Shown piece after piece: positions 1 to 64,000 of a DNA stretch of 64,000 bases (position 1 is the stretch's first letter; every line of letters begins with the position of its first letter). The stretch is taken from assembly GCA_958295645.1 (NCBI GenBank), contig OY282361.1:1144501-1208500 (forward strand), written 5' to 3'. A model generated the notes under the pieces. It had not been told where the DNA came from, did not search any database, and saw only the letters and a list, made by a program, of their open reading frames with translations. The translations under genes and the position numbers were made by a program. Origin of the DNA: Longimicrobiales bacterium. Lineage in GTDB: Bacteria; Gemmatimonadota; Gemmatimonadetes; Longimicrobiales; Gaopeijiaceae.

Positions 1-1208
1 GATCCGCCGAACTTCCGGGCCACGTAGTCGTCCAGAATGCGCTTGAAGTCCTCCACGATGCCGTCGCCCTTGAGCGTGCGAAAATGCGCGCCGTCCACGT
101 ACACGGGGGCCTTGGGATCTTCGAAGGCGCCCGGCAGCGAGATGCCTAGGTCGGCGTGCCGGGACTCGCCGGGTCCGTTGACCACGCACCCCATCACGGC
201 AACCTTCAGGTCTTCCACGCCCGGGGCGCTGCGCTTCCAGGCCGGCATCCGTTCGCGGACGTACGACTGGATGTCTTCGGTCATCTCTTGAAAGAACGTG
301 CTCGTCGTCCGGCCGCAGCCCGGACAGGCCGTGACCTGCGGCTCGAAGCTGCGCATCTCCAGCGACTGGAGGATCTGCTGCGCCACCCGCACTTCTTCGG
401 TGCGGTCTCCGCCGGGGCGGGGCGTGAGCGAGACCCGGATGGTGTCGCCGATGCCGTCCAGGAGCAACGGAGCGAGGGCGGCGGCCGTGGCCACGATCCC
501 CTTGGCGCCCATTCCCGCTTCCGTCAGTCCGAGGTGCAGGGGGTGGCTGGTGAGCGGAGCGAGCTGCCGGTACACGGCGACGAGGTCCCGTACGCCGGAG
601 ACCTTGGCGCTCAGCAGTATGCGGTTCGGAGGCAGTCCGGCGTTCACTGCGAAGGCCGCCGACCGCACGGCGCTCTCGATCATCGCGTCGCGCAGCACTT
701 CGCTCGCGTCCTTCGGGTCGGCACGCTTGGCGTTCTGATCCATGAGCTCGGTCAGCAGCCTCTGGTCCAGCGAGCCCCAGTTCACGCCGATGCGCACGGC
801 CTTGCCGTTGTCGGCGGCGATTCGGACGATGGTCTGGAAGTTTTCGTCGCGTCGGCTCGTGCCGACGTTGCCGGGGTTGATGCGGTACTTGGCAAGCAGC
901 TGGGCCGCTTCGGGGAATTCCCGCAACAGGACGTGGCCGTTGTAGTGGAAGTCGCCGACGATCGGGACCGAGCAACCCAGGTCGCCCAAGCGGCTGAAGA
1001 GTTCCGGCACGGCTGCGGCGGCCTGCTTGTTGTTCACCGTGATCCGCACGATCTCGCTGCCCGCGTCGGCAAGCGCCTTGACCTGCCCGGCGGTCGCGGC
1101 GGGATCGGCCGTGTCGGTGTTGGTCATCGACTGCACCACGACGGGGTTGCAGCCGCCGACCTTGACGCCGCCGACGTCCGCCTCGAGTGTGCGGGTGGTG
1201 GTTGTCAA
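1..1208 (-). CDS. ispG: 4-hydroxy-3-methylbut-2-enyl diphosphate synthase, 3' end outside window
   Basis: IspG/GcpE, a cytosolic 4Fe-4S enzyme of the MEP isoprenoid pathway that reductively opens the cyclic diphosphate intermediate. The frame runs off the left edge, so the last residues are missing; about 402 are present. Near the N-terminus [16 protein letters not shown] opens the TIM-barrel domain. Near the C-terminus CPGCGR and then [10 protein letters not shown] supply cluster cysteines, followed by [12 protein letters not shown]. There is no ATG near the expected N-terminus. I chose the TTG at 1206-1208, which has AAGGG about eight bases upstream, but GTG codons further upstream are also open. 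It lies just downstream of a tRNA-Ser gene on the same strand. Confidence 0.93.
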
Positions 1209-1269
1209 GACCTGTGCCCTTGCGTCGCAGTCTTCAGTGGGATGGCTTGGGCCGTCGGCCACGTGGCCA

Positions 1270-1353
1270 CGGAGGGGGTGGGATTCGAACCCACGAGCCC
1301 GTGAAGGCGCCGGTTTTCAAGACCGGTGCATTGAACCGCTCTGCCACCCCTCC
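1270..1353 (-). tRNA. tRNA-Ser (anticodon UGA)
   Basis: Read on the minus strand, GGAGGGG pairs with CCCCTCC to form the acceptor stem, with discriminator G at 1270. The D arm, a five-pair anticodon stem around loop CTTGAAA (anticodon TGA), a long variable arm typical of serine tRNAs, and a T arm with GTTCGAATC all follow in order. CCA is not encoded. It lies between purH and ispG on the same strand. Confidence 0.95.
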
Positions 1354-1399
1354 CTGCCCCGGAAGATGGTCGGACCGGCGACGGGATACAACCGCCCGG

Positions 1400-3199
1400 C
1401 TAGTGCCGGAAGAGACGCTGGCCGGTGAACGCCATCGCGATGCCGTGCTCGTCGGCGGCGTCCACCACTTCCTGATCCCGAATCGAGCCGCCCGGTTGCA
1501 CGACGGCGCATACGCCCGCCCGCGCGGCCTCGTCCACGGCGTCGCGGAACGGGAAGAAGGCGTCCGAGGCCATGCTTGCTCCCTTCAACTGCTCCGCCAG
1601 GCCGGCCTCCGCGACTTTGCGGACGGCCAGGCGCGAGGCGTCCAGGCGGCTGGTCTGGCCGCCCCCGATTCCGAGCGTGGCGCCGTCCTTGGCCAGCACG
1701 ATCGCATTCGACTTGACCGCGGCCACCACCGCCCAGGCGAACGCCAAGTCGTCCATTTCGGTCTCGGTGGGCCGACGGCGCGTGACTACCCGCCAGCCCG
1801 CGCCGTCCTTTGCGTCCGGGGGAGCATCCGCGCCGCCCGGGAAGTCCTCTTCGCCCCGCGGCAAAGCGTCCTCGCGGCCCGAGCAGCCGTCCTTCGCGCC
1901 GTAGAAAGGGAGCGCAGGAGGCGACTGCGCGAGCAGGCCCCCGTAGACCGATCGCCGCTCCTCGCCGCCGGGATGCTCGGCCGCGCGCGCCAGGAACCGG
2001 GCCGCCGCGCGGAGGGCGTCGCCGGCGCCGCGCCACCAGGCGGATCGAGACGGCTCCATGGGATGCGGCTTCGCCCCCTCCGCTTCGCCGGCCTTGCCCT
2101 CGCCGTCCGTTTCGGGGAAGGCCAGCAGGCGGAGGTTCTTCTTTCGAGCCAGCACGGCCCGCGCTTCGGCGGAGAAGGACGGGGCCACCACGCATTCGAC
2201 GAACATGGCCGCGATTTCGGCCGCGGTCGCCGTGTCCACTGCGCGGTTGAAGGCGACGACCGAGCCGTAGGCGGAGACCGGGTCGGTGCCGCGCGCCCGC
2301 AGGAAGGCGTCGGCCAGGGAGGCCCCGGTGGCGAGTCCGCAGGGCGTCGTGTGCTTGACGACGGCGGCGGCCGGCTTCGGACAGAACGCAAATGGCGCCA
2401 ACGCGCGAAGGGCGCCGTCCATGTCCAGGAAGTTGTTGTAGGACAGCTCCTTGCCCTGCAGCTGGCGGAGCGCGGCCAGGCCTCGGGAGTCGGCGGCGGC
2501 GTGGAAGGCGGCGGGCTGGCCCGGGTTCTCGCCGTAGCGAAGAGTTCGCGGGGGCGGGCGGCCGGAGCCGGCGGACTCGTCCTCGGCGAGGAAGCCGGAG
2601 GCCGCCGCGTCGTAGTCCGCGGTCAGGGCGAATGCTTTGGCGGCAAGCCGGCGGCGCAAATCGGCGGCGGACGGGCCAGCCGACTGCGTCGCGGCCTCGC
2701 CTGCCATGGCTTCGCCCGTTCCGGCCAGCGCGGCGGCGACCTCGTCGTAGTCCGCGGGGTCGCAGACGATCCAGACGTCGCGGTGGTTCTTGGCGGCCGC
2801 GCGGAGCATGGCCGGGCCGCCCACGTCCAGGTCGTCCATGGCGGCCTCGACCGTGACGCCGGGCTCGGCGATGGTCTCGCGAAACGGATACAGGTTGACG
2901 GCCACCAGATCGATGGGCACGTACCCCTGGCGGGCCAGCGCGTCCATGTCGTCCGGCGCCGCCCGCCGCGCGAGAATGCCCGCGTGCACCGCCGGATGGA
3001 GGGTCTTGACCCGGCCCTCCATCATCTCGGGATGCTCCGTCACCGTCGCCACTTCGGTCGCCGCCACGCCCGCCTCCGCGAGAGCCCGCGCGGTGCCGCC
3101 CGTCGAGAGAACCTCCCAACCCATGTCCACCAGATCTCTCGCGAAGGCCGCGATTCCGTCCTTGGCCGACACGCTCAGGAGTGCGCGGCGCTTGCTCAT
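1400..3199 (-). CDS. purH: Bifunctional AICAR transformylase / IMP cyclohydrolase
   Basis: PurH performs the last two steps of de novo IMP synthesis in the cytosol. Residues 1 to about 200 are the MGS-like cyclohydrolase domain (RALLSVSAKDG, then TLHPAVHAGIL). The rest is the AICAR formyltransferase domain, with KHTTPCG in place of the usual KHxNPCG, then SNAIVL and a C-terminal GIAMAFTGQRLFRH. At 599 residues it is longer than the usual 510-540. Two hydrophilic, low-complexity insertions account for the excess, one after KKNLRLL and one after GGLLAQ. The ATG at 3197-3199 overlaps the purN stop by four bases (ATGA), so translation is probably coupled. Confidence 0.95.
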   Translation of the reverse strand: MSKRRALLSVSAKDGIAAFARDLVDMGWEVLSTGGTARALAEAGVAATEVATVTEHPEMMEGRVKTLHPAVHAGILARRAAPDDMDALARQGYVPIDLVAVNLYPFRETIAEPGVTVEAAMDDLDVGGPAMLRAAAKNHRDVWIVCDPADYDEVAAALAGTGEAMAGEAATQSAGPSAADLRRRLAAKAFALTADYDAAASGFLAEDESAGSGRPPPRTLRYGENPGQPAAFHAAADSRGLAALRQLQGKELSYNNFLDMDGALRALAPFAFCPKPAAAVVKHTTPCGLATGASLADAFLRARGTDPVSAYGSVVAFNRAVDTATAAEIAAMFVECVVAPSFSAEARAVLARKKNLRLLAFPETDGEGKAGEAEGAKPHPMEPSRSAWWRGAGDALRAAARFLARAAEHPGGEERRSVYGGLLAQSPPALPFYGAKDGCSGREDALPRGEEDFPGGADAPPDAKDGAGWRVVTRRRPTETEMDDLAFAWAVVAAVKSNAIVLAKDGATLGIGGGQTSRLDASRLAVRKVAEAGLAEQLKGASMASDAFFPFRDAVDEAARAGVCAVVQPGGSIRDQEVVDAADEHGIAMAFTGQRLFRH

Positions 3200-3927
3200 G
3201 GAACCGTCCCGACCGCCCGCGCCGCCTGTCCGCGCACCGTCCCGCCCGGCAGGCCGGCCTCGCCGCGGAAGGCCGCCCGAACCGCCGCGCGAAGGCCTGG
3301 CCCCGACGGCGGCCCCGGCTCCGGCCACCGAAACGGCTTCGGCCCCTCGCGGTGCGCCACGGCCCGGGCCAAGGCGGCCGCCGCCTCGGGAAACAGGACG
3401 TGTTCGACCGCCAGCACGCGGGCGGCGAGCGTCTCGGGGGTGTCCTCGGGGAGCACGGGCACGGGCCATTGCGCCATGATCCGGCCCTCGTCGTAGCGCT
3501 CGACGACATGGTGCACGGTCGGCCCGGACACCTTCGCTCCGGAGGCCAGCACCGCCTCGTGGACCCGGCGCCCGTACATTCCCCGGCCCCCGAAGGCAGG
3601 CAACGGCGCCGGATGGACGTTGAGGATGCGCCCGCGGTACGCCCGGCAGAGTTCCGCGGGCACGAGCCTGAGGAAGCCGGCGAGCAAGACGCCTTCGACT
3701 CGATGCTCGCGCAAGGCGGCGAGCAGGCGCGCGCCGGGGCCGAGGCGGTCGGGGAAGCTGGTTCGGTGCACGGGGCGACCCCGGCGGCGGGCGCGGTCTT
3801 CGGCGGCGCAGGGCCTGTCGGTCACCACCGCTTCGACGCGGTACGCCCCTTCGGCCTCCTCCTGGTCCAGCAACGCCTCCAGGTTGGTGCCCGACCCGGA
3901 GGCGAACACCGCGAAGCGAACCGTCAC
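3196..3927 (-). CDS. purN: Phosphoribosylglycinamide formyltransferase (GART)
   Basis: PurN transfers the formyl group of 10-formyl-THF to GAR, the third step of purine synthesis; cytosolic. The N-terminus VRFAVFASGSGTNLEAL is the family signature. RILNVHPAPLPAFGG carries the catalytic Asn-His, and VSGPTVHHVVERYDEG, which usually ends in D, here has the aspartate followed by E-G. About 40 Ala/Gly/Arg-rich residues extend past the usual C-terminus, giving 243 aa. The start is the GTG at 3925-3927, overlapping the upstream stop as GTGA, and its own stop overlaps purH. This makes purN-purH a coupled purine unit placed behind a metallo-hydrolase gene. Confidence 0.94.
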   Translation of the reverse strand: MTVRFAVFASGSGTNLEALLDQEEAEGAYRVEAVVTDRPCAAEDRARRRGRPVHRTSFPDRLGPGARLLAALREHRVEGVLLAGFLRLVPAELCRAYRGRILNVHPAPLPAFGGRGMYGRRVHEAVLASGAKVSGPTVHHVVERYDEGRIMAQWPVPVLPEDTPETLAARVLAVEHVLFPEAAAALARAVAHREGPKPFRWPEPGPPSGPGLRAAVRAAFRGEAGLPGGTVRGQAARAVGTVP

Positions 3928-4592
3928 GCCAACGCGTCCGGGCCCGGCGGGGCCGGCTCCACGGCAAGCGCAGCCAGGAATGGATTGGTTCTGCGCTCGT
4001 GCTCGACGGTGGTCGGCGGACCGTGCCCTGGGTAGAGCGTCGTCTCGGGGGGAAGCGCGAGCACCTGCGAGCGAATCGAGTTCATGAGCGTGGGATAGTG
4101 GCCTCCCGGCAGGTCGGTGCGGCCTATGGAGCCCAGGAAGACGACGTCTCCCACAAGCGCCAGCGAGGCCTCTCTGCAAACCAGGATCACGTGGCCGGGA
4201 CTGTGGCCGGGCGCGAACGAGACGCTGAACTCGGTGCCGCCGAACAGGAGCGCGCCGCCCGTCTCCAAGTCCAGGTCCGCCGGCGGCAGCGGGGGAGAGA
4301 GGCCGGAACCGGCCAGCTGTCGCGCGAAGAACTCGTAGACCGGCTGTTCGGCCGGATGCAGATGCACGGGTGCGCCCGTGGCCTCCTTGGCCTCGGCCAG
4401 CCCTTCCACGTGGTCGAGGTGGGCGTGGGTGAGGAGGATGGCCGCGACGCCGAGCCCGCGGGAACGCGCGACGTCCAGGGCGTCTCCCGTCGCCGCGCCG
4501 GGGTCGACCAGGACGGCCGTGCGTCCGTCGGCGCATTCGGCGAGATAGGTGTTCTGCTGGTATGCGCCGCCCGTGAACGACCGAACCTTCAC
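3924..4592 (-). CDS. Metallo-beta-lactamase-fold hydrolase, glyoxalase II-like
   Basis: A soluble MBL-fold hydrolase of the hydroxyacylglutathione-hydrolase-like group. The metal motif is THAHLDH near residue 70, followed by GHSPGH, a GDVVF aspartate and a final PGHGP histidine. The near-C-terminal GRTDLPGG and TTVEHERRTNPF are typical of the group. A thioester hydrolase role is known for relatives; the substrate here is unknown. I start at GTG 4590-4592 because VKVRSFTGGAYQQNTYL is where the family begins. An upstream ATG at 4679 would add about 29 unconserved residues and overlap the iscA-like gene. The stop overlaps purN by four bases. Confidence 0.85.
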   Translation of the reverse strand: MKVRSFTGGAYQQNTYLAECADGRTAVLVDPGAATGDALDVARSRGLGVAAILLTHAHLDHVEGLAEAKEATGAPVHLHPAEQPVYEFFARQLAGSGLSPPLPPADLDLETGGALLFGGTEFSVSFAPGHSPGHVILVCREASLALVGDVVFLGSIGRTDLPGGHYPTLMNSIRSQVLALPPETTLYPGHGPPTTVEHERRTNPFLAALAVEPAPPGPDALA

Positions 4593-4650
4593 GGCTGGAG
4601 ACGCTCCGCGCCACCGCGGGCGCCAAAGCGAGACGGCCCGCCGGAAGCGG

Positions 4651-4980
4651 TCAGACTGTGAACGAACTCCCGCAACCACAGCCTCCCGCGGCCTGCGGAT
4701 TCCTGAACGAGAACCCCGATCCCATCAACGAACTCACGTAGTCGATCTCGAGGCCTTCCAGGTATTGGGCGCTGAAGGGATCGACGAAGACCCTGATGCC
4801 GCTGGCCTCGAAGACCTCGTCGTCCTCCTCGGGCGCGCGGTCGATGTCGACCCCGTACTGAAATCCGGAGCATCCGCCGGGCAGAACCGAGACCCGCAGT
4901 CCCGCACCGGCGCCGCCGCCGTGCTCGTCGAGGAAGCCGCGAACCTTGTCCGCCGCCCCCGGCGTGAGAGTGAGCTGCAT
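4651..4980 (-). CDS. A-type iron-sulfur carrier (IscA/ErpA/HesB family)
   Basis: Small cytosolic scaffold/carrier that delivers Fe-S clusters to apo-enzymes. The family cysteines are present as GGCSGFQYG and a C-terminal GGCGCGSSF. At 109 residues it has family size when started at the ATG 4978-4980 (MQLTLTPGAADK). The longer open frame upstream is not conserved and would cover the promoter-like sequence at 5091-5119. It is the first gene of the leftward run that leads through the MBL hydrolase to purN-purH and ispG, itself an Fe-S enzyme. Which IscA subtype it is cannot be settled by eye. Confidence 0.92.
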   Translation of the reverse strand: MQLTLTPGAADKVRGFLDEHGGGAGAGLRVSVLPGGCSGFQYGVDIDRAPEEDDEVFEASGIRVFVDPFSAQYLEGLEIDYVSSLMGSGFSFRNPQAAGGCGCGSSFTV

Positions 4981-5090
4981 GTCGCCTGCGACCCCCCATT
5001 CTCTGTAGGCCGTCCAAGCTGTCGGCACGGTCAAACCCGTGCCGCCGACGGCCCGAAAAGGACGAACAGAGGCCAAGCCACCGGCTCCAA

Positions 5091-5119
5091 AACTTATCGT
5101 GGGCGTAGCGGGACGTCAA
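5091..5119 (-). promoter_or_regulatory. Sigma-70-like promoter for the iscA-like gene
   Basis: On the minus strand TTGACG, 17 bases, then TAAGTT (overlapped by GATAAG at a 15-base spacing) gives a strong -35 and a weak -10. It points at the iscA-like gene with a leader of roughly 100 bases. Placement is by inspection only. Confidence 0.45.
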
Positions 5120-5131
5120 CGAAACGGCGCG

Positions 5132-5259
5132 GGCCTGGAGAGCGGTCGCCGCGCCGCAGAAGGGCCGGGGTCAACTGCGCGCCAAACGTTCCGCGCCTGG
5201 AGAGCGGTCCTCTGGGAGCGGTCCTCTGGAGAGCGGCCCTCTGGAGAGCGGCCCACGCC
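5132..5259. repeat. Short imperfect repeats between gmhB and the iscA-like gene
   Basis: The element CTGGAGAGCGG(T/C)C recurs near 5134, 5198, 5226 and 5241, with a shortened version near 5213. The last copies are tandem with a period of about 15 bases. The repeats end exactly at the gmhB stop codon. I see no coding sense and no obvious hairpin with a T-run. Confidence 0.6.
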
Positions 5260-5874
5260 CTAGAAGACGCGAGCCCGCTGCCGTGGGTCGAGCGAGGACG
5301 CCCGGGCGTCCTCCGCTTCGAGGCGCTCGACCAAGAGGGAGGCCGCCGCCAAGTCGTCCATCACGTGCACGCCCGGGGGGGCCTCCGGCTCCGACCGCCG
5401 ACCGTAGCCCGTGCGGACGAGAATCCCCGTGCCTCCGGTCTCGGCGGCCGGGAGCACGTCGGAGATCTTGTCGCCGACGTAGTAGGAACTCGCCAAGCAG
5501 AGTCCCAGCTGGGCCGCCGCGCTTCGGTGCATCGCCGTGCTGGGCTTGCGGCAGGTCGAGTCGGGGTCGCCGCCCGGCGGATCCGGACAGAAGCGGGTGG
5601 CGTCCATCGCCACGCCTTCCTCCGCCAGCCTGCGCTCCACCTCGGCGGCCACGCGCTGGTAGTCGGCCAGGGTGTAGAGGCCGCGGCCGATTCCGGACTG
5701 ATTGGTGACCAGGACGATCGCCAAGCCCAGGTCCTTCATGCGGCGGAGTGCCGCGGTCGATCCCTCGATCAGCGAGACCTTGGCGGGGTCGGCCAAGTAG
5801 CGGCGCTCCTCGACGATCGTGCCGTCGCGGTCCACGAAGGCGGCCGCGCGAAGCGAGGCGGAGCCCGGGCTCAC
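5260..5874 (-). CDS. gmhB: HAD phosphatase, D-glycero-D-manno-heptose-1,7-bisphosphate 7-phosphatase-like
   Basis: A cytosolic HAD-superfamily phosphatase of the GmhB/HisB-N group, which removes the 7-phosphate in the LPS heptose pathway. It has FVDRDGTIVEE (nucleophile and acid Asp), VTNQSGIGRG, CRKPSTAM and a final YVGDKISDV. In typical GmhB a zinc loop uses C-x-H and C-x-C. Here the loop reads CPDPP then STCRKP, so two of the four ligands appear to be missing and zinc binding is doubtful. It starts at GTG 5872-5874, overlapping the selA stop as GTGA, and has 204 residues. A related HAD sugar or histidinol phosphatase role is possible. Confidence 0.8.
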   Translation of the reverse strand: MSPGSASLRAAAFVDRDGTIVEERRYLADPAKVSLIEGSTAALRRMKDLGLAIVLVTNQSGIGRGLYTLADYQRVAAEVERRLAEEGVAMDATRFCPDPPGGDPDSTCRKPSTAMHRSAAAQLGLCLASSYYVGDKISDVLPAAETGGTGILVRTGYGRRSEPEAPPGVHVMDDLAAASLLVERLEAEDARASSLDPRQRARVF

Positions 5875-7271
5875 GACGCCGGGGGACCGCCGCCCGAGAG
5901 CGAAGCCAGCGCTGTGGCGACGAGAGAGTCGTCCGCCGGATCGACGGTGCGCAAGTCCGCCAGCAAGGAACCGCTGCGGCCTCTGGCGACGACGGGCGGA
6001 TCGTGGGCGCGCAGGCCGGCGAGCCATGCCCCCAGGCGGTCTCCGGCGTCGAGGCTCACCAGCGCGGAGGGCAGCCGCACTCCGGGACAGGCGCCGCCGC
6101 CGATCACCGACTCGCCTTCGACGACCGTGGCCGCGCCAGGGGGCGTGCCCGCGGCGAACATCGCCTCCAATGCGGCGCAGGCCCGGCCGCGGACGTCCTC
6201 GGCGGGCGTTGCGATCATGCGCAGGACCGGGACCGCTTGGAGCGCGCGGGCCGGGTCTCGGTACAGGGCCAGCGTCGCCTCGAGCCCGGCCAGCGTGACC
6301 TTGTCGCAGCGCAAGGCACGGCAGAGAGGATGCGACTTGGCCCGGCGGACGAGTTCCTCCGCGCCCGCCACCACGCCGGCCTGCGGCCCCCCGAGGAGCT
6401 TGTCGCCCGAGAAGACGACGAGTCCCGCGCCCGCGGCGACGCTCTGGGCCGGGGTGGGCTCGCCTTCCAGTCCAAGAGCGGCGGGATCCGCCAAGAGGCC
6501 CGTTCCCAGGTCGTGGATCACGGGCACGCCGGCCCGGGCTCCGAGGGCAGCTAGGTTCTCGACGGAGGCTTCTTCGGTGAAGCCGGAGAGACGGAAGTTG
6601 GAGCGGTGCACCTTGAGGACGGCGCCGGCTTGGCCACCGGAGAGGGCGCGTGCGTAGTCCCGCGTCCGCGTCTTGTTGGTGGTGCCGACGGGAACGAGAC
6701 GTGCGCCGGCCGCCTCCACGACCTCGGGAACGCGAAAACCGCCCCCGATCTCCACGAGTTCGCCGTGCGACACGACCACCCCCCTTCCCCCGGCAAGGGC
6801 CGCCAGGGCCAGGGCGAGCGCACCGGCGCCGTTGTTGACGACCAGAGCGTCCTCGGCGCCGACCATCTCCGCGAGGAGGCGCCTGCAACGCTCGTAGCGG
6901 GAGCCGCGCTCGCCCGCGGCCAAGTCGAACTCGACGGTGCAGTATCCGGCGGCGGCGGCCATGGCGCTGCGGGCCTCCGTCGCCAGGGGCGCACGGCCCA
7001 GGTTCGTGTGCAGGATCACTCCCGTGGCGTTGACGACGGGCCGCACCCAGGCCTCCGCCGCCGTCGCGGCCTCTGCGAGCACTAGGTCGCGGAGCGCGCC
7101 GTCCGTCTCGGGCGCCTGCACGACTCCGGCTCGCATGGCCGAGAGCACCGCCCGAACGCGGGCCACGACCCACGGCCGCCCGTGGGCCTCGACGAGCTGG
7201 CCGCACCAAGGGCGCGCGAGCACGCGGTCCACGCCCGGTACGAGACGCCGCGGATCGTCGTTGCCGGACAC
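5871..7271 (-). CDS. selA: L-seryl-tRNA(Sec) selenium transferase
   Basis: SelA is a PLP enzyme that converts seryl-tRNA(Sec) to selenocysteinyl-tRNA(Sec) with selenophosphate. The SelA N-terminal helical domain (LVPGVDRVLARPW) is followed by NATGVILHTNLGRAPL, VNNGAGAL, GTTNKTRTRDY and the PLP lysine in FSGDKLLGGPQAG. Length from GTG 7269-7271 is 466 residues, normal for the family. The start is uncertain: it lies twelve bases past the upstream stop with no clear SD, and CTG/TTG alternatives exist. It sits between an Ig-like lipoprotein and gmhB; selB, selD and tRNA-Sec are not in the window. Confidence 0.92.
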   Translation of the reverse strand: MSGNDDPRRLVPGVDRVLARPWCGQLVEAHGRPWVVARVRAVLSAMRAGVVQAPETDGALRDLVLAEAATAAEAWVRPVVNATGVILHTNLGRAPLATEARSAMAAAAGYCTVEFDLAAGERGSRYERCRRLLAEMVGAEDALVVNNGAGALALALAALAGGRGVVVSHGELVEIGGGFRVPEVVEAAGARLVPVGTTNKTRTRDYARALSGGQAGAVLKVHRSNFRLSGFTEEASVENLAALGARAGVPVIHDLGTGLLADPAALGLEGEPTPAQSVAAGAGLVVFSGDKLLGGPQAGVVAGAEELVRRAKSHPLCRALRCDKVTLAGLEATLALYRDPARALQAVPVLRMIATPAEDVRGRACAALEAMFAAGTPPGAATVVEGESVIGGGACPGVRLPSALVSLDAGDRLGAWLAGLRAHDPPVVARGRSGSLLADLRTVDPADDSLVATALASLSGGGPPAS

Positions 7272-7282
7272 GGACGAAGCGA

Positions 7283-8719
7283 TCAGCGTCCGGGCGGATC
7301 CGCGGGGGTCCGCAAGGTGTCCGGCGGGAGCCGCAGCGTGTCCGGCGGGGCTTGCGTCGTGTCCGGCGGGGCTTGCGTCGTGTCCGGCGGGGCTTGCGTC
7401 GTGTCCGGCGGGGCTTGCGTCGTGTCCGGCGGGGCTTGCGTCGTGTCCGGCGGCGCCACCGTCGTGTCCGTCTCGGCTCCTTCGGGCGGCACGGCCGTGC
7501 TGTCGGAGGCCGGCATCTCCCACAGGAGAACCGTCTTGGCGTCGCGCGTCTCGAGGCCTACCAAGTTGAAGACGCCCGTGAGGACGGCTTCGTAGGCGCG
7601 TCCCCGTTCGAGGCCCTCGTCCAGGACTCCGGTCAGCGTCTGCGTCGGCAGCAGGGCTCCGGAGAGGCCGGCGGGCTGGGTCGGCCCGCTCCCGGCGCCC
7701 TGCCCGCCCTCGGCGTCCGGCCTACCCGCATCGGCGGCCGCCTCCACCGAATCGGACTGCTCGGCCAGCCATGTCTCGTGCTCGTGCTCGTGAAAGAGGC
7801 GGAACACGAGGATGCGGTCGTCGCCTTCGGGGAACAGCACGCCTTCGATCATCTGTCCGGGCGAAGCCGGGTCGAGGTAGTCGTCGAACTCGAAGAGCAA
7901 CGTCGCCGAGTCCTCCACCGACGCGCTCACCAACTGGGCGGGGGTCGTGTCGGGCTCGATCAGCGAGAGCACGCCGTAGGCCGTGTCCGGCGAAGCGGAC
8001 AGCAGGCCGGGGGCGCCTCGGGCCGCCGGCTCGCTGGGACCCGCTTCGCCGTCCCGGTCGCGATCCTGCCAGGCGCGGAGGTCGAAGGGGCCGCTGGGCA
8101 CGTAGCGGAGCGAGTAGAAGCCTTCGCGGTCCGTGTAGTTCCAGTGGGCGACCGTGTCGCCGTCCTGGGCAAAGGCGGCCTCGACGCGCACGCCGGACAC
8201 GGCCGCTCCCGTCACCCGGTCCTCCACGACCCCGGCCACCACGTTGGGCACGAACTCTCCCCCCGTGGAAACCACCAAGTCGAAGGCGTCGCGCAGGGAG
8301 TTGCCGAACATGTCGTTGACGACGGGCAGCACCGTGACGCGGTAGACCCGGCCCGGCGCCAGCCCCCGCTGCGTCTCGACCGAGAGTCCGTCCCTGGCGT
8401 GCTTGACACGCACGTTGCCCAGGGGCGGCGAGACGACGACGGCCTCGGCCACGGTCCCGCTCGCCGTGCGTTCGCTGATTCTCTCGCTGAACTTGAACTC
8501 GAACTTCCTAACTCCTTCTTCCACAACGGCAAACGTGTCTGGAACCGTCGCCACGACGTAAGGCGGAAAACGGTCTTCCGGGCCTCCGGGCGGGGCCTCC
8601 GGACGGGCGCAAGCCCCCAGAGCCGTTCCCGCGACGAGCGCCGCGAGGGCGCCCTTGCAACAGGCGCCGCCCCTCGGCCGGGCCGCAACGACCTCCCCCA
8701 AGGGCGGCAAGTCGCTCAC
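7283..8719 (-). CDS. Ig-like (Big_5) domain lipoprotein with C-terminal Pro/Asp/Thr repeats
   Basis: An exported lipoprotein of 478 residues. The signal sequence ends in a lipobox, TALGAC, near residue 40. A Big_5-type Ig domain follows (FPPYVVATVPDT, then FKFSERIS), then a carboxypeptidase-regulatory-like beta domain with YSLRYVPSGPFDLRAW. The C-terminus is a perfect APPDTTQ heptapeptide repeat encoded by 21-bp units. Such proteins are envelope lipoproteins of unknown function. It starts at GTG 8717-8719, overlapping the valS stop as GTGA; the selA start lies twelve bases past its stop. Confidence 0.8.
   Translation of the reverse strand: MSDLPPLGEVVAARPRGGACCKGALAALVAGTALGACARPEAPPGGPEDRFPPYVVATVPDTFAVVEEGVRKFEFKFSERISERTASGTVAEAVVVSPPLGNVRVKHARDGLSVETQRGLAPGRVYRVTVLPVVNDMFGNSLRDAFDLVVSTGGEFVPNVVAGVVEDRVTGAAVSGVRVEAAFAQDGDTVAHWNYTDREGFYSLRYVPSGPFDLRAWQDRDRDGEAGPSEPAARGAPGLLSASPDTAYGVLSLIEPDTTPAQLVSASVEDSATLLFEFDDYLDPASPGQMIEGVLFPEGDDRILVFRLFHEHEHETWLAEQSDSVEAAADAGRPDAEGGQGAGSGPTQPAGLSGALLPTQTLTGVLDEGLERGRAYEAVLTGVFNLVGLETRDAKTVLLWEMPASDSTAVPPEGAETDTTVAPPDTTQAPPDTTQAPPDTTQAPPDTTQAPPDTTQAPPDTLRLPPDTLRTPADPPGR
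7338..7442. repeat. Five perfect 21-bp tandem repeats inside a coding region
   Basis: Five identical 21-bp units begin at 7338, 7359, 7380, 7401 and 7422, with degenerate units on either side. They encode APPDTTQ heptapeptides at the C-terminus of the Ig-like lipoprotein. The unit is a multiple of three, so gain or loss of copies keeps the frame. Confidence 0.95.
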
Positions 8720-11658
8720 GACGAGCCCAGCGCGGCCCGTTTTTCCGCCAGCTTCTCCATCCGCAGGCCCCACGAGGCGGCCTTCTCGCGCTCGCGGTTC
8801 ACCACTTCCGGCGGGGCCTTGGTCACGAACTGGCGATTGGCCAACTGGGCCTCCACCGCCTTCAGCCGCCCCGCGAGACGCTGAACTTCTCCTTCCAGCT
8901 TGGCGCGCTCGCGATCCAGGTCCACCAGTCCCTCCAACGGCAGGAACAGCTCGGTTCCGTCCACGAGAACGGCGCTGGCCCCCGGGGTTCCGGCAACGGG
9001 CGCCCCGGCGTCGACGGCATTCACGCGGGCCAGCCGGCGCAGCAGGTCTCCCCTTCCCCAAGCGAGCTCGCCCAGCCTGCCCGGCTTCACGTGCAACCGG
9101 ATTTCGCGTCCCTCTCCGACGCCGTATTCCTTGCGCAGCGCCCGCACGGCCGCGACCAGCTCCTGGAGCCAAGCGAACTCGCGCTCGGCAACCGGATCGT
9201 CCAGGCTCGCGTCGGGCTCCGGCCATCCGGCGGCGGCCAGCATTCCCCGCGCGTCCGGCCGCTCGGGCAACCGTCCCCAGAGCTCCTCCGTCACGAAGGG
9301 AACGACCGGATGCAGGAGCCTGCACACCGTGTCGAGCACGTGCACCAGAACCGCGCGCGCGGCCTCGGCTCCTTCGGCCGCCCCGGGTTGACCCGCCTCC
9401 CGTCCGCCGGCCTGGCCCGAGAGGCGATCCTTGGCGACCTCCAGGTACCAGTCGGCGAAGTCGCCCCGGAAGAAGTCGCGCAGGCCCTCGACGGCGGCGT
9501 GCATCCGGAGCGCTTCCAGGTCCTCGCCGACCCGCCTGACCGCAGCCTGGCGGCGAGAGAGAATCCAGCGGTCCTCCAACCGGAGGTCGCCGGCCACCTC
9601 CTCCAACGCCGGCGCCGGCTCCTCGCCTGCGGACTGCAGCACGAACCGGCCTGCGTTCCAGAGCTTGTTGACGAAGTTCCGGCCGGAGGCGAAGGAGGCC
9701 TCCAGATCCTCGTGGTCCAGACGGAGGTCCGCCCCCACTCCCGTCCCCGCGACCAGCGTGAAGCGCAGCGCGTCGGCGCCGTAGAGCCGAACCACTTCCA
9801 GCGGATCGATGCCGTTGCCCAGGGACTTGGACATCTTGCGCCCCTGCGCGTCGCGGACGGTTCCGTGCAGGTAGACCTCGCCGAACGGCGGCTCGCCCAT
9901 GGCGTAGCATCCCGCCATGACCATGCGCGCCACCCAGAAGAAGAGGATTTCGGGCGCGGTCGAAAGCACGTGGCCCGGATAGAAGAGGGCCAGGTCGGGC
10001 GTCCGGGCCGGCCAGCCGAAGACCGAGAAGGGCCACAGCCAGGAGGAGAACCACGTGTCCAGCACGTCCGGGTCCTGCTCGAGAGCCCGCCCGCCGCAGG
10101 CCGCGCACTCGTCCGGGTCCTCCCGCAGGGCCATGACGGCCTCGCAGTCGCCGCAGTACCAGACGGGGATGCGATGGCCCCACCACAGCTGCCGGGAGAT
10201 GCACCAGTCCCGGATGTTCTCCATCCACTGCTCGTAGACCTTGGTCCAGCGCGGCGGGGCGAAGGTCACCGCGCCGCTCCTCGAGGCGCCCAGCGCCGCC
10301 TCGGCCAACGGCTTCATGCGCACGAACCACTGGAGGCTGAGCCGGGACTCCACCACGGTGTCGCAACGGTAGCAACGGGGCACTGCATGCGTGCAGGAGT
10401 CGCGTCTCGCCAGCCGCCCCTGGGCGTCCAGCGCGGCCAGCACGGCTTCGCGGGCCTGGCTTCGGCCGAGGCCCCGGAACGCCTCGGGCGCGTTCTCGTT
10501 CATGACCGCCCGCTCGTCCATCACGTTCAGCGCCTCCAGCCCCGTCCTCGCGCCGATCTCGAAGTCGGCGGGGTCGTGGGCCGGCGTCACCTTCACCATG
10601 CCCGTCCCGAAGTCGGGGTCCACGTGCGCGTCGGCCACCACGGGGATGGTGCGGCCGGCCAGCGGGAGTTCGGCCGCGGCGCCCACCAACGGCGCGTAGC
10701 GGGGGTCGCCCGGGGCCACGGCCACGCCGGTGTCGCCGAGCATGGTCTCCGGGCGCGTGGTGGAAACGGTGAGGAACCAGCGGCCCTTCGAATCGCGGTC
10801 CACGGCGGTCGCCCCGGCGGCCCTGGCGCGATGGGCCGCCTCCTCGTGCCCCGGAGCCAGCGGATAGCGGAGATGCCACAGCGAGCCCTCCGTCTCCCGG
10901 CTCTCGGCCTCCTCGTTGGAGAGCGCGGTCAAGCATCGCGGGCACCAGTTGATGATGTACTCGCCGCGGTAGATCAAGCCGTCCTCGTAGAGCCGCACGA
11001 AGATCTCGCGCACCGCCCGGGACAGGCCCTCGTCCAGCGTGAAGCGCGCGCGGCTCCAGTCGCAGCTGCAGCCGATGGCCTTGAGCTGCTCCAGGATCTG
11101 GCCGCCGGTGCGGTCCACGTGCTCCCACACGCGACGCACGAACTCTGCGCGGCCCAGGTCGTGGCGGGACAGTCCTTCCTTGGCCAGGCGGCGCTCCACG
11201 ACGTTCTGGGTCGCGATGCCCGCGTGGTCGGTGCCGGGAATCCAGAGCGCGTTGCGTCCCTGCATCCGCCGCCAGCGGACCAGCACGTCCTGAATGGTGT
11301 TGTTCAGGCCGTGTCCCATGTGGAGGACGGCGGTCACGTTGGGGGGCGGGATGACGATCACGAAGGGCTCGGCGCCGCCCGGCTCGGCGGAGGCGCTGAA
11401 GCGGCCGCTCTCCTCCCAGAGCCGGAGGACGCGGGGCTCCACGGCCTTGGGGTCGAACACGCTGGGAAGCGCAGCCGGAGCCGTGTGCTCCGGGGTTTCG
11501 GAGAGGGCGGCGGGGCTTGGCGGGGCCGTGGGACTCGGCTGCGTCGTGCGGCTCGGCAGGGCCGTGGGGCTTGGCGGGGCCGTGGGGCCTGGCTGGGCCG
11601 TGGGGCTTGGCGGGGCCGCCGAACTCGGCTGGGCCGTGGGAGAGCGTTCGGGCGTCAA
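8716..11658 (-). CDS. valS: Valyl-tRNA synthetase
   Basis: Class I aminoacyl-tRNA synthetase that charges tRNA-Val, with an editing domain. HMGHG is the HIGH motif, GRKMSKSLGN the KMSKS loop, and CGDC with CAACGG forms a zinc knuckle. The C-terminal 70 residues form the tRNA-binding coiled coil. The conserved part begins at FDPKAVEPRVLRLWEES. Before it lies a Pro/Ser/Thr/Ala-rich tail of about 65 residues made of hexapeptide repeats. No ATG or GTG is available before that region. The TTG at 11656-11658 overlaps the preceding stop as TTGA and is the most economical start, giving 980 aa. Confidence 0.94.
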   Translation of the reverse strand: MTPERSPTAQPSSAAPPSPTAQPGPTAPPSPTALPSRTTQPSPTAPPSPAALSETPEHTAPAALPSVFDPKAVEPRVLRLWEESGRFSASAEPGGAEPFVIVIPPPNVTAVLHMGHGLNNTIQDVLVRWRRMQGRNALWIPGTDHAGIATQNVVERRLAKEGLSRHDLGRAEFVRRVWEHVDRTGGQILEQLKAIGCSCDWSRARFTLDEGLSRAVREIFVRLYEDGLIYRGEYIINWCPRCLTALSNEEAESRETEGSLWHLRYPLAPGHEEAAHRARAAGATAVDRDSKGRWFLTVSTTRPETMLGDTGVAVAPGDPRYAPLVGAAAELPLAGRTIPVVADAHVDPDFGTGMVKVTPAHDPADFEIGARTGLEALNVMDERAVMNENAPEAFRGLGRSQAREAVLAALDAQGRLARRDSCTHAVPRCYRCDTVVESRLSLQWFVRMKPLAEAALGASRSGAVTFAPPRWTKVYEQWMENIRDWCISRQLWWGHRIPVWYCGDCEAVMALREDPDECAACGGRALEQDPDVLDTWFSSWLWPFSVFGWPARTPDLALFYPGHVLSTAPEILFFWVARMVMAGCYAMGEPPFGEVYLHGTVRDAQGRKMSKSLGNGIDPLEVVRLYGADALRFTLVAGTGVGADLRLDHEDLEASFASGRNFVNKLWNAGRFVLQSAGEEPAPALEEVAGDLRLEDRWILSRRQAAVRRVGEDLEALRMHAAVEGLRDFFRGDFADWYLEVAKDRLSGQAGGREAGQPGAAEGAEAARAVLVHVLDTVCRLLHPVVPFVTEELWGRLPERPDARGMLAAAGWPEPDASLDDPVAEREFAWLQELVAAVRALRKEYGVGEGREIRLHVKPGRLGELAWGRGDLLRRLARVNAVDAGAPVAGTPGASAVLVDGTELFLPLEGLVDLDRERAKLEGEVQRLAGRLKAVEAQLANRQFVTKAPPEVVNREREKAASWGLRMEKLAEKRAALGSS
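11517..11650. repeat. 18-bp-type repeats encoding the ValS N-terminal tail
   Basis: GC-rich units built on CTTGGCGGGGCCGTGG recur with 18-bp spacing, some degenerate, encoding PSPTAP/PSPTAQ-type hexapeptides on the minus strand. They fall between the valS start and its catalytic core. The period keeps the frame. Confidence 0.85.
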
Positions 11659-12455
11659 CGGAGAGTCGCGCCCGTGGTGTCGGGCTCGGCGGCTCGGCTG
11701 GCCTCTCGGCGCAATCGCATCAGCTTGAGCCGCTCCTTCCAAGTCAGCTGCACGGCCCGGGTGCCGGCGGCCCGGTCGATTTCGCGGAAGCGGAAGGCCC
11801 GGTCGGCCTGGTCGCCGTTGTAGTCCGGAGCCGCGCCGAAGGTGAACGGCAACGGGAGCGGAACGCCTCCGAGATAGATGACGCCGTCCTGCGCGCCCCA
11901 CTTCTTGCCCTCGGAGTCGGTGTAGGTCCAGTCCATCGCCCGGCGCAGGGCTTCCGACTCGGACATGGCGGAGTCCTCCATGGCGCGAATCGCAACGAGG
12001 ATCTCCATGCGAAGCACCTCGTCCGGGGTCGGGCGCACCAATTCCGGCGCGACCGGCGTCCAGAGCCGCGGGTCGCCCTGCCCCGCCCTCAGCCGGTCCG
12101 CCGCCGACCGGTACTGGCCTTCGAAGCGAATGCGCACGTCCTCGTCGAAGGACGGCGCCTCCGGCACTTCGCCGGCCGGCGCCGGCGCGACGACCTCGAC
12201 GGGCTCGTCCTGGCTGGCCGGGTTGGGCTGCTCCACCTCGACGATCCGCACGGCCTCGATCGCTCGCAGGGCGGACGGGGAGCGAGCGGCCCGCACAGGA
12301 CCGTCCTCCGGCGGCGCCTCCGGGAAGGCGGGATAGAGCCGGAGCGCGGCCCAGTGCAGGCAAATCGAGAGGAGGAACCCCCCCGCAAGCGGCCATGCGC
12401 CTCTGGGCTTGGCCCGGGAGCGGGCGGCCGTCGGGTGATCCTTGGCGTTGGACAT
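11655..12455 (-). CDS. Membrane-anchored periplasmic protein of unknown function
   Basis: I do not recognise the family. The 266 residues have one N-terminal hydrophobic segment (WPLAGGFLLSICLHWAALRLY, residues about 21-41), then a Pro/Glu-rich stretch resembling a TonB-type linker, then a mixed domain with WTYTDSEGKKWG and GVIYLGGVPLPLPFTFG. Topology is probably N-in with a periplasmic C-terminus. A TonB-like protein is conceivable from the architecture, but there is no recognisable TonB C-terminal domain. Its stop overlaps the valS TTG, so it probably drives valS translation. ATG at 12453-12455 is the start. Confidence 0.65.
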   Translation of the reverse strand: MSNAKDHPTAARSRAKPRGAWPLAGGFLLSICLHWAALRLYPAFPEAPPEDGPVRAARSPSALRAIEAVRIVEVEQPNPASQDEPVEVVAPAPAGEVPEAPSFDEDVRIRFEGQYRSAADRLRAGQGDPRLWTPVAPELVRPTPDEVLRMEILVAIRAMEDSAMSESEALRRAMDWTYTDSEGKKWGAQDGVIYLGGVPLPLPFTFGAAPDYNGDQADRAFRFREIDRAAGTRAVQLTWKERLKLMRLRREASRAAEPDTTGATLR

Positions 12456-12524
12456 GATCCTACAAGTGTACCATCCCGCCGCCGTCCTGGCCGACTTGGG
12501 TTCCCGGGCGCAGCTGGCCGGGTT

Positions 12525-13163
12525 CTAGTATGTCGGCGCCAGCGGCTTGTCGGCCTCCACCGGATTGCTCACCGAGGAGCCGCAGGAGAGCGAGACTTCG
12601 ACGGCGTCTCCGGGGCGGAGCCGACCGACGCCCTCCGGCGTCCCGGTGGCCAGCAGGTCTCCCGGCAGAAGGGTCATGAAGCGCGAGATGTAGCTCACCA
12701 GGAAGCGAAGGGGGAAGATCATGTCGGCGGCCTCTCCCTGCTGGCGCGACTGGCCGTTCACCCGCGTCGAGACGGACAGGGCCTCCGGGTCGAGGCCGGC
12801 CGCCTGCACGGGAAGGCCGACCGGACAGAAGGTGTCGAAACCCTTCGCGCGGGTCCATTGGTGGTCTCTTCGCTGGATTGCCCGGGCCGTGACGTCGTTG
12901 AGCGCAACGACGCCGGCGACCTGCTCCCAAGCGCGCGACTCGGGCGTGTGGCGGCAACGGCCTCCGATCAACAACCCGATCTCGCCCTCGAAGTCGACAC
13001 GCCCGGCGTCCGGAGGCACCCGAATGGGCGCGCCCTCGGGAATCAGCGCAGAGGGAGGCTTGAGAAAGAGGAGCGGCTCGGAGGGGACGGCATGGCCCAG
13101 CTCGGCCGCGTGGCGCGCGTAGTTCCGGCCCACGCACACGATCTTGCCGACCTCGGAGAACAC
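12525..13163 (-). CDS. Fumarylacetoacetate hydrolase (FAH) family protein
   Basis: Metal-dependent FAH-fold enzyme; relatives hydrolyse acylpyruvates or act on oxaloacetate. Visible motifs are VCVGRNYARHAAELG at the N-terminus, FEGEIGLLIG with metal-binding acids, LNDVTARAIQ, KGFDTFCPVG and GDLLATGTPEGVG. From the GTG at 13161-13163 it has 212 residues, close to short FAHD1-type members. A GTG at 13227-13229, just after the small membrane protein's stop, would add 22 residues and is the coupling-based alternative. The exact substrate cannot be read from the sequence. Confidence 0.87.
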   Translation of the reverse strand: MFSEVGKIVCVGRNYARHAAELGHAVPSEPLLFLKPPSALIPEGAPIRVPPDAGRVDFEGEIGLLIGGRCRHTPESRAWEQVAGVVALNDVTARAIQRRDHQWTRAKGFDTFCPVGLPVQAAGLDPEALSVSTRVNGQSRQQGEAADMIFPLRFLVSYISRFMTLLPGDLLATGTPEGVGRLRPGDAVEVSLSCGSSVSNPVEADKPLAPTY

Positions 13164-13230
13164 GCTGGTCCACGAACGATCCTGCGGTTCGAGTGGGCTG
13201 TCATGTTCCTGCCCGCGTTCTTCGGTCACG

Positions 13231-13428
13231 TCAGTCGGCGGGACGCCCGTGGATCGCAGCGCCGACGATCGCCGCCAACGAAGCGACAAGCAGGAAGCCG
13301 GCGATGACCGTCCACCAGAAACCCACGTCCGAGCGTCCGCCCTGCCAACCGATGACCGACGTCCGCATCGCGGCCGCGGCCAAGGCGAACAAGCCGAGAC
13401 CAGCAAGAAACCCTAGGCCCTTCTTCAT
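13231..13428 (-). CDS. Small two-helix membrane protein
   Basis: Sixty-five residues with two hydrophobic helices (about residues 4-21 and 38-59) separated by a short polar loop containing RTSVIGWQGGRSD. There is no family I recognise. GGGAG six bases before the ATG at 13426-13428 supports real translation, and the FAH gene follows immediately. It opens a new unit just after the terminator at 13466-13488. Confidence 0.6.
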   Translation of the reverse strand: MKKGLGFLAGLGLFALAAAAMRTSVIGWQGGRSDVGFWWTVIAGFLLVASLAAIVGAAIHGRPAD

Positions 13429-13465
13429 CGCGAGGCTCCCGTCGAGTGATGGCGTTTGGACCCCG

Positions 13466-13488
13466 AAAAACTACCGGATTCGCGGTAG
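13466..13488 (-). terminator. Intrinsic terminator of the DUF4159-to-dinG operon
   Basis: On the minus strand CTACCG, a six-base loop, CGGTAG and then TTTTT form a classic hairpin plus T-run. It lies about 100 bases past the dinG stop and just upstream of the small membrane protein. Confidence 0.75.
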
Positions 13489-13587
13489 CGGGTGCAAGCA
13501 CCGGAGCCCAGCCTGACGCGCGCCGGCTACGCGACCGCCTGCATCGCCGCCGCCGTGGCTCGGCGTCCCGGCCCTCTCGCTCGGAGC

Positions 13588-16335
13588 CTACGCCGGACCG
13601 GCTGGAGCGGACGGAGCCGGTGGACGGGCCCGGGAGGCGCGGTAGAACTCGTTCAGGCGATCGCGGAGCGCCGGCCAGTCCTCGTAGTGGACCGGCATGG
13701 GAGGCAGCGCGGCCTTCAGCAGACGGCCGTACGTCTTCGTCTCGATGCGTTCGTCCAGCAGGACGATGGCCCCCCGGTCGGCCCGGCTCCGAATCAGACG
13801 GCCGACGCCCTGCTTCAGCCGGAGTCCCGCCACGGGCACCGAGTAGCCCAGGAAGGGATCTTCGCCCGACGCCTTCATCAGTTCCTCGCGGGCGGCGGTG
13901 ACGGGCTCGTTGGGCACCAGAAAGGGAAGCTTGTGGATCAGGAGCGCCCGAAGCGGGTCGCCGGGCACGTCGACTCCCTCCCAAAACGAAGCGGTCCCGA
14001 GCAGGATGCCGTTTCCCGCCCTCGCGAACTCCCGAATCAGCAGTCCGCGCGGCTTTCGGCCCTGGACGAAGACCGGCCAACGCGCGCTCCCGTGGCTCTC
14101 CATCCAGCCGGCGACGCCCTTCAGCGCCTTGTACGACGTGAAGAGGGCCATGACGCCGCCACCCGCGACGGTCGCCAGATCGCACAGCACGCCGCCGACT
14201 TCCTCGGAGGGCATCTCGCGCCACCTCGGCGACGACACGGGCCGGTCGTAGGACTTGGCGACGTGCCCGGAGCCGCCCCTGCGTCCGACGGCCAGCAAGC
14301 CCTGCCTGCGGTAGTCGAAGGGGGACTCGACGATCTCCTCCCGCACCTGGAGTCCGGGCGCGTTCAGCCCGACCCACTGCCTCACGTAGTCGAAGTCGCC
14401 GTCCATCGCCAGCGTCGCGGAGGTGAGGACGGCGGTGTTCACGCGGCCAAACAGATGTTCTTCCAACAGCGGCCCTACGCGCACCGGCGCCGAGGCGACC
14501 ACGGTTCCGGCGCGGCCCGAACGGAACCCGTCCCTCTCGACCCAGCGAACCCAGTCCTCGCGTTCCAGGTCGCCGGGCAGCAGGCACCGCCGCAACGACG
14601 CCTCGACGTCCTCGAGCCTGGATTTCGAGCCTCGCAAGTCCAGCAGCCGTCCCTGCAGGTCCGCGCTCAGCTCCTCGCCGTCCTCCGCCAAGCGTTCGCA
14701 GATCCCGCCCAGCTCGCTGCACAGGTCGCCCAACGCCAGCAGGAAGCTCTCGAGCGCCTCGCGGGTCTCGGGATCGTCCGCGGGCTCGAGGCCGGCTCCG
14801 GCAGGCAACCTGAGGCGGTCGCTCCGGCCGGCGTGCATGTCCATCCAGGCCGCGACGGCGGCGAAGCAGTCGTCGGTGCGGGCGCGCGCCGCGGCCACCG
14901 CCTTCGGAGCGCGTTCGGCGATCCGTTCGAGCAGCGCCTCGGCCAGCGGCCCCTCCGTCCGGCGAAGCGCGGCGGCGGTGGCGGCGAGCAGCCCTTTCTG
15001 CCGCAGGTCGAGCCTGGACAGCAACTTGAGCACGCCGGGGCGCGCGAGTCTCGACAGCATCGACCGGGTCGCCGACTCCTCCAAGTGGTGCGCCTCGTCG
15101 AAGATCACGCGGCGGTAGCGCGGCAGGACGGCCGGATGGTCGTAGTTCTGGGCGGCCATTCGCACGCGCAAGTCGGTGAAGAAGAGGGCGTGGTTGACGA
15201 CGAGCACGTCGGCCACGGCCACCCTTCGGCGGGCCCGGTAGTAGTGGCAGTCGGCGTAGTGCGGGCACTTCTTGCCGAGGCAGGCGTCCGTGTCGCTCTT
15301 CACCTCGTCCCAGACTTCCGCCGCAGGCTTGAACGACAGGTCGCTCCGGGAGCCGTCCTGGGTCTTGTCCAGCCAGTCCATGAGCGCTTCGAGATCCGGC
15401 GAGCGCCCGTCCGCGAACAAGTCCGCCGCCGACTGGGCCGCCAGCCGGGCCCTGCGGATGGAGACGTAGTTGCGACGGCCCTTGAACAGCGCCCACTTGA
15501 CCCGCGGCCCGCCCAGCGCCTCCGCCGCCATGGGCAGATCCTTCTCGACGATCTGCTCCTGCAAGTTGATGGTGTTCGTGGAGACGATGGTCTTCTCGCC
15601 GTTGCGAAGCGCCCAGTCGGCGGCGGGCAGCAAGTACGCGATGGACTTGCCGGTGCCTGTGCCGGCCTCCACGAGCCCGGTGCCCCCCTCGTTGAAGCAG
15701 TCCACGACGAAGCGAAGCATGTCGCGTTGTCCCGGCCGGTCCTCGTACCCCGGCCTTGCCGAGAAGAGGCTGCCGGGGGCCAGCCGCGCGGCCAGCGACG
15801 CCCCGTCGAGCCGCTGGGGCTCGGGGGGGGCGGACGTCAAGTCCCCGAACCGCGGCCCCGCGGGCTTGTCCCAGTCCAACATGTCCTGCAGGCGGTCCCA
15901 GATCTGCCGGTCCCTCTCCACTCTGGCCCGGGTCTCCTCGCTCACGGCCAGGAGCTCCGAGGGCGTGCTTGCCGTTTGGGCGTCCTTCACCAGCCTATCG
16001 AAGTCCTCGTCGGCCAGCCGGCCCTCTGCCCAAAGCGCCTTCAGCGCTTCGACGAGCTGATCCCCAGCGGCTTCCAGCGAGCGTCCGTCGTCTCTGCTTG
16101 GCCCGCGCCGGACTTCCTTGGCGGTCTCGCGAATCCGCGCGGCCACGGCCCGAACTCGTTCAAAGCCCGCCCGGAGCTCTTCGACGACGGCCACGAGCTC
16201 CGGGAGCGTCTTCGCCCTCACGACCACGTCCAGCAACCGCTCGTAGTCGGCGCGCGAGATCCGGTCGCGGCTCCAGCAGTCCGCGAGCATCTCGACGACC
16301 TTGTCGCTGGCCTCTTCGAACGAAGGGGCCGTCAC
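13588..16335 (-). CDS. dinG: DinG/XPD-like superfamily 2 DNA helicase
   Basis: ATP-dependent 5'-3' helicase of the DinG/YoaA group, involved in repair of damaged or structured DNA. Walker A is EAGTGTGKS, the DEAH box reads FDEAHH, NHALFF follows the Fe-S region, and the C-terminal motif is GRLIRSRADRG. Cysteines C-x4-C-x5-C fall in the Fe-S domain. The fourth ligand position, normally NYxC, reads NYVS. The first 170 residues precede the helicase core and contain two similar helical repeats (about 5-62 and 87-144). It starts at GTG 16333-16335 overlapping the previous stop (GTGA); 915 aa. It is the last gene before the terminator. Confidence 0.88.
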   Translation of the reverse strand: MTAPSFEEASDKVVEMLADCWSRDRISRADYERLLDVVVRAKTLPELVAVVEELRAGFERVRAVAARIRETAKEVRRGPSRDDGRSLEAAGDQLVEALKALWAEGRLADEDFDRLVKDAQTASTPSELLAVSEETRARVERDRQIWDRLQDMLDWDKPAGPRFGDLTSAPPEPQRLDGASLAARLAPGSLFSARPGYEDRPGQRDMLRFVVDCFNEGGTGLVEAGTGTGKSIAYLLPAADWALRNGEKTIVSTNTINLQEQIVEKDLPMAAEALGGPRVKWALFKGRRNYVSIRRARLAAQSAADLFADGRSPDLEALMDWLDKTQDGSRSDLSFKPAAEVWDEVKSDTDACLGKKCPHYADCHYYRARRRVAVADVLVVNHALFFTDLRVRMAAQNYDHPAVLPRYRRVIFDEAHHLEESATRSMLSRLARPGVLKLLSRLDLRQKGLLAATAAALRRTEGPLAEALLERIAERAPKAVAAARARTDDCFAAVAAWMDMHAGRSDRLRLPAGAGLEPADDPETREALESFLLALGDLCSELGGICERLAEDGEELSADLQGRLLDLRGSKSRLEDVEASLRRCLLPGDLEREDWVRWVERDGFRSGRAGTVVASAPVRVGPLLEEHLFGRVNTAVLTSATLAMDGDFDYVRQWVGLNAPGLQVREEIVESPFDYRRQGLLAVGRRGGSGHVAKSYDRPVSSPRWREMPSEEVGGVLCDLATVAGGGVMALFTSYKALKGVAGWMESHGSARWPVFVQGRKPRGLLIREFARAGNGILLGTASFWEGVDVPGDPLRALLIHKLPFLVPNEPVTAAREELMKASGEDPFLGYSVPVAGLRLKQGVGRLIRSRADRGAIVLLDERIETKTYGRLLKAALPPMPVHYEDWPALRDRLNEFYRASRARPPAPSAPAGPA

Positions 16336-17600
16336 GTCTTCAGCTTCTTCTTCTTCGCGGCGGGAAAGAGCACGTTGTTGAGGATGAGCCGGTAGCCGGG
16401 CGAGTTGGGATGCAGGTCCAAGTTGGTGGGCGAGTCCCCGATCTGGTGCTCGGGGTCCTCCGGATCGTGTCCGCCGTAATAGGTCCAGGTTCCCTCGCCG
16501 GCCGTTCCATGCAGGTACTTGGCCCGGTCCCCCTCCTTGGCGAGCTGCACGACGCCCGGCTTCAGCCGCTCGGCCGAGAACGACGTGGTGAGCCCGTAGA
16601 AGTCGGGCAGGACGGCCTCGTGACTCTGTGTGAGCATCGCCGGAACAGGATCGAACTTGGCCGAGAATTCAAATAAGGTAAAGGTACCTAACTCTTTTCG
16701 CCATGGCGTGTTGACTTGATGTCCGTCTATGTCGGAGAAGGCATTCACCGAAGGCGACACCTGCACTTGCGCGTCCTGAAACGCCATTGCCCTGCCCCAG
16801 TCCATGCGGTCGCTGGCGGCGGGATCGGGCGGCGTTCCGTCGGAGTAGGCTGCGGCGATGTCCACGCCGGCCGCGGCCAGCGCCAGCTCCAGGGTCTCGG
16901 GCGCCGAGCACATGGCGAACAGAAATCCTCCCGCCTCCACGTACGCCTTGATGTCCCGGCCGACCGCCTTCTTGAGCGCGGGCACGTCCGAGAACCCGAG
17001 CGCGCGGGCCTGCTCTTCGTTGCGGGCCACTTCCTCCTCCAGCCAGGGCGCACCCGCGTAGGTGATGTAGAACTTGGAGTACTGGCCGGTGAAGTCCTCG
17101 TGGTGGAGGTGGAGCCATTCGTAGCGGTCCATGCCGCCGCCCAGGATGTCCTCGTCCCAGACCTTCTCGTAGGGGATCTCGGCGTACTCCAGCGCCATGG
17201 TGACGGCGTCGTCCCAGGGGGCGCTGTTGGGCGGCGTGTAGATGGCGATCTTGGTGGCCTTCTCCAGGACAATGGCGTCCATGTTGGACTCGGCGACGAC
17301 GCCTCGGATGCGCGCCTCCGCCGCCGCGCCGACGGGGGCCGTCGTCACGCCCATGAGGGCCGCACGGCGCCGCACGGCCTCCGTGTCCGGCAGCAGGAAG
17401 GCGCCGCCCCGGTAGTTGAGCAGCCACTCCGCCGTGCCGCCTTGGTCCAGGACGGCGTAGGCGAGACCGTACGCTTTGAGGTGATTGGCTTGGCCGCGAT
17501 CCATCGGGACCAGGACGGACTGGCCCTGGGCTCCGGAGAAGACGGCGGCGGACAACGCGAGCAGGGCTGCCGCGCGGGAGACGGAGGGAGGCCGGATCAC
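16332..17600 (-). CDS. Exported protein of the 'asparagine synthetase B-like' group
   Basis: A secreted protein of 422 residues with an N-terminal signal peptide (ALLALSAAVFSGAQGQ). The mature N-terminus, VLVPMDRGQANHLKAYGLAY, and WLLNYRGGAFLL match proteins labelled asparagine synthetase B in other phyla. I see no glutaminase cysteine or ATP-pyrophosphatase loop, so I think that name is wrong. A GATase-like or ThuA-like fold, as in the adjacent DUF4159, is suggested by GGFLFAMCSAPET but is not established. It starts at GTG 17598-17600 with a GTGA overlap and is coupled on both sides. A small AT-rich codon patch lies near 16660-16700. Confidence 0.7.
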   Translation of the reverse strand: MIRPPSVSRAAALLALSAAVFSGAQGQSVLVPMDRGQANHLKAYGLAYAVLDQGGTAEWLLNYRGGAFLLPDTEAVRRRAALMGVTTAPVGAAAEARIRGVVAESNMDAIVLEKATKIAIYTPPNSAPWDDAVTMALEYAEIPYEKVWDEDILGGGMDRYEWLHLHHEDFTGQYSKFYITYAGAPWLEEEVARNEEQARALGFSDVPALKKAVGRDIKAYVEAGGFLFAMCSAPETLELALAAAGVDIAAAYSDGTPPDPAASDRMDWGRAMAFQDAQVQVSPSVNAFSDIDGHQVNTPWRKELGTFTLFEFSAKFDPVPAMLTQSHEAVLPDFYGLTTSFSAERLKPGVVQLAKEGDRAKYLHGTAGEGTWTYYGGHDPEDPEHQIGDSPTNLDLHPNSPGYRLILNNVLFPAAKKKKLKT

Positions 17601-19459
17601 GGGCCGGGCCCGGACTCCAGGGCGCGAAGGCGGTTCAGCTCGCGCCGGGCTTCGGGGACGACGGGGTTGCCCGGACGGGCGACGATCAGGGCTTCCAGGA
17701 TGCGGACGGCCTCGTCCACCCCGTCCGGCCGTTCGGCCAGCGCCTTGGCGAGACGCACGGCCGCGTCGGGAAACTCGTGCGTTTCCGCGTGTCCGGAGAC
17801 GATGCGGCGGCGGAAGCCTGCGGCGGCCTCCGCGAGTCCGTCCGCTTCCGCGATCCGCGCGGCGAGGGCCAGCAAGGGCGCGCGGTCGCCTTCCGGGAGA
17901 GCGGCGATTCCCTCCTCCACCGCCCGGACGGCCTGTTGCGCAGCTCCCCGCCGGGCGAGCACGGCCATGCGGGCCGCGAGACCGGCGCCCGCGGGTCCGA
18001 GGCGGCTCATCGTCGCCAGGAGACCGAGCACCTCCGTGGCGGCGATAGGGTTCAGGCCGGGCAACGCTCCCCGCAGGACCTCCAGCGCTTCGGCCACGGC
18101 GCCGGCTTCCAGCAACAGGAACCCGCGCTCCAGGCCGGCTCCGGGTCCGGCGGCGCCGTCCAGCGCCTCCAGCGCCGCATCGCGCTCGCCGGCCTTCATG
18201 AGAGCCGAGGCCACGGCGGCGGCCGTCTCGTCCAACTCGGGCGCAGTGGGAAACTCGCGGCGGAAGGCCGAGAACACCTGCCGGCCGGCCTGCGGCCCGT
18301 CCGCGGCCATCCGCAACCGAACCTCGCCGGCCCAGGCCTCGCTCCGTTCGGGCGATCCCGGTGGAAACGACTCTCGGACGCGCTTCATGGCGTCGGCCGC
18401 GGCGGCCGTGTCCCCCGCTGCAACCCCGGCGGCGGCGAGGCGCTCGTCGTTTCTCCGCGCTTCGGCCGGGTCGGCGGCCGTGCTGCGAAGCCGCTCGTAG
18501 GTCCATACGGCCGTCGCGTGCAGCCCAAGGTCCTCGGCCTTGCGGGCGAATCCCTTCAGGAACCCGCGCGCCTCGATGTCGCTCAACCTCGGCAACGCGT
18601 CGTCCACGATGGTTCGGGCTTCTTCCTCCCATCCCTCCCGGAGCGCCAGCTCGGCGCCGGTCTCCAGCCGCGAGACGGTGCCCGGGGAGGCCCGCAACCC
18701 GGAGATCAACCCCTGCACGACCTCGTCGCGGCCCCTCTCCAGTTCGTCCAGGCGGCGGAAGACTTCCGTGGAGCGCACGCGGTCCGAACCCATCGCGTCC
18801 GCCCACGCCGCCGCCGCCGCTTCGAAGCGGTCGGCCGCCGCATGCACGTCGCCCAACGCCATCAGCAGCGCGGGCCGCGGACCCAGGGCGCCGAGTCCTT
18901 CGCCGAGCAGCGCCGCCGCCGCTTCGAGTTGGCCGCCCGCCGCATAGGCCCGCGCGCCTTCGCGATACGGCCGGGGCGTCCCCGCGTCGGCACGAATCCA
19001 TCGCCGCACCGAGGCCGCCAAGGCGGCGACCGCACCTGTCTCGCCCAGAATCCGCACTTCCAGCGACCGCACCGACACGGCCCCGGGGTTCGCCTCGAGG
19101 TGGGCCTCGACGAGAGGCGCCAACTGCTCGAGCCGTCCGCCGCCGCGAAGCACCCGCTCGAGCGCAAACACCGCCGACGAAGACTGCGGACGCTGGAGCG
19201 CCAGCTCGCGCAGCTTTGCTTCCGCGGCCTGCAGGTCTCCCCGGCTCTCCAAGGCCGACGCCTCGCGAAGCATGCGGCCCTCGTAGGGGTCGCTGAACCG
19301 GCGTTGGGCATCGAGGGGCACGTCCGCGGCCAAGAGCAGTCCGAGCGCGCCCAAGACTCCGGCGGAGTTGGCGCTCCATCGGCGGCACGGATTCGTCACG
19401 CGCCTAACCTTCCCTGTCCGTTGGGAGTTGGCGCTCCATCGGCGGCGCAGGCTCGTCAC
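17597..19459 (-). CDS. Exported helical-repeat (TPR-like) protein
   Basis: A 620-residue protein with a signal-like segment (GVLGALGLLLAADVPLDAQ) and then continuous Ala/Leu/Arg-rich helical pairs of TPR type, e.g. LRELALQRPQ and YREGARAYAAGGQLEAAA. It is probably a periplasmic scaffold. Two GTG starts exist: 19457-19459, overlapping the upstream stop as GTGA, and 19397-19399, exactly 20 codons later and preceded by the same AGGGAAGG ribosome-binding sequence. The second gives a cleaner signal peptide. The neighbours are DUF4175 and the exported AsnB-like gene, all coupled. Confidence 0.72.
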   Translation of the reverse strand: MTSLRRRWSANSQRTGKVRRVTNPCRRWSANSAGVLGALGLLLAADVPLDAQRRFSDPYEGRMLREASALESRGDLQAAEAKLRELALQRPQSSSAVFALERVLRGGGRLEQLAPLVEAHLEANPGAVSVRSLEVRILGETGAVAALAASVRRWIRADAGTPRPYREGARAYAAGGQLEAAAALLGEGLGALGPRPALLMALGDVHAAADRFEAAAAAWADAMGSDRVRSTEVFRRLDELERGRDEVVQGLISGLRASPGTVSRLETGAELALREGWEEEARTIVDDALPRLSDIEARGFLKGFARKAEDLGLHATAVWTYERLRSTAADPAEARRNDERLAAAGVAAGDTAAAADAMKRVRESFPPGSPERSEAWAGEVRLRMAADGPQAGRQVFSAFRREFPTAPELDETAAAVASALMKAGERDAALEALDGAAGPGAGLERGFLLLEAGAVAEALEVLRGALPGLNPIAATEVLGLLATMSRLGPAGAGLAARMAVLARRGAAQQAVRAVEEGIAALPEGDRAPLLALAARIAEADGLAEAAAGFRRRIVSGHAETHEFPDAAVRLAKALAERPDGVDEAVRILEALIVARPGNPVVPEARRELNRLRALESGPGP

Positions 19460-19480
19460 GCGCCTGGCCTTCCCTGTCCG
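19364..19480. repeat. Direct duplication of a translation start region (60-bp period)
   Basis: Two copies of about 57 bp (19364-19420 and 19424-19480) share almost every base. Each holds, on the minus strand, GGACAGGGAAGG, GGCGCGTGA and the start of CGCCGATGGAGCGCCAAC. Each thus contains an SD sequence, a GTG start and the first codons of the repeat protein. Confidence 0.9.
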
Positions 19481-22400
19481 CTGCGCGGCGGGGCTTCGGC
19501 CAGCGGGGGCGCGTTCAGCCGCTGGAAGTAGCGTACCACGAGAGCGTGAACAGCGGGCGGCAGCGTGCGCATCGTCTCTGGGGCGGGCAGACGGTAGCGC
19601 CTCTGGTCCATGTCGGAGAGGGACAGGGGCGCCACCTCTCCTTCGGCGAAGGCGCCGGGGCGTTCGGACTCGCGTTCCTGCGACTCCTCGTCTCTTTCCA
19701 GGCCGCGGCCCGCGTCGAGGAGACGGTGGAACAGCCGCTCCTGCCGCCGCAGCACTTCCGGATCGAAGCGTCCCTGGGACAGAGCTTCCGCGATTTGACG
19801 GGCCTCTTCGGCCAAGCCGGCGACGTCGCCCAGCGAACCATCCTCCCCTTCGTCCTCCTTCTGGGCCATCTCGCCCAGTCCGCCCGCGACTTCCTCCTGC
19901 TTGCCGGCCAACTCCTGCGTTTCCCGCGTCGTGGTCTCGGGGCCGAACTGCATGGGGGCGAGCGCAGCGGCATCCTGGACGATGTCTCCCTGTTGCTGGG
20001 CCAGCTGCGTCAGCTGCTGCGTCATGGCGTCGCCGGGGGCGGAGGCGCCGGCGGACTGCCCCTGCTGGGCGGCCGCCATGGCCAAGCGCGCCGTTTCGTT
20101 CAGGGCGCGGACGACTTCCTCGGCGGTCTTAGAGGGCGGGAGCGCAGTCGGCCGCCGGGCGCCCATGGCCGCAACCGTGCGGTCCAAGTGCTCGAGCGCT
20201 TGGCCGGCCGCAGCCAGCAAGTCCCGTCCGCCGGGAGCCGCCATGGCCGTCTCGGTCGCGTAGTTCTCCGCCAAGTTGCGAATCCCCTGCGCGACTGCCG
20301 CTTCAGGGCCGCGCAGCTCCGCCAGCTCGGCGGCGCCGGCGCCCCTCATCTGATCCCGCAGTTCGGACTGGCGACGGGCGAGAGCCAGCGCATCCACCGC
20401 CGTGCGGGCCAGCGCGCCCTGCAACGCCGCCATGCGCTCCTGCTGCATCTGGGCGCCCGCTTCGTCCAGTTCCCGAGCGGCGCTGGACAGGTCTCCCGCC
20501 GCCTGCCCGGCCTGTTGTCCAGCGGCCTGGGCGTCCTGCTGCCGGGCCATCTGGGCCGCCTGCTCCATGCGGGCGCCGCTCTGGGACAACTGGCCGGCCG
20601 CGGCTTCCAGCCCCTCTTGCGCGCTCGCGTCGCCCATCCGGCGGATCCGATCCATCAGCTCCTGCACCTCCGCTTCGAGTCCTGCCGCCCTCTCGGCGAG
20701 CGCTTCCTGGCGCTGGGCCTCCTGTTCGCCGCCCCCGGACTCGGCCATGGACGCAGCCAGCCTCTCCTGCATCTCGGCCAGGTCCGCCGCCGCCTGCGCG
20801 GCCACGTCCAGTCCCTGGTCGAGCGCGGCCCGCTGGAAGGCCGAAAGCGATTCCTCGAGCCTCTGCCGCAATTCCTCCTGGTCTCGAACGGCTCGTTCCA
20901 GCGCCTCGGCGACCTCGGCGGCCTCCATCTCGGAGAGCCCGGCCAGTTCGCCGCTCCTCGCTTGGGGCGCCTCCGACAGGGCCTCGGCCAGCTCGCTCAG
21001 GCGTTCGCGCGTCTCGTCGCTGGCTAGGCCGCCGTCTTCGAGGGCCTCTTCCAGCGCGGCCAGATCACGGCGCAAGGAGTCCACGGCGGCGGCCATGCGG
21101 TCGCGGCGCTCCAGCGCCCGCGCGACTTCCTCGCGGTCGCCGAACTCCTCGCGCCGCGATCCGCGATCTTGCCTGCCCGCACCGCTCTCGCTTCTCTCGA
21201 GGAGAGCGCGGCCTTCCTCGTGGGCGGCCGCGGCTTCGGCGGCAAGCGCCTCCGCGGCGGCGGCCGCGCGGTCCATCGCATCGCCGGCCGCCCGGTCGAG
21301 ATCCAAGGCGCCGGGCACGCGCAGAACCTGTTCGGGAGTCGTCGCGGACTGGGACGACGGGTGGTTGTCCACCGCCCTCGCCAAGTAGCGCACGGTGTCG
21401 CCCGGCGAGAGCCGCCAGCCCGAGACGTCCAGAACCGGGCGCACCACCACGCCCGGCGCCCCTTTCGCGGCTGCGCTCAGTACGAGGGGAGCGCCCCGCT
21501 CGCCAAACGCGCTGACCCGCCAAGCGACGATCTCGACGCGGCTCACTCCGTAGTCGTCTTGGGCACGGGCGACGAGGGGCTGCCGCATGGACGCGGGGAG
21601 GACGCCCACGGCTTCGGGATGCTCGATTTCGATCTCCGGGGGCGAATCGGCGACCAACCGAACCCGCAACGGCTCAGGGACCGCGGCCGCCGCCCCACCC
21701 GCCGCGTCGAACCCTTCCCATGCGAAGAGGCCCGGCGCCGTGGGAGTCCAGGCGGCGGAGAAGGAGGCGCCCTGGACTTGAAACTCCACTTCGGTCCGAC
21801 CGTCTTCCGCGGCCAACCGGAGGCTGCCGATCGCCCGCGTGCCCGTTCCACGAAGCGCGATTCGGGCGCCTTCGACGATTTCGAGCTCGAGCAGGTCCCC
21901 CCGGTACTCGCTTGGCGGCAGGCCGGTGTGGGGCGGGTGGGTCACGATGGCCTCCACGCCCGAGACGAAGAGCGGATCCACGGGAGTCAAGACGTACACG
22001 GGACTCCGCGCTCCGTCGGCAACCTCGATCCAGTACCGGGTGGCAGCGGCTAGAGGCGGCAGGCTCGTGCGCCCGGCGCCCTCGCGAAGGGGTACCGAGC
22101 GGACGCGAAGGACTTGCCCCGTCGCCTCCCAATGCAGCTCCGCGCTGTCGCGCAACGGGGCGTGGACCGCGATTTCGACTGCATGTCCCCGCGGAACCTC
22201 GGCCGTTCCGGGTTCTGCGCTCACCGGAGACAAGACGGGTTCGGCCAAGATCGCCAGCGGAGCCGCCAAGCCTCGCCAAGCGTTCGCGGCCTGGCCCGGC
22301 GCCCGGACGACCAGCACGGCCAGCGCTCCCGCCATGACCGCAAAGCCGACCCGAGCTTGGCGGGACCGCCTCCCGAGCCGCCGGCCGAGGCGCCCCGACA

Positions 22401-22926
22401 GGGCTGCAGGGGCGGCGCCTGTCAGCCAGGCGCCTGTCGTCCGCACCGCCAAGTCCCGCAACCGCGCAGAAGTTCCGGGCGGCGCCGCCCGCGACAGCTC
22501 GAGGCCGGCCAAGACGGCGCCCTCTTCCAGACCGGCCGCCGCGTCCATCGCCCGCGCGACGGTGCGCTCCCCACCCCATCGCCGCCGCAACCCCCGCCAC
22601 CACCAAACCGCGCCCGCCGCTACTCCGGCCATCGCCGCCAGGATCGCGAGAGGGCCCGCGCTCCCCGCCGCCCACCCATCGCCGCCCGCGGCCAACTGGG
22701 CCGTTGCCAGCAACGCGCAGAACGCGGCCCCGCTCCAGGCCGCCACCACCACGGCCAACCGGCCCGCGACGCTCGCCTGAACGTCCGCGACCGTCCTCTC
22801 GATCTCGCGGCTCCCCGCCACGCGGCCACCGCCCACAGCTCCGTGCGCACCCGGTCCAGCGGCGCCAGACCCTCCCGCCACGCCACCTCCCGCCGCGTCG
22901 CCGACTCCCGCCGCCGACTGCCTCAT
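19456..22926 (-). CDS. DUF4175-type membrane protein with Gln-rich coiled coil
   Basis: A large (1156 aa) envelope protein. Two or three hydrophobic segments lie in the first 220 residues (e.g. WSGAAFCALLATAQLA, FAVMAGALAVLVVRAPG). Beta-rich Ig-like modules follow (HWEATGQVLRVRSVPL; YRGDLLELEI; ARAQDDYGVSRVEI), then about 450 residues of Ala/Glu/Gln-rich coiled coil, ending in YRLPAPETMRTLPPAVHALV. This order matches DUF4175 proteins, which often sit near DUF4159 and von Willebrand/aerotolerance genes. Its function is unknown. It starts at ATG 22924-22926 overlapping the DUF4159 stop (ATGA). Confidence 0.78.
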   Translation of the reverse strand: MRQSAAGVGDAAGGGVAGGSGAAGPGAHGAVGGGRVAGSREIERTVADVQASVAGRLAVVVAAWSGAAFCALLATAQLAAGGDGWAAGSAGPLAILAAMAGVAAGAVWWWRGLRRRWGGERTVARAMDAAAGLEEGAVLAGLELSRAAPPGTSARLRDLAVRTTGAWLTGAAPAALSGRLGRRLGRRSRQARVGFAVMAGALAVLVVRAPGQAANAWRGLAAPLAILAEPVLSPVSAEPGTAEVPRGHAVEIAVHAPLRDSAELHWEATGQVLRVRSVPLREGAGRTSLPPLAAATRYWIEVADGARSPVYVLTPVDPLFVSGVEAIVTHPPHTGLPPSEYRGDLLELEIVEGARIALRGTGTRAIGSLRLAAEDGRTEVEFQVQGASFSAAWTPTAPGLFAWEGFDAAGGAAAAVPEPLRVRLVADSPPEIEIEHPEAVGVLPASMRQPLVARAQDDYGVSRVEIVAWRVSAFGERGAPLVLSAAAKGAPGVVVRPVLDVSGWRLSPGDTVRYLARAVDNHPSSQSATTPEQVLRVPGALDLDRAAGDAMDRAAAAAEALAAEAAAAHEEGRALLERSESGAGRQDRGSRREEFGDREEVARALERRDRMAAAVDSLRRDLAALEEALEDGGLASDETRERLSELAEALSEAPQARSGELAGLSEMEAAEVAEALERAVRDQEELRQRLEESLSAFQRAALDQGLDVAAQAAADLAEMQERLAASMAESGGGEQEAQRQEALAERAAGLEAEVQELMDRIRRMGDASAQEGLEAAAGQLSQSGARMEQAAQMARQQDAQAAGQQAGQAAGDLSSAARELDEAGAQMQQERMAALQGALARTAVDALALARRQSELRDQMRGAGAAELAELRGPEAAVAQGIRNLAENYATETAMAAPGGRDLLAAAGQALEHLDRTVAAMGARRPTALPPSKTAEEVVRALNETARLAMAAAQQGQSAGASAPGDAMTQQLTQLAQQQGDIVQDAAALAPMQFGPETTTRETQELAGKQEEVAGGLGEMAQKEDEGEDGSLGDVAGLAEEARQIAEALSQGRFDPEVLRRQERLFHRLLDAGRGLERDEESQERESERPGAFAEGEVAPLSLSDMDQRRYRLPAPETMRTLPPAVHALVVRYFQRLNAPPLAEAPPRSGQGRPGA

Positions 22927-23717
22927 CGCCAGAACTCCGGCTGCGACCTCTCCAGCTGGGGTCTCGCCGCCTGCGACCTCTCCTGCCGCGAGCCCCACGC
23001 CGGCTGCCTCATCGCAAACAGGAAGATGTTCACGCCCAACTGGAGCGCGGCCTCCCGCACTTCCTCCGGGTCGCTGTGCACTCCCGCGTCCTCCCAGCCG
23101 TCGCCCAAGTCCATCTCGAACGTATAGAGCGCCGCCAGCCGGCCCTCGTGGAACAGACCCAACGCCTGCGGACGGCCGCCGTCGTGTTCATGCACCTTCG
23201 GCAGGCCGCCGGAAAAGTCGTAGGGCTCGCCGAACAGGGGATGACTCGAGGGCAGTTCGACCCAGCTCTTCTCGGGGAAGACCAGCGCCATCTCTCGCCG
23301 GAACGATTCGTCCATTCCGTAGTTGTCGTCCGCATGGAGGAATCCGCCGCTGGTCAAGTAGTCCGCGAGCGCGCGCCGCTCGTCCAGCGTAAAACGTACA
23401 TTGCCATGCCCCGTCATGTAGATGAACGGATGGTCGCGCAACGAGAGGTCGCCCGGACGCACCACGGCTTCGCGGCTGGCGGTCGCGATGCCGGTGCGCT
23501 CGCGCACGGCCGCCAGGAGATTGGGCAGAGAGGACGGATTCGCGTACCAATCGCCGCCTCCGTCGTACTGCAGGCGCGCGATCGTCGCCGGCCCCGCCGA
23601 CTGTACGGCCGCGCCCAGTGGTGAAGCGCCCGCCGTCGCAACAGCCAAGAAGAACGTCAGGAACGCCGTCCGGACGGAGCGCCCGAGCGCAGGCCGAAAC
23701 AACTCTTCGCGCTTCAC
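22923..23717 (-). CDS. DUF4159 domain exported protein
   Basis: A 264-residue protein with an N-terminal signal or anchor (TAFLTFFLAVATAGASPLGA), then the DUF4159 core: RLQYDGGGDWYANP, FIYMTGHGNVRFT and GGFLHADDNYGMD. DUF4159 has a GATase1-like fold of unknown function. It ends in a low-complexity repeat of the SRQERSQ / LERSQ type. It starts at GTG 23715-23717, three bases after the stop of the preceding glycosyltransferase, so it may be transcribed from the glycosyltransferase region. It leads a five-gene overlapping operon down to dinG. Confidence 0.85.
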   Translation of the reverse strand: MKREELFRPALGRSVRTAFLTFFLAVATAGASPLGAAVQSAGPATIARLQYDGGGDWYANPSSLPNLLAAVRERTGIATASREAVVRPGDLSLRDHPFIYMTGHGNVRFTLDERRALADYLTSGGFLHADDNYGMDESFRREMALVFPEKSWVELPSSHPLFGEPYDFSGGLPKVHEHDGGRPQALGLFHEGRLAALYTFEMDLGDGWEDAGVHSDPEEVREAALQLGVNIFLFAMRQPAWGSRQERSQAARPQLERSQPEFWR

Positions 23718-23720
23718 CGA

Positions 23721-25769
23721 CTACGACCGGCCAGGCCGTTCTTGCGCGGCGGCAGGCGGAGCATCGAGCCCGTCGCCGGCCGGCGGCGGGACGCTCGTGT
23801 GCTCTTCCCATAACCAGGACCCGAACATCCGAAACTCGTGATCCGAGCGCTGGCCCGTGCGTATCGCCTGCAGTGGGAAGTCCGGGACGGGCGCCCGCAT
23901 CAAGCACGTCCGGCCGAATCGGACCCCGTAACGCCCGAACGGAAACCACGTCGACAGGTCGCCGTAGAGCGTCCGGTGCGGAGGCAGGTCCCCGGCATTT
24001 GCCGGCGCGAGGTGAAGAGCGAAGCGCGCACGCGTATCGGAACGGCTGCACGGCTCCTTCACATACGTCAGGCCGTCCGGTTCGACGTAGACGTCGTATA
24101 CGGAACGGATGGCCGGCGTGCCCGCCACGGCCGATTCGTACGCCTGCCGGTACCGTCTTGCCACCGGATCATCCTCCGGCAGGGCCACCATCGCCACCTC
24201 CATGATCGTGCTGTTGTACACCTTGCGGCTGTGGATCACGGGTCCGTACAACGGCCGCCATCCCGAAGTGCCGCGGTCGCGGTAGATGCTTGCCACGAAG
24301 TCCGCCCCTTCGTCGAACACTAGGCGCTCGCGCTGCTCCGGCCGCAGAATTTCCCGGCTGAATTGCACCACGTCCGACCTCGCCTGCATGTGGATCCGCC
24401 GGTTCGGGTAGCGGGCCAGCAAGAACTCCAGCGCCTCGCGGTACGGCTCGTCCCAATACGCCATCTCGTACTGTTGGGCCAACTGCTCGGGCGCGCCCTT
24501 GTCCACCAACGCGTTGAAGTAGAGCGCCTCGTACGGATGCAGCCGGACCATGGCGGCCACCGTCCAGACCACGCCGAGCCCCGCCAAGCAATAGAGGCCC
24601 GCCTTCGCCCTCGGCCTGCGCAACGCCGACGCCGTCCAATGCAGGCCCGCGCCCGCCAGCAACGCGAACGGGGCATGGATGAAGTAGAGATGCCGCCATC
24701 CGTTGAAGAGCGTGGGCCGAAGAATCATCACCGCCGCAACCGGCGCCAAGAAGCAGCCCGCGACCAACAGCAGGAACCGCAGGCGGCCGCTGCGAAGCGC
24801 CTCGCGCGGACGCGCCGCGGCCTTGGCCAAGACGAGCGCCGTGCCCAGCAGGCCCAAGACCAGCGCCACCGGCGGCGTCGTGACCCCGAACCAGACCGGC
24901 ACGTAGCGCCTCGGCAAGTCGTAGCTCGACACTCGCTGGCCCTGAAACAACTCGTGCAGCGGGTTGGGGTGATCCGCCGCGACCGCAAACGCCTTGGCGA
25001 GCCCGCCCAGGGGATCGGTCCACAGATAGGGCCAGGTCGCGTAGAGACAGGCCGCGCAGGCCAGCAAGAAGGCGCCGCACGCCAGAAGAACGCGCCTTCG
25101 CTCCTCCGCTCCGCGCGCCAAGACGACGTCGCACAGTTGCAGGGCCACGACGCCGCCGACCAGCACCACCCCCATGATCCGCATGGAGACGAGCAGGCCC
25201 GCGGCCGCGCCGGCGAGCGCGAACGACCGCCACGTGCCCCGGTCGAACGCGCGCCAAGCCCAGAAGAGAGCGATCATGAACATCGCCGCGAACGGAACGT
25301 CCTTCGAGTTGAAGAACGAATGCGCGTACAACCGAGGATGAAGCAGGAACATCAGCAACGCGAGCAGCGCCGCCGCCCGGCTGCCGGTCAAGCGATGCGC
25401 CAAGAGCGCGCAGAAGAATCCTCCCAGAAGAAAGAACAAGTGCGACAGCAGGTGCCGGGCGAGGTGGACGCCGCGCGTGTCCTCCAGTCCCAGAACGCCT
25501 TCGGAGAGGAACCACAGCGGAAGCTCGAACGCCACCCCCTGGATGCGGTCGAAGTCGTCCATCATGTCGGTGTTCTCGCCCGTGACGTAGTCGGCGGCCC
25601 GGACGGCCATTTGGCGCCTGCGGTGCTCGTCCGTCGACACGCCGTAGTCGTCGACTGCCGCAACGCCCACTACTGCGAAGAGGAGACACGCGGCGAGCCA
25701 GACCAGCGCCGGCCGGCGACGGAGCGCCGCGCCGAGACCGCTGGACGCGAAGAGGGCCCCGCGGCTCAC
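23721..25769 (-). CDS. Polytopic glycosyltransferase (GT-C/PMT-like), family I copy 1
   Basis: Integral inner-membrane glycosyltransferase that in relatives uses a polyprenyl-phosphate sugar donor. The N-terminal helix is followed by DDYGVSTDEH, where the Asp-Glu pair is the likely catalytic site of the first periplasmic loop, and HPRLYAHSFFNSKDVPF is characteristic. About ten hydrophobic helices precede a 220-residue soluble C-terminal domain. Its membrane part is almost identical to copy 2; the C-terminal domain differs in patches and at the end. It starts at GTG 25767-25769, overlapping copy 2's stop (GTGA); 682 aa. The acceptor is unknown. Confidence 0.83.
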   Translation of the reverse strand: MSRGALFASSGLGAALRRRPALVWLAACLLFAVVGVAAVDDYGVSTDEHRRRQMAVRAADYVTGENTDMMDDFDRIQGVAFELPLWFLSEGVLGLEDTRGVHLARHLLSHLFFLLGGFFCALLAHRLTGSRAAALLALLMFLLHPRLYAHSFFNSKDVPFAAMFMIALFWAWRAFDRGTWRSFALAGAAAGLLVSMRIMGVVLVGGVVALQLCDVVLARGAEERRRVLLACGAFLLACAACLYATWPYLWTDPLGGLAKAFAVAADHPNPLHELFQGQRVSSYDLPRRYVPVWFGVTTPPVALVLGLLGTALVLAKAAARPREALRSGRLRFLLLVAGCFLAPVAAVMILRPTLFNGWRHLYFIHAPFALLAGAGLHWTASALRRPRAKAGLYCLAGLGVVWTVAAMVRLHPYEALYFNALVDKGAPEQLAQQYEMAYWDEPYREALEFLLARYPNRRIHMQARSDVVQFSREILRPEQRERLVFDEGADFVASIYRDRGTSGWRPLYGPVIHSRKVYNSTIMEVAMVALPEDDPVARRYRQAYESAVAGTPAIRSVYDVYVEPDGLTYVKEPCSRSDTRARFALHLAPANAGDLPPHRTLYGDLSTWFPFGRYGVRFGRTCLMRAPVPDFPLQAIRTGQRSDHEFRMFGSWLWEEHTSVPPPAGDGLDAPPAAAQERPGRS

Positions 25770-27776
25770 GGTTCGCCAGGCGGAGAAGCAAGCCCGCCGA
25801 CGGTTCGCGGTGGGACGCTCGTGGTCCCTTTCCACAACCAAGACCTCCCCGAGTACTGGCCCGTGGATATCGTCTTCAGCAGCACGTTCGGAATGGGCGC
25901 CCGCATCAGGCACGTCTCGTCCAATCGGACCCCGTGGCGCTCGAACGGAAACCACTGTTGCAAATAGCCGTAGAGCACCCGATCCGGAGGCAGGTCCCCG
26001 GCGCTTGCCGGCACGGTGTGAAGAAAGAAGTGCGCACGCGTGTCGGAACGGCTGCACGGCTCCTTCACATACGTCAGGCCGTCCGGTTCGACGTAGACGT
26101 CGTATACGGAACGGATGGCCGGCGTGCCCGCCACGGCCGATTCGTACGCCTGCCGATACCGTCTTGCCGTCGGATCGTCCTCCGGCAGGGCCACCATCGC
26201 CACCTCCATGATCGTGCTGTTGTACACCTTGCGGCTGTGGATCACGGGTCCGTACAACGGCCGCCATCCCGAAAAACCGCGATCGACGTAGATGCTTGCC
26301 ACGAAGTCCGCCCCTTCGGCGAACACTAGGCGCTCGCGCTGCTCCGGCCGCAGAATTGTCCGGTTGCGTTGAATTTCGGCCCCCTCGGCCTGCACGTTGA
26401 TCCGCCGGTTCGGGTAGCGGGCCAGCAAGAACTCCAGCGCCTCGCGGTACGGCTCGTCCCAATACGCCATCTCGTACTGTTGGGCCAACTGCTCGGGCGC
26501 GCCCTTGTCCACCAACGCGTTGAAGTAGAGCGCCTCGTACGGATGCAGCCGGACCATGGCGGCCACCGTCCAGACGACGCCGAGCCCCGCCAAGCAATAG
26601 AGGCCCGCCTTCGCCCTCGGCCTGCGCAACGCCGACGCCGTCCAATGCAGGCCCGCGCCCGCCAGCAACGCGAACGGGGCATGGATGAAGTAGAGATGCC
26701 GCCATCCGTTGAAGAGCGTGGGCCGAAGAATCATCACCGCCGCAACCGGCGCCAAGAAGCAGCCCGCGACCAACAGCAGGAACCGCAGGCGGCCGCTGCG
26801 AAGCGCCTCGCGCGGACGCGCCGCGGCCTTGGCCAAGACGAGCGCCGTGCCCAGCAGGCCCAAGACCAGCGCCACCGGCGGCGTCGTGACCCCGAACCAG
26901 ACCGGCACGTAGCGCCTCGGCAAGTCGTAGCTCGACACTCGCTGGCCCTGAAACAACTCGTGCAGCGGGTTGGGGTGATCCGCCGCGACCGCAAACGCCT
27001 CGGCGAGCCCGCCCAGGGGATCGTGCCACAGATAGGGCCAGGTCGCGTAGAGACAGGCCGCGCAGGCCAGCAAGAAAGCGCCGCACGCCAGAAGAACGCG
27101 CCTTCGCTCCTCCGCTCCGCGCGCCAAGACGACGTCGCACAGTTGCAGGGCCACGACGCCGCCGACCAGCGCCACGCCCATGATCCGCATGGAGACGAGC
27201 AGGCCCGCGGCCGCGCCGGCGAGCGCGAACGACCGCCACGTGCCCCGGTCGAACGCGCGCCAAGCCCAGAAGAGAGCGATCATGAACATCGCCGCGAACG
27301 GAACGTCCTTCGAGTTGAAGAACGAATGCGCGTACAACCGAGGATGAAGCAGGAACATCAGCAACGCGAGCAGCGCCGCCGCCCGGCTGCCGGTCAAGCG
27401 ATGCGCCAAGAGCGCGCAGAAGAATCCTCCCAGAAGAAAGAACAAGTGCGACAGCAGGTGCCGGGCGAGGTGGACGCCGCGCGTGTCCTCCAGTCCCAGA
27501 ACGCCTTCGGAGAGGAACCACAGCGGAAGCTCGAACGCCACCCCCTGGATGCGGTCGAAGTCGTCCATCATGTCGGTGTTCTCGCCCGTGACGTAGTCGG
27601 CGGCCCGGACGGCCATTTGGCGCCTGCGGTGCTCGTCCGTCGACACGCCGTAGTCGTCGACTGCCGCAACGCCCACTACTGCGAAGAGGAGACACGCGGC
27701 GAGCCAGACCAGCGCCGGCCGGCGACGGAGCGCCGCGCCGAGACCGCTGGACGCGAAGAGGGCCCCGCGGCTCACG
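24037..27776. repeat. Tandem duplication, period 2006 bp (family I glycosyltransferases)
   Basis: Arms of about 1.73 kb at 24037-25770 and 26043-27776 are nearly identical at the DNA level, with differences concentrated in two short patches in the C-terminal coding part. Outside the arms the two genes diverge strongly. Confidence 0.9.
25766..27775 (-). CDS. Polytopic glycosyltransferase (GT-C/PMT-like), family I copy 2
   Basis: Tandem twin of the adjacent gene, 2006 bp away. It has the same membrane architecture, with STDEH in the first loop and HSFFNSKDVPF. The 669-residue protein diverges from its twin around residue 460 (INVQAEGAEIQRNRT against IHMQARSDVVQFSRE) and in the last 80 residues, while the helices differ at only a few positions. 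It starts at GTG 27773-27775, overlapping the stop of the family II remnant (GTGA). This overlap is probably the original junction between family II and family I genes. Confidence 0.83.
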   Translation of the reverse strand: MSRGALFASSGLGAALRRRPALVWLAACLLFAVVGVAAVDDYGVSTDEHRRRQMAVRAADYVTGENTDMMDDFDRIQGVAFELPLWFLSEGVLGLEDTRGVHLARHLLSHLFFLLGGFFCALLAHRLTGSRAAALLALLMFLLHPRLYAHSFFNSKDVPFAAMFMIALFWAWRAFDRGTWRSFALAGAAAGLLVSMRIMGVALVGGVVALQLCDVVLARGAEERRRVLLACGAFLLACAACLYATWPYLWHDPLGGLAEAFAVAADHPNPLHELFQGQRVSSYDLPRRYVPVWFGVTTPPVALVLGLLGTALVLAKAAARPREALRSGRLRFLLLVAGCFLAPVAAVMILRPTLFNGWRHLYFIHAPFALLAGAGLHWTASALRRPRAKAGLYCLAGLGVVWTVAAMVRLHPYEALYFNALVDKGAPEQLAQQYEMAYWDEPYREALEFLLARYPNRRINVQAEGAEIQRNRTILRPEQRERLVFAEGADFVASIYVDRGFSGWRPLYGPVIHSRKVYNSTIMEVAMVALPEDDPTARRYRQAYESAVAGTPAIRSVYDVYVEPDGLTYVKEPCSRSDTRAHFFLHTVPASAGDLPPDRVLYGYLQQWFPFERHGVRLDETCLMRAPIPNVLLKTISTGQYSGRSWLWKGTTSVPPRTVGGLASPPGEP

Positions 27777-28541
27777 GTTCGCCAGCATTGCAGGGCTCCG
27801 CTGCCGACGGCTCGCGGCCAAGCACGCCGGCCGGCGCCAAGTCGTCCTGCCCGGCTCGTGTCGGCTCGGCGGGCCAGTACGCCATGCGAAAGACCTTCCC
27901 GCCCGAGGTGTCCGCCGCTACGCAGTAGTCGTGGCCGCCCTGCCCGAGCAGATGCGCCACGTGTGCGGCATCAAAAAACTCGTCCCACGCCTTGGGGTTC
28001 GTCATTGGGCGCCAGGCGTGCCGTCGTACGTGCTCCAGGCGTGCCAGAACGAACGAGACGCGTAGTCCACCACCGTCGTCACCTCGTCGGTCCGCAGGGG
28101 CAACGTCAGATTGCGCGCCGCCAGCGCCAAGCCGACGCCGATCGCAACCGCCGCGAAAGCGGACTCCGTCCAGGTGACGCGCGCGACCCCCGGGCGGCCG
28201 ACATCGGGAGAGGCCGCGAACAGAGGCTCAAGACCGCGCCGAAGCGCCAACATTCCGGCCCCCAAGACCACGGAGGCGACCGCCAGTTCGCGGAGCAGAC
28301 CCACGACTACGGCGTCGGACGGGCCCTCCAACACGAACACGCTGCCGTCCGGCGACAGCCAATCCACGAAGTCGCGGACCCTCCCGACCCCCCACTGAGC
28401 AACGACGACCGAGCCCGCAGCCGCCGCGACCAGCGCCCATCCTGCCGCGGCCACGCCTCGAGCAAGACGGGCATCCCGCCCGAGCTCCCCCCCGTCCGTC
28501 ACTCCGGTCCGCCGGACTCGAGAAGTCGTGTCGCCGCTCAC
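27772..28541 (-). pseudogene. Internally deleted family II glycosyltransferase
   Basis: The 179-residue N-terminal piece (28002-28541) matches the start of the family II genes at 29.5-38.8 kb through WHAWSTYDG. The C-terminal piece (27772-28005, 77 residues) matches their end from NPKAWDEFFDAAHVA to the stop. More than 400 codons between are missing, and the junction shifts frame, ending the first part with a TGA that overlaps the ATG of the second (ATGA). The start is GTG 28539-28541, fifteen bases past trxA. A seven-G run at 28488-28494 lies near the start. Both pieces could still be translated, but neither can be a working transferase. Confidence 0.88.
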
Positions 28542-28555
28542 CCGGTTCGGGACGC

Positions 28556-28888
28556 CTACAAGTGCTGTTCGATCTTCTGCTCGAGGTGCGCCTTCGGCAC
28601 AGCGCCCACCACGGTGTCCACAAGCTTTCCGCCCTTGAAGAAGAGGATGCTCGGGATCGAACGAACGCCGAAGCGAACCGGCGTCGACTGGTTCTCGTCG
28701 ACGTTGAGCTTGCCGACCCGCATCCTGCCCGCAAAGTCGTCCGCGATCTCGTTCACGACCGGCCCCACCATCCTGCAGGGCCCGCACCACTCGGCCCAGA
28801 AGTCCACCATCGACAAGCCTGCGCCGTCCTCGATCTGGTCGACGAAGTTGTCGTCGGTGATCGTCACTACGTTCGTGCCTTCCGCCAT
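28556..28888 (-). CDS. trxA: Thioredoxin
   Basis: Cytosolic thiol-disulfide reductase of 110 residues. The active site is FWAEWCGPCRM, the cis-proline loop is RSIPSILFF, and FKGGKLVDTVVGA ends the fold. The ATG 28886-28888 is preceded by GGAGAAGCAGAGG. The same promoter, RBS and first 18-20 codons recur, fused to other sequence, in the three repeat junctions to the right. It is divergent from mce and followed within 15 bases by the deleted glycosyltransferase. Confidence 0.96.
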   Translation of the reverse strand: MAEGTNVVTITDDNFVDQIEDGAGLSMVDFWAEWCGPCRMVGPVVNEIADDFAGRMRVGKLNVDENQSTPVRFGVRSIPSILFFKGGKLVDTVVGAVPKAHLEQKIEQHL

Positions 28889-29013
28889 CCTCTGCTTCTC
28901 CGTTTTGTCGGGACGCGGTTGGGCGCGCCCTGCGCCCGGCCCGCGTGCGCTCCGCGTTGCCACAAGCTATTGTAAAGATATCCGTTCCCGCGCTTCACCT
29001 GCCCGGCCCCTCC
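28889..29013. promoter_or_regulatory. Divergent trxA/mce promoter region
   Basis: A 125-bp spacer with the only AT-rich stretch nearby. On the minus strand TACAAT at 28969-28974 is a good -10 for trxA, with a leader of about 75 bases; the -35 is weak. The rsmI upstream region keeps TACAAT at 39789-39794. The three array junctions have TACAAC instead. Confidence 0.5.
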
Positions 29014-29421
29014 ATGTCCACAAGACCGGTCGCGCCGGCGTTGCGGCTGGACCACGTCGCCGTCGCCGTCGCCTCGCTGAAAGACGCGCTGCCCGCGTTC
29101 GAGCGCCTTGCGGGGCGCCCGGCGGAGTCGCCGCAACGGGTCGAGCCGCAGGGGGTGGACATCTGCTTCGTCGGCCGCCTCGAACTCCTGGCGCCTTTTC
29201 GGGCGGGCAGCCCTGTCGCCCGGTTCCTGGAGCGGCGCGGGCCCGGTCTTCACCACATTGCGTACCGGACGGACGACTTGACCGCGCTGATGCGGCGCTT
29301 GGCGGACGAGGGCTGCGAGTTCACCTCTGCGGAACCCATGACCGGAGCGGGCGGCCACCGGGTCGCGTTCGTGCACCCGCGATCCACGGGCGGCGTGCTC
29401 GTCGAACTGGTCGAGAAGTAG
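29014..29421 (+). CDS. mce: Methylmalonyl-CoA epimerase (VOC family)
   Basis: Converts (S)- to (R)-methylmalonyl-CoA in propionyl-CoA use; cytosolic and metal-dependent. Metal ligands are recognisable in LRLDHVAVAV, GPGLHHIAYR and the C-terminal VLVELVEK. The length of 135 residues from the ATG at 29014 is normal; an upstream ATG at 28945 would reach into the trxA leader. There is no convincing SD. The left half exists only here; the right half (from 29212) recurs three times in the array, and a further two-ended remnant lies at 39835. Confidence 0.9.
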   Translation: MSTRPVAPALRLDHVAVAVASLKDALPAFERLAGRPAESPQRVEPQGVDICFVGRLELLAPFRAGSPVARFLERRGPGLHHIAYRTDDLTALMRRLADEGCEFTSAEPMTGAGGHRVAFVHPRSTGGVLVELVEK

Positions 29422-29503
29422 CCTGCCCAGGGCGGTTTCCTGCGCCGGCGAAGCGCCCGAGCCCGGTCCGATCTCTGAGCGCGAAGAAGACCTCGCGGCT
29501 CAC
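29321..29503 (-). pseudogene. Remnant of a family I glycosyltransferase start, antisense to mce
   Basis: The GTG at 29501-29503 overlaps the copy A stop as GTGA and opens a 60-codon frame starting MSREVFFALRDR. Its first 24 bases match the family I start (MSRGALFAS) with about three changes; after that the similarity stops. Identical remnants follow copies B, C and D at 31746-31928, 34170-34352 and 36594-36776. I read it as the trace of a lost family I gene rather than a real product. Confidence 0.5.
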
Positions 29504-31545
29504 GGATCGCTGCCAGCATCGCAGGGCTCCGCTGCCGGCGGCTCGCGGCCAAGCACGACGGCCGGCGCCAAGTCGTCCTGTCCGCCTCGCGTCGGCCCGG
29601 CGGGCCAGTACGCCATGCGAAAGACCTTCCCGCCCGAGGTGTCGGCCGCTACGCAGTAGTCGTGGCCGCCTTGCCCGAGCAGACGGGCCACGTGCGCGGC
29701 CTCGAGCAACTCGTCCCAGGCCGTGGGGTTCGCCATTGGACGCCAGGCGGGCGAGTTCGCCTCGTCGTCGATGAACACGAAGAAGCGAGCGGCGCGGCCC
29801 CCGCCCTCCCCGCCGCCGATTTGGCTGATCCAGGTCTTCCCGTTGCCCAGAAAGGGGACGATGACGGGGAGGCTCACCGCGTGCCCCGCCTCCGACAGGT
29901 AGACGGCGATCAGTCTGCTCGTCGTCCGGGTGGCCGCGACATAGTCGCCCGGCTCCAGCTCCGCCGCGACCGCAGCAACAAGAGCCGCCGCGTTCGGGGA
30001 GTTGGTCGTCTCCCGGGCGAACCGCTCCTGCACTCCAGGTCGTGTGGCCCACACGGCGAACATGCCCGCGACGGCCAACACGCCGGCAACGCGCATGGCC
30101 TGAGGCGCCCGGCCCCTCAATTTCGGCAGCGCCCGCCCCAGTGCGGCCTCCCACAGCACGGCGGCCCCGGCGCCCGCCAAGACCATCGACACGAACAACA
30201 GGAAGAGCGTCATGCGCGGATCCAGCACAACCGGCCGCACGAGAAGAACCGCTCCCATCCCGGCCACGGCAGCGGCGGCGAGCAGGCCGCCGCGACCCGT
30301 CCGCCGACCGGGCACGGCCACGCCCGCCGCCAACGCCAACGCCAACGCCACCTGGGCCCACGCGGGCGTCGCCGCGTGCCATTTGACCCAGGCGACCGTA
30401 TGCATTGCCACGAACCGATGTCCACCGGGCACGGCATCTGGTTGCACGAAGCGGTTGTTCAGCAGAGCGTCGGGTCCAGCGCCGGCCAACACGGGCGCGT
30501 AGAGCAGCGCCGCCAAGCCCAGCGCCGCGCCCGACCACGCCGCCGCCTTCAAGGCGAACCGCGGCAGCGCCCCAGCGCCCCGCTCCCGCCAGCACAGGAG
30601 AAGCATCCAGCAGACCGCCACCGCCGCAGGAAGCACCATCAGCGGCATGACGAAGAACCCCAGCCCCACCGCCCCCGCGTACCCCGCCCACCATCGCCCC
30701 GCCTCCGGCCGCCTCGCCGCCTCGCTCCCGCACGCCATGGCCAGCACGAAGCACAGCAGCATCAGCGTGTACCCCCGCGCGTTCGAAGCGTACTCCACGA
30801 ACAGCGGCGACGTCCCCAGCAGCGCCGTCGCGAATCCCGCCGCAAGTCGTCCGTGCTCTCGCCGCACGAACCACCACGTCGCCGCAAGCGCCGCAACGGC
30901 CGCCAGGAACGCCGGCATCCTGAGCGCCACCGGGTCCCAGCCGCCCAGCCGATGCGCAACCCAGACCAGCAACGTGTGCAGGACATGGTTGTTCGGCACG
31001 TCGTACGTGCTCCAGGCGTGCCAGAACGACTGGGACGCGTAGGACAGCACCGTCGTCGCCTCGTCGGTCCGCATGGGCAACGTCAGGTTGCGTGCCGCCA
31101 GCGCCACGCCGGCGCCGATCGCAATCGCCGCGAAGGCGGCGTCCGTCCACGTGACGCGCGCGGCCTCCGGGCTACCGGGATCGGGAGAGGCCGCAAGCAG
31201 AGGCCCAAGACCACGCCGAAGCGCCAACATCCCGGCCCCCGAGACCGCTGAGGCGACCGCCAGTTCGCGGAGCAGGCCCGCGACCACGGCGTCGGACATG
31301 CCCTCCAACACGAACACGCTGCCGTCCGCCGACAGCCATTCCGCGAGGTCGCGAACCCTCCCGACCCCCCACTGAGCAACGACGGCCAAGCCCGCAGCCG
31401 CCGCGACCAGCGCCCATCCCGCCGCGGCCACGCCTCGAGCAAAGCGCGCATCCCGCCGCAGCGGCGCTCCCCCCTCCTCGCCGCCCTCGATCTGGTCGGC
31501 GAAGTTGTCGTCGGTGATCGTCACTACGTTCGTGCCTTCCGCCAT
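29500..31545 (-). CDS. TrxA-leader::glycosyltransferase fusion, family II copy A
   Basis: A polytopic GT-C/PMT-like glycosyltransferase of 681 residues whose first 18-20 residues (MAEGTNVVTITDDNFADQIE) are those of the neighbouring thioredoxin. The join is in frame through EGGEEGGAPLRRDARFARG to the transferase. Family features are TLPMRTDEATTVLSYA (likely catalytic acids in the first loop) and YASNARGYTLMLL, about eleven hydrophobic helices, and a C-terminal domain ending HDYCVAADTSGGKVFRMAYWP. A six-G run at 31469-31474 in the linker sets the frame. The start, SD and part of the promoter are copies of trxA's. Sugar and acceptor are unknown. Confidence 0.8.
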   Translation of the reverse strand: MAEGTNVVTITDDNFADQIEGGEEGGAPLRRDARFARGVAAAGWALVAAAAGLAVVAQWGVGRVRDLAEWLSADGSVFVLEGMSDAVVAGLLRELAVASAVSGAGMLALRRGLGPLLAASPDPGSPEAARVTWTDAAFAAIAIGAGVALAARNLTLPMRTDEATTVLSYASQSFWHAWSTYDVPNNHVLHTLLVWVAHRLGGWDPVALRMPAFLAAVAALAATWWFVRREHGRLAAGFATALLGTSPLFVEYASNARGYTLMLLCFVLAMACGSEAARRPEAGRWWAGYAGAVGLGFFVMPLMVLPAAVAVCWMLLLCWRERGAGALPRFALKAAAWSGAALGLAALLYAPVLAGAGPDALLNNRFVQPDAVPGGHRFVAMHTVAWVKWHAATPAWAQVALALALAAGVAVPGRRTGRGGLLAAAAVAGMGAVLLVRPVVLDPRMTLFLLFVSMVLAGAGAAVLWEAALGRALPKLRGRAPQAMRVAGVLAVAGMFAVWATRPGVQERFARETTNSPNAAALVAAVAAELEPGDYVAATRTTSRLIAVYLSEAGHAVSLPVIVPFLGNGKTWISQIGGGEGGGRAARFFVFIDDEANSPAWRPMANPTAWDELLEAAHVARLLGQGGHDYCVAADTSGGKVFRMAYWPAGPTRGGQDDLAPAVVLGREPPAAEPCDAGSDP

Positions 31546-31636
31546 CCTCTGCTTCTCCGTTTGTCGGGACGCGGTCGGGCGCGCCCTGCGCCCGGCCCGC
31601 GTGCGCTCCGCGTTGCCACAAGCTGTTGTAGGACAT

Positions 31637-31846
31637 CCTGTCGCCCGGTTCCTGGAGCGGCGCGGGCCCGGTCTTCACCACGTCGCGTACCGGACGGACG
31701 ACTTGACCGCGCTGATGCGACGCTTGGCGGACGAGGGCTGCGAGTTCACCTCTGCGGAACCCATGACTGGAGCGGGCGGCCACCGGGTCGCGTTCGTGCA
31801 CCCGCGATCCACGGGCGGCGTGCTCGTCGAACTGGTCGAGAAGTAG
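31637..31846 (+). pseudogene. mce 3' fragment (array junction 1)
   Basis: Matches the intact mce from PVARFLERRGPGLHH to the stop. The 5' half is replaced by the trxA leader at the join GGACAT/CCTGTCG. No proper start codon precedes it, and the N-terminal metal ligand is lost. Confidence 0.92.
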
Positions 31847-31924
31847 CCTGCCCAGGGCGGTTTCCTGCGCCGGCGAAGCGCCCGAGCCCGGTCCGATCTC
31901 TGAGCGCGAAGAAGACCTCGCGGC

Positions 31925-33856
31925 TCACGGATCGCTGCCAGCATCGCAGGGCTTCGCTACCGACGGCTCGCGGCCAAGCACGACGGCCGGCGCCAAGTCG
32001 TCCTGTCCGCCTCGTGTCGGCCCGGCGGGCCAGTACGCCATGCGAAAGACCTTCCCGCCCGAGGTGTCGGCCGCTACGCAGTAGTCGTGGCCGCCTTGCC
32101 CGAGCAGACGGGCCACGTGCGCGGCCTCGAGCAACTCGTCCCAGGCCGTGGGGTTCGCCATTGGACGCCAGGCGGGCCAGTTCGCCTCGTCGTCGACGAA
32201 CACGAAGAAGCGAGCGGCGCGGCCCCCGCCCTCCCCGCCGCCGATTTGGCTGATCCAGGTCTTCCCGTTGCCCAGAAAGGGGACGACGACGGGGAGGCTC
32301 ACCGCGTGCCCCGCCTCCGACAGGTAGATGGCGATCGGCTTGCTGGTCGGGTCAGGGGCCGCGACGTAGTCGCCCGGCTCCAGCTCCGCCACGACCGCGG
32401 CAACAAGAGCCGGCGCGTTCGGGGAGCCAAACGCCTCCCGGGCAAAATGGCCCGCCACTCCAGGTCGCGTGGCCCACCCAGCGGATATGCCCGCGACGGC
32501 CAACACGCCGGCAACGCGCATGGCCTGAGGCGCCCGGCCCCTCAATTTCGGCAGCGCCCGCCCCAGTGCGGCCTCCCACAGCACGGCGGCCCCGGCGCCC
32601 GCCAAGACCATCGACACGAACAACAGGAAGAGCGTCATGCGCGCCTCCAGCACAACCGGCCGCACGAGAAGAACCGCTCCCATCCCGGCCACGGCGGCGG
32701 CGAGCAGGCCGCCGCGACCCGTCCGCCGCCCGGGCGCGGCCACGCCCGCCGCCAACGCCACCGCCAACGCCACCTGGGCCCACGCGGGCGTCGCCGCGTG
32801 CCATTTGACCCAGGCGACCGCCGTATGCTTTACCAGGAACCGATGTCCCCCTGGCACGGCATGCGCTTGCACGAATTGGTTGTTCAGCAGAGCGTCGGGC
32901 CCAGCGCCGGCCAGCACGGGCGCGTAGAGCAGCGCCGCCAAGCCCAGCGCCGCGCCCGACCACGCCGCCGCCTTCAAGGCGAACCGCGGCAGCGCCCCAG
33001 CGCCCCGCTCCCGCCAGCACAGGAGAAGCATCCAGCAGACCGCCACCGCCGCAGGAAGCGCCATCAGCGGCATGACGAAGAACCCCAGCCCCACCGCCCC
33101 CGCGTACCCCGCCCACCATCGCCCCGCCTCCGGCCGCCTCGCCGCCTCGCTCCCGCACGCCATGGCCAGCACGAAGCACAGCAGCATCAGCGTGTACCCC
33201 CGCGCGTTCGAAGCGTACTCCACGAACAGCGGCGACGTCCCCAGCAGCGCCGTCGCGAATCCCGCCGCAAGTCGTCCGTGCTCTCGCCGCACGAACCACC
33301 ACGTCGCCGCAAGCGCCGCAACGGCCGCCAGGAACGCCGGCATCCTGAGCGCCACCGGGTCCCAGCCGCCCAGCCGATGCGCAACCCAGACCAGCAACGT
33401 GTGCAGGACATGGTTGTTCGGCACGTCGTACGTGCTCCAGGCGTGCCAGAACGACTGGGACGCGTAGGACAGCACCGTCGTCGCCTCGTCGGTCCGCATG
33501 GGCAACGTCAGATTGCACGCCGCCAGCGCCACGCCGACGCCGATCACGACCACCGCGAAGGCGGACTCCGTCCAGGTGACGCGCGCGGATTCCGGGCGGC
33601 CTGAGTCGGGAGAGGCCGCGAGCAGAGGCCCAAGACCGCGCCGAAGCGCCAACATCCCGGCCCCCGAGACCGCTGAGGCGACCGCCAGTTCGCGGAGCAG
33701 GCCCGCGACCACGGCGTCGGACATGCCCTCCAACACGAACACGCTGCCGTCCGCCGACAGCCATTCCGCGAGGTCGCGAACCCTCCCGACCCCCCACTGA
33801 GCAACGACGGCCAAGCCCGCAGCCGCCGCGACCAGCGCCCATCCCGCCGCGGCCAC
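31925..33856 (-). CDS. Family II glycosyltransferase copy B, trxA leader out of frame
   Basis: Same polytopic transferase as copy A (TDEATTVLSYA, YASNARGYTLMLL). The linker here has five G instead of six (33894-33898), so a ribosome starting at the trxA-type ATG (33967-33969) reads a 141-codon nonsense frame. The nearest start in the transferase frame is the internal GTG at 33854-33856, which gives 643 residues and begins at VAAAGWALVAAAAG, just before the first helix. The transferase frame itself is open further upstream, so the gene is otherwise intact. Whether it is expressed, silent or frameshifted cannot be told from sequence. Confidence 0.7.
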   Translation of the reverse strand: MAAAGWALVAAAAGLAVVAQWGVGRVRDLAEWLSADGSVFVLEGMSDAVVAGLLRELAVASAVSGAGMLALRRGLGPLLAASPDSGRPESARVTWTESAFAVVVIGVGVALAACNLTLPMRTDEATTVLSYASQSFWHAWSTYDVPNNHVLHTLLVWVAHRLGGWDPVALRMPAFLAAVAALAATWWFVRREHGRLAAGFATALLGTSPLFVEYASNARGYTLMLLCFVLAMACGSEAARRPEAGRWWAGYAGAVGLGFFVMPLMALPAAVAVCWMLLLCWRERGAGALPRFALKAAAWSGAALGLAALLYAPVLAGAGPDALLNNQFVQAHAVPGGHRFLVKHTAVAWVKWHAATPAWAQVALAVALAAGVAAPGRRTGRGGLLAAAVAGMGAVLLVRPVVLEARMTLFLLFVSMVLAGAGAAVLWEAALGRALPKLRGRAPQAMRVAGVLAVAGISAGWATRPGVAGHFAREAFGSPNAPALVAAVVAELEPGDYVAAPDPTSKPIAIYLSEAGHAVSLPVVVPFLGNGKTWISQIGGGEGGGRAARFFVFVDDEANWPAWRPMANPTAWDELLEAAHVARLLGQGGHDYCVAADTSGGKVFRMAYWPAGPTRGGQDDLAPAVVLGREPSVAKPCDAGSDP

Positions 33857-34060
33857 GCCTCGAGCAAAGCGCGCATCCCGCCGCAGCGGCGCTCCCCCTC
33901 CTCGCCGCCCTCGATCTGGTCGGCGAAGTTGTCGTCGGTGATCGTCACTACGTTCGTGCCTTCCGCCATCCTCTGCTTCTCCGTTTGTCGGGACGCGGTC
34001 GGGCGCGCCCTGCGCCCGGCCCGCGTGCGCTCCGCGTTGCCACAAGCTGTTGTAGGACAT

Positions 34061-34270
34061 CCTGTCGCCCGGTTCCTGGAGCGGCGCGGGCCCGGTCTTC
34101 ACCACGTCGCGTACCGGACGGACGACTTGACCGCGCTGATGCGACGCTTGGCGGACGAGGGCTGCGAGTTCACCTCTGCGGAACCCATGACTGGAGCGGG
34201 CGGCCACCGGGTCGCGTTCGTGCACCCGCGATCCACGGGCGGCGTGCTCGTCGAACTGGTCGAGAAGTAG
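34061..34270 (+). pseudogene. mce 3' fragment (array junction 2)
   Basis: Same fragment as the first junction, 2424 bp further on. It lacks the first half and any usable start. Confidence 0.92.
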
Positions 34271-34348
34271 CCTGCCCAGGGCGGTTTCCTGCGCCGGCGA
34301 AGCGCCCGAGCCCGGTCCGATCTCTGAGCGCGAAGAAGACCTCGCGGC

Positions 34349-36280
34349 TCACGGATCGCTGCCAGCATCGCAGGGCTTCGCTGCCGACGGCTCGCGGCCA
34401 AGCACGACGGCCGGCGCCAAGTCGTCCTGTCCGCCTCGTGTCGGCCCGGCGGGCCAGTACGCCATGCGAAAGACCTTCCCGCCCGAGGTGTCGGCCGCTA
34501 CGCAGTAGTCGTGGCCGCCTTGCCCGAGCAGACGGGCCACGTGCGCGGCCTCGGGCGACTCGTCCCAGGCCGTGGGGTTCGCCATTGGACGCCAGGCGGG
34601 CCAGTTCGCCTCGTCGTCGACGAACACGAAGAAGCGAGCGGCGCGGCCCCCGCCCTCCCCGCCGCCGATTTGGCTGATCCAGGTCTTCCCGTTGCCCAGA
34701 AAGGCGACGACGACGGGGAGGCTCACCGCGTGCCCCGCCTCCGACAGGTAGACGGCGATCGGCTTGCTGGTCGGGTCAGGGGCCGCGACGTAGTCGCCCG
34801 GCTCCAGCTCCGCCACGACCGCGGCAACAAGAGCCGGCGCGTTCGGGGAGCCAACCGTCTCCCGGGCAAAATGGCCCGCCACTCCAGGTCGCGTGGCCCA
34901 CCCAGCGGATATGCCCGCGACGGCCAACACGCCGGCAACGCGCATGGCCTGAGGCGCCCGGCCCCTCAATTTCGGCAGCGCCCGCCCCAGTGCGGCCTCC
35001 CACAGCACGGCGGCCCCGGCGCCCGCCAAGACCATCGACACGAACAACAGGAAGAGCGTCATGCGCGCCTCCAGCACAACCGGCCGCACGAGAAGAACCG
35101 CTCCCATCCCGGCCACGGCGGCGGCGAGCAGGCCGCCGCGACCCGTCCGCCGCCCGGGCGCGGCCATGCCCGCCGCCAACGCCACCGCCAACGCTACCTG
35201 GGCCCACGCGGGCGTCGCCGCGTGCCATTTGACCCAGGCGACCGCCGTATGCTTTACCAGGAACCGATGTCCCCCTGGCACGGCATGCGCTTGCACGAAT
35301 TGGTTGTTCAGCAGAGCGTCGGGCCCAGCGCCGGCCAGCACGGGCGCGTAGAGCAGCGCCGCCAAGCCCAGCGCCGCGCCCGACCACGCCGCCGTCTTCA
35401 AGGCGAACCGCGGCAGCGCCCCAGCGCCCCGCTCCCGCCAGCACAGGAGAAGCATCCAGCAGACCGCCACCGCCGCAGGAAGCGCCATCAGCGGCATGAC
35501 GAAGAACCCCAGCCCCACCGCCCCCGCATAGCCCGCCCACCATCGCCCCGCCTCCGGCCGCCTCGCCGCCTCGCTCCCGCACGCCATGGCCAGCACGAAG
35601 CACAGCAGCATCAGCGTGTACCCCCGCGCGTTCGAAGCGTACTCCACGAACAGCGGCGACGTCCCCAGCAGCGCCGTCGCGAATCCCGCCGCAAGTCGTC
35701 CGTGCTCTCGCCGCACGAACCACCACGTCGCCGCAAGCGCCGCAACGGCCGCCAGGAACGCCGGCATCCTGAGCGCCACCGGGTCCCAGCCGCCCAGCCG
35801 ATGCGCAACCCAGACCAGCAACGTGTGCAGGACATGGTTGTTCGGCATGTCGTACGTGCTCCAGGCGTGCCAGAACGACTGGGACGCGTAGGACAGCACC
35901 GTCGTCGCCTCGTCGGTCCGCATGGGCAACGTCAGATTGCACGCCGCCAGCGCCACGCCGACGCCGATCACGACCACCGCGAAGGCGGACTCCGTCCAGG
36001 TGACGCGCGCGGATTCCGGGCGGCCTGAGTCGGGAGAGGCCGCGAGCAGAGGCCCAAGACCGCGCCGAAGCGCCAACATCCCGGCCCCCGAGACCGCTGA
36101 GGCGACCGCCAGTTCGCGGAGCAGGCCCGCGACCACGGCGTCGGACATGCCCTCCAACACGAACACGCTGCCGTCCGCCGACAGCCATTCCGCGAGGTCG
36201 CGAACCCTCCCGACCCCCCACTGAGCAACGACGGCCAAGCCCGCAGCCGCCGCGACCAGCGCCCATCCCGCCGCGGCCAC
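34349..36280 (-). CDS. Family II glycosyltransferase copy C, trxA leader out of frame
   Basis: Nearly identical to copy D in its body (shared KTAAWSG, AAGMAAPG, RETVGSPN and ESPEAAH where B has KAAAWSG, AAGVAAPG, REAFGSPN and ELLEAAH), but with the B-type junction upstream. The five-G run at 36318-36322 puts the trxA-type start (36391-36393) out of frame, as in B. The internal GTG at 36278-36280 is the first start in frame and gives 643 residues. The patchwork of C/D bodies and B-type leader points to unequal crossing-over or gene conversion inside the array. Confidence 0.7.
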   Translation of the reverse strand: MAAAGWALVAAAAGLAVVAQWGVGRVRDLAEWLSADGSVFVLEGMSDAVVAGLLRELAVASAVSGAGMLALRRGLGPLLAASPDSGRPESARVTWTESAFAVVVIGVGVALAACNLTLPMRTDEATTVLSYASQSFWHAWSTYDMPNNHVLHTLLVWVAHRLGGWDPVALRMPAFLAAVAALAATWWFVRREHGRLAAGFATALLGTSPLFVEYASNARGYTLMLLCFVLAMACGSEAARRPEAGRWWAGYAGAVGLGFFVMPLMALPAAVAVCWMLLLCWRERGAGALPRFALKTAAWSGAALGLAALLYAPVLAGAGPDALLNNQFVQAHAVPGGHRFLVKHTAVAWVKWHAATPAWAQVALAVALAAGMAAPGRRTGRGGLLAAAVAGMGAVLLVRPVVLEARMTLFLLFVSMVLAGAGAAVLWEAALGRALPKLRGRAPQAMRVAGVLAVAGISAGWATRPGVAGHFARETVGSPNAPALVAAVVAELEPGDYVAAPDPTSKPIAVYLSEAGHAVSLPVVVAFLGNGKTWISQIGGGEGGGRAARFFVFVDDEANWPAWRPMANPTAWDESPEAAHVARLLGQGGHDYCVAADTSGGKVFRMAYWPAGPTRGGQDDLAPAVVLGREPSAAKPCDAGSDP

Positions 36281-36484
36281 GCCTCGAGCAAAGCGCGCAT
36301 CCCGCCGCAGCGGCGCTCCCCCTCCTCGCCGCCCTCGATCTGGTCGGCGAAGTTGTCGTCGGTGATCGTCACTACGTTCGTGCCTTCCGCCATCCTCTGC
36401 TTCTCCGTTTGTCGGGACGCGGTCGGGCGCGCCCTGCGCCCGGCCCGCGTGCGCTCCGCGTTGCCACAAGCTGTTGTAGGACAT

Positions 36485-36694
36485 CCTGTCGCCCGGTTCC
36501 TGGAGCGGCGCGGGCCCGGTCTTCACCACGTCGCGTACCGGACGGACGACTTGACCGCGCTGATGCGACGCTTGGCGGACGAGGGCTGCGAGTTCACCTC
36601 TGCGGAACCCATGACTGGAGCGGGCGGCCACCGGGTCGCGTTCGTGCACCCGCGATCCACGGGCGGCGTGCTCGTCGAACTGGTCGAGAAGTAG
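36485..36694 (+). pseudogene. mce 3' fragment (array junction 3)
   Basis: Third copy of the truncated mce end, identical in layout to the other two. Confidence 0.92.
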
Positions 36695-36772
36695 CCTGCC
36701 CAGGGCGGTTTCCTGCGCCGGCGAAGCGCCCGAGCCCGGTCCGATCTCTGAGCGCGAAGAAGACCTCGCGGC

Positions 36773-38776
36773 TCACGGATCGCTGCCAGCATCGCAGGGC
36801 TTCGCTGCCGACGGCTCGCGGCCAAGCACGACGGCCGGCGCCAAGTCGTCCTGTCCGCCTCGTGTCGGCCCGGCGGGCCAGTACGCCATGCGAAAGACCT
36901 TCCCGCCCGAGGTGTCGGCCGCTACGCAGTAGTCGTGGCCGCCTTGCCCGAGCAGACGGGCCACGTGCGCGGCCTCGGGCGACTCGTCCCAGGCCGTGGG
37001 GTTCGCCATTGGACGCCAGGCGGGCCAGTTCGCCTCGTCGTCGACGAACACGAAGAAGCGAGCGGCGCGGCCCCCGCCCTCCCCGCCGCCGATTTGGCTG
37101 ATCCAGGTCTTCCCGTTGCCCAGAAAGGCGACGACGACGGGGAGGCTCACCGCGTGCCCCGCCTCCGACAGGTAGACGGCGATCGGCTTGCTGGTCGGGT
37201 CAGGGGCCGCGACGTAGTCGCCCGGCTCCAGCTCCGCCACGACCGCGGCAACAAGAGCCGGCGCGTTCGGGGAGCCAACCGTCTCCCGGGCAAAATGGCC
37301 CGCCACTCCAGGTCGCGTGGCCCACCCAGCGGATATGCCCGCGACGGCCAACACGCCGGCAACGCGCATGGCCTGAGGCGCCCGGCCCCTCAATTTCGGC
37401 AGCGCCCGCCCCAGTGCGGCCTCCCACAGCACGGCGGCCCCGGCGCCCGCCAAGACCATCGACACGAACAACAGGAAGAGCGTCATGCGCGCCTCCAGCA
37501 CAACCGGCCGCACGAGAAGAACCGCTCCCATCCCGGCCACGGCGGCGGCGAGCAGGCCGCCGCGACCCGTCCGCCGCCCGGGCGCGGCCATGCCCGCCGC
37601 CAACGCCACCGCCAACGCTACCTGGGCCCACGCGGGCGTCGCCGCGTGCCATTTGACCCAGGCGACCGCCGTATGCTTTACCAGGAACCGATGTCCCCCT
37701 GGCACGGCATGCGCTTGCACGAATTGGTTGTTCAGCAGAGCGTCGGGCCCAGCGCCGGCCAGCACGGGCGCGTAGAGCAGCGCCGCCAAGCCCAGCGCCG
37801 CGCCCGACCACGCCGCCGTCTTCAAGGCGAACCGCGGCAGCGCCCCAGCGCCCCGCTCCCGCCAGCACAGGAGAAGCATCCAGCAGACCGCCACCGCCGC
37901 AGGAAGCGCCATCAGCGGCATGACGAAGAACCCCAGCCCCACCGCCCCCGCATAGCCCGCCCACCATCGCCCCGCCTCCGGCCGCCTCGCCGCCTCGCTC
38001 CCGCACGCCATGGCCAGCACGAAGCACAGCAGCATCAGCGTGTACCCCCGCGCGTTCGAAGCGTACTCCACGAACAGCGGCGACGTCCCCAGCAGCGCCG
38101 TCGCGAATCCCGCCGCAAGTCGTCCGTGCTCTCGCCGCACGAACCACCACGTCGCCGCAAGCGCCGCAACGGCCGCCAGGAACGCCGGCATCCTGAGCGC
38201 CACCGGGTCCCAGCCGCCCAGCCGATGCGCAACCCAGACCAGCAACGTGTGCAGGACATGGTTGTTCGGCATGTCGTACGTGCTCCAGGCGTGCCAGAAC
38301 GACTGGGACGCGTAGGACAGCACCGTCGTCGCCTCGTCCGACCGCACCGGCAACGTCAGATTGCACGCCGCCAGCGCCACGCCGACGCCGATCACGACCA
38401 CCGCGAAGGCGGACTCCGTCCAGGTGACGCGCGCGGATTCCGGGTGGCCTGAGTCGGGAGAGGCCGCGAGCAGAGGCCCAAGACCGCGCCGAAGCGCCAA
38501 CATCCCGGCCCCCGAGACCGCCGAAGCGACCGCCAGTTCGCGGAGCAGGCCCACGACCCCGGCGTCGGACATGCTTTCCAGCACGCCCACGTTGCCTTTC
38601 GGCGAGAGCCATTCCGCGAGGTCGCGGATCGCCCCGACCCCCCACTGAGCAGCGACGGCCAAGCCCGCAGCCGCCGCGACCAGCCCCCATCCCGCCATGG
38701 CCACGCCTCGAGCAAGGCGCGCATCCCGCCCCACCCCGGCTCGCGCCGACGTCCCCCCCCTGCCCGCGCCCCTCAC
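36773..38776 (-). CDS. Family II glycosyltransferase copy D, probably the original gene
   Basis: Polytopic GT-C/PMT-like transferase of 667 residues with no trxA leader. It starts at GTG 38774-38776, overlapping the rsmI stop as GTGA, the normal junction style of this genome. The first loop reads LPVRSDEATTVLSYA. An eight-G run at 38753-38760 lies six codons after the start; as read, the frame is open. From about residue 145 on it is nearly identical to copy C, while the first 140 residues are clearly diverged (PKGNVGVLESMSDAG against ADGSVFVLEGMSDAV). The native start and rsmI coupling suggest this is the ancestor of the array. Confidence 0.82.
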   Translation of the reverse strand: MRGAGRGGTSARAGVGRDARLARGVAMAGWGLVAAAAGLAVAAQWGVGAIRDLAEWLSPKGNVGVLESMSDAGVVGLLRELAVASAVSGAGMLALRRGLGPLLAASPDSGHPESARVTWTESAFAVVVIGVGVALAACNLTLPVRSDEATTVLSYASQSFWHAWSTYDMPNNHVLHTLLVWVAHRLGGWDPVALRMPAFLAAVAALAATWWFVRREHGRLAAGFATALLGTSPLFVEYASNARGYTLMLLCFVLAMACGSEAARRPEAGRWWAGYAGAVGLGFFVMPLMALPAAVAVCWMLLLCWRERGAGALPRFALKTAAWSGAALGLAALLYAPVLAGAGPDALLNNQFVQAHAVPGGHRFLVKHTAVAWVKWHAATPAWAQVALAVALAAGMAAPGRRTGRGGLLAAAVAGMGAVLLVRPVVLEARMTLFLLFVSMVLAGAGAAVLWEAALGRALPKLRGRAPQAMRVAGVLAVAGISAGWATRPGVAGHFARETVGSPNAPALVAAVVAELEPGDYVAAPDPTSKPIAVYLSEAGHAVSLPVVVAFLGNGKTWISQIGGGEGGGRAARFFVFVDDEANWPAWRPMANPTAWDESPEAAHVARLLGQGGHDYCVAADTSGGKVFRMAYWPAGPTRGGQDDLAPAVVLGREPSAAKPCDAGSDP

Positions 38777-39642
38777 TCCGGCTCCGGCCGACGTCCCCGC
38801 GTGGCGCTCCGAACCGCGTCGTAGGCCGCCGCCCGAGTCGTCCCCGCGTGGCGGGCCACCACCTTCGCCGCCGGACCCGGCGCCAACCCAGCCTCCAGCA
38901 ACGCGCCCGCGAGGGCCCGCGCCTCCTCTCCGGCCTCCGCGCTGGCAGCGGCGACGGGCCGCCCCTCCACGACCACCGTCACCTCGCCCCTCGGCGCAAC
39001 CTCCCGGAAACGCCTCGCGCAGTCCCCGGCGCCCCCGCGCACGATCTCTTCGTGCACTTTCGTGAGCTCGCGGCAGACCGCCACGCGCCGCCCCGGCCCA
39101 GCCGCCGTCGCCAAGTCCTCCAGCGTGGCCGCCAAGCGCGCCGCCGATTCGAACAAGACCTGCGTCTCGCGGGCGGCGGCCAGCGCCGCCAGGGCCCTCC
39201 GCCGCGCCGCCCCCTTGCGAGGCAGGAATCCCACGAACGTGAACGGCGCGGCGGGCAACCCGGAGACGACCAGCGCCGCCAGCAGGGCCGACGGCCCCGG
39301 CACGGGCACAACGTCGTGCTCCGCCTCGGCCGCCGCCCTCACCAGCCGCTCCCCGGGATCGGACAGCAGAGGCGTGCCCGCATCCGACACCAAGGCCACG
39401 TCGCGGCCTCCTCCGAGCCAACCCAGCGCCTGCTCGGTCCGCCCAGCCTCGTTGTGGGCGTGAAGAGACAGGGGCCGTACCGCCGCCCCGGCGCGCTCCA
39501 GCAGAATCCGCGCTCGCCGGGTGTCTTCGGCCAGCACGTGCGAGGCCGACCGCAACACGCTCCGGGCTCGCTCTGTCAGATCGGACAGGTTGCCGATGGG
39601 AGTGGAGACAACGAAGAGCCTCCCTCCGGCTGCGCTCCCCAT
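38773..39642 (-). CDS. rsmI: 16S rRNA 2'-O-methyltransferase (C1402)
   Basis: RsmI methylates the 2'-hydroxyl of 16S rRNA C1402 with SAM. The tetrapyrrole-methylase-fold signature is clear: LFVVSTPIGNLSDLT, LAEDTRRAR, LVSDAGTPLLSDPGERLV, PVPGPSALLAALVVSGL and FVGFLPRKG. At 289 residues it has family size from the ATG at 39640-39642; a GTG at 39684 would add 14 residues. A TACAAT -10 at 39789-39794 (minus strand) is a plausible promoter. It is followed by family II copy D with a four-base overlap. Confidence 0.93.
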   Translation of the reverse strand: MGSAAGGRLFVVSTPIGNLSDLTERARSVLRSASHVLAEDTRRARILLERAGAAVRPLSLHAHNEAGRTEQALGWLGGGRDVALVSDAGTPLLSDPGERLVRAAAEAEHDVVPVPGPSALLAALVVSGLPAAPFTFVGFLPRKGAARRRALAALAAARETQVLFESAARLAATLEDLATAAGPGRRVAVCRELTKVHEEIVRGGAGDCARRFREVAPRGEVTVVVEGRPVAAASAEAGEEARALAGALLEAGLAPGPAAKVVARHAGTTRAAAYDAVRSATRGRRPEPE

Positions 39643-39834
39643 TACGACTTCGCTCGTGCGCCCCGCGGGCGCACAGGGACGCACCGAGGCGCCCCTGCGC
39701 GAGCCACGCGCACCACAGCGCCCACAGGCTTCGTCACCACGGTTCGCGCCTCCGCCACTCTCGGCTTCCTTCCGGGTTTCCGCAGGCTATTGTAAGGCAT
39801 CCGTTCCCGCGCTTCACCTGCCCGGCCCCCGGCC

Positions 39835-39935
39835 ATGCCCACGGGATCGGGCGCGCCGGCGTTGCGGCTGGCCCACGTCGCCGCCGTCGTCGCGCTCCAC
39901 GGGGTGGCCCGATCGTCGAGCTAGTCGAGAAGCAG
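39835..39935 (+). pseudogene. Two-ended mce remnant
   Basis: The leader and first 18 codons match mce (APALRLAHVA against APALRLDHVA, with the metal-site Asp-His neighbour changed). An internal deletion then joins directly to the last codons, where the mce stop has become CAG. The residual frame stops after 29 codons at 39922-39924. The upstream 50 bases, including CTATTGTAA and CCGTTCCCGCGCTTCACC, also match the trxA/mce spacer. Confidence 0.85.
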
Positions 39936-40541
39936 CCTGCCCAGGGCGATTTCCTGCACCAGCCAGGCGCCCGCGCCGGTCCGCACGACCACGACGGGCA
40001 GCGCAGGCACGCTTCGGCCCGCTACGTCCAGGTCGGCCAGCAGCCGGACGGTCTCGCCGGACCCGTCCGGAGGCCCCCGGCGGATCGCGAGGAGACTGGC
40101 GCGCTCGAGCACCGCCGCGATCAAGGCCATTCGCCGCAGCACGTCGGCCCGGGAGGGGCACGGGTCGCCGGCGCCGATCCACGACCCCAGCCTGCGAAGC
40201 GCGCAGCCCGCGCCCCCTTCCGCGGCCTCGCCCAGAGCGCCCTCCGCCGTGCCGAAGAGTCCGGCCATCGCCCAGTGGTCGCCCCGGCCGGCCGCCTCCA
40301 AGAACCGCGTCACCGCCTCCTCCGGGCCGCGCACCGGCGAAGGACGCTCCGCCGGCGTCGCGCCGACCGGCCCCGGCCCGGCCCCCGGCGCACAACCCGC
40401 GGCCCCCAGGACCAACACGCAGACCAGCGCCGCCACCCGCACCCAGGCCGGCGCCGGCCTCCTCGCCCCGCCCCCTGCGGACCCCGCCTCCGCCGACCGC
40501 CGAAACCCACACGGCGCAGACCCGCGCCCGAGTCCCCTCAC
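39921..40541 (-). CDS. Lipoprotein of unknown function
   Basis: A 206-residue protein with a signal sequence and lipobox (VCVLVLGAAGC). A domain with EEAVTRFLEAAGRGDHWAMAGLFG follows, the shape of an NTF2-like/DUF4878 fold, then VVRTGAGAWLVQEIALGRLLLD. I cannot assign a function. It starts at GTG 40539-40541, overlapping the clpB stop (GTGA). Its last four codons lie on the strand opposite the mce remnant's tail, so the original mce and this gene converged with overlapping ends. Confidence 0.7.
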   Translation of the reverse strand: MRGLGRGSAPCGFRRSAEAGSAGGGARRPAPAWVRVAALVCVLVLGAAGCAPGAGPGPVGATPAERPSPVRGPEEAVTRFLEAAGRGDHWAMAGLFGTAEGALGEAAEGGAGCALRRLGSWIGAGDPCPSRADVLRRMALIAAVLERASLLAIRRGPPDGSGETVRLLADLDVAGRSVPALPVVVVRTGAGAWLVQEIALGRLLLD

Positions 40542-43153
40542 CCCTCCGCTCGCCCCGCCGGCCCCGCAACCGGCCTGAACTCCAGGCCCTCCGACCCCGG
40601 CCTCTCCACGAGCTCCACGGCGGCTCCCGGCGCCAGCGTGCCGTCGAGCATCTCGAGCGCCAAGGGGTCCTGCACCCACCGCTGCACCGCCCGCTTGAGC
40701 GGCCGCGCCCCGTAGGCGGGATCGAATCCCTCGCGGGCGACGCGCACCCGAGCGCCGTCCGACACCGCGAGCGCGATGCCCTGCTGGGCCGCCAAGTCCA
40801 CCACGCGAGCCAGCTGGAGCTTCACGATCTGCTCGATCTCGGCCTCGCCCAGGGGCCGGAACACGACCACGTCGTCCACCCGGTTGAGAAATTCGGGGCG
40901 GAACTGCTCCCGCAGCCTGAACTGCACCATTCTCTCCACCTCTTCCCACGGATCGCGAGCCGCGCGCGCCAGGATCTCCGTCCCCGCGATGTTCGACGTC
41001 ATGACGATCACGGCCTGCCGGAAGTCCACCGTGCGTCCCTGCGCGTCCGTCAGCCGCCCGTCGTCCAGCACCTGCAGGAAGACGTTGAAAACCTTGGGGT
41101 GGGCCTTCTCCATTTCGTCCAGGAGGATCACCGAGTGCGGCCGGCGGCGAACCGGCTCCGTCAGCTGGCCGCCCTCCTCGTAGCCCACGTAGCCCGGCGG
41201 CGCGCCCAGGAGCCGCGACACCGCATGCGCCTCCATGTACTCGGACATGTCCAGGCGCACCATGGCCCGCTCGTCGTCGAAGAGGAACTCGGCGAGAGCG
41301 CGGGCCGTCTCGGTCTTGCCCACGCCCGTCGGCCCCAGAAAGAGGAAGGAGCCCGCCGGCCGATTCGGGTCCTGGATGCCCGCACGAGCGCGCCGGACGG
41401 CTCTGGACACCGCGCTCAGCGCCTCCGCCTGTCCCACGACCCGCCGCCCCAGCAGCCCCTCGAGTCCCGCAAGCCGCCGCCGCTCCGACTCCATGAGACG
41501 GGTCACGGGAATCCCCGTCCATTCTGCGAGCACCTCGGCCACGTCTTCCGCGGTCACCTCTTCCTTGAGGAACTTTCCCTCCGCCTGGAGCCCGGCCAGG
41601 CGCTTCTCGGCCCCGGCGATCTCGTTCAGCGCCCCCGGAATCTCCGAATACTGGATTTCCGCCGCGCGATCGAGCTCGCCCCGCCGCGTGGCCCCGTCCT
41701 TCTCGGCGCGCAGGCCCTCCACCCGCTCCTTGAGCTTCTGGATGCGCAGGATTTCCTTCTTCTCCGCCTGCCAGCCCGCCTTCATCCCCTGGCTCGACTC
41801 GCGCAGGTCCGCCAACTCGGCGGCGATCCCGCCCAGGCGCTCCTTGGCGCCCGCCTCCTCCTCGCCCGACAACGCCTGCCTCTCGATCTCCAGCTGCACG
41901 ATTCTGCGCTCCACCTCGTCGATTTCCTCGGGAAGCGACTCGATCTCGATGCGCAGGCGGCTGCCGGCCTCGTCCATCAAGTCGATCGCCTTGTCGGGCA
42001 GGAAGCGCCCGCCCACGTAGCGATCCGACAGTCTGGCGGCGGCGATCAACGCATCGTCAGTGATGCGCACGCCGTGATGGACCTCGTAGCGCTCCTTGAG
42101 GCCGCGCAGGATGGCGATGCTGGCCTCGACCGAGGGCGGCGCGACGAAGACGGGCTGGAAGCGGCGCTCCAGGGCCGGATCCTTCTCCACGCGCCTGCGG
42201 TACTCGTCGAGCGTGGTCGCGCCCACGACGCGCAGATCGCCTCTGGCCAGGGCCGGCTTGAGCATGTTTCCCGCGTCCATCGCGCCCTCCCCTGCGCCCG
42301 CGCCCACCAGCGTGTGCATCTCGTCCACGAACAGGACGTAGCGCCCGTCCGCGCGGTTCACGTCCTCCAGCGCCGCCTTCATGCGCTTCTCGAAGTCGCC
42401 GCGGTACTTCGCTCCAGCCAGCATGGCGGCAACGTCCAGCGCGGCCAGCGTCTTGCCCTGCAAGGAGCCCGGCACGTCCCCGTCCGCGATCCGCTGCGCC
42501 AAGCCCTCGGCGATGGCGGTCTTGCCCACGCCCGCTTCGCCGATCAGCACGGGATTGTTCTTGGTGCGGCGCCCGAGCACCTTGATCAGGCGGCGGATCT
42601 CGTCGTCCCGCCCGATGACCGGGTCGAGCTTGCCGCGCCGGGCCATGTCGGTCAGGTCGCGGGAGTAGCGGGCGAGCGCCTGGAACCTCTCCTCGGGGCT
42701 CTGGTCGACGACCCGGTGCGACCCCCGGACCGCTTCCAGCGCGGCCTCCACGCGTTCGGCAGTCGCTCCGTTGGCGCGAAGAACGCGAGCCGCCTCGCCC
42801 GTGGAGGCCGCCAGTCCGAGGAGCAGGTGCTCGGTCGACACGTAGGCGTCCCCAAGGCGGGCCGCCGCCTGCTCCGCCCCGTCCAAGGCCGCCGTCAGGC
42901 CAGGCGAGGCGCCCGGCCTGCCCCCCGTGAGGCGCGGCAGCTTCTCCATGGCGCTCTCCACGGCCGAGGCCACTTGTCCCTCCGGCGCTTCCATCTTCCG
43001 AAGCACCGGCAGCACGACGCCGTCCTCCTGCTCCAGCAGGGCCTTCAGCAGGTGGATGCCGCGGGTCTCCGGGTGCTCCCGGCGGCGGGCTTCGGCGACG
43101 GCGCCCGCCAGGGCCTCCGCGGCCTTGATCGTCAGTCGATCCTTTGCAGTCAT
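40538..43153 (-). CDS. clpB: ClpB disaggregase chaperone
   Basis: Hsp100 AAA+ disaggregase that rescues aggregated proteins with DnaK. At 871 residues it has full length: the N-terminal Clp repeat domain ([25 protein letters not shown]), AAA1 with [15 protein letters not shown], the coiled-coil middle domain at about 405-525, AAA2 with [19 protein letters not shown], and the D2-small domain ending [25 protein letters not shown] sits six bases before the ATG 43151-43153. Three palindromes lie 90-190 bases upstream and probably control it. Confidence 0.97.
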
Positions 43154-43565
43154 TGGTTCCTCCGTCTTGTTTCAAGTGCGATTTCGGTGTGCGTCTTTCC
43201 TCGGACGGCGGGGCCGGACGCCTACTCCACGGCTGCTGCGACGCCTGCCATTTTGGCAGGACATGGAGCCGTCGCCGACCCGAAACCTGCCATTTTGGCA
43301 GGACTAGACGCTGGACGAGCCCGCAAGCCTGCCATTTTGGCAGAACCGGCGAAGGCGCCCGCCTCCGCCCTTCCTACCAATGAAAGAATCGGGCCAGCCG
43401 CCGGAGCCATGCCCTGCGCAGGCGTCCAGCGGCTCGCCGGCCCGCATCCGCGACGGCTTGACACTGCACGGCGCTTCATCCCAACGTGATTCCATCGGGC
43501 CTCTTCGCGCCCGCCGCGCCGGTCCCGAAGCGGATCGCCGTCACGCCCGCCCAAGGAAACCGCCG
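43154..43565. other. Divergent clpB / OPT-transporter intergenic region
   Basis: 412 bases without a credible gene. It contains the three palindromes (43245-43343), a clpB SD next to 43153, and a perfect TTGACA on the plus strand at 43458-43463 without a good -10. The segment 43385-43560 shows nothing else I can name. Confidence 0.6.
43245..43343. promoter_or_regulatory. Three identical 15-bp palindromes, 42 bp apart, upstream of clpB
   Basis: CTGCCATTTTGGCAG occurs at 43245-43259, 43287-43301 and 43329-43343. Each is an inverted repeat CTGCCA/TGGCAG around TTT. The 27-bp spacers are unrelated in sequence but equal in length, so the centres are exactly four helical turns apart and face the same side of the DNA. 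This is not CIRCE and not the HspR HAIR motif. A repressor or activator of clpB, or of both divergent genes, is the natural reading. Confidence 0.85.
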
Positions 43566-45575
43566 ATGGCCGCGCCTCCCGGCTCCGACGAACGCAAGGG
43601 ACTGCCGCCCGAGGCCTACGAGGTCGTGCCCGGGGACGAGTACCGCCCCTACGTCCCGCCGAACGCCACGCTGCCCGAGCTGACCTTGCGGGCCGTCCTC
43701 ATCGGCCTGGCGCTCGCGGTCGTCTTCGGCGCGGCGAACGCGTACCTGGGCCTGCGCGTGGGGCTCACCGTCAGCGCCTCGATTCCCGCCGCGGTCATGG
43801 CCGTCGCCGTCTTCCGGGTGCTGCGGCGCGGATCGATCCTCGAGACCAACATGGTCCAGACGATCGGTTCCGCGGGCGAATCGCTGGCCGCCGGAGTCAT
43901 CTTCACGATCCCCGCGCTCTTCATCTGGAGCCGAACCGACCCGTCCATCGTGGTCGACGTGGTCCAGATCTCGGTCATCGCGGGCCTGGGCGGCATCCTG
44001 GGCGTCCTGTTCATGATCCCGCTGCGGCGGTATCTCATCTCGCGCGAGCACGGCAAGCTGCCCTATCCCGAGGGAACGGCCTGCGCCGAAGTGCAGGTGA
44101 GCGGCCAGGAAGGCGGCGGCAGGGCGCGGCTCCTGTTCGCGGGCCTGGGCGTCGGAGCCCTGTACCAGGCCCTCGCCAACAGCTCCGGCCTGAGCCTGTG
44201 GAACGAGTCGCCGCACGCAAGGCTCCCGAAGAAGGCGGAGATCGGCGGCGACTTCACGCCCGAGCTCCTGGGCGTCGGCTTCATCATCGGACCGAGGATC
44301 GCCGCCGTCATGTTCGGCGGCAGCGCCCTGGCCTGGCTGATCCTGATCCCGGCCATCGCCATGTGGGGCGGCGAGGCGACGATCTATCCGGCGGCGGCCT
44401 CCATGGCGGACCTAGAGCCGTCCCAGATCTGGCACAACTACATCCGCTACGTGGGCGCGGGCGCCGTCGGCTTCGCCGGCATCGTGACGCTCCTCAAGTC
44501 GTTGCCGACCATCGTGGAGTCGTTCAAGCTGGGCGTCGGCCACGCCGGACGCGGCCGCGAGGGCGCGCTGCCCCGGACCCAGCAGGATCTGCCGCTCAAG
44601 GTTGTCGTCGGCCTAGCCGTGCTGACGGCGGTGGCCCTGTGGAGCTGGCCGGGGGTGCCGGTCGGCCCGGTGGGCGCGCTGCTCGTGGTGGTCTTCAGCT
44701 TCTTCTTCGTCACGGTGTCGAGCCGCATCGTGGGTCTGATCGGGTCGTCGTCGAACCCGGTGTCGGGCATGACCATCGCGGCCCTGATCCTGACGGCGCT
44801 CATCTGGGTGGCGCTCGGCCTCGACGACGGAGGCGGGGGCGGCAAGGTGGCCGTGCTCGCGGTGGGGGCCGTCGTCTGCGTCTCGGCGGCGGTGGCGGGC
44901 GACACATCGCAGGACCTGAAGACGGGCTTCCTCGTGGGGGCCACGCCGCGCCGAATGCAGGTGGGCGAGATGCTGGGCGTGCTCGCGGCGGCCACGGTGA
45001 TGGGCGGCGTCCTCGTGGTGCTCAACGAGTCCTACGGAATCGGCGCCGCCAACGGCCTGCCCGCGCCTCAGGCCACGTTGATGGGGTTGGTGATCGACGG
45101 CGTTCTGGAGGCGTCGCTGCCCTGGGGCTTCGTGCTGCTCGGGGCGGCGCTGGCGGCCGTGGCGGAGTTCGTGTTCAGGCTGCCGTCGCTGGCGTTCGCG
45201 GTGGGACTCTATCTGCCGGTGTCGCTGATGACGCCGATCTTCGTTGGCGGCCTCATGCGCCTGGGTCTGGCGAGGAAGGGTCGGCGCGAGGAGCCGGAGG
45301 ACGGCCCGCTGGCGGTTCGGCGGCGGGAGCAGGGCGTCCTGTTCGCTTCGGGGCTCATCGCGGGAGCGGCGCTCGTGGGCGTGCTGATCGGCGGCGCGAT
45401 CTACGTCGTGGGAAGGATCGCCGGCGACCCGTCGGCCGCCTCGATGTGGGTCGTCGGGCACGAATGGATGGACGCCTTGGTGCCGCACGGTTCCGCCGTC
45501 GTGGGGACGCTGGCGTTCGCGGCACTCTGCGCGGCTCTGTGGAGAGCGGCGACCCGGATCCGGGAGGAGGACTGA
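43566..45575 (+). CDS. OPT-family oligopeptide/metal-chelate transporter
   Basis: A polytopic inner-membrane transporter of 669 residues. Typical OPT features are ANAYLGLRVGLTVSASIPAA in the first helices, TNMVQTIGSAGESLAAGVIF, PYPEGTACAEV and GDTSQDLKTGFLVGATPRRMQ. About fifteen hydrophobic segments are visible. OPT relatives import small peptides or metal complexes by proton symport; the substrate is unknown. The start is the ATG at 43566 (MAAPPGSDERKG); the longer open frame upstream is unconserved and covers regulatory sequence. A small lipoprotein follows two bases after the stop. Confidence 0.92.
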   Translation: MAAPPGSDERKGLPPEAYEVVPGDEYRPYVPPNATLPELTLRAVLIGLALAVVFGAANAYLGLRVGLTVSASIPAAVMAVAVFRVLRRGSILETNMVQTIGSAGESLAAGVIFTIPALFIWSRTDPSIVVDVVQISVIAGLGGILGVLFMIPLRRYLISREHGKLPYPEGTACAEVQVSGQEGGGRARLLFAGLGVGALYQALANSSGLSLWNESPHARLPKKAEIGGDFTPELLGVGFIIGPRIAAVMFGGSALAWLILIPAIAMWGGEATIYPAAASMADLEPSQIWHNYIRYVGAGAVGFAGIVTLLKSLPTIVESFKLGVGHAGRGREGALPRTQQDLPLKVVVGLAVLTAVALWSWPGVPVGPVGALLVVVFSFFFVTVSSRIVGLIGSSSNPVSGMTIAALILTALIWVALGLDDGGGGGKVAVLAVGAVVCVSAAVAGDTSQDLKTGFLVGATPRRMQVGEMLGVLAAATVMGGVLVVLNESYGIGAANGLPAPQATLMGLVIDGVLEASLPWGFVLLGAALAAVAEFVFRLPSLAFAVGLYLPVSLMTPIFVGGLMRLGLARKGRREEPEDGPLAVRRREQGVLFASGLIAGAALVGVLIGGAIYVVGRIAGDPSAASMWVVGHEWMDALVPHGSAVVGTLAFAALCAALWRAATRIREED

Positions 45576-45577
45576 GG

Positions 45578-45907
45578 GTGCGCCGCGCCGCCGTCCCTGG
45601 AGCGCTCTTGGCGGCCGCCCTCCTGGCCGCGGCCTGCGACAGCGGCGCCCCCGCCCCGGCGGACGATCTCGGCCGGGAACTCTTCGTCGACGCCTACGTC
45701 GAGCTGAGGCTGGCCGCCATGCGCTCCCCGGACGGCGTGATTCCCGCCGGGGAGCGGGACCGCGTCCTCGCCGAACTCGGCTCCTCGGAGGACGGCATGC
45801 TCGCATTCGTCGACGTGCACGGCGAGGACCTGGAATTCATGAAGGTCCTGTGGGAGGAGATCGCAGACCGGATCCGCGACGCCGAGATCGACACGCCGGC
45901 GCGCTGA
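45578..45907 (+). CDS. Small lipoprotein
   Basis: A 109-residue protein with a short signal and lipobox (LLAAALLAAAC) and then an acidic helical domain (RELFVDAYVELRLAAMRSPDG; LAELGSSEDGMLAFVDVHGED). No family is recognised, but the helical domain resembles DUF4296-like small lipoproteins. It starts at GTG 45578 with GGAGGA ten bases upstream, two bases after the OPT stop, so the two are co-transcribed. It may be an accessory of the transporter. Confidence 0.7.
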   Translation: MRRAAVPGALLAAALLAAACDSGAPAPADDLGRELFVDAYVELRLAAMRSPDGVIPAGERDRVLAELGSSEDGMLAFVDVHGEDLEFMKVLWEEIADRIRDAEIDTPAR

Positions 45908-46004
45908 CCCTCGATCCGGCGGCGCCCCGCGCCACGTGGTCGCGCTGGCCGATGCGCCGCCGGGCCAGGCGGCGAACGGACGGCGGAGCGCGAAGCCCCT
46001 CCTC

Positions 46005-48377
46005 CTACCTGCCTAGGCAGAGCTTCGCGTCCGCCACGGCGGCCGGATGAACGATTCGTTGCGCCAGCCCGCCTTCCCCGTCGTCCTGCCACTGCACCTG
46101 GAGGCCCACCAGAGCCTGCTGGCTTCCCGCGTCCTCCGAGCCCAGGGGCGCGACCCCGAAGGGGCCCAGCATCGTCTGCATGTCCGCCGAGAACAAGAAG
46201 TCGCGCATCGCCGCCTCGTCGATCTCGCCGGTCGGCGCCAAGGACGCCTCCAGCGCCCCGGACAGCAGTTCGACGGCCCCGAATCCGCCGGCGGCGTGAT
46301 ATCCCGGCAGTCCGCCGTTGGCTTCCCGGAAGCGCCGGACGAACGTCTCGCTGTCCGTTAGGGCCCCGCGCGTGCGAACCGAGGGAATCCACGGCGCGTT
46401 GCCGGCGACGCAACGGGCGAGGTCGCCCACCTCCTGCGCGAACCGCGGATCGGCCGGACCGATGGACCAGCTCGTCAGCATGGGCGCGTATTCGGCGGCG
46501 GCGACCGCCTTCGTGAGCTCGATCGCGTCGTGGAGATATCCGCCGCCAATGAGCAGGTCGGCCTCGCTGCGCTTCGCGGCCTCCGCCAGCGCCGCGTGAT
46601 CGGCGGCGGCGGGCTCGTACGGCTGGTCCAGCACGATCCGCATCCCAGCGGCCTGCGCCGCCGATCGCACGCCCACGGCGACCCCCGACGGGAAGCTCGA
46701 GTTCTCCCACACCAGCGCGACCGTCCGGGCCCCGGCGGCGGCAGCCAGCTCCACCGAGCCCTGCAGGTACGTATGCGCCGGGTTGAGCATCTGGACGCTC
46801 CACTGCCGTCCCCGACCCGCCCACAAGCTCGTGGAGGCGGCCATGGCGGTGATCAACGGCTTGGAGGCCGCCTCGGTGACGGGGAGCACGCTCTCGGTGA
46901 CGGAGCTGGCGTACGGCCCGAGCAGGGCGTCGACCGAAGGATCGGCGAGGAACTGGCGGTAGCGCGAGGCGGCCAACTGCGGATTGCTGCGGTCGTCGCG
47001 CGTGACGAGTTCCACCAAGCGCCCTCCGATCCCGCCCCGCTCGTTGAGCATCTCGACGCCGAGCGCGTAGCCGGCCCGCATCTTGGCGCCGTCCACGCTC
47101 AGGCGTCCCGTCTCCGGATACGAAGCCGCGATGCGGAGGGGGCCCGGCGAACGGCTGAAGCAGGCCTCGGCGTTCGCTGCCGCCGGAGGATGGACGACCC
47201 GCTGCGCCAAGCCGCCCTGGCCGTCGTCCTGCCATTGCACCTGAAGACCTTCGAGGACCTGCTGGACGCCTGCGGAGGCGCTCCCGACCGGCGCCACCCC
47301 GTAACCGCCCAGTACCGTCTCCGTCTTGGCGGCGAAGAGGAAGTCGCGCAGGACCGCGTGTTCGACGCCCACCGGCGTCAGCGCCATGGCGAGTCCCTGG
47401 GAGAGCAGATCCACGGCCCCGAAGGCGGCGGCCTCGTGGTAGCCCGGGTCGCGGCCGTGCTTCTGGCGGAAGCGGGCGATGAACGTCTCGCTGTCGGCCA
47501 GCGTGCCTTTGGTCCGAATCGACGGGAGCCAGGGCGTGTTCCCCGCGACGCACCGGGCCAGCGCGCCGACCTCCTCCGCGAACCCGGGATCCGCCGGTCC
47601 CAAGGCGAGGCTGGTCAGCTGCGGACGGTAGCCGGCCGCGTTGGCGGCCCTCACCAACCCGACCGCGTCCGGCAGGTAGCCGCCGCCCAGGAACACGTCC
47701 GCCCCGGATCGCTTGGCCGCCTCCGCCAAGGCGGCGTGGTCGGCCCCGCCGGGCGAGTAGGACTGGTCCAACACGAGGCGAAGGCCGGCCTGGGCCGCGG
47801 ACGCTCGGACGCCCGCCGCGACGGAGGCGGGAAAGCGCGAGTCCTCCCACACCAGCGCCGCCGTGCGCGCGCCGCCCTGCGCGGCCAAGGCGACCGATCC
47901 GTCCAAGAACTTCGTGGCCGCGTTCAGCATCTGGACGCTCCAGCGGCGGTTCTGCCCCTCCCAGAGCTCCGAAGAGGCGGCCAATCCGGCGACCAGCGGC
48001 CTGGAGGCGGCCTCCGTGACCGGCAACACCGCTTCGGTGACCACGCTGCTGTAGGGTCCCAGCAAGGCGGCCACGGCGCTGTCGGCCGCGAACTCGCCGT
48101 AGATGCGCGCGGCGGCCACCGGGTCGCTGCCGTCGTCGCGCAACACGAGCTCGACTTGGCGCCCGTCGATGCCGCCCCGTTCGTTGAGCATCTCCACGGC
48201 CAGCACGTAGCCGTCGCGCATCTTGCCGCCGTCCGTGCTCAAGTACCCCGACTGCGGGTACGTCGCGGCGATGCGGACCGCCCCTGGTTCGGGCAGCGGC
48301 TTGACGGCCTCGGAGCAGGCGGCCAACAGGGGCAACGTGGCGAAGCTTGCGAGAAGGCAGTGGACGGAGCGGCGCAT
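46005..48377 (-). CDS. Lipoprotein with two tandem type-1 periplasmic binding domains
   Basis: An ABC-type substrate-binding lipoprotein of 790 residues. Signal and lipobox are FATLPLLAAC. Domain 1 (about 30-405) begins RIAATYPQSGYLSTDGGKMRDGYVL in family style. Domain 2 (about 415-790) begins RIAASYPETGRLSVDGAKMR and repeats the whole fold, with the same LGPYSS/LGPYAS, VLPVTEAAS, AALAEAAKRS and VQWQDDG landmarks. Only domain 1 has a lipid anchor. It resembles Leu/Ile/Val-type Peripla_BP_6 proteins, but no permease or ATPase gene is adjacent. AAGGAG lies nine bases before the ATG 48375-48377. Confidence 0.88.
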   Translation of the reverse strand: MRRSVHCLLASFATLPLLAACSEAVKPLPEPGAVRIAATYPQSGYLSTDGGKMRDGYVLAVEMLNERGGIDGRQVELVLRDDGSDPVAAARIYGEFAADSAVAALLGPYSSVVTEAVLPVTEAASRPLVAGLAASSELWEGQNRRWSVQMLNAATKFLDGSVALAAQGGARTAALVWEDSRFPASVAAGVRASAAQAGLRLVLDQSYSPGGADHAALAEAAKRSGADVFLGGGYLPDAVGLVRAANAAGYRPQLTSLALGPADPGFAEEVGALARCVAGNTPWLPSIRTKGTLADSETFIARFRQKHGRDPGYHEAAAFGAVDLLSQGLAMALTPVGVEHAVLRDFLFAAKTETVLGGYGVAPVGSASAGVQQVLEGLQVQWQDDGQGGLAQRVVHPPAAANAEACFSRSPGPLRIAASYPETGRLSVDGAKMRAGYALGVEMLNERGGIGGRLVELVTRDDRSNPQLAASRYRQFLADPSVDALLGPYASSVTESVLPVTEAASKPLITAMAASTSLWAGRGRQWSVQMLNPAHTYLQGSVELAAAAGARTVALVWENSSFPSGVAVGVRSAAQAAGMRIVLDQPYEPAAADHAALAEAAKRSEADLLIGGGYLHDAIELTKAVAAAEYAPMLTSWSIGPADPRFAQEVGDLARCVAGNAPWIPSVRTRGALTDSETFVRRFREANGGLPGYHAAGGFGAVELLSGALEASLAPTGEIDEAAMRDFLFSADMQTMLGPFGVAPLGSEDAGSQQALVGLQVQWQDDGEGGLAQRIVHPAAVADAKLCLGR

Positions 48378-48450
48378 GAGACGACTCCTTCGGGTTTCTC
48401 GGAGGATGGAGGGCGCGAACCCGCGCGGGGCGTGGCCTTGTGGGAGCATC

Positions 48451-48456
48451 AATATA
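48451..48456 (-). promoter_or_regulatory. Possible -10 of the double binding-protein gene
   Basis: TATATT on the minus strand is the only AT-rich hexamer in the 112-base gap, about 75 bases before the start codon. No matching -35 is visible. Confidence 0.3.
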
Positions 48457-48489
48457 AGACCGGACGACGCCGGGGCCCTGCCGCCGCCT

Positions 48490-51400
48490 CTACGAGATCA
48501 CGCGCAACCCCATGGCCTGAATCCGCCGGTCGAACTCGGCCAACTCGCCGGTCAAGAGCGGCTCCATGGCCTCTCGTATCCGGGCCAAGCGCTCCTTGAG
48601 GACGGCGTGAACCTCGCCGTGCTGATCCGTGGGGGCGAAGTCGCCCACCGAGACGCTCGTGAACAAGTAGCCCAGGCGCTCGATCAGGCGCGTCGGGTAG
48701 CGGATGCCGTCCTGGCCCGTGCCCGTGGCGCGCATCTGGAAGAGGCCCTGCTCCACCGCGACGATGCGCTGGTTCAGGGAATCGGCGACCGCCGACAACG
48801 CCTTGGCGACAGCGTCGTCCCGGTCCTCCAGAACGGCCTTTGCGTCCAGCAGTTGGCGGCGTATCCACTCCGTGCGGTTGACGAGAGCCGCGGCGGTCTC
48901 GTAGTCGGCGCGGATGTCCTCCAGCATGGCCAGCTGGGCCCGAATGTCGGCCAGGCCGCCCTCGGAGTGGGGATCCTTGCGCACCTCCAGGGTGCGGGAC
49001 TCGGAGGCCGGGCGGCCGCCGATCGCCAGCGCGACCGAGTATTCGCCCGGGGGTTGCAGGATCACCGCCGCGCCCGGGCCGCCGGGTCCCCCCAGCACGC
49101 TCGGCAAGGGCCGCCAGCGCTCGTCGCCCAGCTCGACGTCGTCGGCGTGGAGCGGCTTGGTGCGCAGCTTGATCTCGGTGGCGGGCTCGCCGTTCAAGTC
49201 CCACCAGAGGCGGTTCACGCCCGCGGCGCCCGTGCCCTCCAGCGTTCGCACGACCTCGCCGGCGGCGTTCGCGATCTCGATGGTCACGCTGTCGTCCGTT
49301 TCCTCGGCCAGCCAGTAGTTGATCGACGCGCCGTAGGGCGGGTTCTCGCCGTCGGACTGGTCGTCGAACATGGCGAACGGCTCCGACACCGGACGGAAAC
49401 GGTAGGCGGCCCGCGGCGCGAACAGATGCGCGGAAGCGCCGGCGACTTCGGGGGTCAGCTGCTGCAGGGGCGTCACGTCGTCGAGAATCCAGAAGCCCCG
49501 GCCGTAGGTGCCCACCACCAAGTCGTTGAAGCGCTCCTGCACCACGAGGCCGTACATCGGCGTGTGCGGCAGGTTGGTGTGGAGGGACTGCCAGCGGCCG
49601 CCGTCGTCGAAGGACACGTAGAGGGACGCTTCCGTGCCGAGGTACAGGAGGCCGGGGCGGACGGGGTCCTCGTGGATGCTGCGCGTGTAGCTCAGCACGC
49701 CGTCGTCGATGCCGTCGGCGATCCGGGTCCAGGTCTCGCCGTAGTCGGCGGTGCGGTAGGCGCGGGGCGCGAAGCCGCCCACTTGGTGATGCTCGACCAC
49801 CATGTACGCCTTGCCGGGGGCGTGGCGGGAGGCGTCGATGCCCCGCCCCACCCCGTCCGGCGGAAGGTCCGGGATGGCGCCGGTGACGTTCGTCCAGGTG
49901 GCGCCGCCGTCCCGGCTGACGTGCATCAGGCCGTCGTTGGTGCCGGCCCAGAGGACGCCGGGCTCCAAGGGCGACTCGTCGAAGGCGTAGATCACGCAAC
50001 AGTACTCCACGCCGATGTTGTCCGGGGTAAGCCCGCCGCTGATCCCCATCCGCTCCCGGTTGTTGGTGGTCAGGTCGGGGCTGATCTCTTCCCAGCTCTG
50101 ACCGCCGTTGGTGGTGCGATGGACGTGCTGGCTGGTCACGTAGAGGGTGTTGCGGTCGTGCGGAGAGAGGAGCAGCGGGAAAGTCCACTGGAAGCGGTAG
50201 CGAAGGCTGTCGGCCGGCTGGCCGATGGTGGACTCGGGCCAGACCTCGACTTCGCGGTACTGACGGGTGCGGGCGTCCCAGCGGGAGACGATGCCGCCCC
50301 CGCCTCCGGCGCCCGATGCGCTGGACCAGACGATGTGGGGCTCCACGGGGTCGGGCGTGGCGAAGCCCGACTCGCCGCCGCCCACCGTGTGCCACATGCC
50401 CCGGGGGATGCCGCTCAGGAAGAGGCCGCCCGTGCGGCTGTTGCTTGGTCCGCGGGCGGAGGGCCCGTCCTGCCGGTTGCCCATGACGTGGTACGGCACC
50501 GCGTCGTCCACGGTCACGTGGTACATCTGGGCGATGGGCAGCTGCTGGCGGTACCAGGTCTTGCCCCGGTTGCGGGATATGGCGATGCCGCCGTCGCCCG
50601 CCACGATCTGGCGGTCGCCGTCCTCGGGATCGATCCACATGTCGTGATGATCCCACACCGGGCCCTGGAGGAAGGGCGCCGCCGTGGAGGTGACGCCCCC
50701 GTCGAGGGTGGTGCTGTAGGCTGCCGCGAGGAAGTAGGCCTCGTCCGCGTCGTCCGGGTTGGCTTCGCAGCGGGTGTAGTAGGCGGTGCGGCCGGCCAGG
50801 TCGCGATCGTAGCTGGTCAGCTTCCACTGGCGGCCGCCGTCGTCGGAGCGCCAGAGTTCGCCGCCGTCGGTGTCGCCGCCCTCCCAGGGCACGCCGTCGC
50901 CCGTCTCGACGAGCGCGTAGAGGCGGCTGGGATCGTCGGCGCTCGTGCAGAGCGCGATCTTGCCGACTTCGCGCGTGGGCAGGCCGTTCCCTTCGAGCCG
51001 CGTCCACGTCGCGCCGCCGTCCCGCGACACGTGGACGGCGCTGCCGGGGCCGCCGGACTTGCGGGTCCAAGTGCGGATGGCGATCTGCCACGTGCCGGCG
51101 AACAGCGTGCGCGGGTTGGACGGGTCCATGACCAGATCGCTGGCGCCCGTCTCCTCGTCCACGAACAGCACGTGCTCCCAGGTGGCGCCGCCGTCCAGGG
51201 TGCGGAACACGCCTCGTTCGCGTTGCGGGGCGTAGCCGTGGCCGATCGCCGCCGCGTAGACGACGTCCGGGTCGGTGGGATGCACGACGATGCGGCTGAT
51301 CCGTCCGGTCCCCTCCAGCCCCATGTGGGTCCACGTCTCGCCCGCGTCCAGCGACTTCCAGAGGCCGTTGCCGATGGACACGTTGGAGCGGATGAACGGC

Positions 51401-51744
51401 TCGCCCGTTCCCGCCCAGACGATGTTGGGATCGGACGGCGCGACCGCCACTTCGCCGATCGCGTGGACCGGCTGGTCGTCGAAGACAGGCCGCCAGTTGA
51501 CGCCCCCGTCCTCCGTCTTCCAGAGCCCGCCAGAGGCGGCCCCGGCGTAGTAGGTCAGGGGATCGCCCGCCACGCCCGCCACGGACGTGACCCGGTTCCC
51601 CACCGGTCCGATGTGGCGGAACTTCATGGCCTCGAAGGCCGACGTGGGGACGTCCTGCGCCCAGGCCGGGCCGGCCACCACTGCCGGGCCGGCCGCGGCG
51701 GCGACAAGGATCAGCCCGGCAGCCTCGAGGATGCGAGCACGCAT
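48490..51744 (-). CDS. Secreted BNR/sortilin-like beta-propeller protein
   Basis: An exported protein of 1084 residues with a signal peptide ending AGPAWAQ. Residues about 40-770 hold repeated Asp-box (BNR) turns such as SDGG/RDGGATW, LDAGETW, TNGGQSW and DYGETW, typical of Vps10/sortilin-like propellers often labelled glycosyl hydrolase. The BNR block ends at YGRGFWILDD. An Ig/FlgD-like module (VVRTLEGTGAAGVNRLWWDL) and a helical tail follow. No glycosidase catalytic residues can be assigned, so enzymatic activity is unproven. AGGAAGG lies six bases before the ATG 51742-51744. Confidence 0.87.
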   Translation of the reverse strand: MRARILEAAGLILVAAAAGPAVVAGPAWAQDVPTSAFEAMKFRHIGPVGNRVTSVAGVAGDPLTYYAGAASGGLWKTEDGGVNWRPVFDDQPVHAIGEVAVAPSDPNIVWAGTGEPFIRSNVSIGNGLWKSLDAGETWTHMGLEGTGRISRIVVHPTDPDVVYAAAIGHGYAPQRERGVFRTLDGGATWEHVLFVDEETGASDLVMDPSNPRTLFAGTWQIAIRTWTRKSGGPGSAVHVSRDGGATWTRLEGNGLPTREVGKIALCTSADDPSRLYALVETGDGVPWEGGDTDGGELWRSDDGGRQWKLTSYDRDLAGRTAYYTRCEANPDDADEAYFLAAAYSTTLDGGVTSTAAPFLQGPVWDHHDMWIDPEDGDRQIVAGDGGIAISRNRGKTWYRQQLPIAQMYHVTVDDAVPYHVMGNRQDGPSARGPSNSRTGGLFLSGIPRGMWHTVGGGESGFATPDPVEPHIVWSSASGAGGGGGIVSRWDARTRQYREVEVWPESTIGQPADSLRYRFQWTFPLLLSPHDRNTLYVTSQHVHRTTNGGQSWEEISPDLTTNNRERMGISGGLTPDNIGVEYCCVIYAFDESPLEPGVLWAGTNDGLMHVSRDGGATWTNVTGAIPDLPPDGVGRGIDASRHAPGKAYMVVEHHQVGGFAPRAYRTADYGETWTRIADGIDDGVLSYTRSIHEDPVRPGLLYLGTEASLYVSFDDGGRWQSLHTNLPHTPMYGLVVQERFNDLVVGTYGRGFWILDDVTPLQQLTPEVAGASAHLFAPRAAYRFRPVSEPFAMFDDQSDGENPPYGASINYWLAEETDDSVTIEIANAAGEVVRTLEGTGAAGVNRLWWDLNGEPATEIKLRTKPLHADDVELGDERWRPLPSVLGGPGGPGAAVILQPPGEYSVALAIGGRPASESRTLEVRKDPHSEGGLADIRAQLAMLEDIRADYETAAALVNRTEWIRRQLLDAKAVLEDRDDAVAKALSAVADSLNQRIVAVEQGLFQMRATGTGQDGIRYPTRLIERLGYLFTSVSVGDFAPTDQHGEVHAVLKERLARIREAMEPLLTGELAEFDRRIQAMGLRVIS

Positions 51745-51821
51745 GGATACCTTCCTGGATCGGAGAGCCAAAATCGGACGGCGGACAGACTACTGCGCCA
51801 GGGCGCCGGGCGTCCTCCAGC

Positions 51822-53033
51822 TCACCGGGCGTCCTCCAAGCGCGCCCGAACGACATAGTTCACGTCGAGGGCGTCCTTCGCCACCAGCCACATGCGCCCG
51901 TCCCGCAGAACCGGTTTGGCGTCGCCGGTCTCGATGGCGATGTCGGCGACCGCAGTGCCCAAGTACGACCCGTCCGGCGCCAAGACGTCGAAGGCCGCCC
52001 CTCCGCTCGACGCGAACTGCACCCACAAATTGCCGTCGCCGGGCATGAAGAGGGATTCGATCACCGGCTTCGCGGCGGGGATCTTGGCTGGGTCCAGCTC
52101 TATGCCGGGCGGGGTCCGCTCTCGCAGCTCGGCGATCGCGGAATCGCGCTCCGCCGCCGTCACCGGCGTCGCCGGCCGGTCCACGACGACGACGAAAGCC
52201 GTGTCGCCGCGGGGCGTCCAACGGCGAATGCGGTATTGGCCGGCGTCTTCCACCTCCCAGACCGAGCCCTGCGAGTCCACAAGGCGGATTTCGTCGCCGT
52301 AGAAGGGCACGGCGGCACACCCTCCGCCTCCTCCGCTGCTCCAGCAATACGCGCTGGGCGGATCGTCGTACGTCGGATACGCACCCATCGGCAACGAGTC
52401 GATCGGCGTCATCGTGGAGTCGTAGACGACCACCACTCGCAAGGCCGGCTCCCTGTCGTACTCCACCGATGGGCGAAAGACGCTGCCGTCTTCGCCCATC
52501 GCTCCCCTCCAGACTGGACCCCAACTGAAGGACGTGTACTCGTGGGCCTCCTGGAAGCCGTTGCCGGGGTGGAACACCGACATGCGCCCTCGCTGGTCGT
52601 CCGGCACCCAAAGACGGCCGCCGGGACCCAGCATGACGCCGTTGCCCCCTTGCGTCTCGCCGGGTCCGTCGCCACGGCCGCCGTGCGTGGCCAGGTGTCC
52701 CCCGTCGAAGTCGAACAGCCGCAAGTCCTGGGACTGGTAGTCGAAGACGGCGAATCCGCCGCCGTCCAGCGCGGCCAGCCCCACGATCCAGCCGAAGGCG
52801 TCCGGTCCGCCGCCCTGCAACGACCCGACGCGCAGGTCCTCCACGATGTTCCAGTGGGGGGCCGACGGCTCCGCGGGGGACGAGATCGTCACCCGCTCGA
52901 CCCCGGACGGCAACGTGTCCCTGACGGTCGACCCGGCGCCGGGCGCTCCTTCGCCGCCGCAACCTGCGACGACAAACGCCAGACAGAGCGGCAAGACCGC
53001 AGGCCACTGCATCCCTCGCCTCTTCGATCTCAT
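51822..53033 (-). CDS. 6-bladed beta-propeller lipoprotein
   Basis: A lipoprotein of about 403 residues with lipobox LAFVVAGC. The mature part has blade-like strands with GFAVFDYQSQDLRLFD, GPGGRLWVPDDQRGRMSVF and GNLWVQFASSG, matching bacterial 6-bladed propeller lipoproteins of unknown function. ATGs at 53051, 53033 and 53012 are all possible; I prefer 53031-53033, which has GGAGAGGAG close upstream. Paired cysteines in YCWSSGGGGGCAAVPF may form a disulfide. The BNR propeller gene lies 77 bases downstream. Confidence 0.78.
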   Translation of the reverse strand: MRSKRRGMQWPAVLPLCLAFVVAGCGGEGAPGAGSTVRDTLPSGVERVTISSPAEPSAPHWNIVEDLRVGSLQGGGPDAFGWIVGLAALDGGGFAVFDYQSQDLRLFDFDGGHLATHGGRGDGPGETQGGNGVMLGPGGRLWVPDDQRGRMSVFHPGNGFQEAHEYTSFSWGPVWRGAMGEDGSVFRPSVEYDREPALRVVVVYDSTMTPIDSLPMGAYPTYDDPPSAYCWSSGGGGGCAAVPFYGDEIRLVDSQGSVWEVEDAGQYRIRRWTPRGDTAFVVVVDRPATPVTAAERDSAIAELRERTPPGIELDPAKIPAAKPVIESLFMPGDGNLWVQFASSGGAAFDVLAPDGSYLGTAVADIAIETGDAKPVLRDGRMWLVAKDALDVNYVVRARLEDAR

Positions 53034-53089
53034 TGCATTGCTCCTCTCCATTCACTGTTCCTCGTCCGTCCATTCCCGCTCGATTCCGT

Positions 53090-54628
<1,539 letters not shown>

Positions 54629-54687
54629 GATCGGGGTCTCCGGCCGCGCTCGGCGGCCCGGCCAACGTCGAAGGAAGTCCGACCTCT

Positions 54688-54715
54688 AGGCTACGCTCTC
54701 CAGCTATGGTGTCAA
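54688..54715 (-). promoter_or_regulatory. Promoter of guaA
   Basis: On the minus strand TTGACA (54710-54715), 16 bases, then TAGCCT (54688-54693), 60 bases before the guaA start. The -35 is perfect and the -10 weak. Confidence 0.55.
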
Positions 54716-54753
54716 GCGTTGTTGCCCAGATGGTGGAGGCGGCGCGTCGGGAG

Positions 54754-54875
54754 CCATGCAGCGGCGCCAGTCGGCCGGGCGGCCCGCCGCGGCCCGCGGG
54801 CCTTCCTGCGCCCCTCGGGAGACAGGGCCATGCAACGGCGCCAGCCGGGCCGGACGTCCCGCCGCGGTGCGCGAT
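54754..54875. repeat. Imperfect direct repeat between lysA and guaA
   Basis: Two copies of about 46 bp, starting CCATGCA(G/A)CGGCGCCAG at 54754 and 54828, share CGGGC and CCCGCCGCGG blocks in the same order. They fill most of the gap after the lysA stop. They are not coding as far as I can see. Confidence 0.6.
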
Positions 54876-54878
54876 CGG

Positions 54879-56153
54879 CTACTGCTTGGCGGGCGGCCAA
54901 GTGGTCTCGCCGCGCAACAAGTCCTCGTAGCCTTCTCGGGTGCGCACCAAGCGGGCGACGCCCTGGTGCACCATGACTTCGGCGGGCCGAGGGCGCGAAT
55001 TGTAGTTGGAAGCCATCGCGAAGCCGTAGGCGCCGGCGGCCCCCACGCACAGAAGGGCGCCTGGACGGGGGAGCCGCAGAAGCCGGTCCTTGGCCAGGAA
55101 GTCGCCGCTCTCGCAGACTGGGCCGACGACGTCCACCCGGGCGGGTGCGCCCTGTCCGGCGGGGTCGACGAACTCGATCGGGTGGGCGGCGCCGTAGTAG
55201 CTGGGCCGCAGGAAGTCGGTCATGCCGGCGTCCACAACCACGAACGTCTTGTCGCCGGAGCGCTTCACGTAGAGCGCCCGGGTCAGCAACACGCCTGCGG
55301 CGGCGACCAGCGAGCGTCCAGGTTCGACGACCAGCGAGAGACTGCGTCCGGCCATCAGGCTGGACACCTCGCCGCCCAGCTGGGCCAAGTCCAGTTCCGC
55401 GCCGTCGGCGTCCGCGACCGCGAAGCCGCCTCCGATGTCCACGTAGCGCAGTTGGACGCCCGCGTCGCGCCGACAGCGTTCCGCCACGGCCAGGGCCGTC
55501 TTCAGGGCGTCGACGAAGGGACGAACCTCGCGAACCTGGGAGCCGATGTGGACGCAGACGCCCACAGGTTCGAGGAAGCCGTCGGCGCAGGCGCTGCGAT
55601 ACATCTCGGCGGCCTCCGGCGGCGCGACGCCGAACTTCGCGGTGGCGTGGCCGGTCCGGGTGTACTCGTGAGTGGGACTGCGCACGCCCGGGTTGACCCG
55701 CACCGCGACGCGAGCCGGCTTCCCCACGCGACGAGCGACCGACGCCAGCAACGCCATTTCCGCTGCGCTCTCGACGTGAAACGACATGATGTCCGCATCG
55801 AGACCCTCCTCCATCTCGCGCGCCGTCTTGCCCACGCCCGCAAAGACGATCCGCTCCGGCGGGACTCCTGCGCGAAGGCAACGAAACAGCTCGCCCCCGC
55901 TCACCACGTCCGCGCCCGCGCCGCTTCGGGCCAGGAGACCGAGCACCGCCATCGAGGAGTTGGCCTTTGCCGAGTAGGCGACCAGCGGGTCGAGCGGCCT
56001 GAAGGCTTCGCGCAGCGCTCGCAGCCGCGCCAGGACATGCGCGCCGCTGTAGACGTAGAGCGGCGTGCCGTGTTCCTCGGCGATCGCGTCCAGAGGGCAA
56101 GGGCCGCAGTGCAGAAGGCCCGCGCGCCTCTCGAACGCGCCGCCGCCCGTCAA
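54879..56153 (-). CDS. lysA: Diaminopimelate decarboxylase
   Basis: PLP enzyme that makes L-lysine from meso-diaminopimelate. The PLP lysine lies in VAYSAKANSS. HIGSQ, GGGFAV and the EPGRSLVAAAG phosphate loop follow, and the second-subunit active site is VCESGDFLAKDR, ending with YNSRPRPAEVMV. Length is 424 residues. No ATG or GTG fits the N-terminus; TTG 56151-56153 overlaps the proS stop as TTGA, as in valS. It is the last gene of the mrdA-to-lysA operon. Confidence 0.94.
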   Translation of the reverse strand: MTGGGAFERRAGLLHCGPCPLDAIAEEHGTPLYVYSGAHVLARLRALREAFRPLDPLVAYSAKANSSMAVLGLLARSGAGADVVSGGELFRCLRAGVPPERIVFAGVGKTAREMEEGLDADIMSFHVESAAEMALLASVARRVGKPARVAVRVNPGVRSPTHEYTRTGHATAKFGVAPPEAAEMYRSACADGFLEPVGVCVHIGSQVREVRPFVDALKTALAVAERCRRDAGVQLRYVDIGGGFAVADADGAELDLAQLGGEVSSLMAGRSLSLVVEPGRSLVAAAGVLLTRALYVKRSGDKTFVVVDAGMTDFLRPSYYGAAHPIEFVDPAGQGAPARVDVVGPVCESGDFLAKDRLLRLPRPGALLCVGAAGAYGFAMASNYNSRPRPAEVMVHQGVARLVRTREGYEDLLRGETTWPPAKQ

Positions 56154-57613
56154 TAGGCGCGCGCCCAGATCACTTCCATGCGCGCCCGGCCGCCGCCCGG
56201 GCACTTGGACGGCGCCGCCGGAGAGCGGAATTCCTCGTCCGGGACGACCCGGATGGTGGCCTTGGCCTCCTCCTTGGCACGCCTCTCGACCTCGGGGTCG
56301 CCGCTCCAGCCCGAGTACACGAATCCCGCCCCCTCGTCCAGCAACCCGGCCAACTCCCTCACCGACCCGACCTCCTGGCGCACCGTCCGCGCCTCGCGCC
56401 GCGCCTTCGCCTCGCCCAAGAGATGGTCCTGCAACGCGCGAAGCCGGGCCCTCATGCCTTCCACCGCCTCCGCCTCGCCCAGCGTCTCCTTGCGCGCGCC
56501 GCCTTCCCGCACCACTCGCGGAACCACGACCACCTCGCCCCGCGCCACATCCCGCGGACCGACCTCCAGGCGCACCGGCGCGCCCTTGCGCTCCCAATCG
56601 AAGAACCGGGCGCCCACGGACATGTCCAGCCGCCTGTCCACGCGGGCGCGCACGCCCTCGCGTCGCAACGCGTCCGCCAGCTCCTCGCTCTTGGCCAAGA
56701 CGCCGGCCCCCTCCGCCTCGCCGCCCGCGATGGGCACGACCACGACCTGCGAAGGCGCCAGCTTAGGCGGCACGACGACCCCCGCGTCGTCCCCGTGGGT
56801 CATCACGAGTCCCCCGACCAAGCGCGTGGACGCCCCCCAGGACGTGTTCCAGGCGAACTCCTCCCGGCCGTCCCGGTTCTGGAAGGTCAGATCGAACTGC
56901 TTGGCGAAGTTCTGCCCCAGCATGTGCGACGTGGCCGCCTGGAGCGCCTTGCCGTCCTGCATGACCGCCTCGCAGGCGTAGCTGCGCACGGCGCCGGCGA
57001 ACTTCTCGCCGTCCGTCTTCACGCCGGTGACCGGCGGCATGGCCATCCAATCCTCCATGAACCGCCGGTAGATGCCCAGCATGGTGCGGGCCTCCGCTTC
57101 GGCCTCCGCTTCGTCCGCGTGCGCGGTGTGGCCTTCCTGCCAGAGGAACTCGGCCGTGCGCAGGAAGAGGCGGGTGCGCAGCTCCCAGCGCATGGCGTTG
57201 CCCCATTGGTTGAGCAGCAGCGGCAGGTCGCGGTAGCTCTGCACCCACTTGGCGTACATGGCGTAGATGATCGTCTCGGACGTGGGACGTACCACGTAGG
57301 GCTCCTCGAGCTCCTTGCCGCCGGCGTGGGTGACCACGGCAAGCTCGGGCTTGAAGCCTTTCACGTGCTCCTTCTCGCGCTCGATGAAGCTCAAGGGGAC
57401 GAGAAGCGGGAAGTAGGCGTTCTCGTGACCCGTGGCCTTGAACATGTCGTCGAGGGCGTGCTGCATCTGCTCCCAGATGCCGTAGCCCCAGGGCCGGATG
57501 ACCATGCTGCCCCTGACGGGCGAATAGTCGGCCAGCTCGGCGCGCTGCACGACTTCGTTGTACCAAGCGCTGAAGTCCTCGCTTCGGCGGGTGAATCCCT
57601 TGCGCTTCGACAT
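56150..57613 (-). CDS. proS: Prolyl-tRNA synthetase, archaeal/eukaryote-like short form
   Basis: Class II aminoacyl-tRNA synthetase that charges tRNA-Pro. The 487-residue form lacks the bacterial editing insertion and ends with the zinc-domain-like tail characteristic of the ProS-3 type (SKCPGGGRARMEVIWARAY). Motifs are FPLLVPLSF, VVRPTSETIIYAMYAKW, RTRLFLRTAEFLWQEGHTAH and THGDDAGVVVPPKLAP. The ATG 57611-57613 abuts the hisS stop codon. Most of the zinc cysteines of archaeal forms are absent. Confidence 0.95.
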   Translation of the reverse strand: MSKRKGFTRRSEDFSAWYNEVVQRAELADYSPVRGSMVIRPWGYGIWEQMQHALDDMFKATGHENAYFPLLVPLSFIEREKEHVKGFKPELAVVTHAGGKELEEPYVVRPTSETIIYAMYAKWVQSYRDLPLLLNQWGNAMRWELRTRLFLRTAEFLWQEGHTAHADEAEAEAEARTMLGIYRRFMEDWMAMPPVTGVKTDGEKFAGAVRSYACEAVMQDGKALQAATSHMLGQNFAKQFDLTFQNRDGREEFAWNTSWGASTRLVGGLVMTHGDDAGVVVPPKLAPSQVVVVPIAGGEAEGAGVLAKSEELADALRREGVRARVDRRLDMSVGARFFDWERKGAPVRLEVGPRDVARGEVVVVPRVVREGGARKETLGEAEAVEGMRARLRALQDHLLGEAKARREARTVRQEVGSVRELAGLLDEGAGFVYSGWSGDPEVERRAKEEAKATIRVVPDEEFRSPAAPSKCPGGGRARMEVIWARAY

Positions 57614-58975
57614 CTATCGATCCCCTTCCCCGTGGGCCGACTCGGGGCCGGTTCCGGCATTGGCGAGGCCGGCTGGCGACCTAGCGACGCCTCCCGGCAG
57701 CAGCGATTCAAGGGCGACCCTCTCCTGTTCGCCCGTCTCGAGGTCGCGGACCGTGGCGGCCCCCGCAGCGGCCTCGTCGGGTCCGATCACGACGGCCCGC
57801 CGGGCGCCCGAGCGGGCAGCCATCGCCAGGTGCTTGCGCATGCTTCTCGGCCGCAGCGCGCAAACCGCCGAACCCCCGGCCTTGCGCAGCCGACGGCAGG
57901 CTTCGAGCGCCAAGGGCCTCTGCGCCTCTTCCAGCCAGATCACGAAGAAGTCGAACGAGGGCGGCCCGTCCGGCGCCAGTCCCCGCTCCCGCAGCAATTC
58001 GCCCAGCACGACGTCGCCCATGCCGAACCCCACCGCGGGCAAGGGATCACCCCCGAGACGGCCAAGCAGGCCGTCGTAGCGGCCGCCGCCGCAGATGGCG
58101 CGCAACTCGCCAGCGCGGTCGAAGAGCTCGAAGACGATGCCGGTGTAGTAGGCCAGTCCGCGCACGACGGTGAAGTCGAATTCGGCGTAGGCGCCCAGGC
58201 CCATCGCCTCCAGCAGGCAGGCGTGCTCCTCCAGCGGCGCGGCGGTGGCCAGCACCTCCGGGGCGTCCGCGAACCGGCGCTTGAGGTCGTCCAGGGAACC
58301 CGCGCCGGCCGCGGCGAGGCCGAGGAGGTCCTCCGCCTGCGCGCTGGACAGCCCCAGCGCTTCGAGGCGCTGCCGACTGGCGGCGGGCCCGGTTCTCTCC
58401 GCCTTGTCCAGCGCTTCCAGGCAGCCGCCGACGGCCGCGGAAGGGACCCCCAGGGCGCCGAGCACGGCCACGACGAGCCGTCGGTCGTTGACGCGGGCCG
58501 TGAAGTCGGCCGGGCCGAGTCCCAGGGCGCGCACGGCATCCACCGCGACGGCCAAGACTTCGGCGTCGGCGGCCACCGCGGCCTCCCCGACGATGTCCGC
58601 GTTGAGCTGGAAGTGCTCGCGGAGCCTGCCGCGCTGGTTGCGCTCGTAGCGGAAGAGCTGCGGAATCGAGAACCACCGGATGGGCTTGGCCATGGCGCGG
58701 CCGCGCGACCCCAGCATCCGGGCAAGCGTGGGCGTCATTTCCGGGCGCAGCGCGACCCGCCGGTCCCCGCGGTCGACGAACTCGTAGAGCTGGCCGGCGA
58801 TCTCGTCTCCGCTCTTCTCGGCGTAGAGCGCCAGCGGCTCCAGCGGCGGCCCGTCGTATTCCGAGAAGCCGTAGCCGCAAGCGACGGCCCGCCACCTCGA
58901 GAACACATGGTTGCGAAGGGCCATCTCGTCCGGGCCGAACTCGCGAAATCCCCGTAGCTTCGCCAGGGCCGTCAC
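57614..58975 (-). CDS. hisS: Histidyl-tRNA synthetase
   Basis: Class II synthetase that charges tRNA-His. Motif 2 is RWFSIPQLFRYERNQRGRLREHFQLNADIVG, seen as its core FRYERNQRGR. The histidine-A loop is GLAYYTGIVFEL, motif 3 is PAVGFGMGDVVL, and the C-terminal anticodon-binding domain ends with a short unconserved tail. At 453 residues it is slightly longer than average. It starts at GTG 58973-58975, 51 bases after folC. With proS directly behind, two synthetases are translated from one message. Confidence 0.94.
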   Translation of the reverse strand: MTALAKLRGFREFGPDEMALRNHVFSRWRAVACGYGFSEYDGPPLEPLALYAEKSGDEIAGQLYEFVDRGDRRVALRPEMTPTLARMLGSRGRAMAKPIRWFSIPQLFRYERNQRGRLREHFQLNADIVGEAAVAADAEVLAVAVDAVRALGLGPADFTARVNDRRLVVAVLGALGVPSAAVGGCLEALDKAERTGPAASRQRLEALGLSSAQAEDLLGLAAAGAGSLDDLKRRFADAPEVLATAAPLEEHACLLEAMGLGAYAEFDFTVVRGLAYYTGIVFELFDRAGELRAICGGGRYDGLLGRLGGDPLPAVGFGMGDVVLGELLRERGLAPDGPPSFDFFVIWLEEAQRPLALEACRRLRKAGGSAVCALRPRSMRKHLAMAARSGARRAVVIGPDEAAAGAATVRDLETGEQERVALESLLPGGVARSPAGLANAGTGPESAHGEGDR

Positions 58976-59026
58976 GGCGGCGAACCCAGGCGGACGTGCT
59001 GGCTGGACAAGGTCGGCGCGAGCGGG

Positions 59027-60340
59027 CTACTTGGACCGCAGCGGGCTCTGTCCCAGAACCGCCAGCACGTCGCCCACCGTGTGGCAGGAGCCCGTCACCA
59101 CGACGGTCCCGCCTTTCTCCTCGGCCAGCTCGCGGGCGCGCTTGGCAGCTACCGCGACCTGCTCCACGACGTCGACCGGCGCAAGGGCGCCCACCGCCTC
59201 CGCCACCAGGCGCGGATTCCATGTGCGTGCGCGCGGAGCGGACATCGGCACGGTGAAGACCGCGTGGTCCGCGATCTCGAGAAGCGGCGGCAGCATCCGC
59301 GCCCAGTCCTTGTCGCCGAGCACGCCCAGGAGCGCCACCAGCGGGCGGGCCACGTCCAAGTCGCCCAGCATCCGCGTCAGCGCTTGGACTCCCGCGACGT
59401 TGTGCGCCACGTCGAACACGTATCGGACGCCACCCAGTTCGCGGACGTCGCTGCGTCCCGGCCAGTCCACTTCGGCGACGCCCCGAAGCACGGCCTCCCG
59501 CGCAGGCGGCCGGGGCAGCAACTCCAAGGCCTTGAGCGCCACCGCCGTGTTGGCGGCCTGGTGGGCCCCCGCCAAAGGCGTCTCCACCTCGACTTCGCCC
59601 CACAAGGCCGACGGAAAGCGAAAGCGGGCGCCCTCCGCGCTCACCCGAACGTCCAAGACGTCGCGCCCGGGGTCCACGCGATGCAGGGCGGCGCCCACTC
59701 TCTGCGCGCGCGCCTCCAGCTCGGCCATCACCTCGCCGGCGTTCTCGATCGCCACCACTGGAACGCCCGGCTTGATGATTCCGGCCTTCTCGCGGGCGAT
59801 GGCCGCCAACGTCTTGCCCAGGTAGTCCTGGTGGTCGATGGCGACATTGGTGATCGCCACCACGTCGGGAGAGACGACGTTGGTCGCGTCCAGCCGGCCG
59901 CCGAGCCCCACCTCGACGCAAGCCACGCTCACCTCCTCCTCCGCGAAGAGCACGAAGGCCAGCAGGGTCCAGGCCTCGAAGAGCGACATCTTGAGGCGAG
60001 CCGCCAGGGGCGCCAGCTCGCCCGCGGTCTGCGCGAGGCGAGAGGGCGGAAGCGGGCGTCCGTCGACGAGAATGCGCTCCCGGTAGGACCACAAGTGGGG
60101 AGACGTGTAGAGCCCCACGCGCTCGCCGTGCTTGGCCAGCGCCGACGCCCAGGTCGAGGCCACGGATCCCTTCCCGTTGGTGCCGCCGACATGCAGGCAA
60201 CGGTACTTGCGATGTGGCGAGGCGAGGGACGAGAGCGCCGTGGACATGCGCTCCAGCCCCCAGTCCACCTTGGCGGGCGCTCCGGGAAACAACGTCTTCC
60301 CAAGCCGGTCCGAGCCGGGTATGCGGACACGTTGCGTCAC
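59027..60340 (-). CDS. folC: Folylpolyglutamate / dihydrofolate synthase
   Basis: Mur-ligase-fold ATPase that adds glutamate to folates and makes dihydrofolate. P-loop VGGTNGKGSVAS, LYTSPHLWSYRERI, VEVGLGGRLDATNVV, ITNVAIDHQDYLG, REKAGIIKPGVPVV and FDVAHNVAG are all present in order. It starts at GTG 60338-60340, overlapping the accD stop (GTGA); 437 aa. The accD-folC order is common in bacteria. Confidence 0.95.
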   Translation of the reverse strand: MTQRVRIPGSDRLGKTLFPGAPAKVDWGLERMSTALSSLASPHRKYRCLHVGGTNGKGSVASTWASALAKHGERVGLYTSPHLWSYRERILVDGRPLPPSRLAQTAGELAPLAARLKMSLFEAWTLLAFVLFAEEEVSVACVEVGLGGRLDATNVVSPDVVAITNVAIDHQDYLGKTLAAIAREKAGIIKPGVPVVAIENAGEVMAELEARAQRVGAALHRVDPGRDVLDVRVSAEGARFRFPSALWGEVEVETPLAGAHQAANTAVALKALELLPRPPAREAVLRGVAEVDWPGRSDVRELGGVRYVFDVAHNVAGVQALTRMLGDLDVARPLVALLGVLGDKDWARMLPPLLEIADHAVFTVPMSAPRARTWNPRLVAEAVGALAPVDVVEQVAVAAKRARELAEEKGGTVVVTGSCHTVGDVLAVLGQSPLRSK

Positions 60341-61194
60341 GCGCGCGGCTTCCAGCCCGCCCAGGAATGGCGGAGAAGCTGCCCCACGGCGCTCTTCAGC
60401 TCGCGCCGGTCGACCACGGAATCCACCATGCCGTGCTCCTCCAGGAACTCCGCGCTCTGAAATCCGGGCGGCAGCGCCTGCTTGATCGTCTCCTCGATGA
60501 CCCGCGGCCCGGCGAAACCGATCAGCGCCCCCGGCTCGGCCAAGTTGAAGTCGCCCAGCATGGCGTAGGATGCGGTGACGCCGCCGGTGGTGGGATCCGT
60601 CAGGATCGACACGTAGGGCAACGCCCGCTCGTGGAGGCGCGCCAGCACCGCCGACGTCTTGGCCATCTGCATGAGCGAGAAGGCGCCCTCCATCATCCTG
60701 GCGCCGCCGGAGGCGCTCACGATCACCAAGGGCGTCTCCTCCTTCAGGGCGCAGCGCCCCGCCCTGGCGATCTTCTCGCCGACCACCGACCCCATGGACC
60801 CGCCGATGAAGGCGAAGTCCATGACCGCGAGCGACGCCGGAATGCCCTCGATCCGGCAACGTCCCGCGACGACGGCCTCGTTGCGGCCGGTCTTGCGGCG
60901 CGCCTCCTCGAGCCGGTCGGGGTAGGGCTTGCGATCGGCGAAGCCCAACGGGTCGGCGCTCGTCATGCCCGCGTTCGCTTCCTCGAAGGAGCCGGGGTCG
61001 GCCAGCAGCTCCACGTAGCGCCCGGCCGAGATGCGCAGGTGGTTCCGGCATTCGGGGCAGACGCCGAAGTTGCGGAGGAAGCGCTCGCGGTACAGGATCT
61101 CGCCGCACCCGCCGCACTTGTCGAACACGTCGCGCGGGAGGTCTCGCCGTCCTTCGGCCGTGAGCGGCGTCTTCTGCCGTTTGAACCAAGCCAA
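60337..61194 (-). CDS. accD: Acetyl-CoA carboxylase carboxyltransferase beta subunit
   Basis: Beta half of the carboxyltransferase that makes malonyl-CoA with AccA. The zinc ribbon is CGGCGEILYRERF and CPEC near residues 28-52. The crotonase-like core has FAFIGGSMGSVVGEKIARA and SASGGARMMEGAFSLMQMAK. The protein begins LAWFKRQKTPL, so the start is TTG 61192-61194 with AAAGGGGA eight bases upstream, replacing the usual ATG. 285 residues. It lies 23 bases after rodA. Confidence 0.96.
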   Translation of the reverse strand: MAWFKRQKTPLTAEGRRDLPRDVFDKCGGCGEILYRERFLRNFGVCPECRNHLRISAGRYVELLADPGSFEEANAGMTSADPLGFADRKPYPDRLEEARRKTGRNEAVVAGRCRIEGIPASLAVMDFAFIGGSMGSVVGEKIARAGRCALKEETPLVIVSASGGARMMEGAFSLMQMAKTSAVLARLHERALPYVSILTDPTTGGVTASYAMLGDFNLAEPGALIGFAGPRVIEETIKQALPPGFQSAEFLEEHGMVDSVVDRRELKSAVGQLLRHSWAGWKPRA

Positions 61195-61217
61195 CGAGAG
61201 TCCCCTTTCCGTGCCGT

Positions 61218-62453
61218 TCAGGAGTCTTCGCTCGCCAGCCGGATCGCTATTGCCGCAGCCAGCCACGACATCAGAAGGAAGGAACCGCCGTAGCTGATGA
61301 ACGGCAACGGAATGCCCGTGATGGGCACGATGCCGACGGTCATGCCCACGTTGACGAAGACGTGCGTAAGCCAAGCACCTAAGGTACCGACTACGAAAAG
61401 CATGGCAAAGTCGCTTCTCGCCGACTCGGCCAGGCGCAGGATGGTCATGAACAAGTACGCGAAGGCCGCGATGACGAGCGACGTGCCCAGGAAGCCGAAC
61501 TCCTCGCCGACCACGCTGAAGACGAAGTCGGTATGTTGCTCCGGCAAGAAGTTCAGGCGTTTCTGGGTCCCTTCCGCGAAGCCCTTGCCCAGGAGCCCGC
61601 CGCTGCCCACGGCCACCTTCGACTGAATGATCTGCCAGCCAGCGCCAAGCGGGTCGTGGAACGGATCGAAGAACACGCGGATGCGGTTCTTCTGGTACTC
61701 GGCGAGGGAGTTCCACAGGGGTTGCGCGATGGCGCCGGCCGTCACGTTGGCCAGGATCACGGCTACCGACTCGAACACGTACAGTCGGAAGCGGTGGAAG
61801 AAGGCGAAGACGCCCAGGAGCACGATGTAGGCCGACCAAGCCCACACGTTGAACGCCAGGATCAGGCCGATGCCCGGCGAGGCGACCAAGAACAGCAGGT
61901 AGATGGGAGTGCCGGCCCAGAAGAGGACCGAGAAGAGGATGCCGACGAAGGCCGCCGCGGTTCCCAGGTCGGGCTGAAGAAGGACGGCGACGAGCGGCAG
62001 GCCCACCAGCGCGACCGGCGTCGCCAAGTCCTGGAGGTACTGCGGCGGCGTCTCGCGGTTGCCGAGGTACTTCGCCAGCAGGAGCAACGTGGTCACCTTG
62101 GCCGCCTCGGCGGGCTGGAAGCGAAATCCTCCGACCGACAAGAAGCTCTTGACGCTCCCCGCCGGCCCCGGTCCCGTGCCGATCAGGAGCGTGAGCAGCA
62201 GCACGGCCACCCAGAACACGTAGGCCGGCGCGGCGGCCCACTCGTACCAGCGTCCCTGCACGCGAATTGCCGCCGCGAACAGCCCCAAGCTCGCAACGAG
62301 AATGGTCGCTTGCCGCATCCATGTCCCCTCCACGGAAGCGGTCGGCGCCTCGACCAAGCCCGCGGAGTAAATCATGGCCACGCCGAAGAGCGACAACACC
62401 AGCAGCGTCGTCACGAAGGCCACGCTCGGTCCCGTGAGGCGCAGGCGTTCCAT
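61218..62453 (-). CDS. rodA: Rod-shape SEDS peptidoglycan glycosyltransferase RodA
   Basis: SEDS-family glycan polymerase of the elongasome, with about ten membrane helices and 411 residues. Typical sequences are LLQPDLGTA, NRIRVFFDPFHDPLGAGW, QSKVAVGSGGLLGKG, FLPEQHTDFVFSVVGEEFGF and TGIPLPFISYGGS. Pairing with mrdA (PBP2) directly upstream, ATG abutting its stop, identifies it as RodA and not FtsW. A short patch of AT-rich codons with GGTACCTTAGG occurs near 61370-61395. Confidence 0.95.
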   Translation of the reverse strand: MERLRLTGPSVAFVTTLLVLSLFGVAMIYSAGLVEAPTASVEGTWMRQATILVASLGLFAAAIRVQGRWYEWAAAPAYVFWVAVLLLTLLIGTGPGPAGSVKSFLSVGGFRFQPAEAAKVTTLLLLAKYLGNRETPPQYLQDLATPVALVGLPLVAVLLQPDLGTAAAFVGILFSVLFWAGTPIYLLFLVASPGIGLILAFNVWAWSAYIVLLGVFAFFHRFRLYVFESVAVILANVTAGAIAQPLWNSLAEYQKNRIRVFFDPFHDPLGAGWQIIQSKVAVGSGGLLGKGFAEGTQKRLNFLPEQHTDFVFSVVGEEFGFLGTSLVIAAFAYLFMTILRLAESARSDFAMLFVVGTLGAWLTHVFVNVGMTVGIVPITGIPLPFISYGGSFLLMSWLAAAIAIRLASEDS

Positions 62454-64000
62454 TCAGGAGTCCCGGGGCCGCGTCGCCCAGGCCGCGCTTCTCCCGGCCA
62501 AGTAGTGCTCGCGCAACGTCTGGACGGTGTCCTGCACGATCCCGTGGCGGGCCCGGAGAAGATAGTCGGCGGTCTTGGCCACCAGCGGCGCCGCCGTCTC
62601 GGATCCGCTGTCTCCGAATTCCACCAAGGCCACGACCACGACCTCGGGAGGCCCGCCGGGCAGGCCCGCCATCCCCGCGAACCAAGCGTGATTGGGGCGT
62701 CCCCCGCCCGTCTCGGCGGTCCCGGTCTTGCCCATCAAGTCGAAGTGTTCGAGCGAGGACATGTAGGCCGTGCCCCCCGGGGCGGTCACGCGGCGGAGCC
62801 CTTCTCGAATCGCCGCCAAGCTCTCTTGGGACACGTCCAGGCGCCAGCTCTCGAGCGTGGGCGCGGAGCGGTACAGGATGGGGGCCGGGGCCGAGCCGTC
62901 GCGGGAGATGGCGAGCATGAACTGCGCCATCTTGAGCGGAGCCTGCGCGTTGGGGCCCTGCCCCAACACCAAATTGAGGACCTCGCCTTCGCCGGCCCGG
63001 TATCCGAACTGCCGGTCCCAGAAGTCGATGCCGTCCGGGAAAGTGCCGATGGCCTCCTGCGGAAGGTCGATGCCGGTGCCGCGGCCGAAGCCCATGCGGG
63101 CGCCGCCGGCCAGCAGCCGCTCGAGTCCGAGGGCCAAGCCGAGCTGGTAGAAGTAGACGTTGCACGAATGCTGAATCGCGCCGGCGAGGTCGAGGCTGCC
63201 GTGCCCCTCCGGCTTCCAGCAACGGACCGTGCGGTTCCCGTACCTGAACGTGCCGTCGCACGGCTGGGGAAAGCGATGCTGCGGGTCGATCACGCCTGCC
63301 TCCAGGGCGAGCGCCGCGCTCGCGAGCTTCCAGGGCGACCCGGGGGGATACTTGCCCATCGCCGCGCGGCTGTAAAGCGGACTGGTCGGGTCTTGGCTCA
63401 AGCGAGCCCAGTTGCCGGGATCCATGACGCCGACAAAGACGTTGGGGTCGAAGGCGGGCTTGGAGTACATGGCCAGGACTCCGCCCGTCTCGACCTCGAG
63501 CGCCACGACGGCTCCGTTGAGGCCGGCCGGAAAGATGTGGTGTATCCACTCCATCAAGTCCATGTCCAGATGCAGGTCGAGGTCCTGGCCCGGCACGGCC
63601 GGAACTCCGGCGACGCCCTCGAACGAGTCGGCGACTCGTCCGGTCACGTCGACCTCGACGTACCGCGTTCCCCGCTTCCCTCGCAGCCGCGGCTCGTAGA
63701 AGGCCTCCACGCCCGCGCGGCCCACGATCGTTCCGGGGCCGGCGTCCGCGAAGCGGCGGGACTCGAGTTCCTCTTCGTTGATCTGGCCGACGTAGCCGAT
63801 CACGTGCGCACCCACCGGCCCTGCCGGATAGCGGCGCTTGGGGCGCGACTCCAGCAGCACCTGGGGGAAGACGGACCGGCGTTCTTGAACGGCGGCGACC
63901 GCGTCGAACGGGACGTCCCCGGCGACCAGGAGCGACCTCACGGGACGGGCGCGGACGCGGGTGGCGAGCGCGTCCACCTGCGCCCCGGTCAGCTCGACGT
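62454..64000 (-). CDS. mrdA: Penicillin-binding protein 2, 5' end outside window
   Basis: Class B PBP transpeptidase of the elongasome, partner of RodA. The N-terminus and membrane anchor lie past the right edge; about 515 residues are visible. The pedestal (GTIVGRAGVEAFYEPRLRG) is followed by the transpeptidase domain with KYPPGSPWK (SxxK), SCN (SxN) and LMGKTGTAE (KTG). The rodA start directly abuts the stop codon, so the two are made together. Confidence 0.93.
   Translation of the reverse strand, partial: VELTGAQVDALATRVRARPVRSLLVAGDVPFDAVAAVQERRSVFPQVLLESRPKRRYPAGPVGAHVIGYVGQINEEELESRRFADAGPGTIVGRAGVEAFYEPRLRGKRGTRYVEVDVTGRVADSFEGVAGVPAVPGQDLDLHLDMDLMEWIHHIFPAGLNGAVVALEVETGGVLAMYSKPAFDPNVFVGVMDPGNWARLSQDPTSPLYSRAAMGKYPPGSPWKLASAALALEAGVIDPQHRFPQPCDGTFRYGNRTVRCWKPEGHGSLDLAGAIQHSCNVYFYQLGLALGLERLLAGGARMGFGRGTGIDLPQEAIGTFPDGIDFWDRQFGYRAGEGEVLNLVLGQGPNAQAPLKMAQFMLAISRDGSAPAPILYRSAPTLESWRLDVSQESLAAIREGLRRVTAPGGTAYMSSLEHFDLMGKTGTAETGGGRPNHAWFAGMAGLPGGPPEVVVVALVEFGDSGSETAAPLVAKTADYLLRARHGIVQDTVQTLREHYLAGRSAAWATRPRDS

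Follow-up and report, generated by a model that had tools for sequence, protein, structure and literature searches.

Stepwise amplification suggested by a tandem array of membrane glycosyltransferase genes in a Longimicrobiales bacterium

Introduction

RecA-type tandem duplication and amplification is known by its direct repeats, by a founding junction whose homology is short or absent, by later expansion between long repeats and by chimeric units. In a related process, tandem duplication combined with promoter capture activates acquired genes (Zhang et al. 2024 and work cited there; PMC11111574). Here we describe a natural locus that resembles both, found in a 64,000-nucleotide stretch of contig OY282361.1 that we call the window. 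It shares with RecA-type amplification all the features just named, a likeness judged by sequence only, and differs in that the steps appear fossilized in one locus, including the reciprocal loss of housekeeping genes. With promoter-capture duplication it shares a gene absent from the relatives' locus that lies beside a housekeeping promoter and whose tandem copies are joined to the leader; that system was engineered, whereas this locus is natural and its captured promoter is putative and looks altered. The mechanism is an ordinary, known one and not a new system, with an unusually readable and complete record. Its interest is that a stepwise natural amplification becomes legible, from founding duplication through reciprocal loss of essential neighbours and leader capture to expansion by crossing-over.

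Results

The genome that holds the window is a single contig of 2.89 Mb. Direct repeats begin at 29212, 31637, 34061 and 36485, a head-to-tail series with the constant period (2425, 2424 and 2424 bp) of an array made by unequal crossing-over, and self-BLAST aligns 29212-36306 with 31637-38730 at 98.2% identity over 7.1 kb, far beyond chance. The assembly does contain the array: four copies, A to D, of a PMT_2-type membrane glycosyltransferase gene (GT) lie on the minus strand, as an earlier note on this DNA had proposed in describing four near-identical transferase genes, head to tail, at 2424/2425-bp spacing. A DNA search of the genome found no array copies outside this region. Pairwise DNA identity is 96.57% for A-B, 96.32% for A-C, 94.0% for A-D, 97.24% for B-D, 97.81% for C-D and, at its highest, 99.46% for B-C. 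The note had ranked C and D as the closest pair; this fails over whole units and holds for the last 1857 alignment columns, where C and D are identical.

Each repeat is a composite. Read along the plus strand, units A-C carry ~210 bp from the end of mce, a short stretch where gene X, at its end, meets the first codons of PMT, then GT, and finally the first ~20 codons of trx with its leader. In unit A (29212-31636) these parts are the 3' half of mce (29212-29421, plus sense), the junction of the X 3' end with the PMT 5' end (~29422-29511), GT-A (29500-31545; 681 aa) and a trx 5' leader that follows GT-A and reaches ~31630. Unit B (31637-34060) has the same anatomy, its GT lying in the common reading frame of 650 codons (31925-33874), and unit C (34061-36484) contains GT-C at 34349-36298. 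Unit D (36485-38776) has the same mce 3' fragment after GT-D and no trx leader; GT-D (36773-38776) has a possible GTG start that overlaps the TGA stop of rsmI. Self-comparison and junction alignments locate mce and trx fragments in every unit, except for the leader absent from D, and beside rsmI. The pieces identified in the repeat unit are thus mce, trx and GT sequence with short X and PMT ends, and the view that no transposase is needed holds.

The flanks contain the intact counterparts of these fragments. Intact mce and trx lie at the left edge of unit A, just left of that edge or inside it: mce (29014-29421, plus strand) is a methylmalonyl-CoA-epimerase-like VOC gene that scores 112.8 bits against TIGR03081, whose cut-off is 114.95, and it is divergent from trx (28556-28888, minus strand), an intact thioredoxin gene (TIGR01068). 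Directly downstream of trx is a fifth GT copy, relic unit 0 (27752-28480, minus strand), ~90% identical to GT and with an internal deletion of ~1.25 kb. On the other side of the array stands rsmI (38773-39642, minus strand; TIGR00096), which encodes the 16S rRNA (cytidine(1402)-2'-O)-methyltransferase and is the only copy found in the genome. To its right, at 39771-39983 (minus strand), is a relic of a second mce/trx pair, made up of an internally deleted mce, of which the ends persist, and of a trx leader and start that have degenerated, and 83-85% identical to 28951-29075 and 29378-29470. The relic is overlapped by the 3' end of gene X, which supplies one duplication breakpoint; X lies in an open frame at 39921-41522 (minus strand) that has no Pfam family and an uncertain start, probably much further left.

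A second PMT-type transferase gene (PF02366/PF13231) is itself duplicated to the left of the array on the minus strand. The GTG start of its right copy (25766-27775) overlaps the end of GT relic 0, and the left copy (23721-25769) is a tandem duplicate at 2006-bp spacing and 96.3% DNA identity, self-comparison matching 23843-25779 with 25849-27785. The protein differences between the two copies gather towards the C-terminal part. The earlier note mentioned neither this pair nor relic 0 nor the mce and trx fragments, and it did not recognize the array as a copied segment of a housekeeping operon.

We compared the locus with 26 others, 20 from relatives (18 of the same family, 2 of the same order) and 6 from named Gemmatimonadota MAGs. 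The operon order in relatives is clpB-X-(mce<->trx)-rsmI-DUF4159-DUF4175: mce is divergent from trx and rsmI follows trx in 25 of the 26 loci, and DUF4159 follows rsmI in 23 (one contig ends there). At none of the 26 was a GT or PMT match found. The window has DUF4159 (22923-23717, minus strand) and DUF4175 just left of the PMT pair, and clpB and X right of rsmI; the content between rsmI and DUF4159 is therefore extra in this genome, with the DUF4159 gene as its left edge. The trx and rsmI genes, adjacent in most relatives, stand ~10 kb apart here, across the array, which suggests that this housekeeping pair can be separated by 10 kb without loss of function. Among named genomes, the best RsmI matches come from Gemmatimonadota MAGs, at 57-64% identity, which makes this phylum the probable one for the uncultured host. 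A 16S search of the genome found no gene, but it recovered those of control genomes only in part and was given no weight in this placement. For comparison of unit number, no second genome of the genus was found among the 121 family genomes searched.

All four GT copies match PF13231 PMT_2 above its curated cut-off (33.5-34.1 bits versus 26.1), which supports the predicted assignment as glycosyltransferases that the earlier note had made; sugar transfer from a polyprenyl-phosphate donor would be the activity expected of this family. Like the GT-C transferases of the PMT_2 (PF13231) and PMT (PF02366) families, whose curated cut-offs the genes here exceed, the transferase has many predicted helices and an aspartate-glutamate pair (RTDEA) in its N-terminal part. 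It differs from them in matching no NCBIfam family and in that its closest homologues found in the phylum are only 28-38% identical, over partial length. Such homologues are scattered and distant; at E<=0.001 they occur in 57 of 395 phylum genomes, a count that includes the query genome. The GT protein had no match in a scan of named genomes or in plasmids, and a sequence search found no solved-structure relative; a structure model from the four near-identical sequences had a mean pLDDT of 31.8, too low for use. The cassette was probably acquired by transfer, a reading drawn from its absence at the relatives' loci and its patchy, distant homologues and not from a tree.

The gene orders, fragments, junctions and chimeric unit C visible in the assembled sequence can be arranged into a single history, whose steps we infer to have run as follows. 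Two genes for membrane transferases of putative GT-C type, GT followed by PMT, would have come as a cassette to occupy the interval from rsmI to DUF4159. Next, mce-trx-rsmI-GT would have been copied in tandem, with one breakpoint in X at its 3' end and the other in PMT at its 5' end, after which the redundant housekeeping copies decayed reciprocally, leaving rsmI at the right end and mce and trx at the left, and the left GT copy decayed to relic 0. Two deletions in a middle copy may have taken out the 5' half of mce, the body of trx and rsmI, so that GT became fused to the leader, ribosome site and ~20 codons of trx. Further units would have arisen when the repeats of ~2.4 kb crossed over unequally: first B, whose 5' part is A-like and whose 3' part is D-like, and then C, from B and D. 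We assign a probability of roughly 0.78 to the whole account, from a GT-PMT cassette in a conserved operon through tandem duplication, reciprocal loss, leader capture and unequal crossing-over to raised transferase dosage.

Capture of the leader is seen at the trx-GT joints, where GT in units A-C is fused to the leader, ribosome site and ~20 codons of trx. The trx start is in frame with GT only in A, where the ATG and the first ~20 codons of GT-A are trx-derived and a tract of six G keeps the frame; in B and C the tract has five, and the trx ATG is one base out of frame. B and C would therefore need another start, and an ATG ~70 codons upstream lies in the GT frame in both. The tract difference (G6 at 31475, G5 at 33900 and 36324) may stem from sequencing error or from drift, or may mark a site of slippage. 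The -10-like element at trx, TACAAT, reads TACAAC in units A-C, which are identical there, and what precedes it is mce sequence. The captured promoter may therefore be weak; a scan for promoters of the consensus type found none. We infer that several GT copies are expressed, with D probably transcribed behind rsmI and A translated from the trx start, and that transferase dosage would thereby rise; C and B are perhaps expressed through read-through and internal starts.

The substitutions among copies bear on whether the extra units serve the cell. The synonymous fraction of changes is 0.29-0.37 (A-B, A-D and C-D) against 0.31 expected under neutrality, and no departure from the neutral synonymous/nonsynonymous pattern was found among the copies, so retention for function is weakly supported. 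The earlier note's functional reading, dosage gain or surface-glycan diversification, was not borne out by these near-neutral substitutions and by two copies lying off the trx frame. Either remains plausible but unproven, and by analogy with published cases of tandem amplification with promoter capture (PMC11111574) dosage gain would be the likeliest benefit of the array.

The near-neutral ratios also suit a rival in which the array is a by-product in decay: the cell would need just D, native and coupled to rsmI, while A-C drift towards loss. One copy is already a relic, B and C lie off the trx frame and the -10 element is changed in A-C. Against this, the 650-codon frames are open in all four copies, with in-frame length differences only in multiples of three, and the frames contain no stops where 117 neutral changes would be expected to give ~3.5 (P(0)=0.03, from a single simulation in which the number of changes was set by choice), a hint that the GT frames may have been kept. 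We consider decay a possible outcome, and the strongest of the rivals, that falls short of an even chance.

Growth by unequal crossing-over, the reading we prefer, is strongly supported by the way sequence differences are distributed among units. Units A, B and D are mosaics: B is identical to A over the first 423 columns except for the G-tract and mostly D-like beyond. Differences between A and B are clustered (variance/mean 6.0 in 100-bp bins), as are those of A-C, A-D and C-D (p<=0.0005 for all four pairs), and the same test found no clustering for B-C. Unit C joins its two neighbours in an exact chimera that switches once: in the alignment of units, its columns 1-637 are identical to B and its columns 572-2428 to D with zero exceptions, and the switch is confined to 66 bp where B, C and D agree. 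This pattern, which bears out the unequal crossing-over that the earlier note had named alongside conversion, is what a crossover of the D unit on one chromosome copy with the B unit on another would give, turning A-B-D into A-B-C-D, exactly the order observed. As a conversion donor for the patches of A we tried relic 0, which at A-private sites matches B, C and D 11 times and A 8 times and is therefore no clear donor.

An assembly chimera would look alike. If an assembler or polisher had joined the 5' part of B to the 3' part of D, unit C, or more, would be an expansion of the assembly and the genome would hold A, B and D. Consistent with this, nowhere in its 2424 bp does C differ from both neighbours at once, and its switch falls within the stretch common to all three units; a very recent unequal crossover would predict the same exact chimera. 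Private differences occur in each of A, B and D, and an array with a minimum of three full units plus a relic is therefore independent of C. The earlier note's dismissal of an assembly error thus holds for A, B and D and fails for C: the array claim does not need C, and the count of four rests on it. We think an expanded assembly unlikely, if less so than the readings that follow, and read support is called for wherever an assembled array contains a unit that is an exact chimera.

Returning to the benefit of the extra copies, a reading in which the transferases differ in their preferred acceptor or donor and selection keeps them different, diversifying surface glycans, appears improbable. It draws on the ~7-10% of residues that set A apart from B, C and D, which fall in patches, some of them in the C-terminal part. 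In codons 451-500 of A-B, however, pS (0.142) and pN (0.139) are both raised, which fits patches spared by conversion, the overall pattern does not differ from neutral, and the differences between C and D are confined to the N-terminal part. Diversifying selection is not supported. Still less credible, and very improbable in our estimation, is a living copy-number switch, in which crossing-over would often add or remove units, the G5/G6 tract would toggle the frame and the population would vary in dosage and surface glycans.

Arrays of this kind are not common in this genome, since twenty samples of 20 kb (400 kb in all) contained no direct repeat of at least 1 kb at 90% identity or more; direct repeats of at least 200 bp occurred in 4 of the 20. 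One local direct repeat outside the window (locus L141, 16219-18629) is 83-86% identical over 477 and 638 bp. Within the window, short tandem repeats lie at 7302-7470 (21-bp unit, ~7 copies) and 43244-43343 (42-bp unit, 2.4 copies), and at 46045-48277 a Peripla_BP_6 periplasmic binding protein domain forms a tandem pair of ~72% DNA identity within one 815-aa frame.

Follow-up and report, generated by a model that had tools for sequence, protein, structure and literature searches.

The window analysed here, a stretch of 64,000 nucleotides from the genome of a Longimicrobiales bacterium, encodes on its reverse strand (40538–43153) an 871-aa ClpB, identified from its open reading frame and from a match to TIGR03346 whose score of 1226.8 bits lies slightly below the cut-off of 1232.1. 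Upstream of clpB three copies of the palindrome CTGCCATTTTGGCAG are found on the forward strand at 43245–43259 (palindrome 1, the closest to clpB), 43287–43301 (palindrome 2, the middle copy), and 43329–43343 (palindrome 3, the most distant from clpB). A divergent gene on the forward strand (43566–45575) encodes an oligopeptide transporter of the OPT family, recognized by similarity; the start at 43566 was picked in the same way, and an ATG at 43380 is likewise open. Each copy is a perfect 6+3+6 palindrome, the TTT centre excepted, and the window sequence bears out the original prediction of three exact palindromes upstream of clpB, with steps of 42 and 42 bp and 27-bp spacers that differ in sequence. 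Matches to CTGCCATTTTGGCAG with up to 3 mismatches number 10 in the window, against a mean of 0.86 and a maximum of 3 in 100 window shuffles; six of these come from counting the three copies on each strand, and the other four derive from an unrelated 2.4-kb repeat. Tandem 2.42-kb units occupy positions 29510–38733, neighbours being 96.5–99.5% identical and the last copy aligning over 1951 bp, and the unit carries a PMT_2-type membrane glycosyltransferase gene; at 46005–48452 a protein of 815 aa with two tandem periplasmic-binding-protein domains is encoded.

The HAIR element has the consensus CTTGAGT-N7-ACTCAAG, which the window sequence does not match, and no TTAGCACTC-N9-GAGTGCTAA match corresponding to CIRCE is present at the array; both identities were rejected, and the motif is neither of the two, as had been supposed. 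The sole CIRCE-like match in this genome, with 2 mismatches, precedes groES-groEL, where the array is lacking.

Fifteen copies of CTGCCATTTTGGCAG are present in the 2.89-Mb genome, 14 of them exact and the other differing at one position, and every copy belongs to one of five arrays with steps of 41–43 bp. Besides the three copies before clpB, four precede hsp20 (steps of 41, 42, and 43), three precede dnaK, three, one of them imperfect, are located upstream of an MFS gene with a Fic gene on the other side, and two are inside the ATPase gene of a DUF4007 locus. The last array (L029:6672-6728, corresponding to G000:C1:1687671-1687727) is an in-frame 14-codon insertion in the large ATPase gene, which stands beside DUF4007 in a defence-like locus.

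In the family, CTGCCRTTTTGGCAG is present in 39 of 121 genomes, mainly of the genera g1, g12, g38, and g39, usually with several occurrences in each genome. A wider scan, covering each GTDB species by one genome and requiring two copies 8–38 bp apart, gave 45 stretches, 43 of which belong to metagenome-assembled genomes (MAGs) of Gemmatimonadota, the exceptions being one Rothia and one Campylobacterales contig. The assignment of the 43 relies on the label, on coordinates shared with family genomes, or on gene content alone (L104, SB0675_bin_31); the RHO2_bin_50 and SB0662_bin_11 records, labelled Gammaproteobacteria, were assigned to Gemmatimonadota by shared coordinates. Going by the isolate names, most of the array-bearing MAGs come from sponges or corals. 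Together with four other arrays of this genome the stretches make up 49 arrays, 26 of which precede the start of a heat-shock gene in the right sense and within 700 bp (DnaK 12, ClpB 10, Lon 2, Hsp20 2), while for the remaining 23 none of these four starts lies within this distance. The proposed search for the motif before other heat-shock genes was therefore positive for dnaK, hsp20, and lon; absence upstream of clpB in close relatives, which would have refuted the original prediction, did not hold, the 10 clpB arrays being counted in relatives. The suggestion that the palindromes are shared with the OPT gene is not sustained by any promoter evidence, and membership of that gene in a regulon is not shown; 7 of the 10 clpB arrays have the start of an OPT gene on their opposite flank.

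Other arrays adjoin transporters, Hut-type amidohydrolases, and further genes; in particular, arrays with steps of 31 or 30 bp adjoin genes of HutF-like or other amidohydrolases in several MAGs (L119, L133, L139, and L114). In the Campylobacterales MAG three palindromes are 22 and 21 bp apart (L144:6198-6255). A further pair, 43 bp apart at about 5885–5942 of G011:C29 (L043), occurs on a contig with relaxase-like genes and without a recognized heat-shock gene adjoining it.

The Rothia (L116) and Campylobacterales (L144) arrays, retained among the 49, were excluded from the spacing and sigma-54 counts. The spacings of the 68 pairs in Gemmatimonadota arrays cluster at 21–24, 30–32, 39–43, 52, and 63–64 bp, that is two to six helical turns, 42 bp being the commonest (23 pairs). 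With spacing by whole turns, bound proteins would share a face of the double helix; the helically phased arrays support the prediction of a site for a cooperative DNA-binding protein, for which there are no binding data.

Sigma-54 promoters depend entirely on an activator and on its hydrolysis of ATP, and NtrC, NifA, and PspF are NtrC-type activators with enhancer sites at such promoters. Shortly past the last palindrome, the sigma-54-like sequences GGGCACGGCAGTTGCT and GGGCACGATCCTTGCA are present in this genome before hsp20 and dnaK, respectively. An outward sigma-54-like site within 70 bp was detected at 12 of 48 arrays, compared with about 0.1 expected, and inspection by eye indicated −24/−12-like sites at seven arrays, namely both lon arrays (2/2), three of hsp20, and two of dnaK; apart from one hsp20 array (L147), already among the 12, these sites are looser and were missed by the regular expression or are farther off. 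A set of 30 family genomes gave 29 readable dnaK cases, 28 of them with a −24/−12 promoter of the TGGCAC-N5-TTGC type before the gene and, for the most part, a copy of the site 64 bp upstream of the −24 element; L285, whose contig begins within the gene, and a second dnaK of G066 without a locus were left out. A sigma-54 −24/−12 promoter is also found before hsp20 in 24 of 30, and in genera without the perfect palindrome half-sites are located at −25, −67, and −98; half-site pairs 41–43 bp apart number 17, against a shuffle mean of 0.02. When site and promoter were joined in one pattern, 28 of the phylum's 395 genomes gave a match, compared with one match for the reversed control. Of the 28, 24 are before dnaK (one of them, G127, recognized by eye from its translation) and 2 before hsp20; of the other two, one is followed by groEL at 454 bp and one is unidentified. 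Since degenerate sites and sigma-54 promoters occupy fixed, phased positions in other genera, the perfect arrays are best read as the perfected form of an older, putative enhancer layout in several families of the class.

Before clpB a canonical sigma-54 promoter (GGCA(C/A/T)-N5-(T/C)TGC) was found in none of 23 upstream windows, two of which (L298 and L305) are misplaced by contig ends; the loci L309 and L310, with the gene start off the contig, had been left out before counting. A TGGYCC-N5-CTTGA-like element, which keeps the −24/−12 spacing but has no GC at −12, was recognized by regular expression on the side of the palindromes away from clpB in 16 of the 23, a count that includes TGGCCCGATTCTTTC of this genome and one off-spacing match, that of G020. 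The local form, TGGCCCGATTCTTTC (43382–43396, reverse strand), starts 53 bp before palindrome 3 in the sense of clpB; its function is inferred. In 15 genomes the distances from the element to the nearest palindrome are 42, 43 (five times), 53, 53, 55, 64, 74, 77, 84, 95, and 97 bp and are helically phased (R = 0.85 at 10.5 bp, a value not reached in 20,000 uniform draws), the p value treating 15 related genomes as independent, with 43 bp accounting for five of the distances. The position of the palindromes between the putative promoter and the gene may reflect activation from downstream or repression, and between these the data do not decide.

The gene rpoN (PF04552) is present in this genome and in 38 of 39 genomes searched, and only three sigma-54 activators, or bacterial enhancer-binding proteins (bEBPs), are encoded in this genome. 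Orthologues of one of them (C1:1372476-1374248) were found in 56 of 58 relatives. In four genomes its gene is located on the opposite strand at the end of the block dnaK-degP-tig-clpP-clpX-lon-engB; the gene names in this block rest on translations, with Pfam confirmation for a part, and gene calls are incomplete in some of the four. In the relative G043 this protein is the single bEBP found, the dnaK promoter is kept, and the upstream sites are weak; with that genome at 95% completeness, a second bEBP may have escaped detection. Pfam recognizes the AAA+ sigma-54 interaction domain (PF00158) and a Fis-type HTH (PF02954) and no receiver domain; the N-terminus is predicted to adopt a receiver fold (mean pLDDT 86), and FrzS receivers lead the profile search made with it. 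Inspection by eye indicates that the residues aligned with the acidic pocket are STHD or TTHD and that the position of the phosphorylated aspartate is without D; the lack of the usual phosphorylation residues suggests, as an inference, control through a partner or the folding state and not through phosphorylation. In the HTH, NRR is followed by L, Q, M, or H in g1, g38, g39, and g12 and by K, R, or E in the other listed genera, which is a hint only. The conserved bEBP beside dnaK-degP-tig-clpPX-lon is the best candidate for the protein that would bind the sites, binding itself being inferred; either of the remaining two bEBPs encoded here could still be the binder.

These data favor, with a probability of about 0.7, a reading in which the palindromes are tandem enhancer sites of a sigma-54 heat-shock and proteostasis regulon of Gemmatimonadota, for which no binding or induction data exist; they would probably be landing sites for a regulator that turns on protein-repair genes in sponge-associated bacteria. 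In the proposed mechanism a bEBP with an AAA+ domain, a Fis-type HTH, and a receiver-like N-terminus would bind arrays of sites spaced by whole helical turns and activate the sigma-54 RNA polymerase at the −24/−12 promoters of dnaK, hsp20, and lon; at clpB, where the sites are between the sigma-54-like element and the gene, its effect may be activation from downstream or repression. The sites of the sponge-associated genera would have turned into identical perfect palindromes and multiplied. At the level of sequence the reading is supported by the arrays, their gene neighbours, the promoters, the phased geometry across genera, rpoN, and the bEBP, whereas the bEBP as binder, heat or unfolded protein as the signal, and the activating role of the sites are inferred. 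The heat-shock or proteostasis part of the original prediction is upheld by the arrays before heat-shock genes, while the operator part gives way, a sigma-54 enhancer fitting better than a classical operator. Because groESL has a CIRCE-like element in this genome, the heat-shock response is probably divided between control of the HrcA type and control of the sigma-54 type.

Several observations speak against enhancers: the lack of a canonical sigma-54 promoter at clpB, the clpB palindromes downstream of the putative promoter, the 23 of 49 arrays without a nearby start of the four heat-shock genes, and the array within a coding sequence. The clpB sites, at phased distances between promoter and gene, are in a natural position for a dedicated heat-shock repressor, comparable to HrcA at CIRCE or HspR at HAIR, that would block clpB, dnaK, and hsp20 until stress, and perfect short palindromes suit a dimeric repressor; this is nevertheless unlikely, as the dnaK and hsp20 sites are upstream of the sigma-54 promoter, fixed across genera in the position of an activator, which such promoters require in any case, and inspection by eye recognized no repressor gene next to the arrays. 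The possibility of RNA hairpins, acting as terminator, thermosensor, or leader element, derives from the 6-bp hairpin that each copy could form and from the clpB copies, which could be part of a leader RNA; it can be practically dismissed, given that the TTT/AAA centre occurs in both orientations before heat-shock genes, that the spacing follows the DNA helix, and that the dnaK and hsp20 sites precede the promoter.

The arrays could also be a dispersed, self-spreading REP-like repeat that is near heat-shock genes without a role. Copies are identical and spacers different; compared with four plasmid homologues, the ATPase gene carries its array as an exact in-frame insertion of 14 codons, and the spacer of this array and the first one at hsp20 are related (z 6.1, the top inter-locus pair among 45 pairs); by eye, relaxase-like genes share a contig with one array. 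From the ATPase insertion and the related spacers some copying of array units within the sponge-associated clade is likely, so the spread may be real, but it leaves unexplained the degenerate sites at the same dnaK and hsp20 positions in genera without perfect palindromes, and as an account of the whole this explanation is improbable. Enhancer sites of a sigma-54 regulon remain the preferred reading.

Palindrome pairs are also carried by viral contigs, with starts 29 bp apart in 115 of 124 pairs and, in some contigs, roughly every 0.9 kb; up to six exact pairs per 10 kb occur in the contigs L149-L218 (e.g., L155:321-5555). A TGGCAY-N5-TTGC motif is present within 60 bp upstream of 84 of the 124 pairs. 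In L155, the sole contig read closely, the sigma-54-like motif is directed away from the phage genes, which seem, by eye, to be served by sigma-70-like promoters. The samples are presumably freshwater, going by the record numbers; the host search gave no DNA match in 50,697 phage records, and matches to the phage GDP-mannose dehydratase were all below 60% identity. No relatives of the ATPase stretch were found in the viral contigs. It is conceivable, and on present evidence doubtful, that a single conserved bEBP with a receiver-like pseudo-sensor would be the class-wide master activator of heat shock (dnaK, hsp20, lon, and clpB) in place of a heat-shock sigma factor and that freshwater phages carry many enhancer copies by sigma-54-like promoters to use or soak up this host stress activator.

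Textbook control of the bacterial heat-shock response is based on sigma-32, on the repressors HrcA, HspR, and CtsR, or on RNA thermosensors; unlike these routes, chaperone and protease genes here are apparently run by sigma-54 with one dedicated enhancer-binding protein. As sigma-54 promoters are wholly activator-dependent, the sensing step is reduced to a single testable protein, and a handle is offered on stress responses in uncultured sponge symbionts. Among open PubMed Central papers none was found that links the motif or sigma-54 to heat shock in Gemmatimonadota, and the literal motif was not found there. The portions considered of PMC4641369, PMC10581226, and PMC10469786 contain nothing on the sigma-54/heat-shock point.

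HrcA-CIRCE is likewise a palindromic heat-shock control element and co-exists with the arrays in this genome, before groESL; it differs in its unrelated sequence and in being a single copy, in contrast to the phased arrays. REP/REPIN elements are short identical palindromes in pairs, with variable spacers and some dispersal, features that they share with the present sites, which differ in being tied to heat-shock promoters at fixed positions. For Bacteroidota and Planctomycetota, sigma-54 promoters have been predicted (PMC12316311) before the genes for GroEL, IbpA, GroES, GrpE, DnaJ, DnaK, and ATP-dependent proteases, a system that also places sigma-54 at heat-shock genes; the passages considered name neither an enhancer site nor an activator for them, and Gemmatimonadota did not come up in a term search of the main text. 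The motif (TGNCANNNTGNCA at −33/−64) and the candidate regulator can now be sought at those predicted promoters. With NtrC-type systems the present one would share the −24/−12 promoter, the upstream tandem palindromic sites at whole helical turns, a bEBP with AAA+ and Fis-type HTH domains, and rpoN; it would differ in its targets, which are dnaK, hsp20, lon, and probably clpB, in a site sequence of its own, in the unusual geometry at clpB, and in a candidate bEBP whose receiver-like domain is unrecognized by Pfam.
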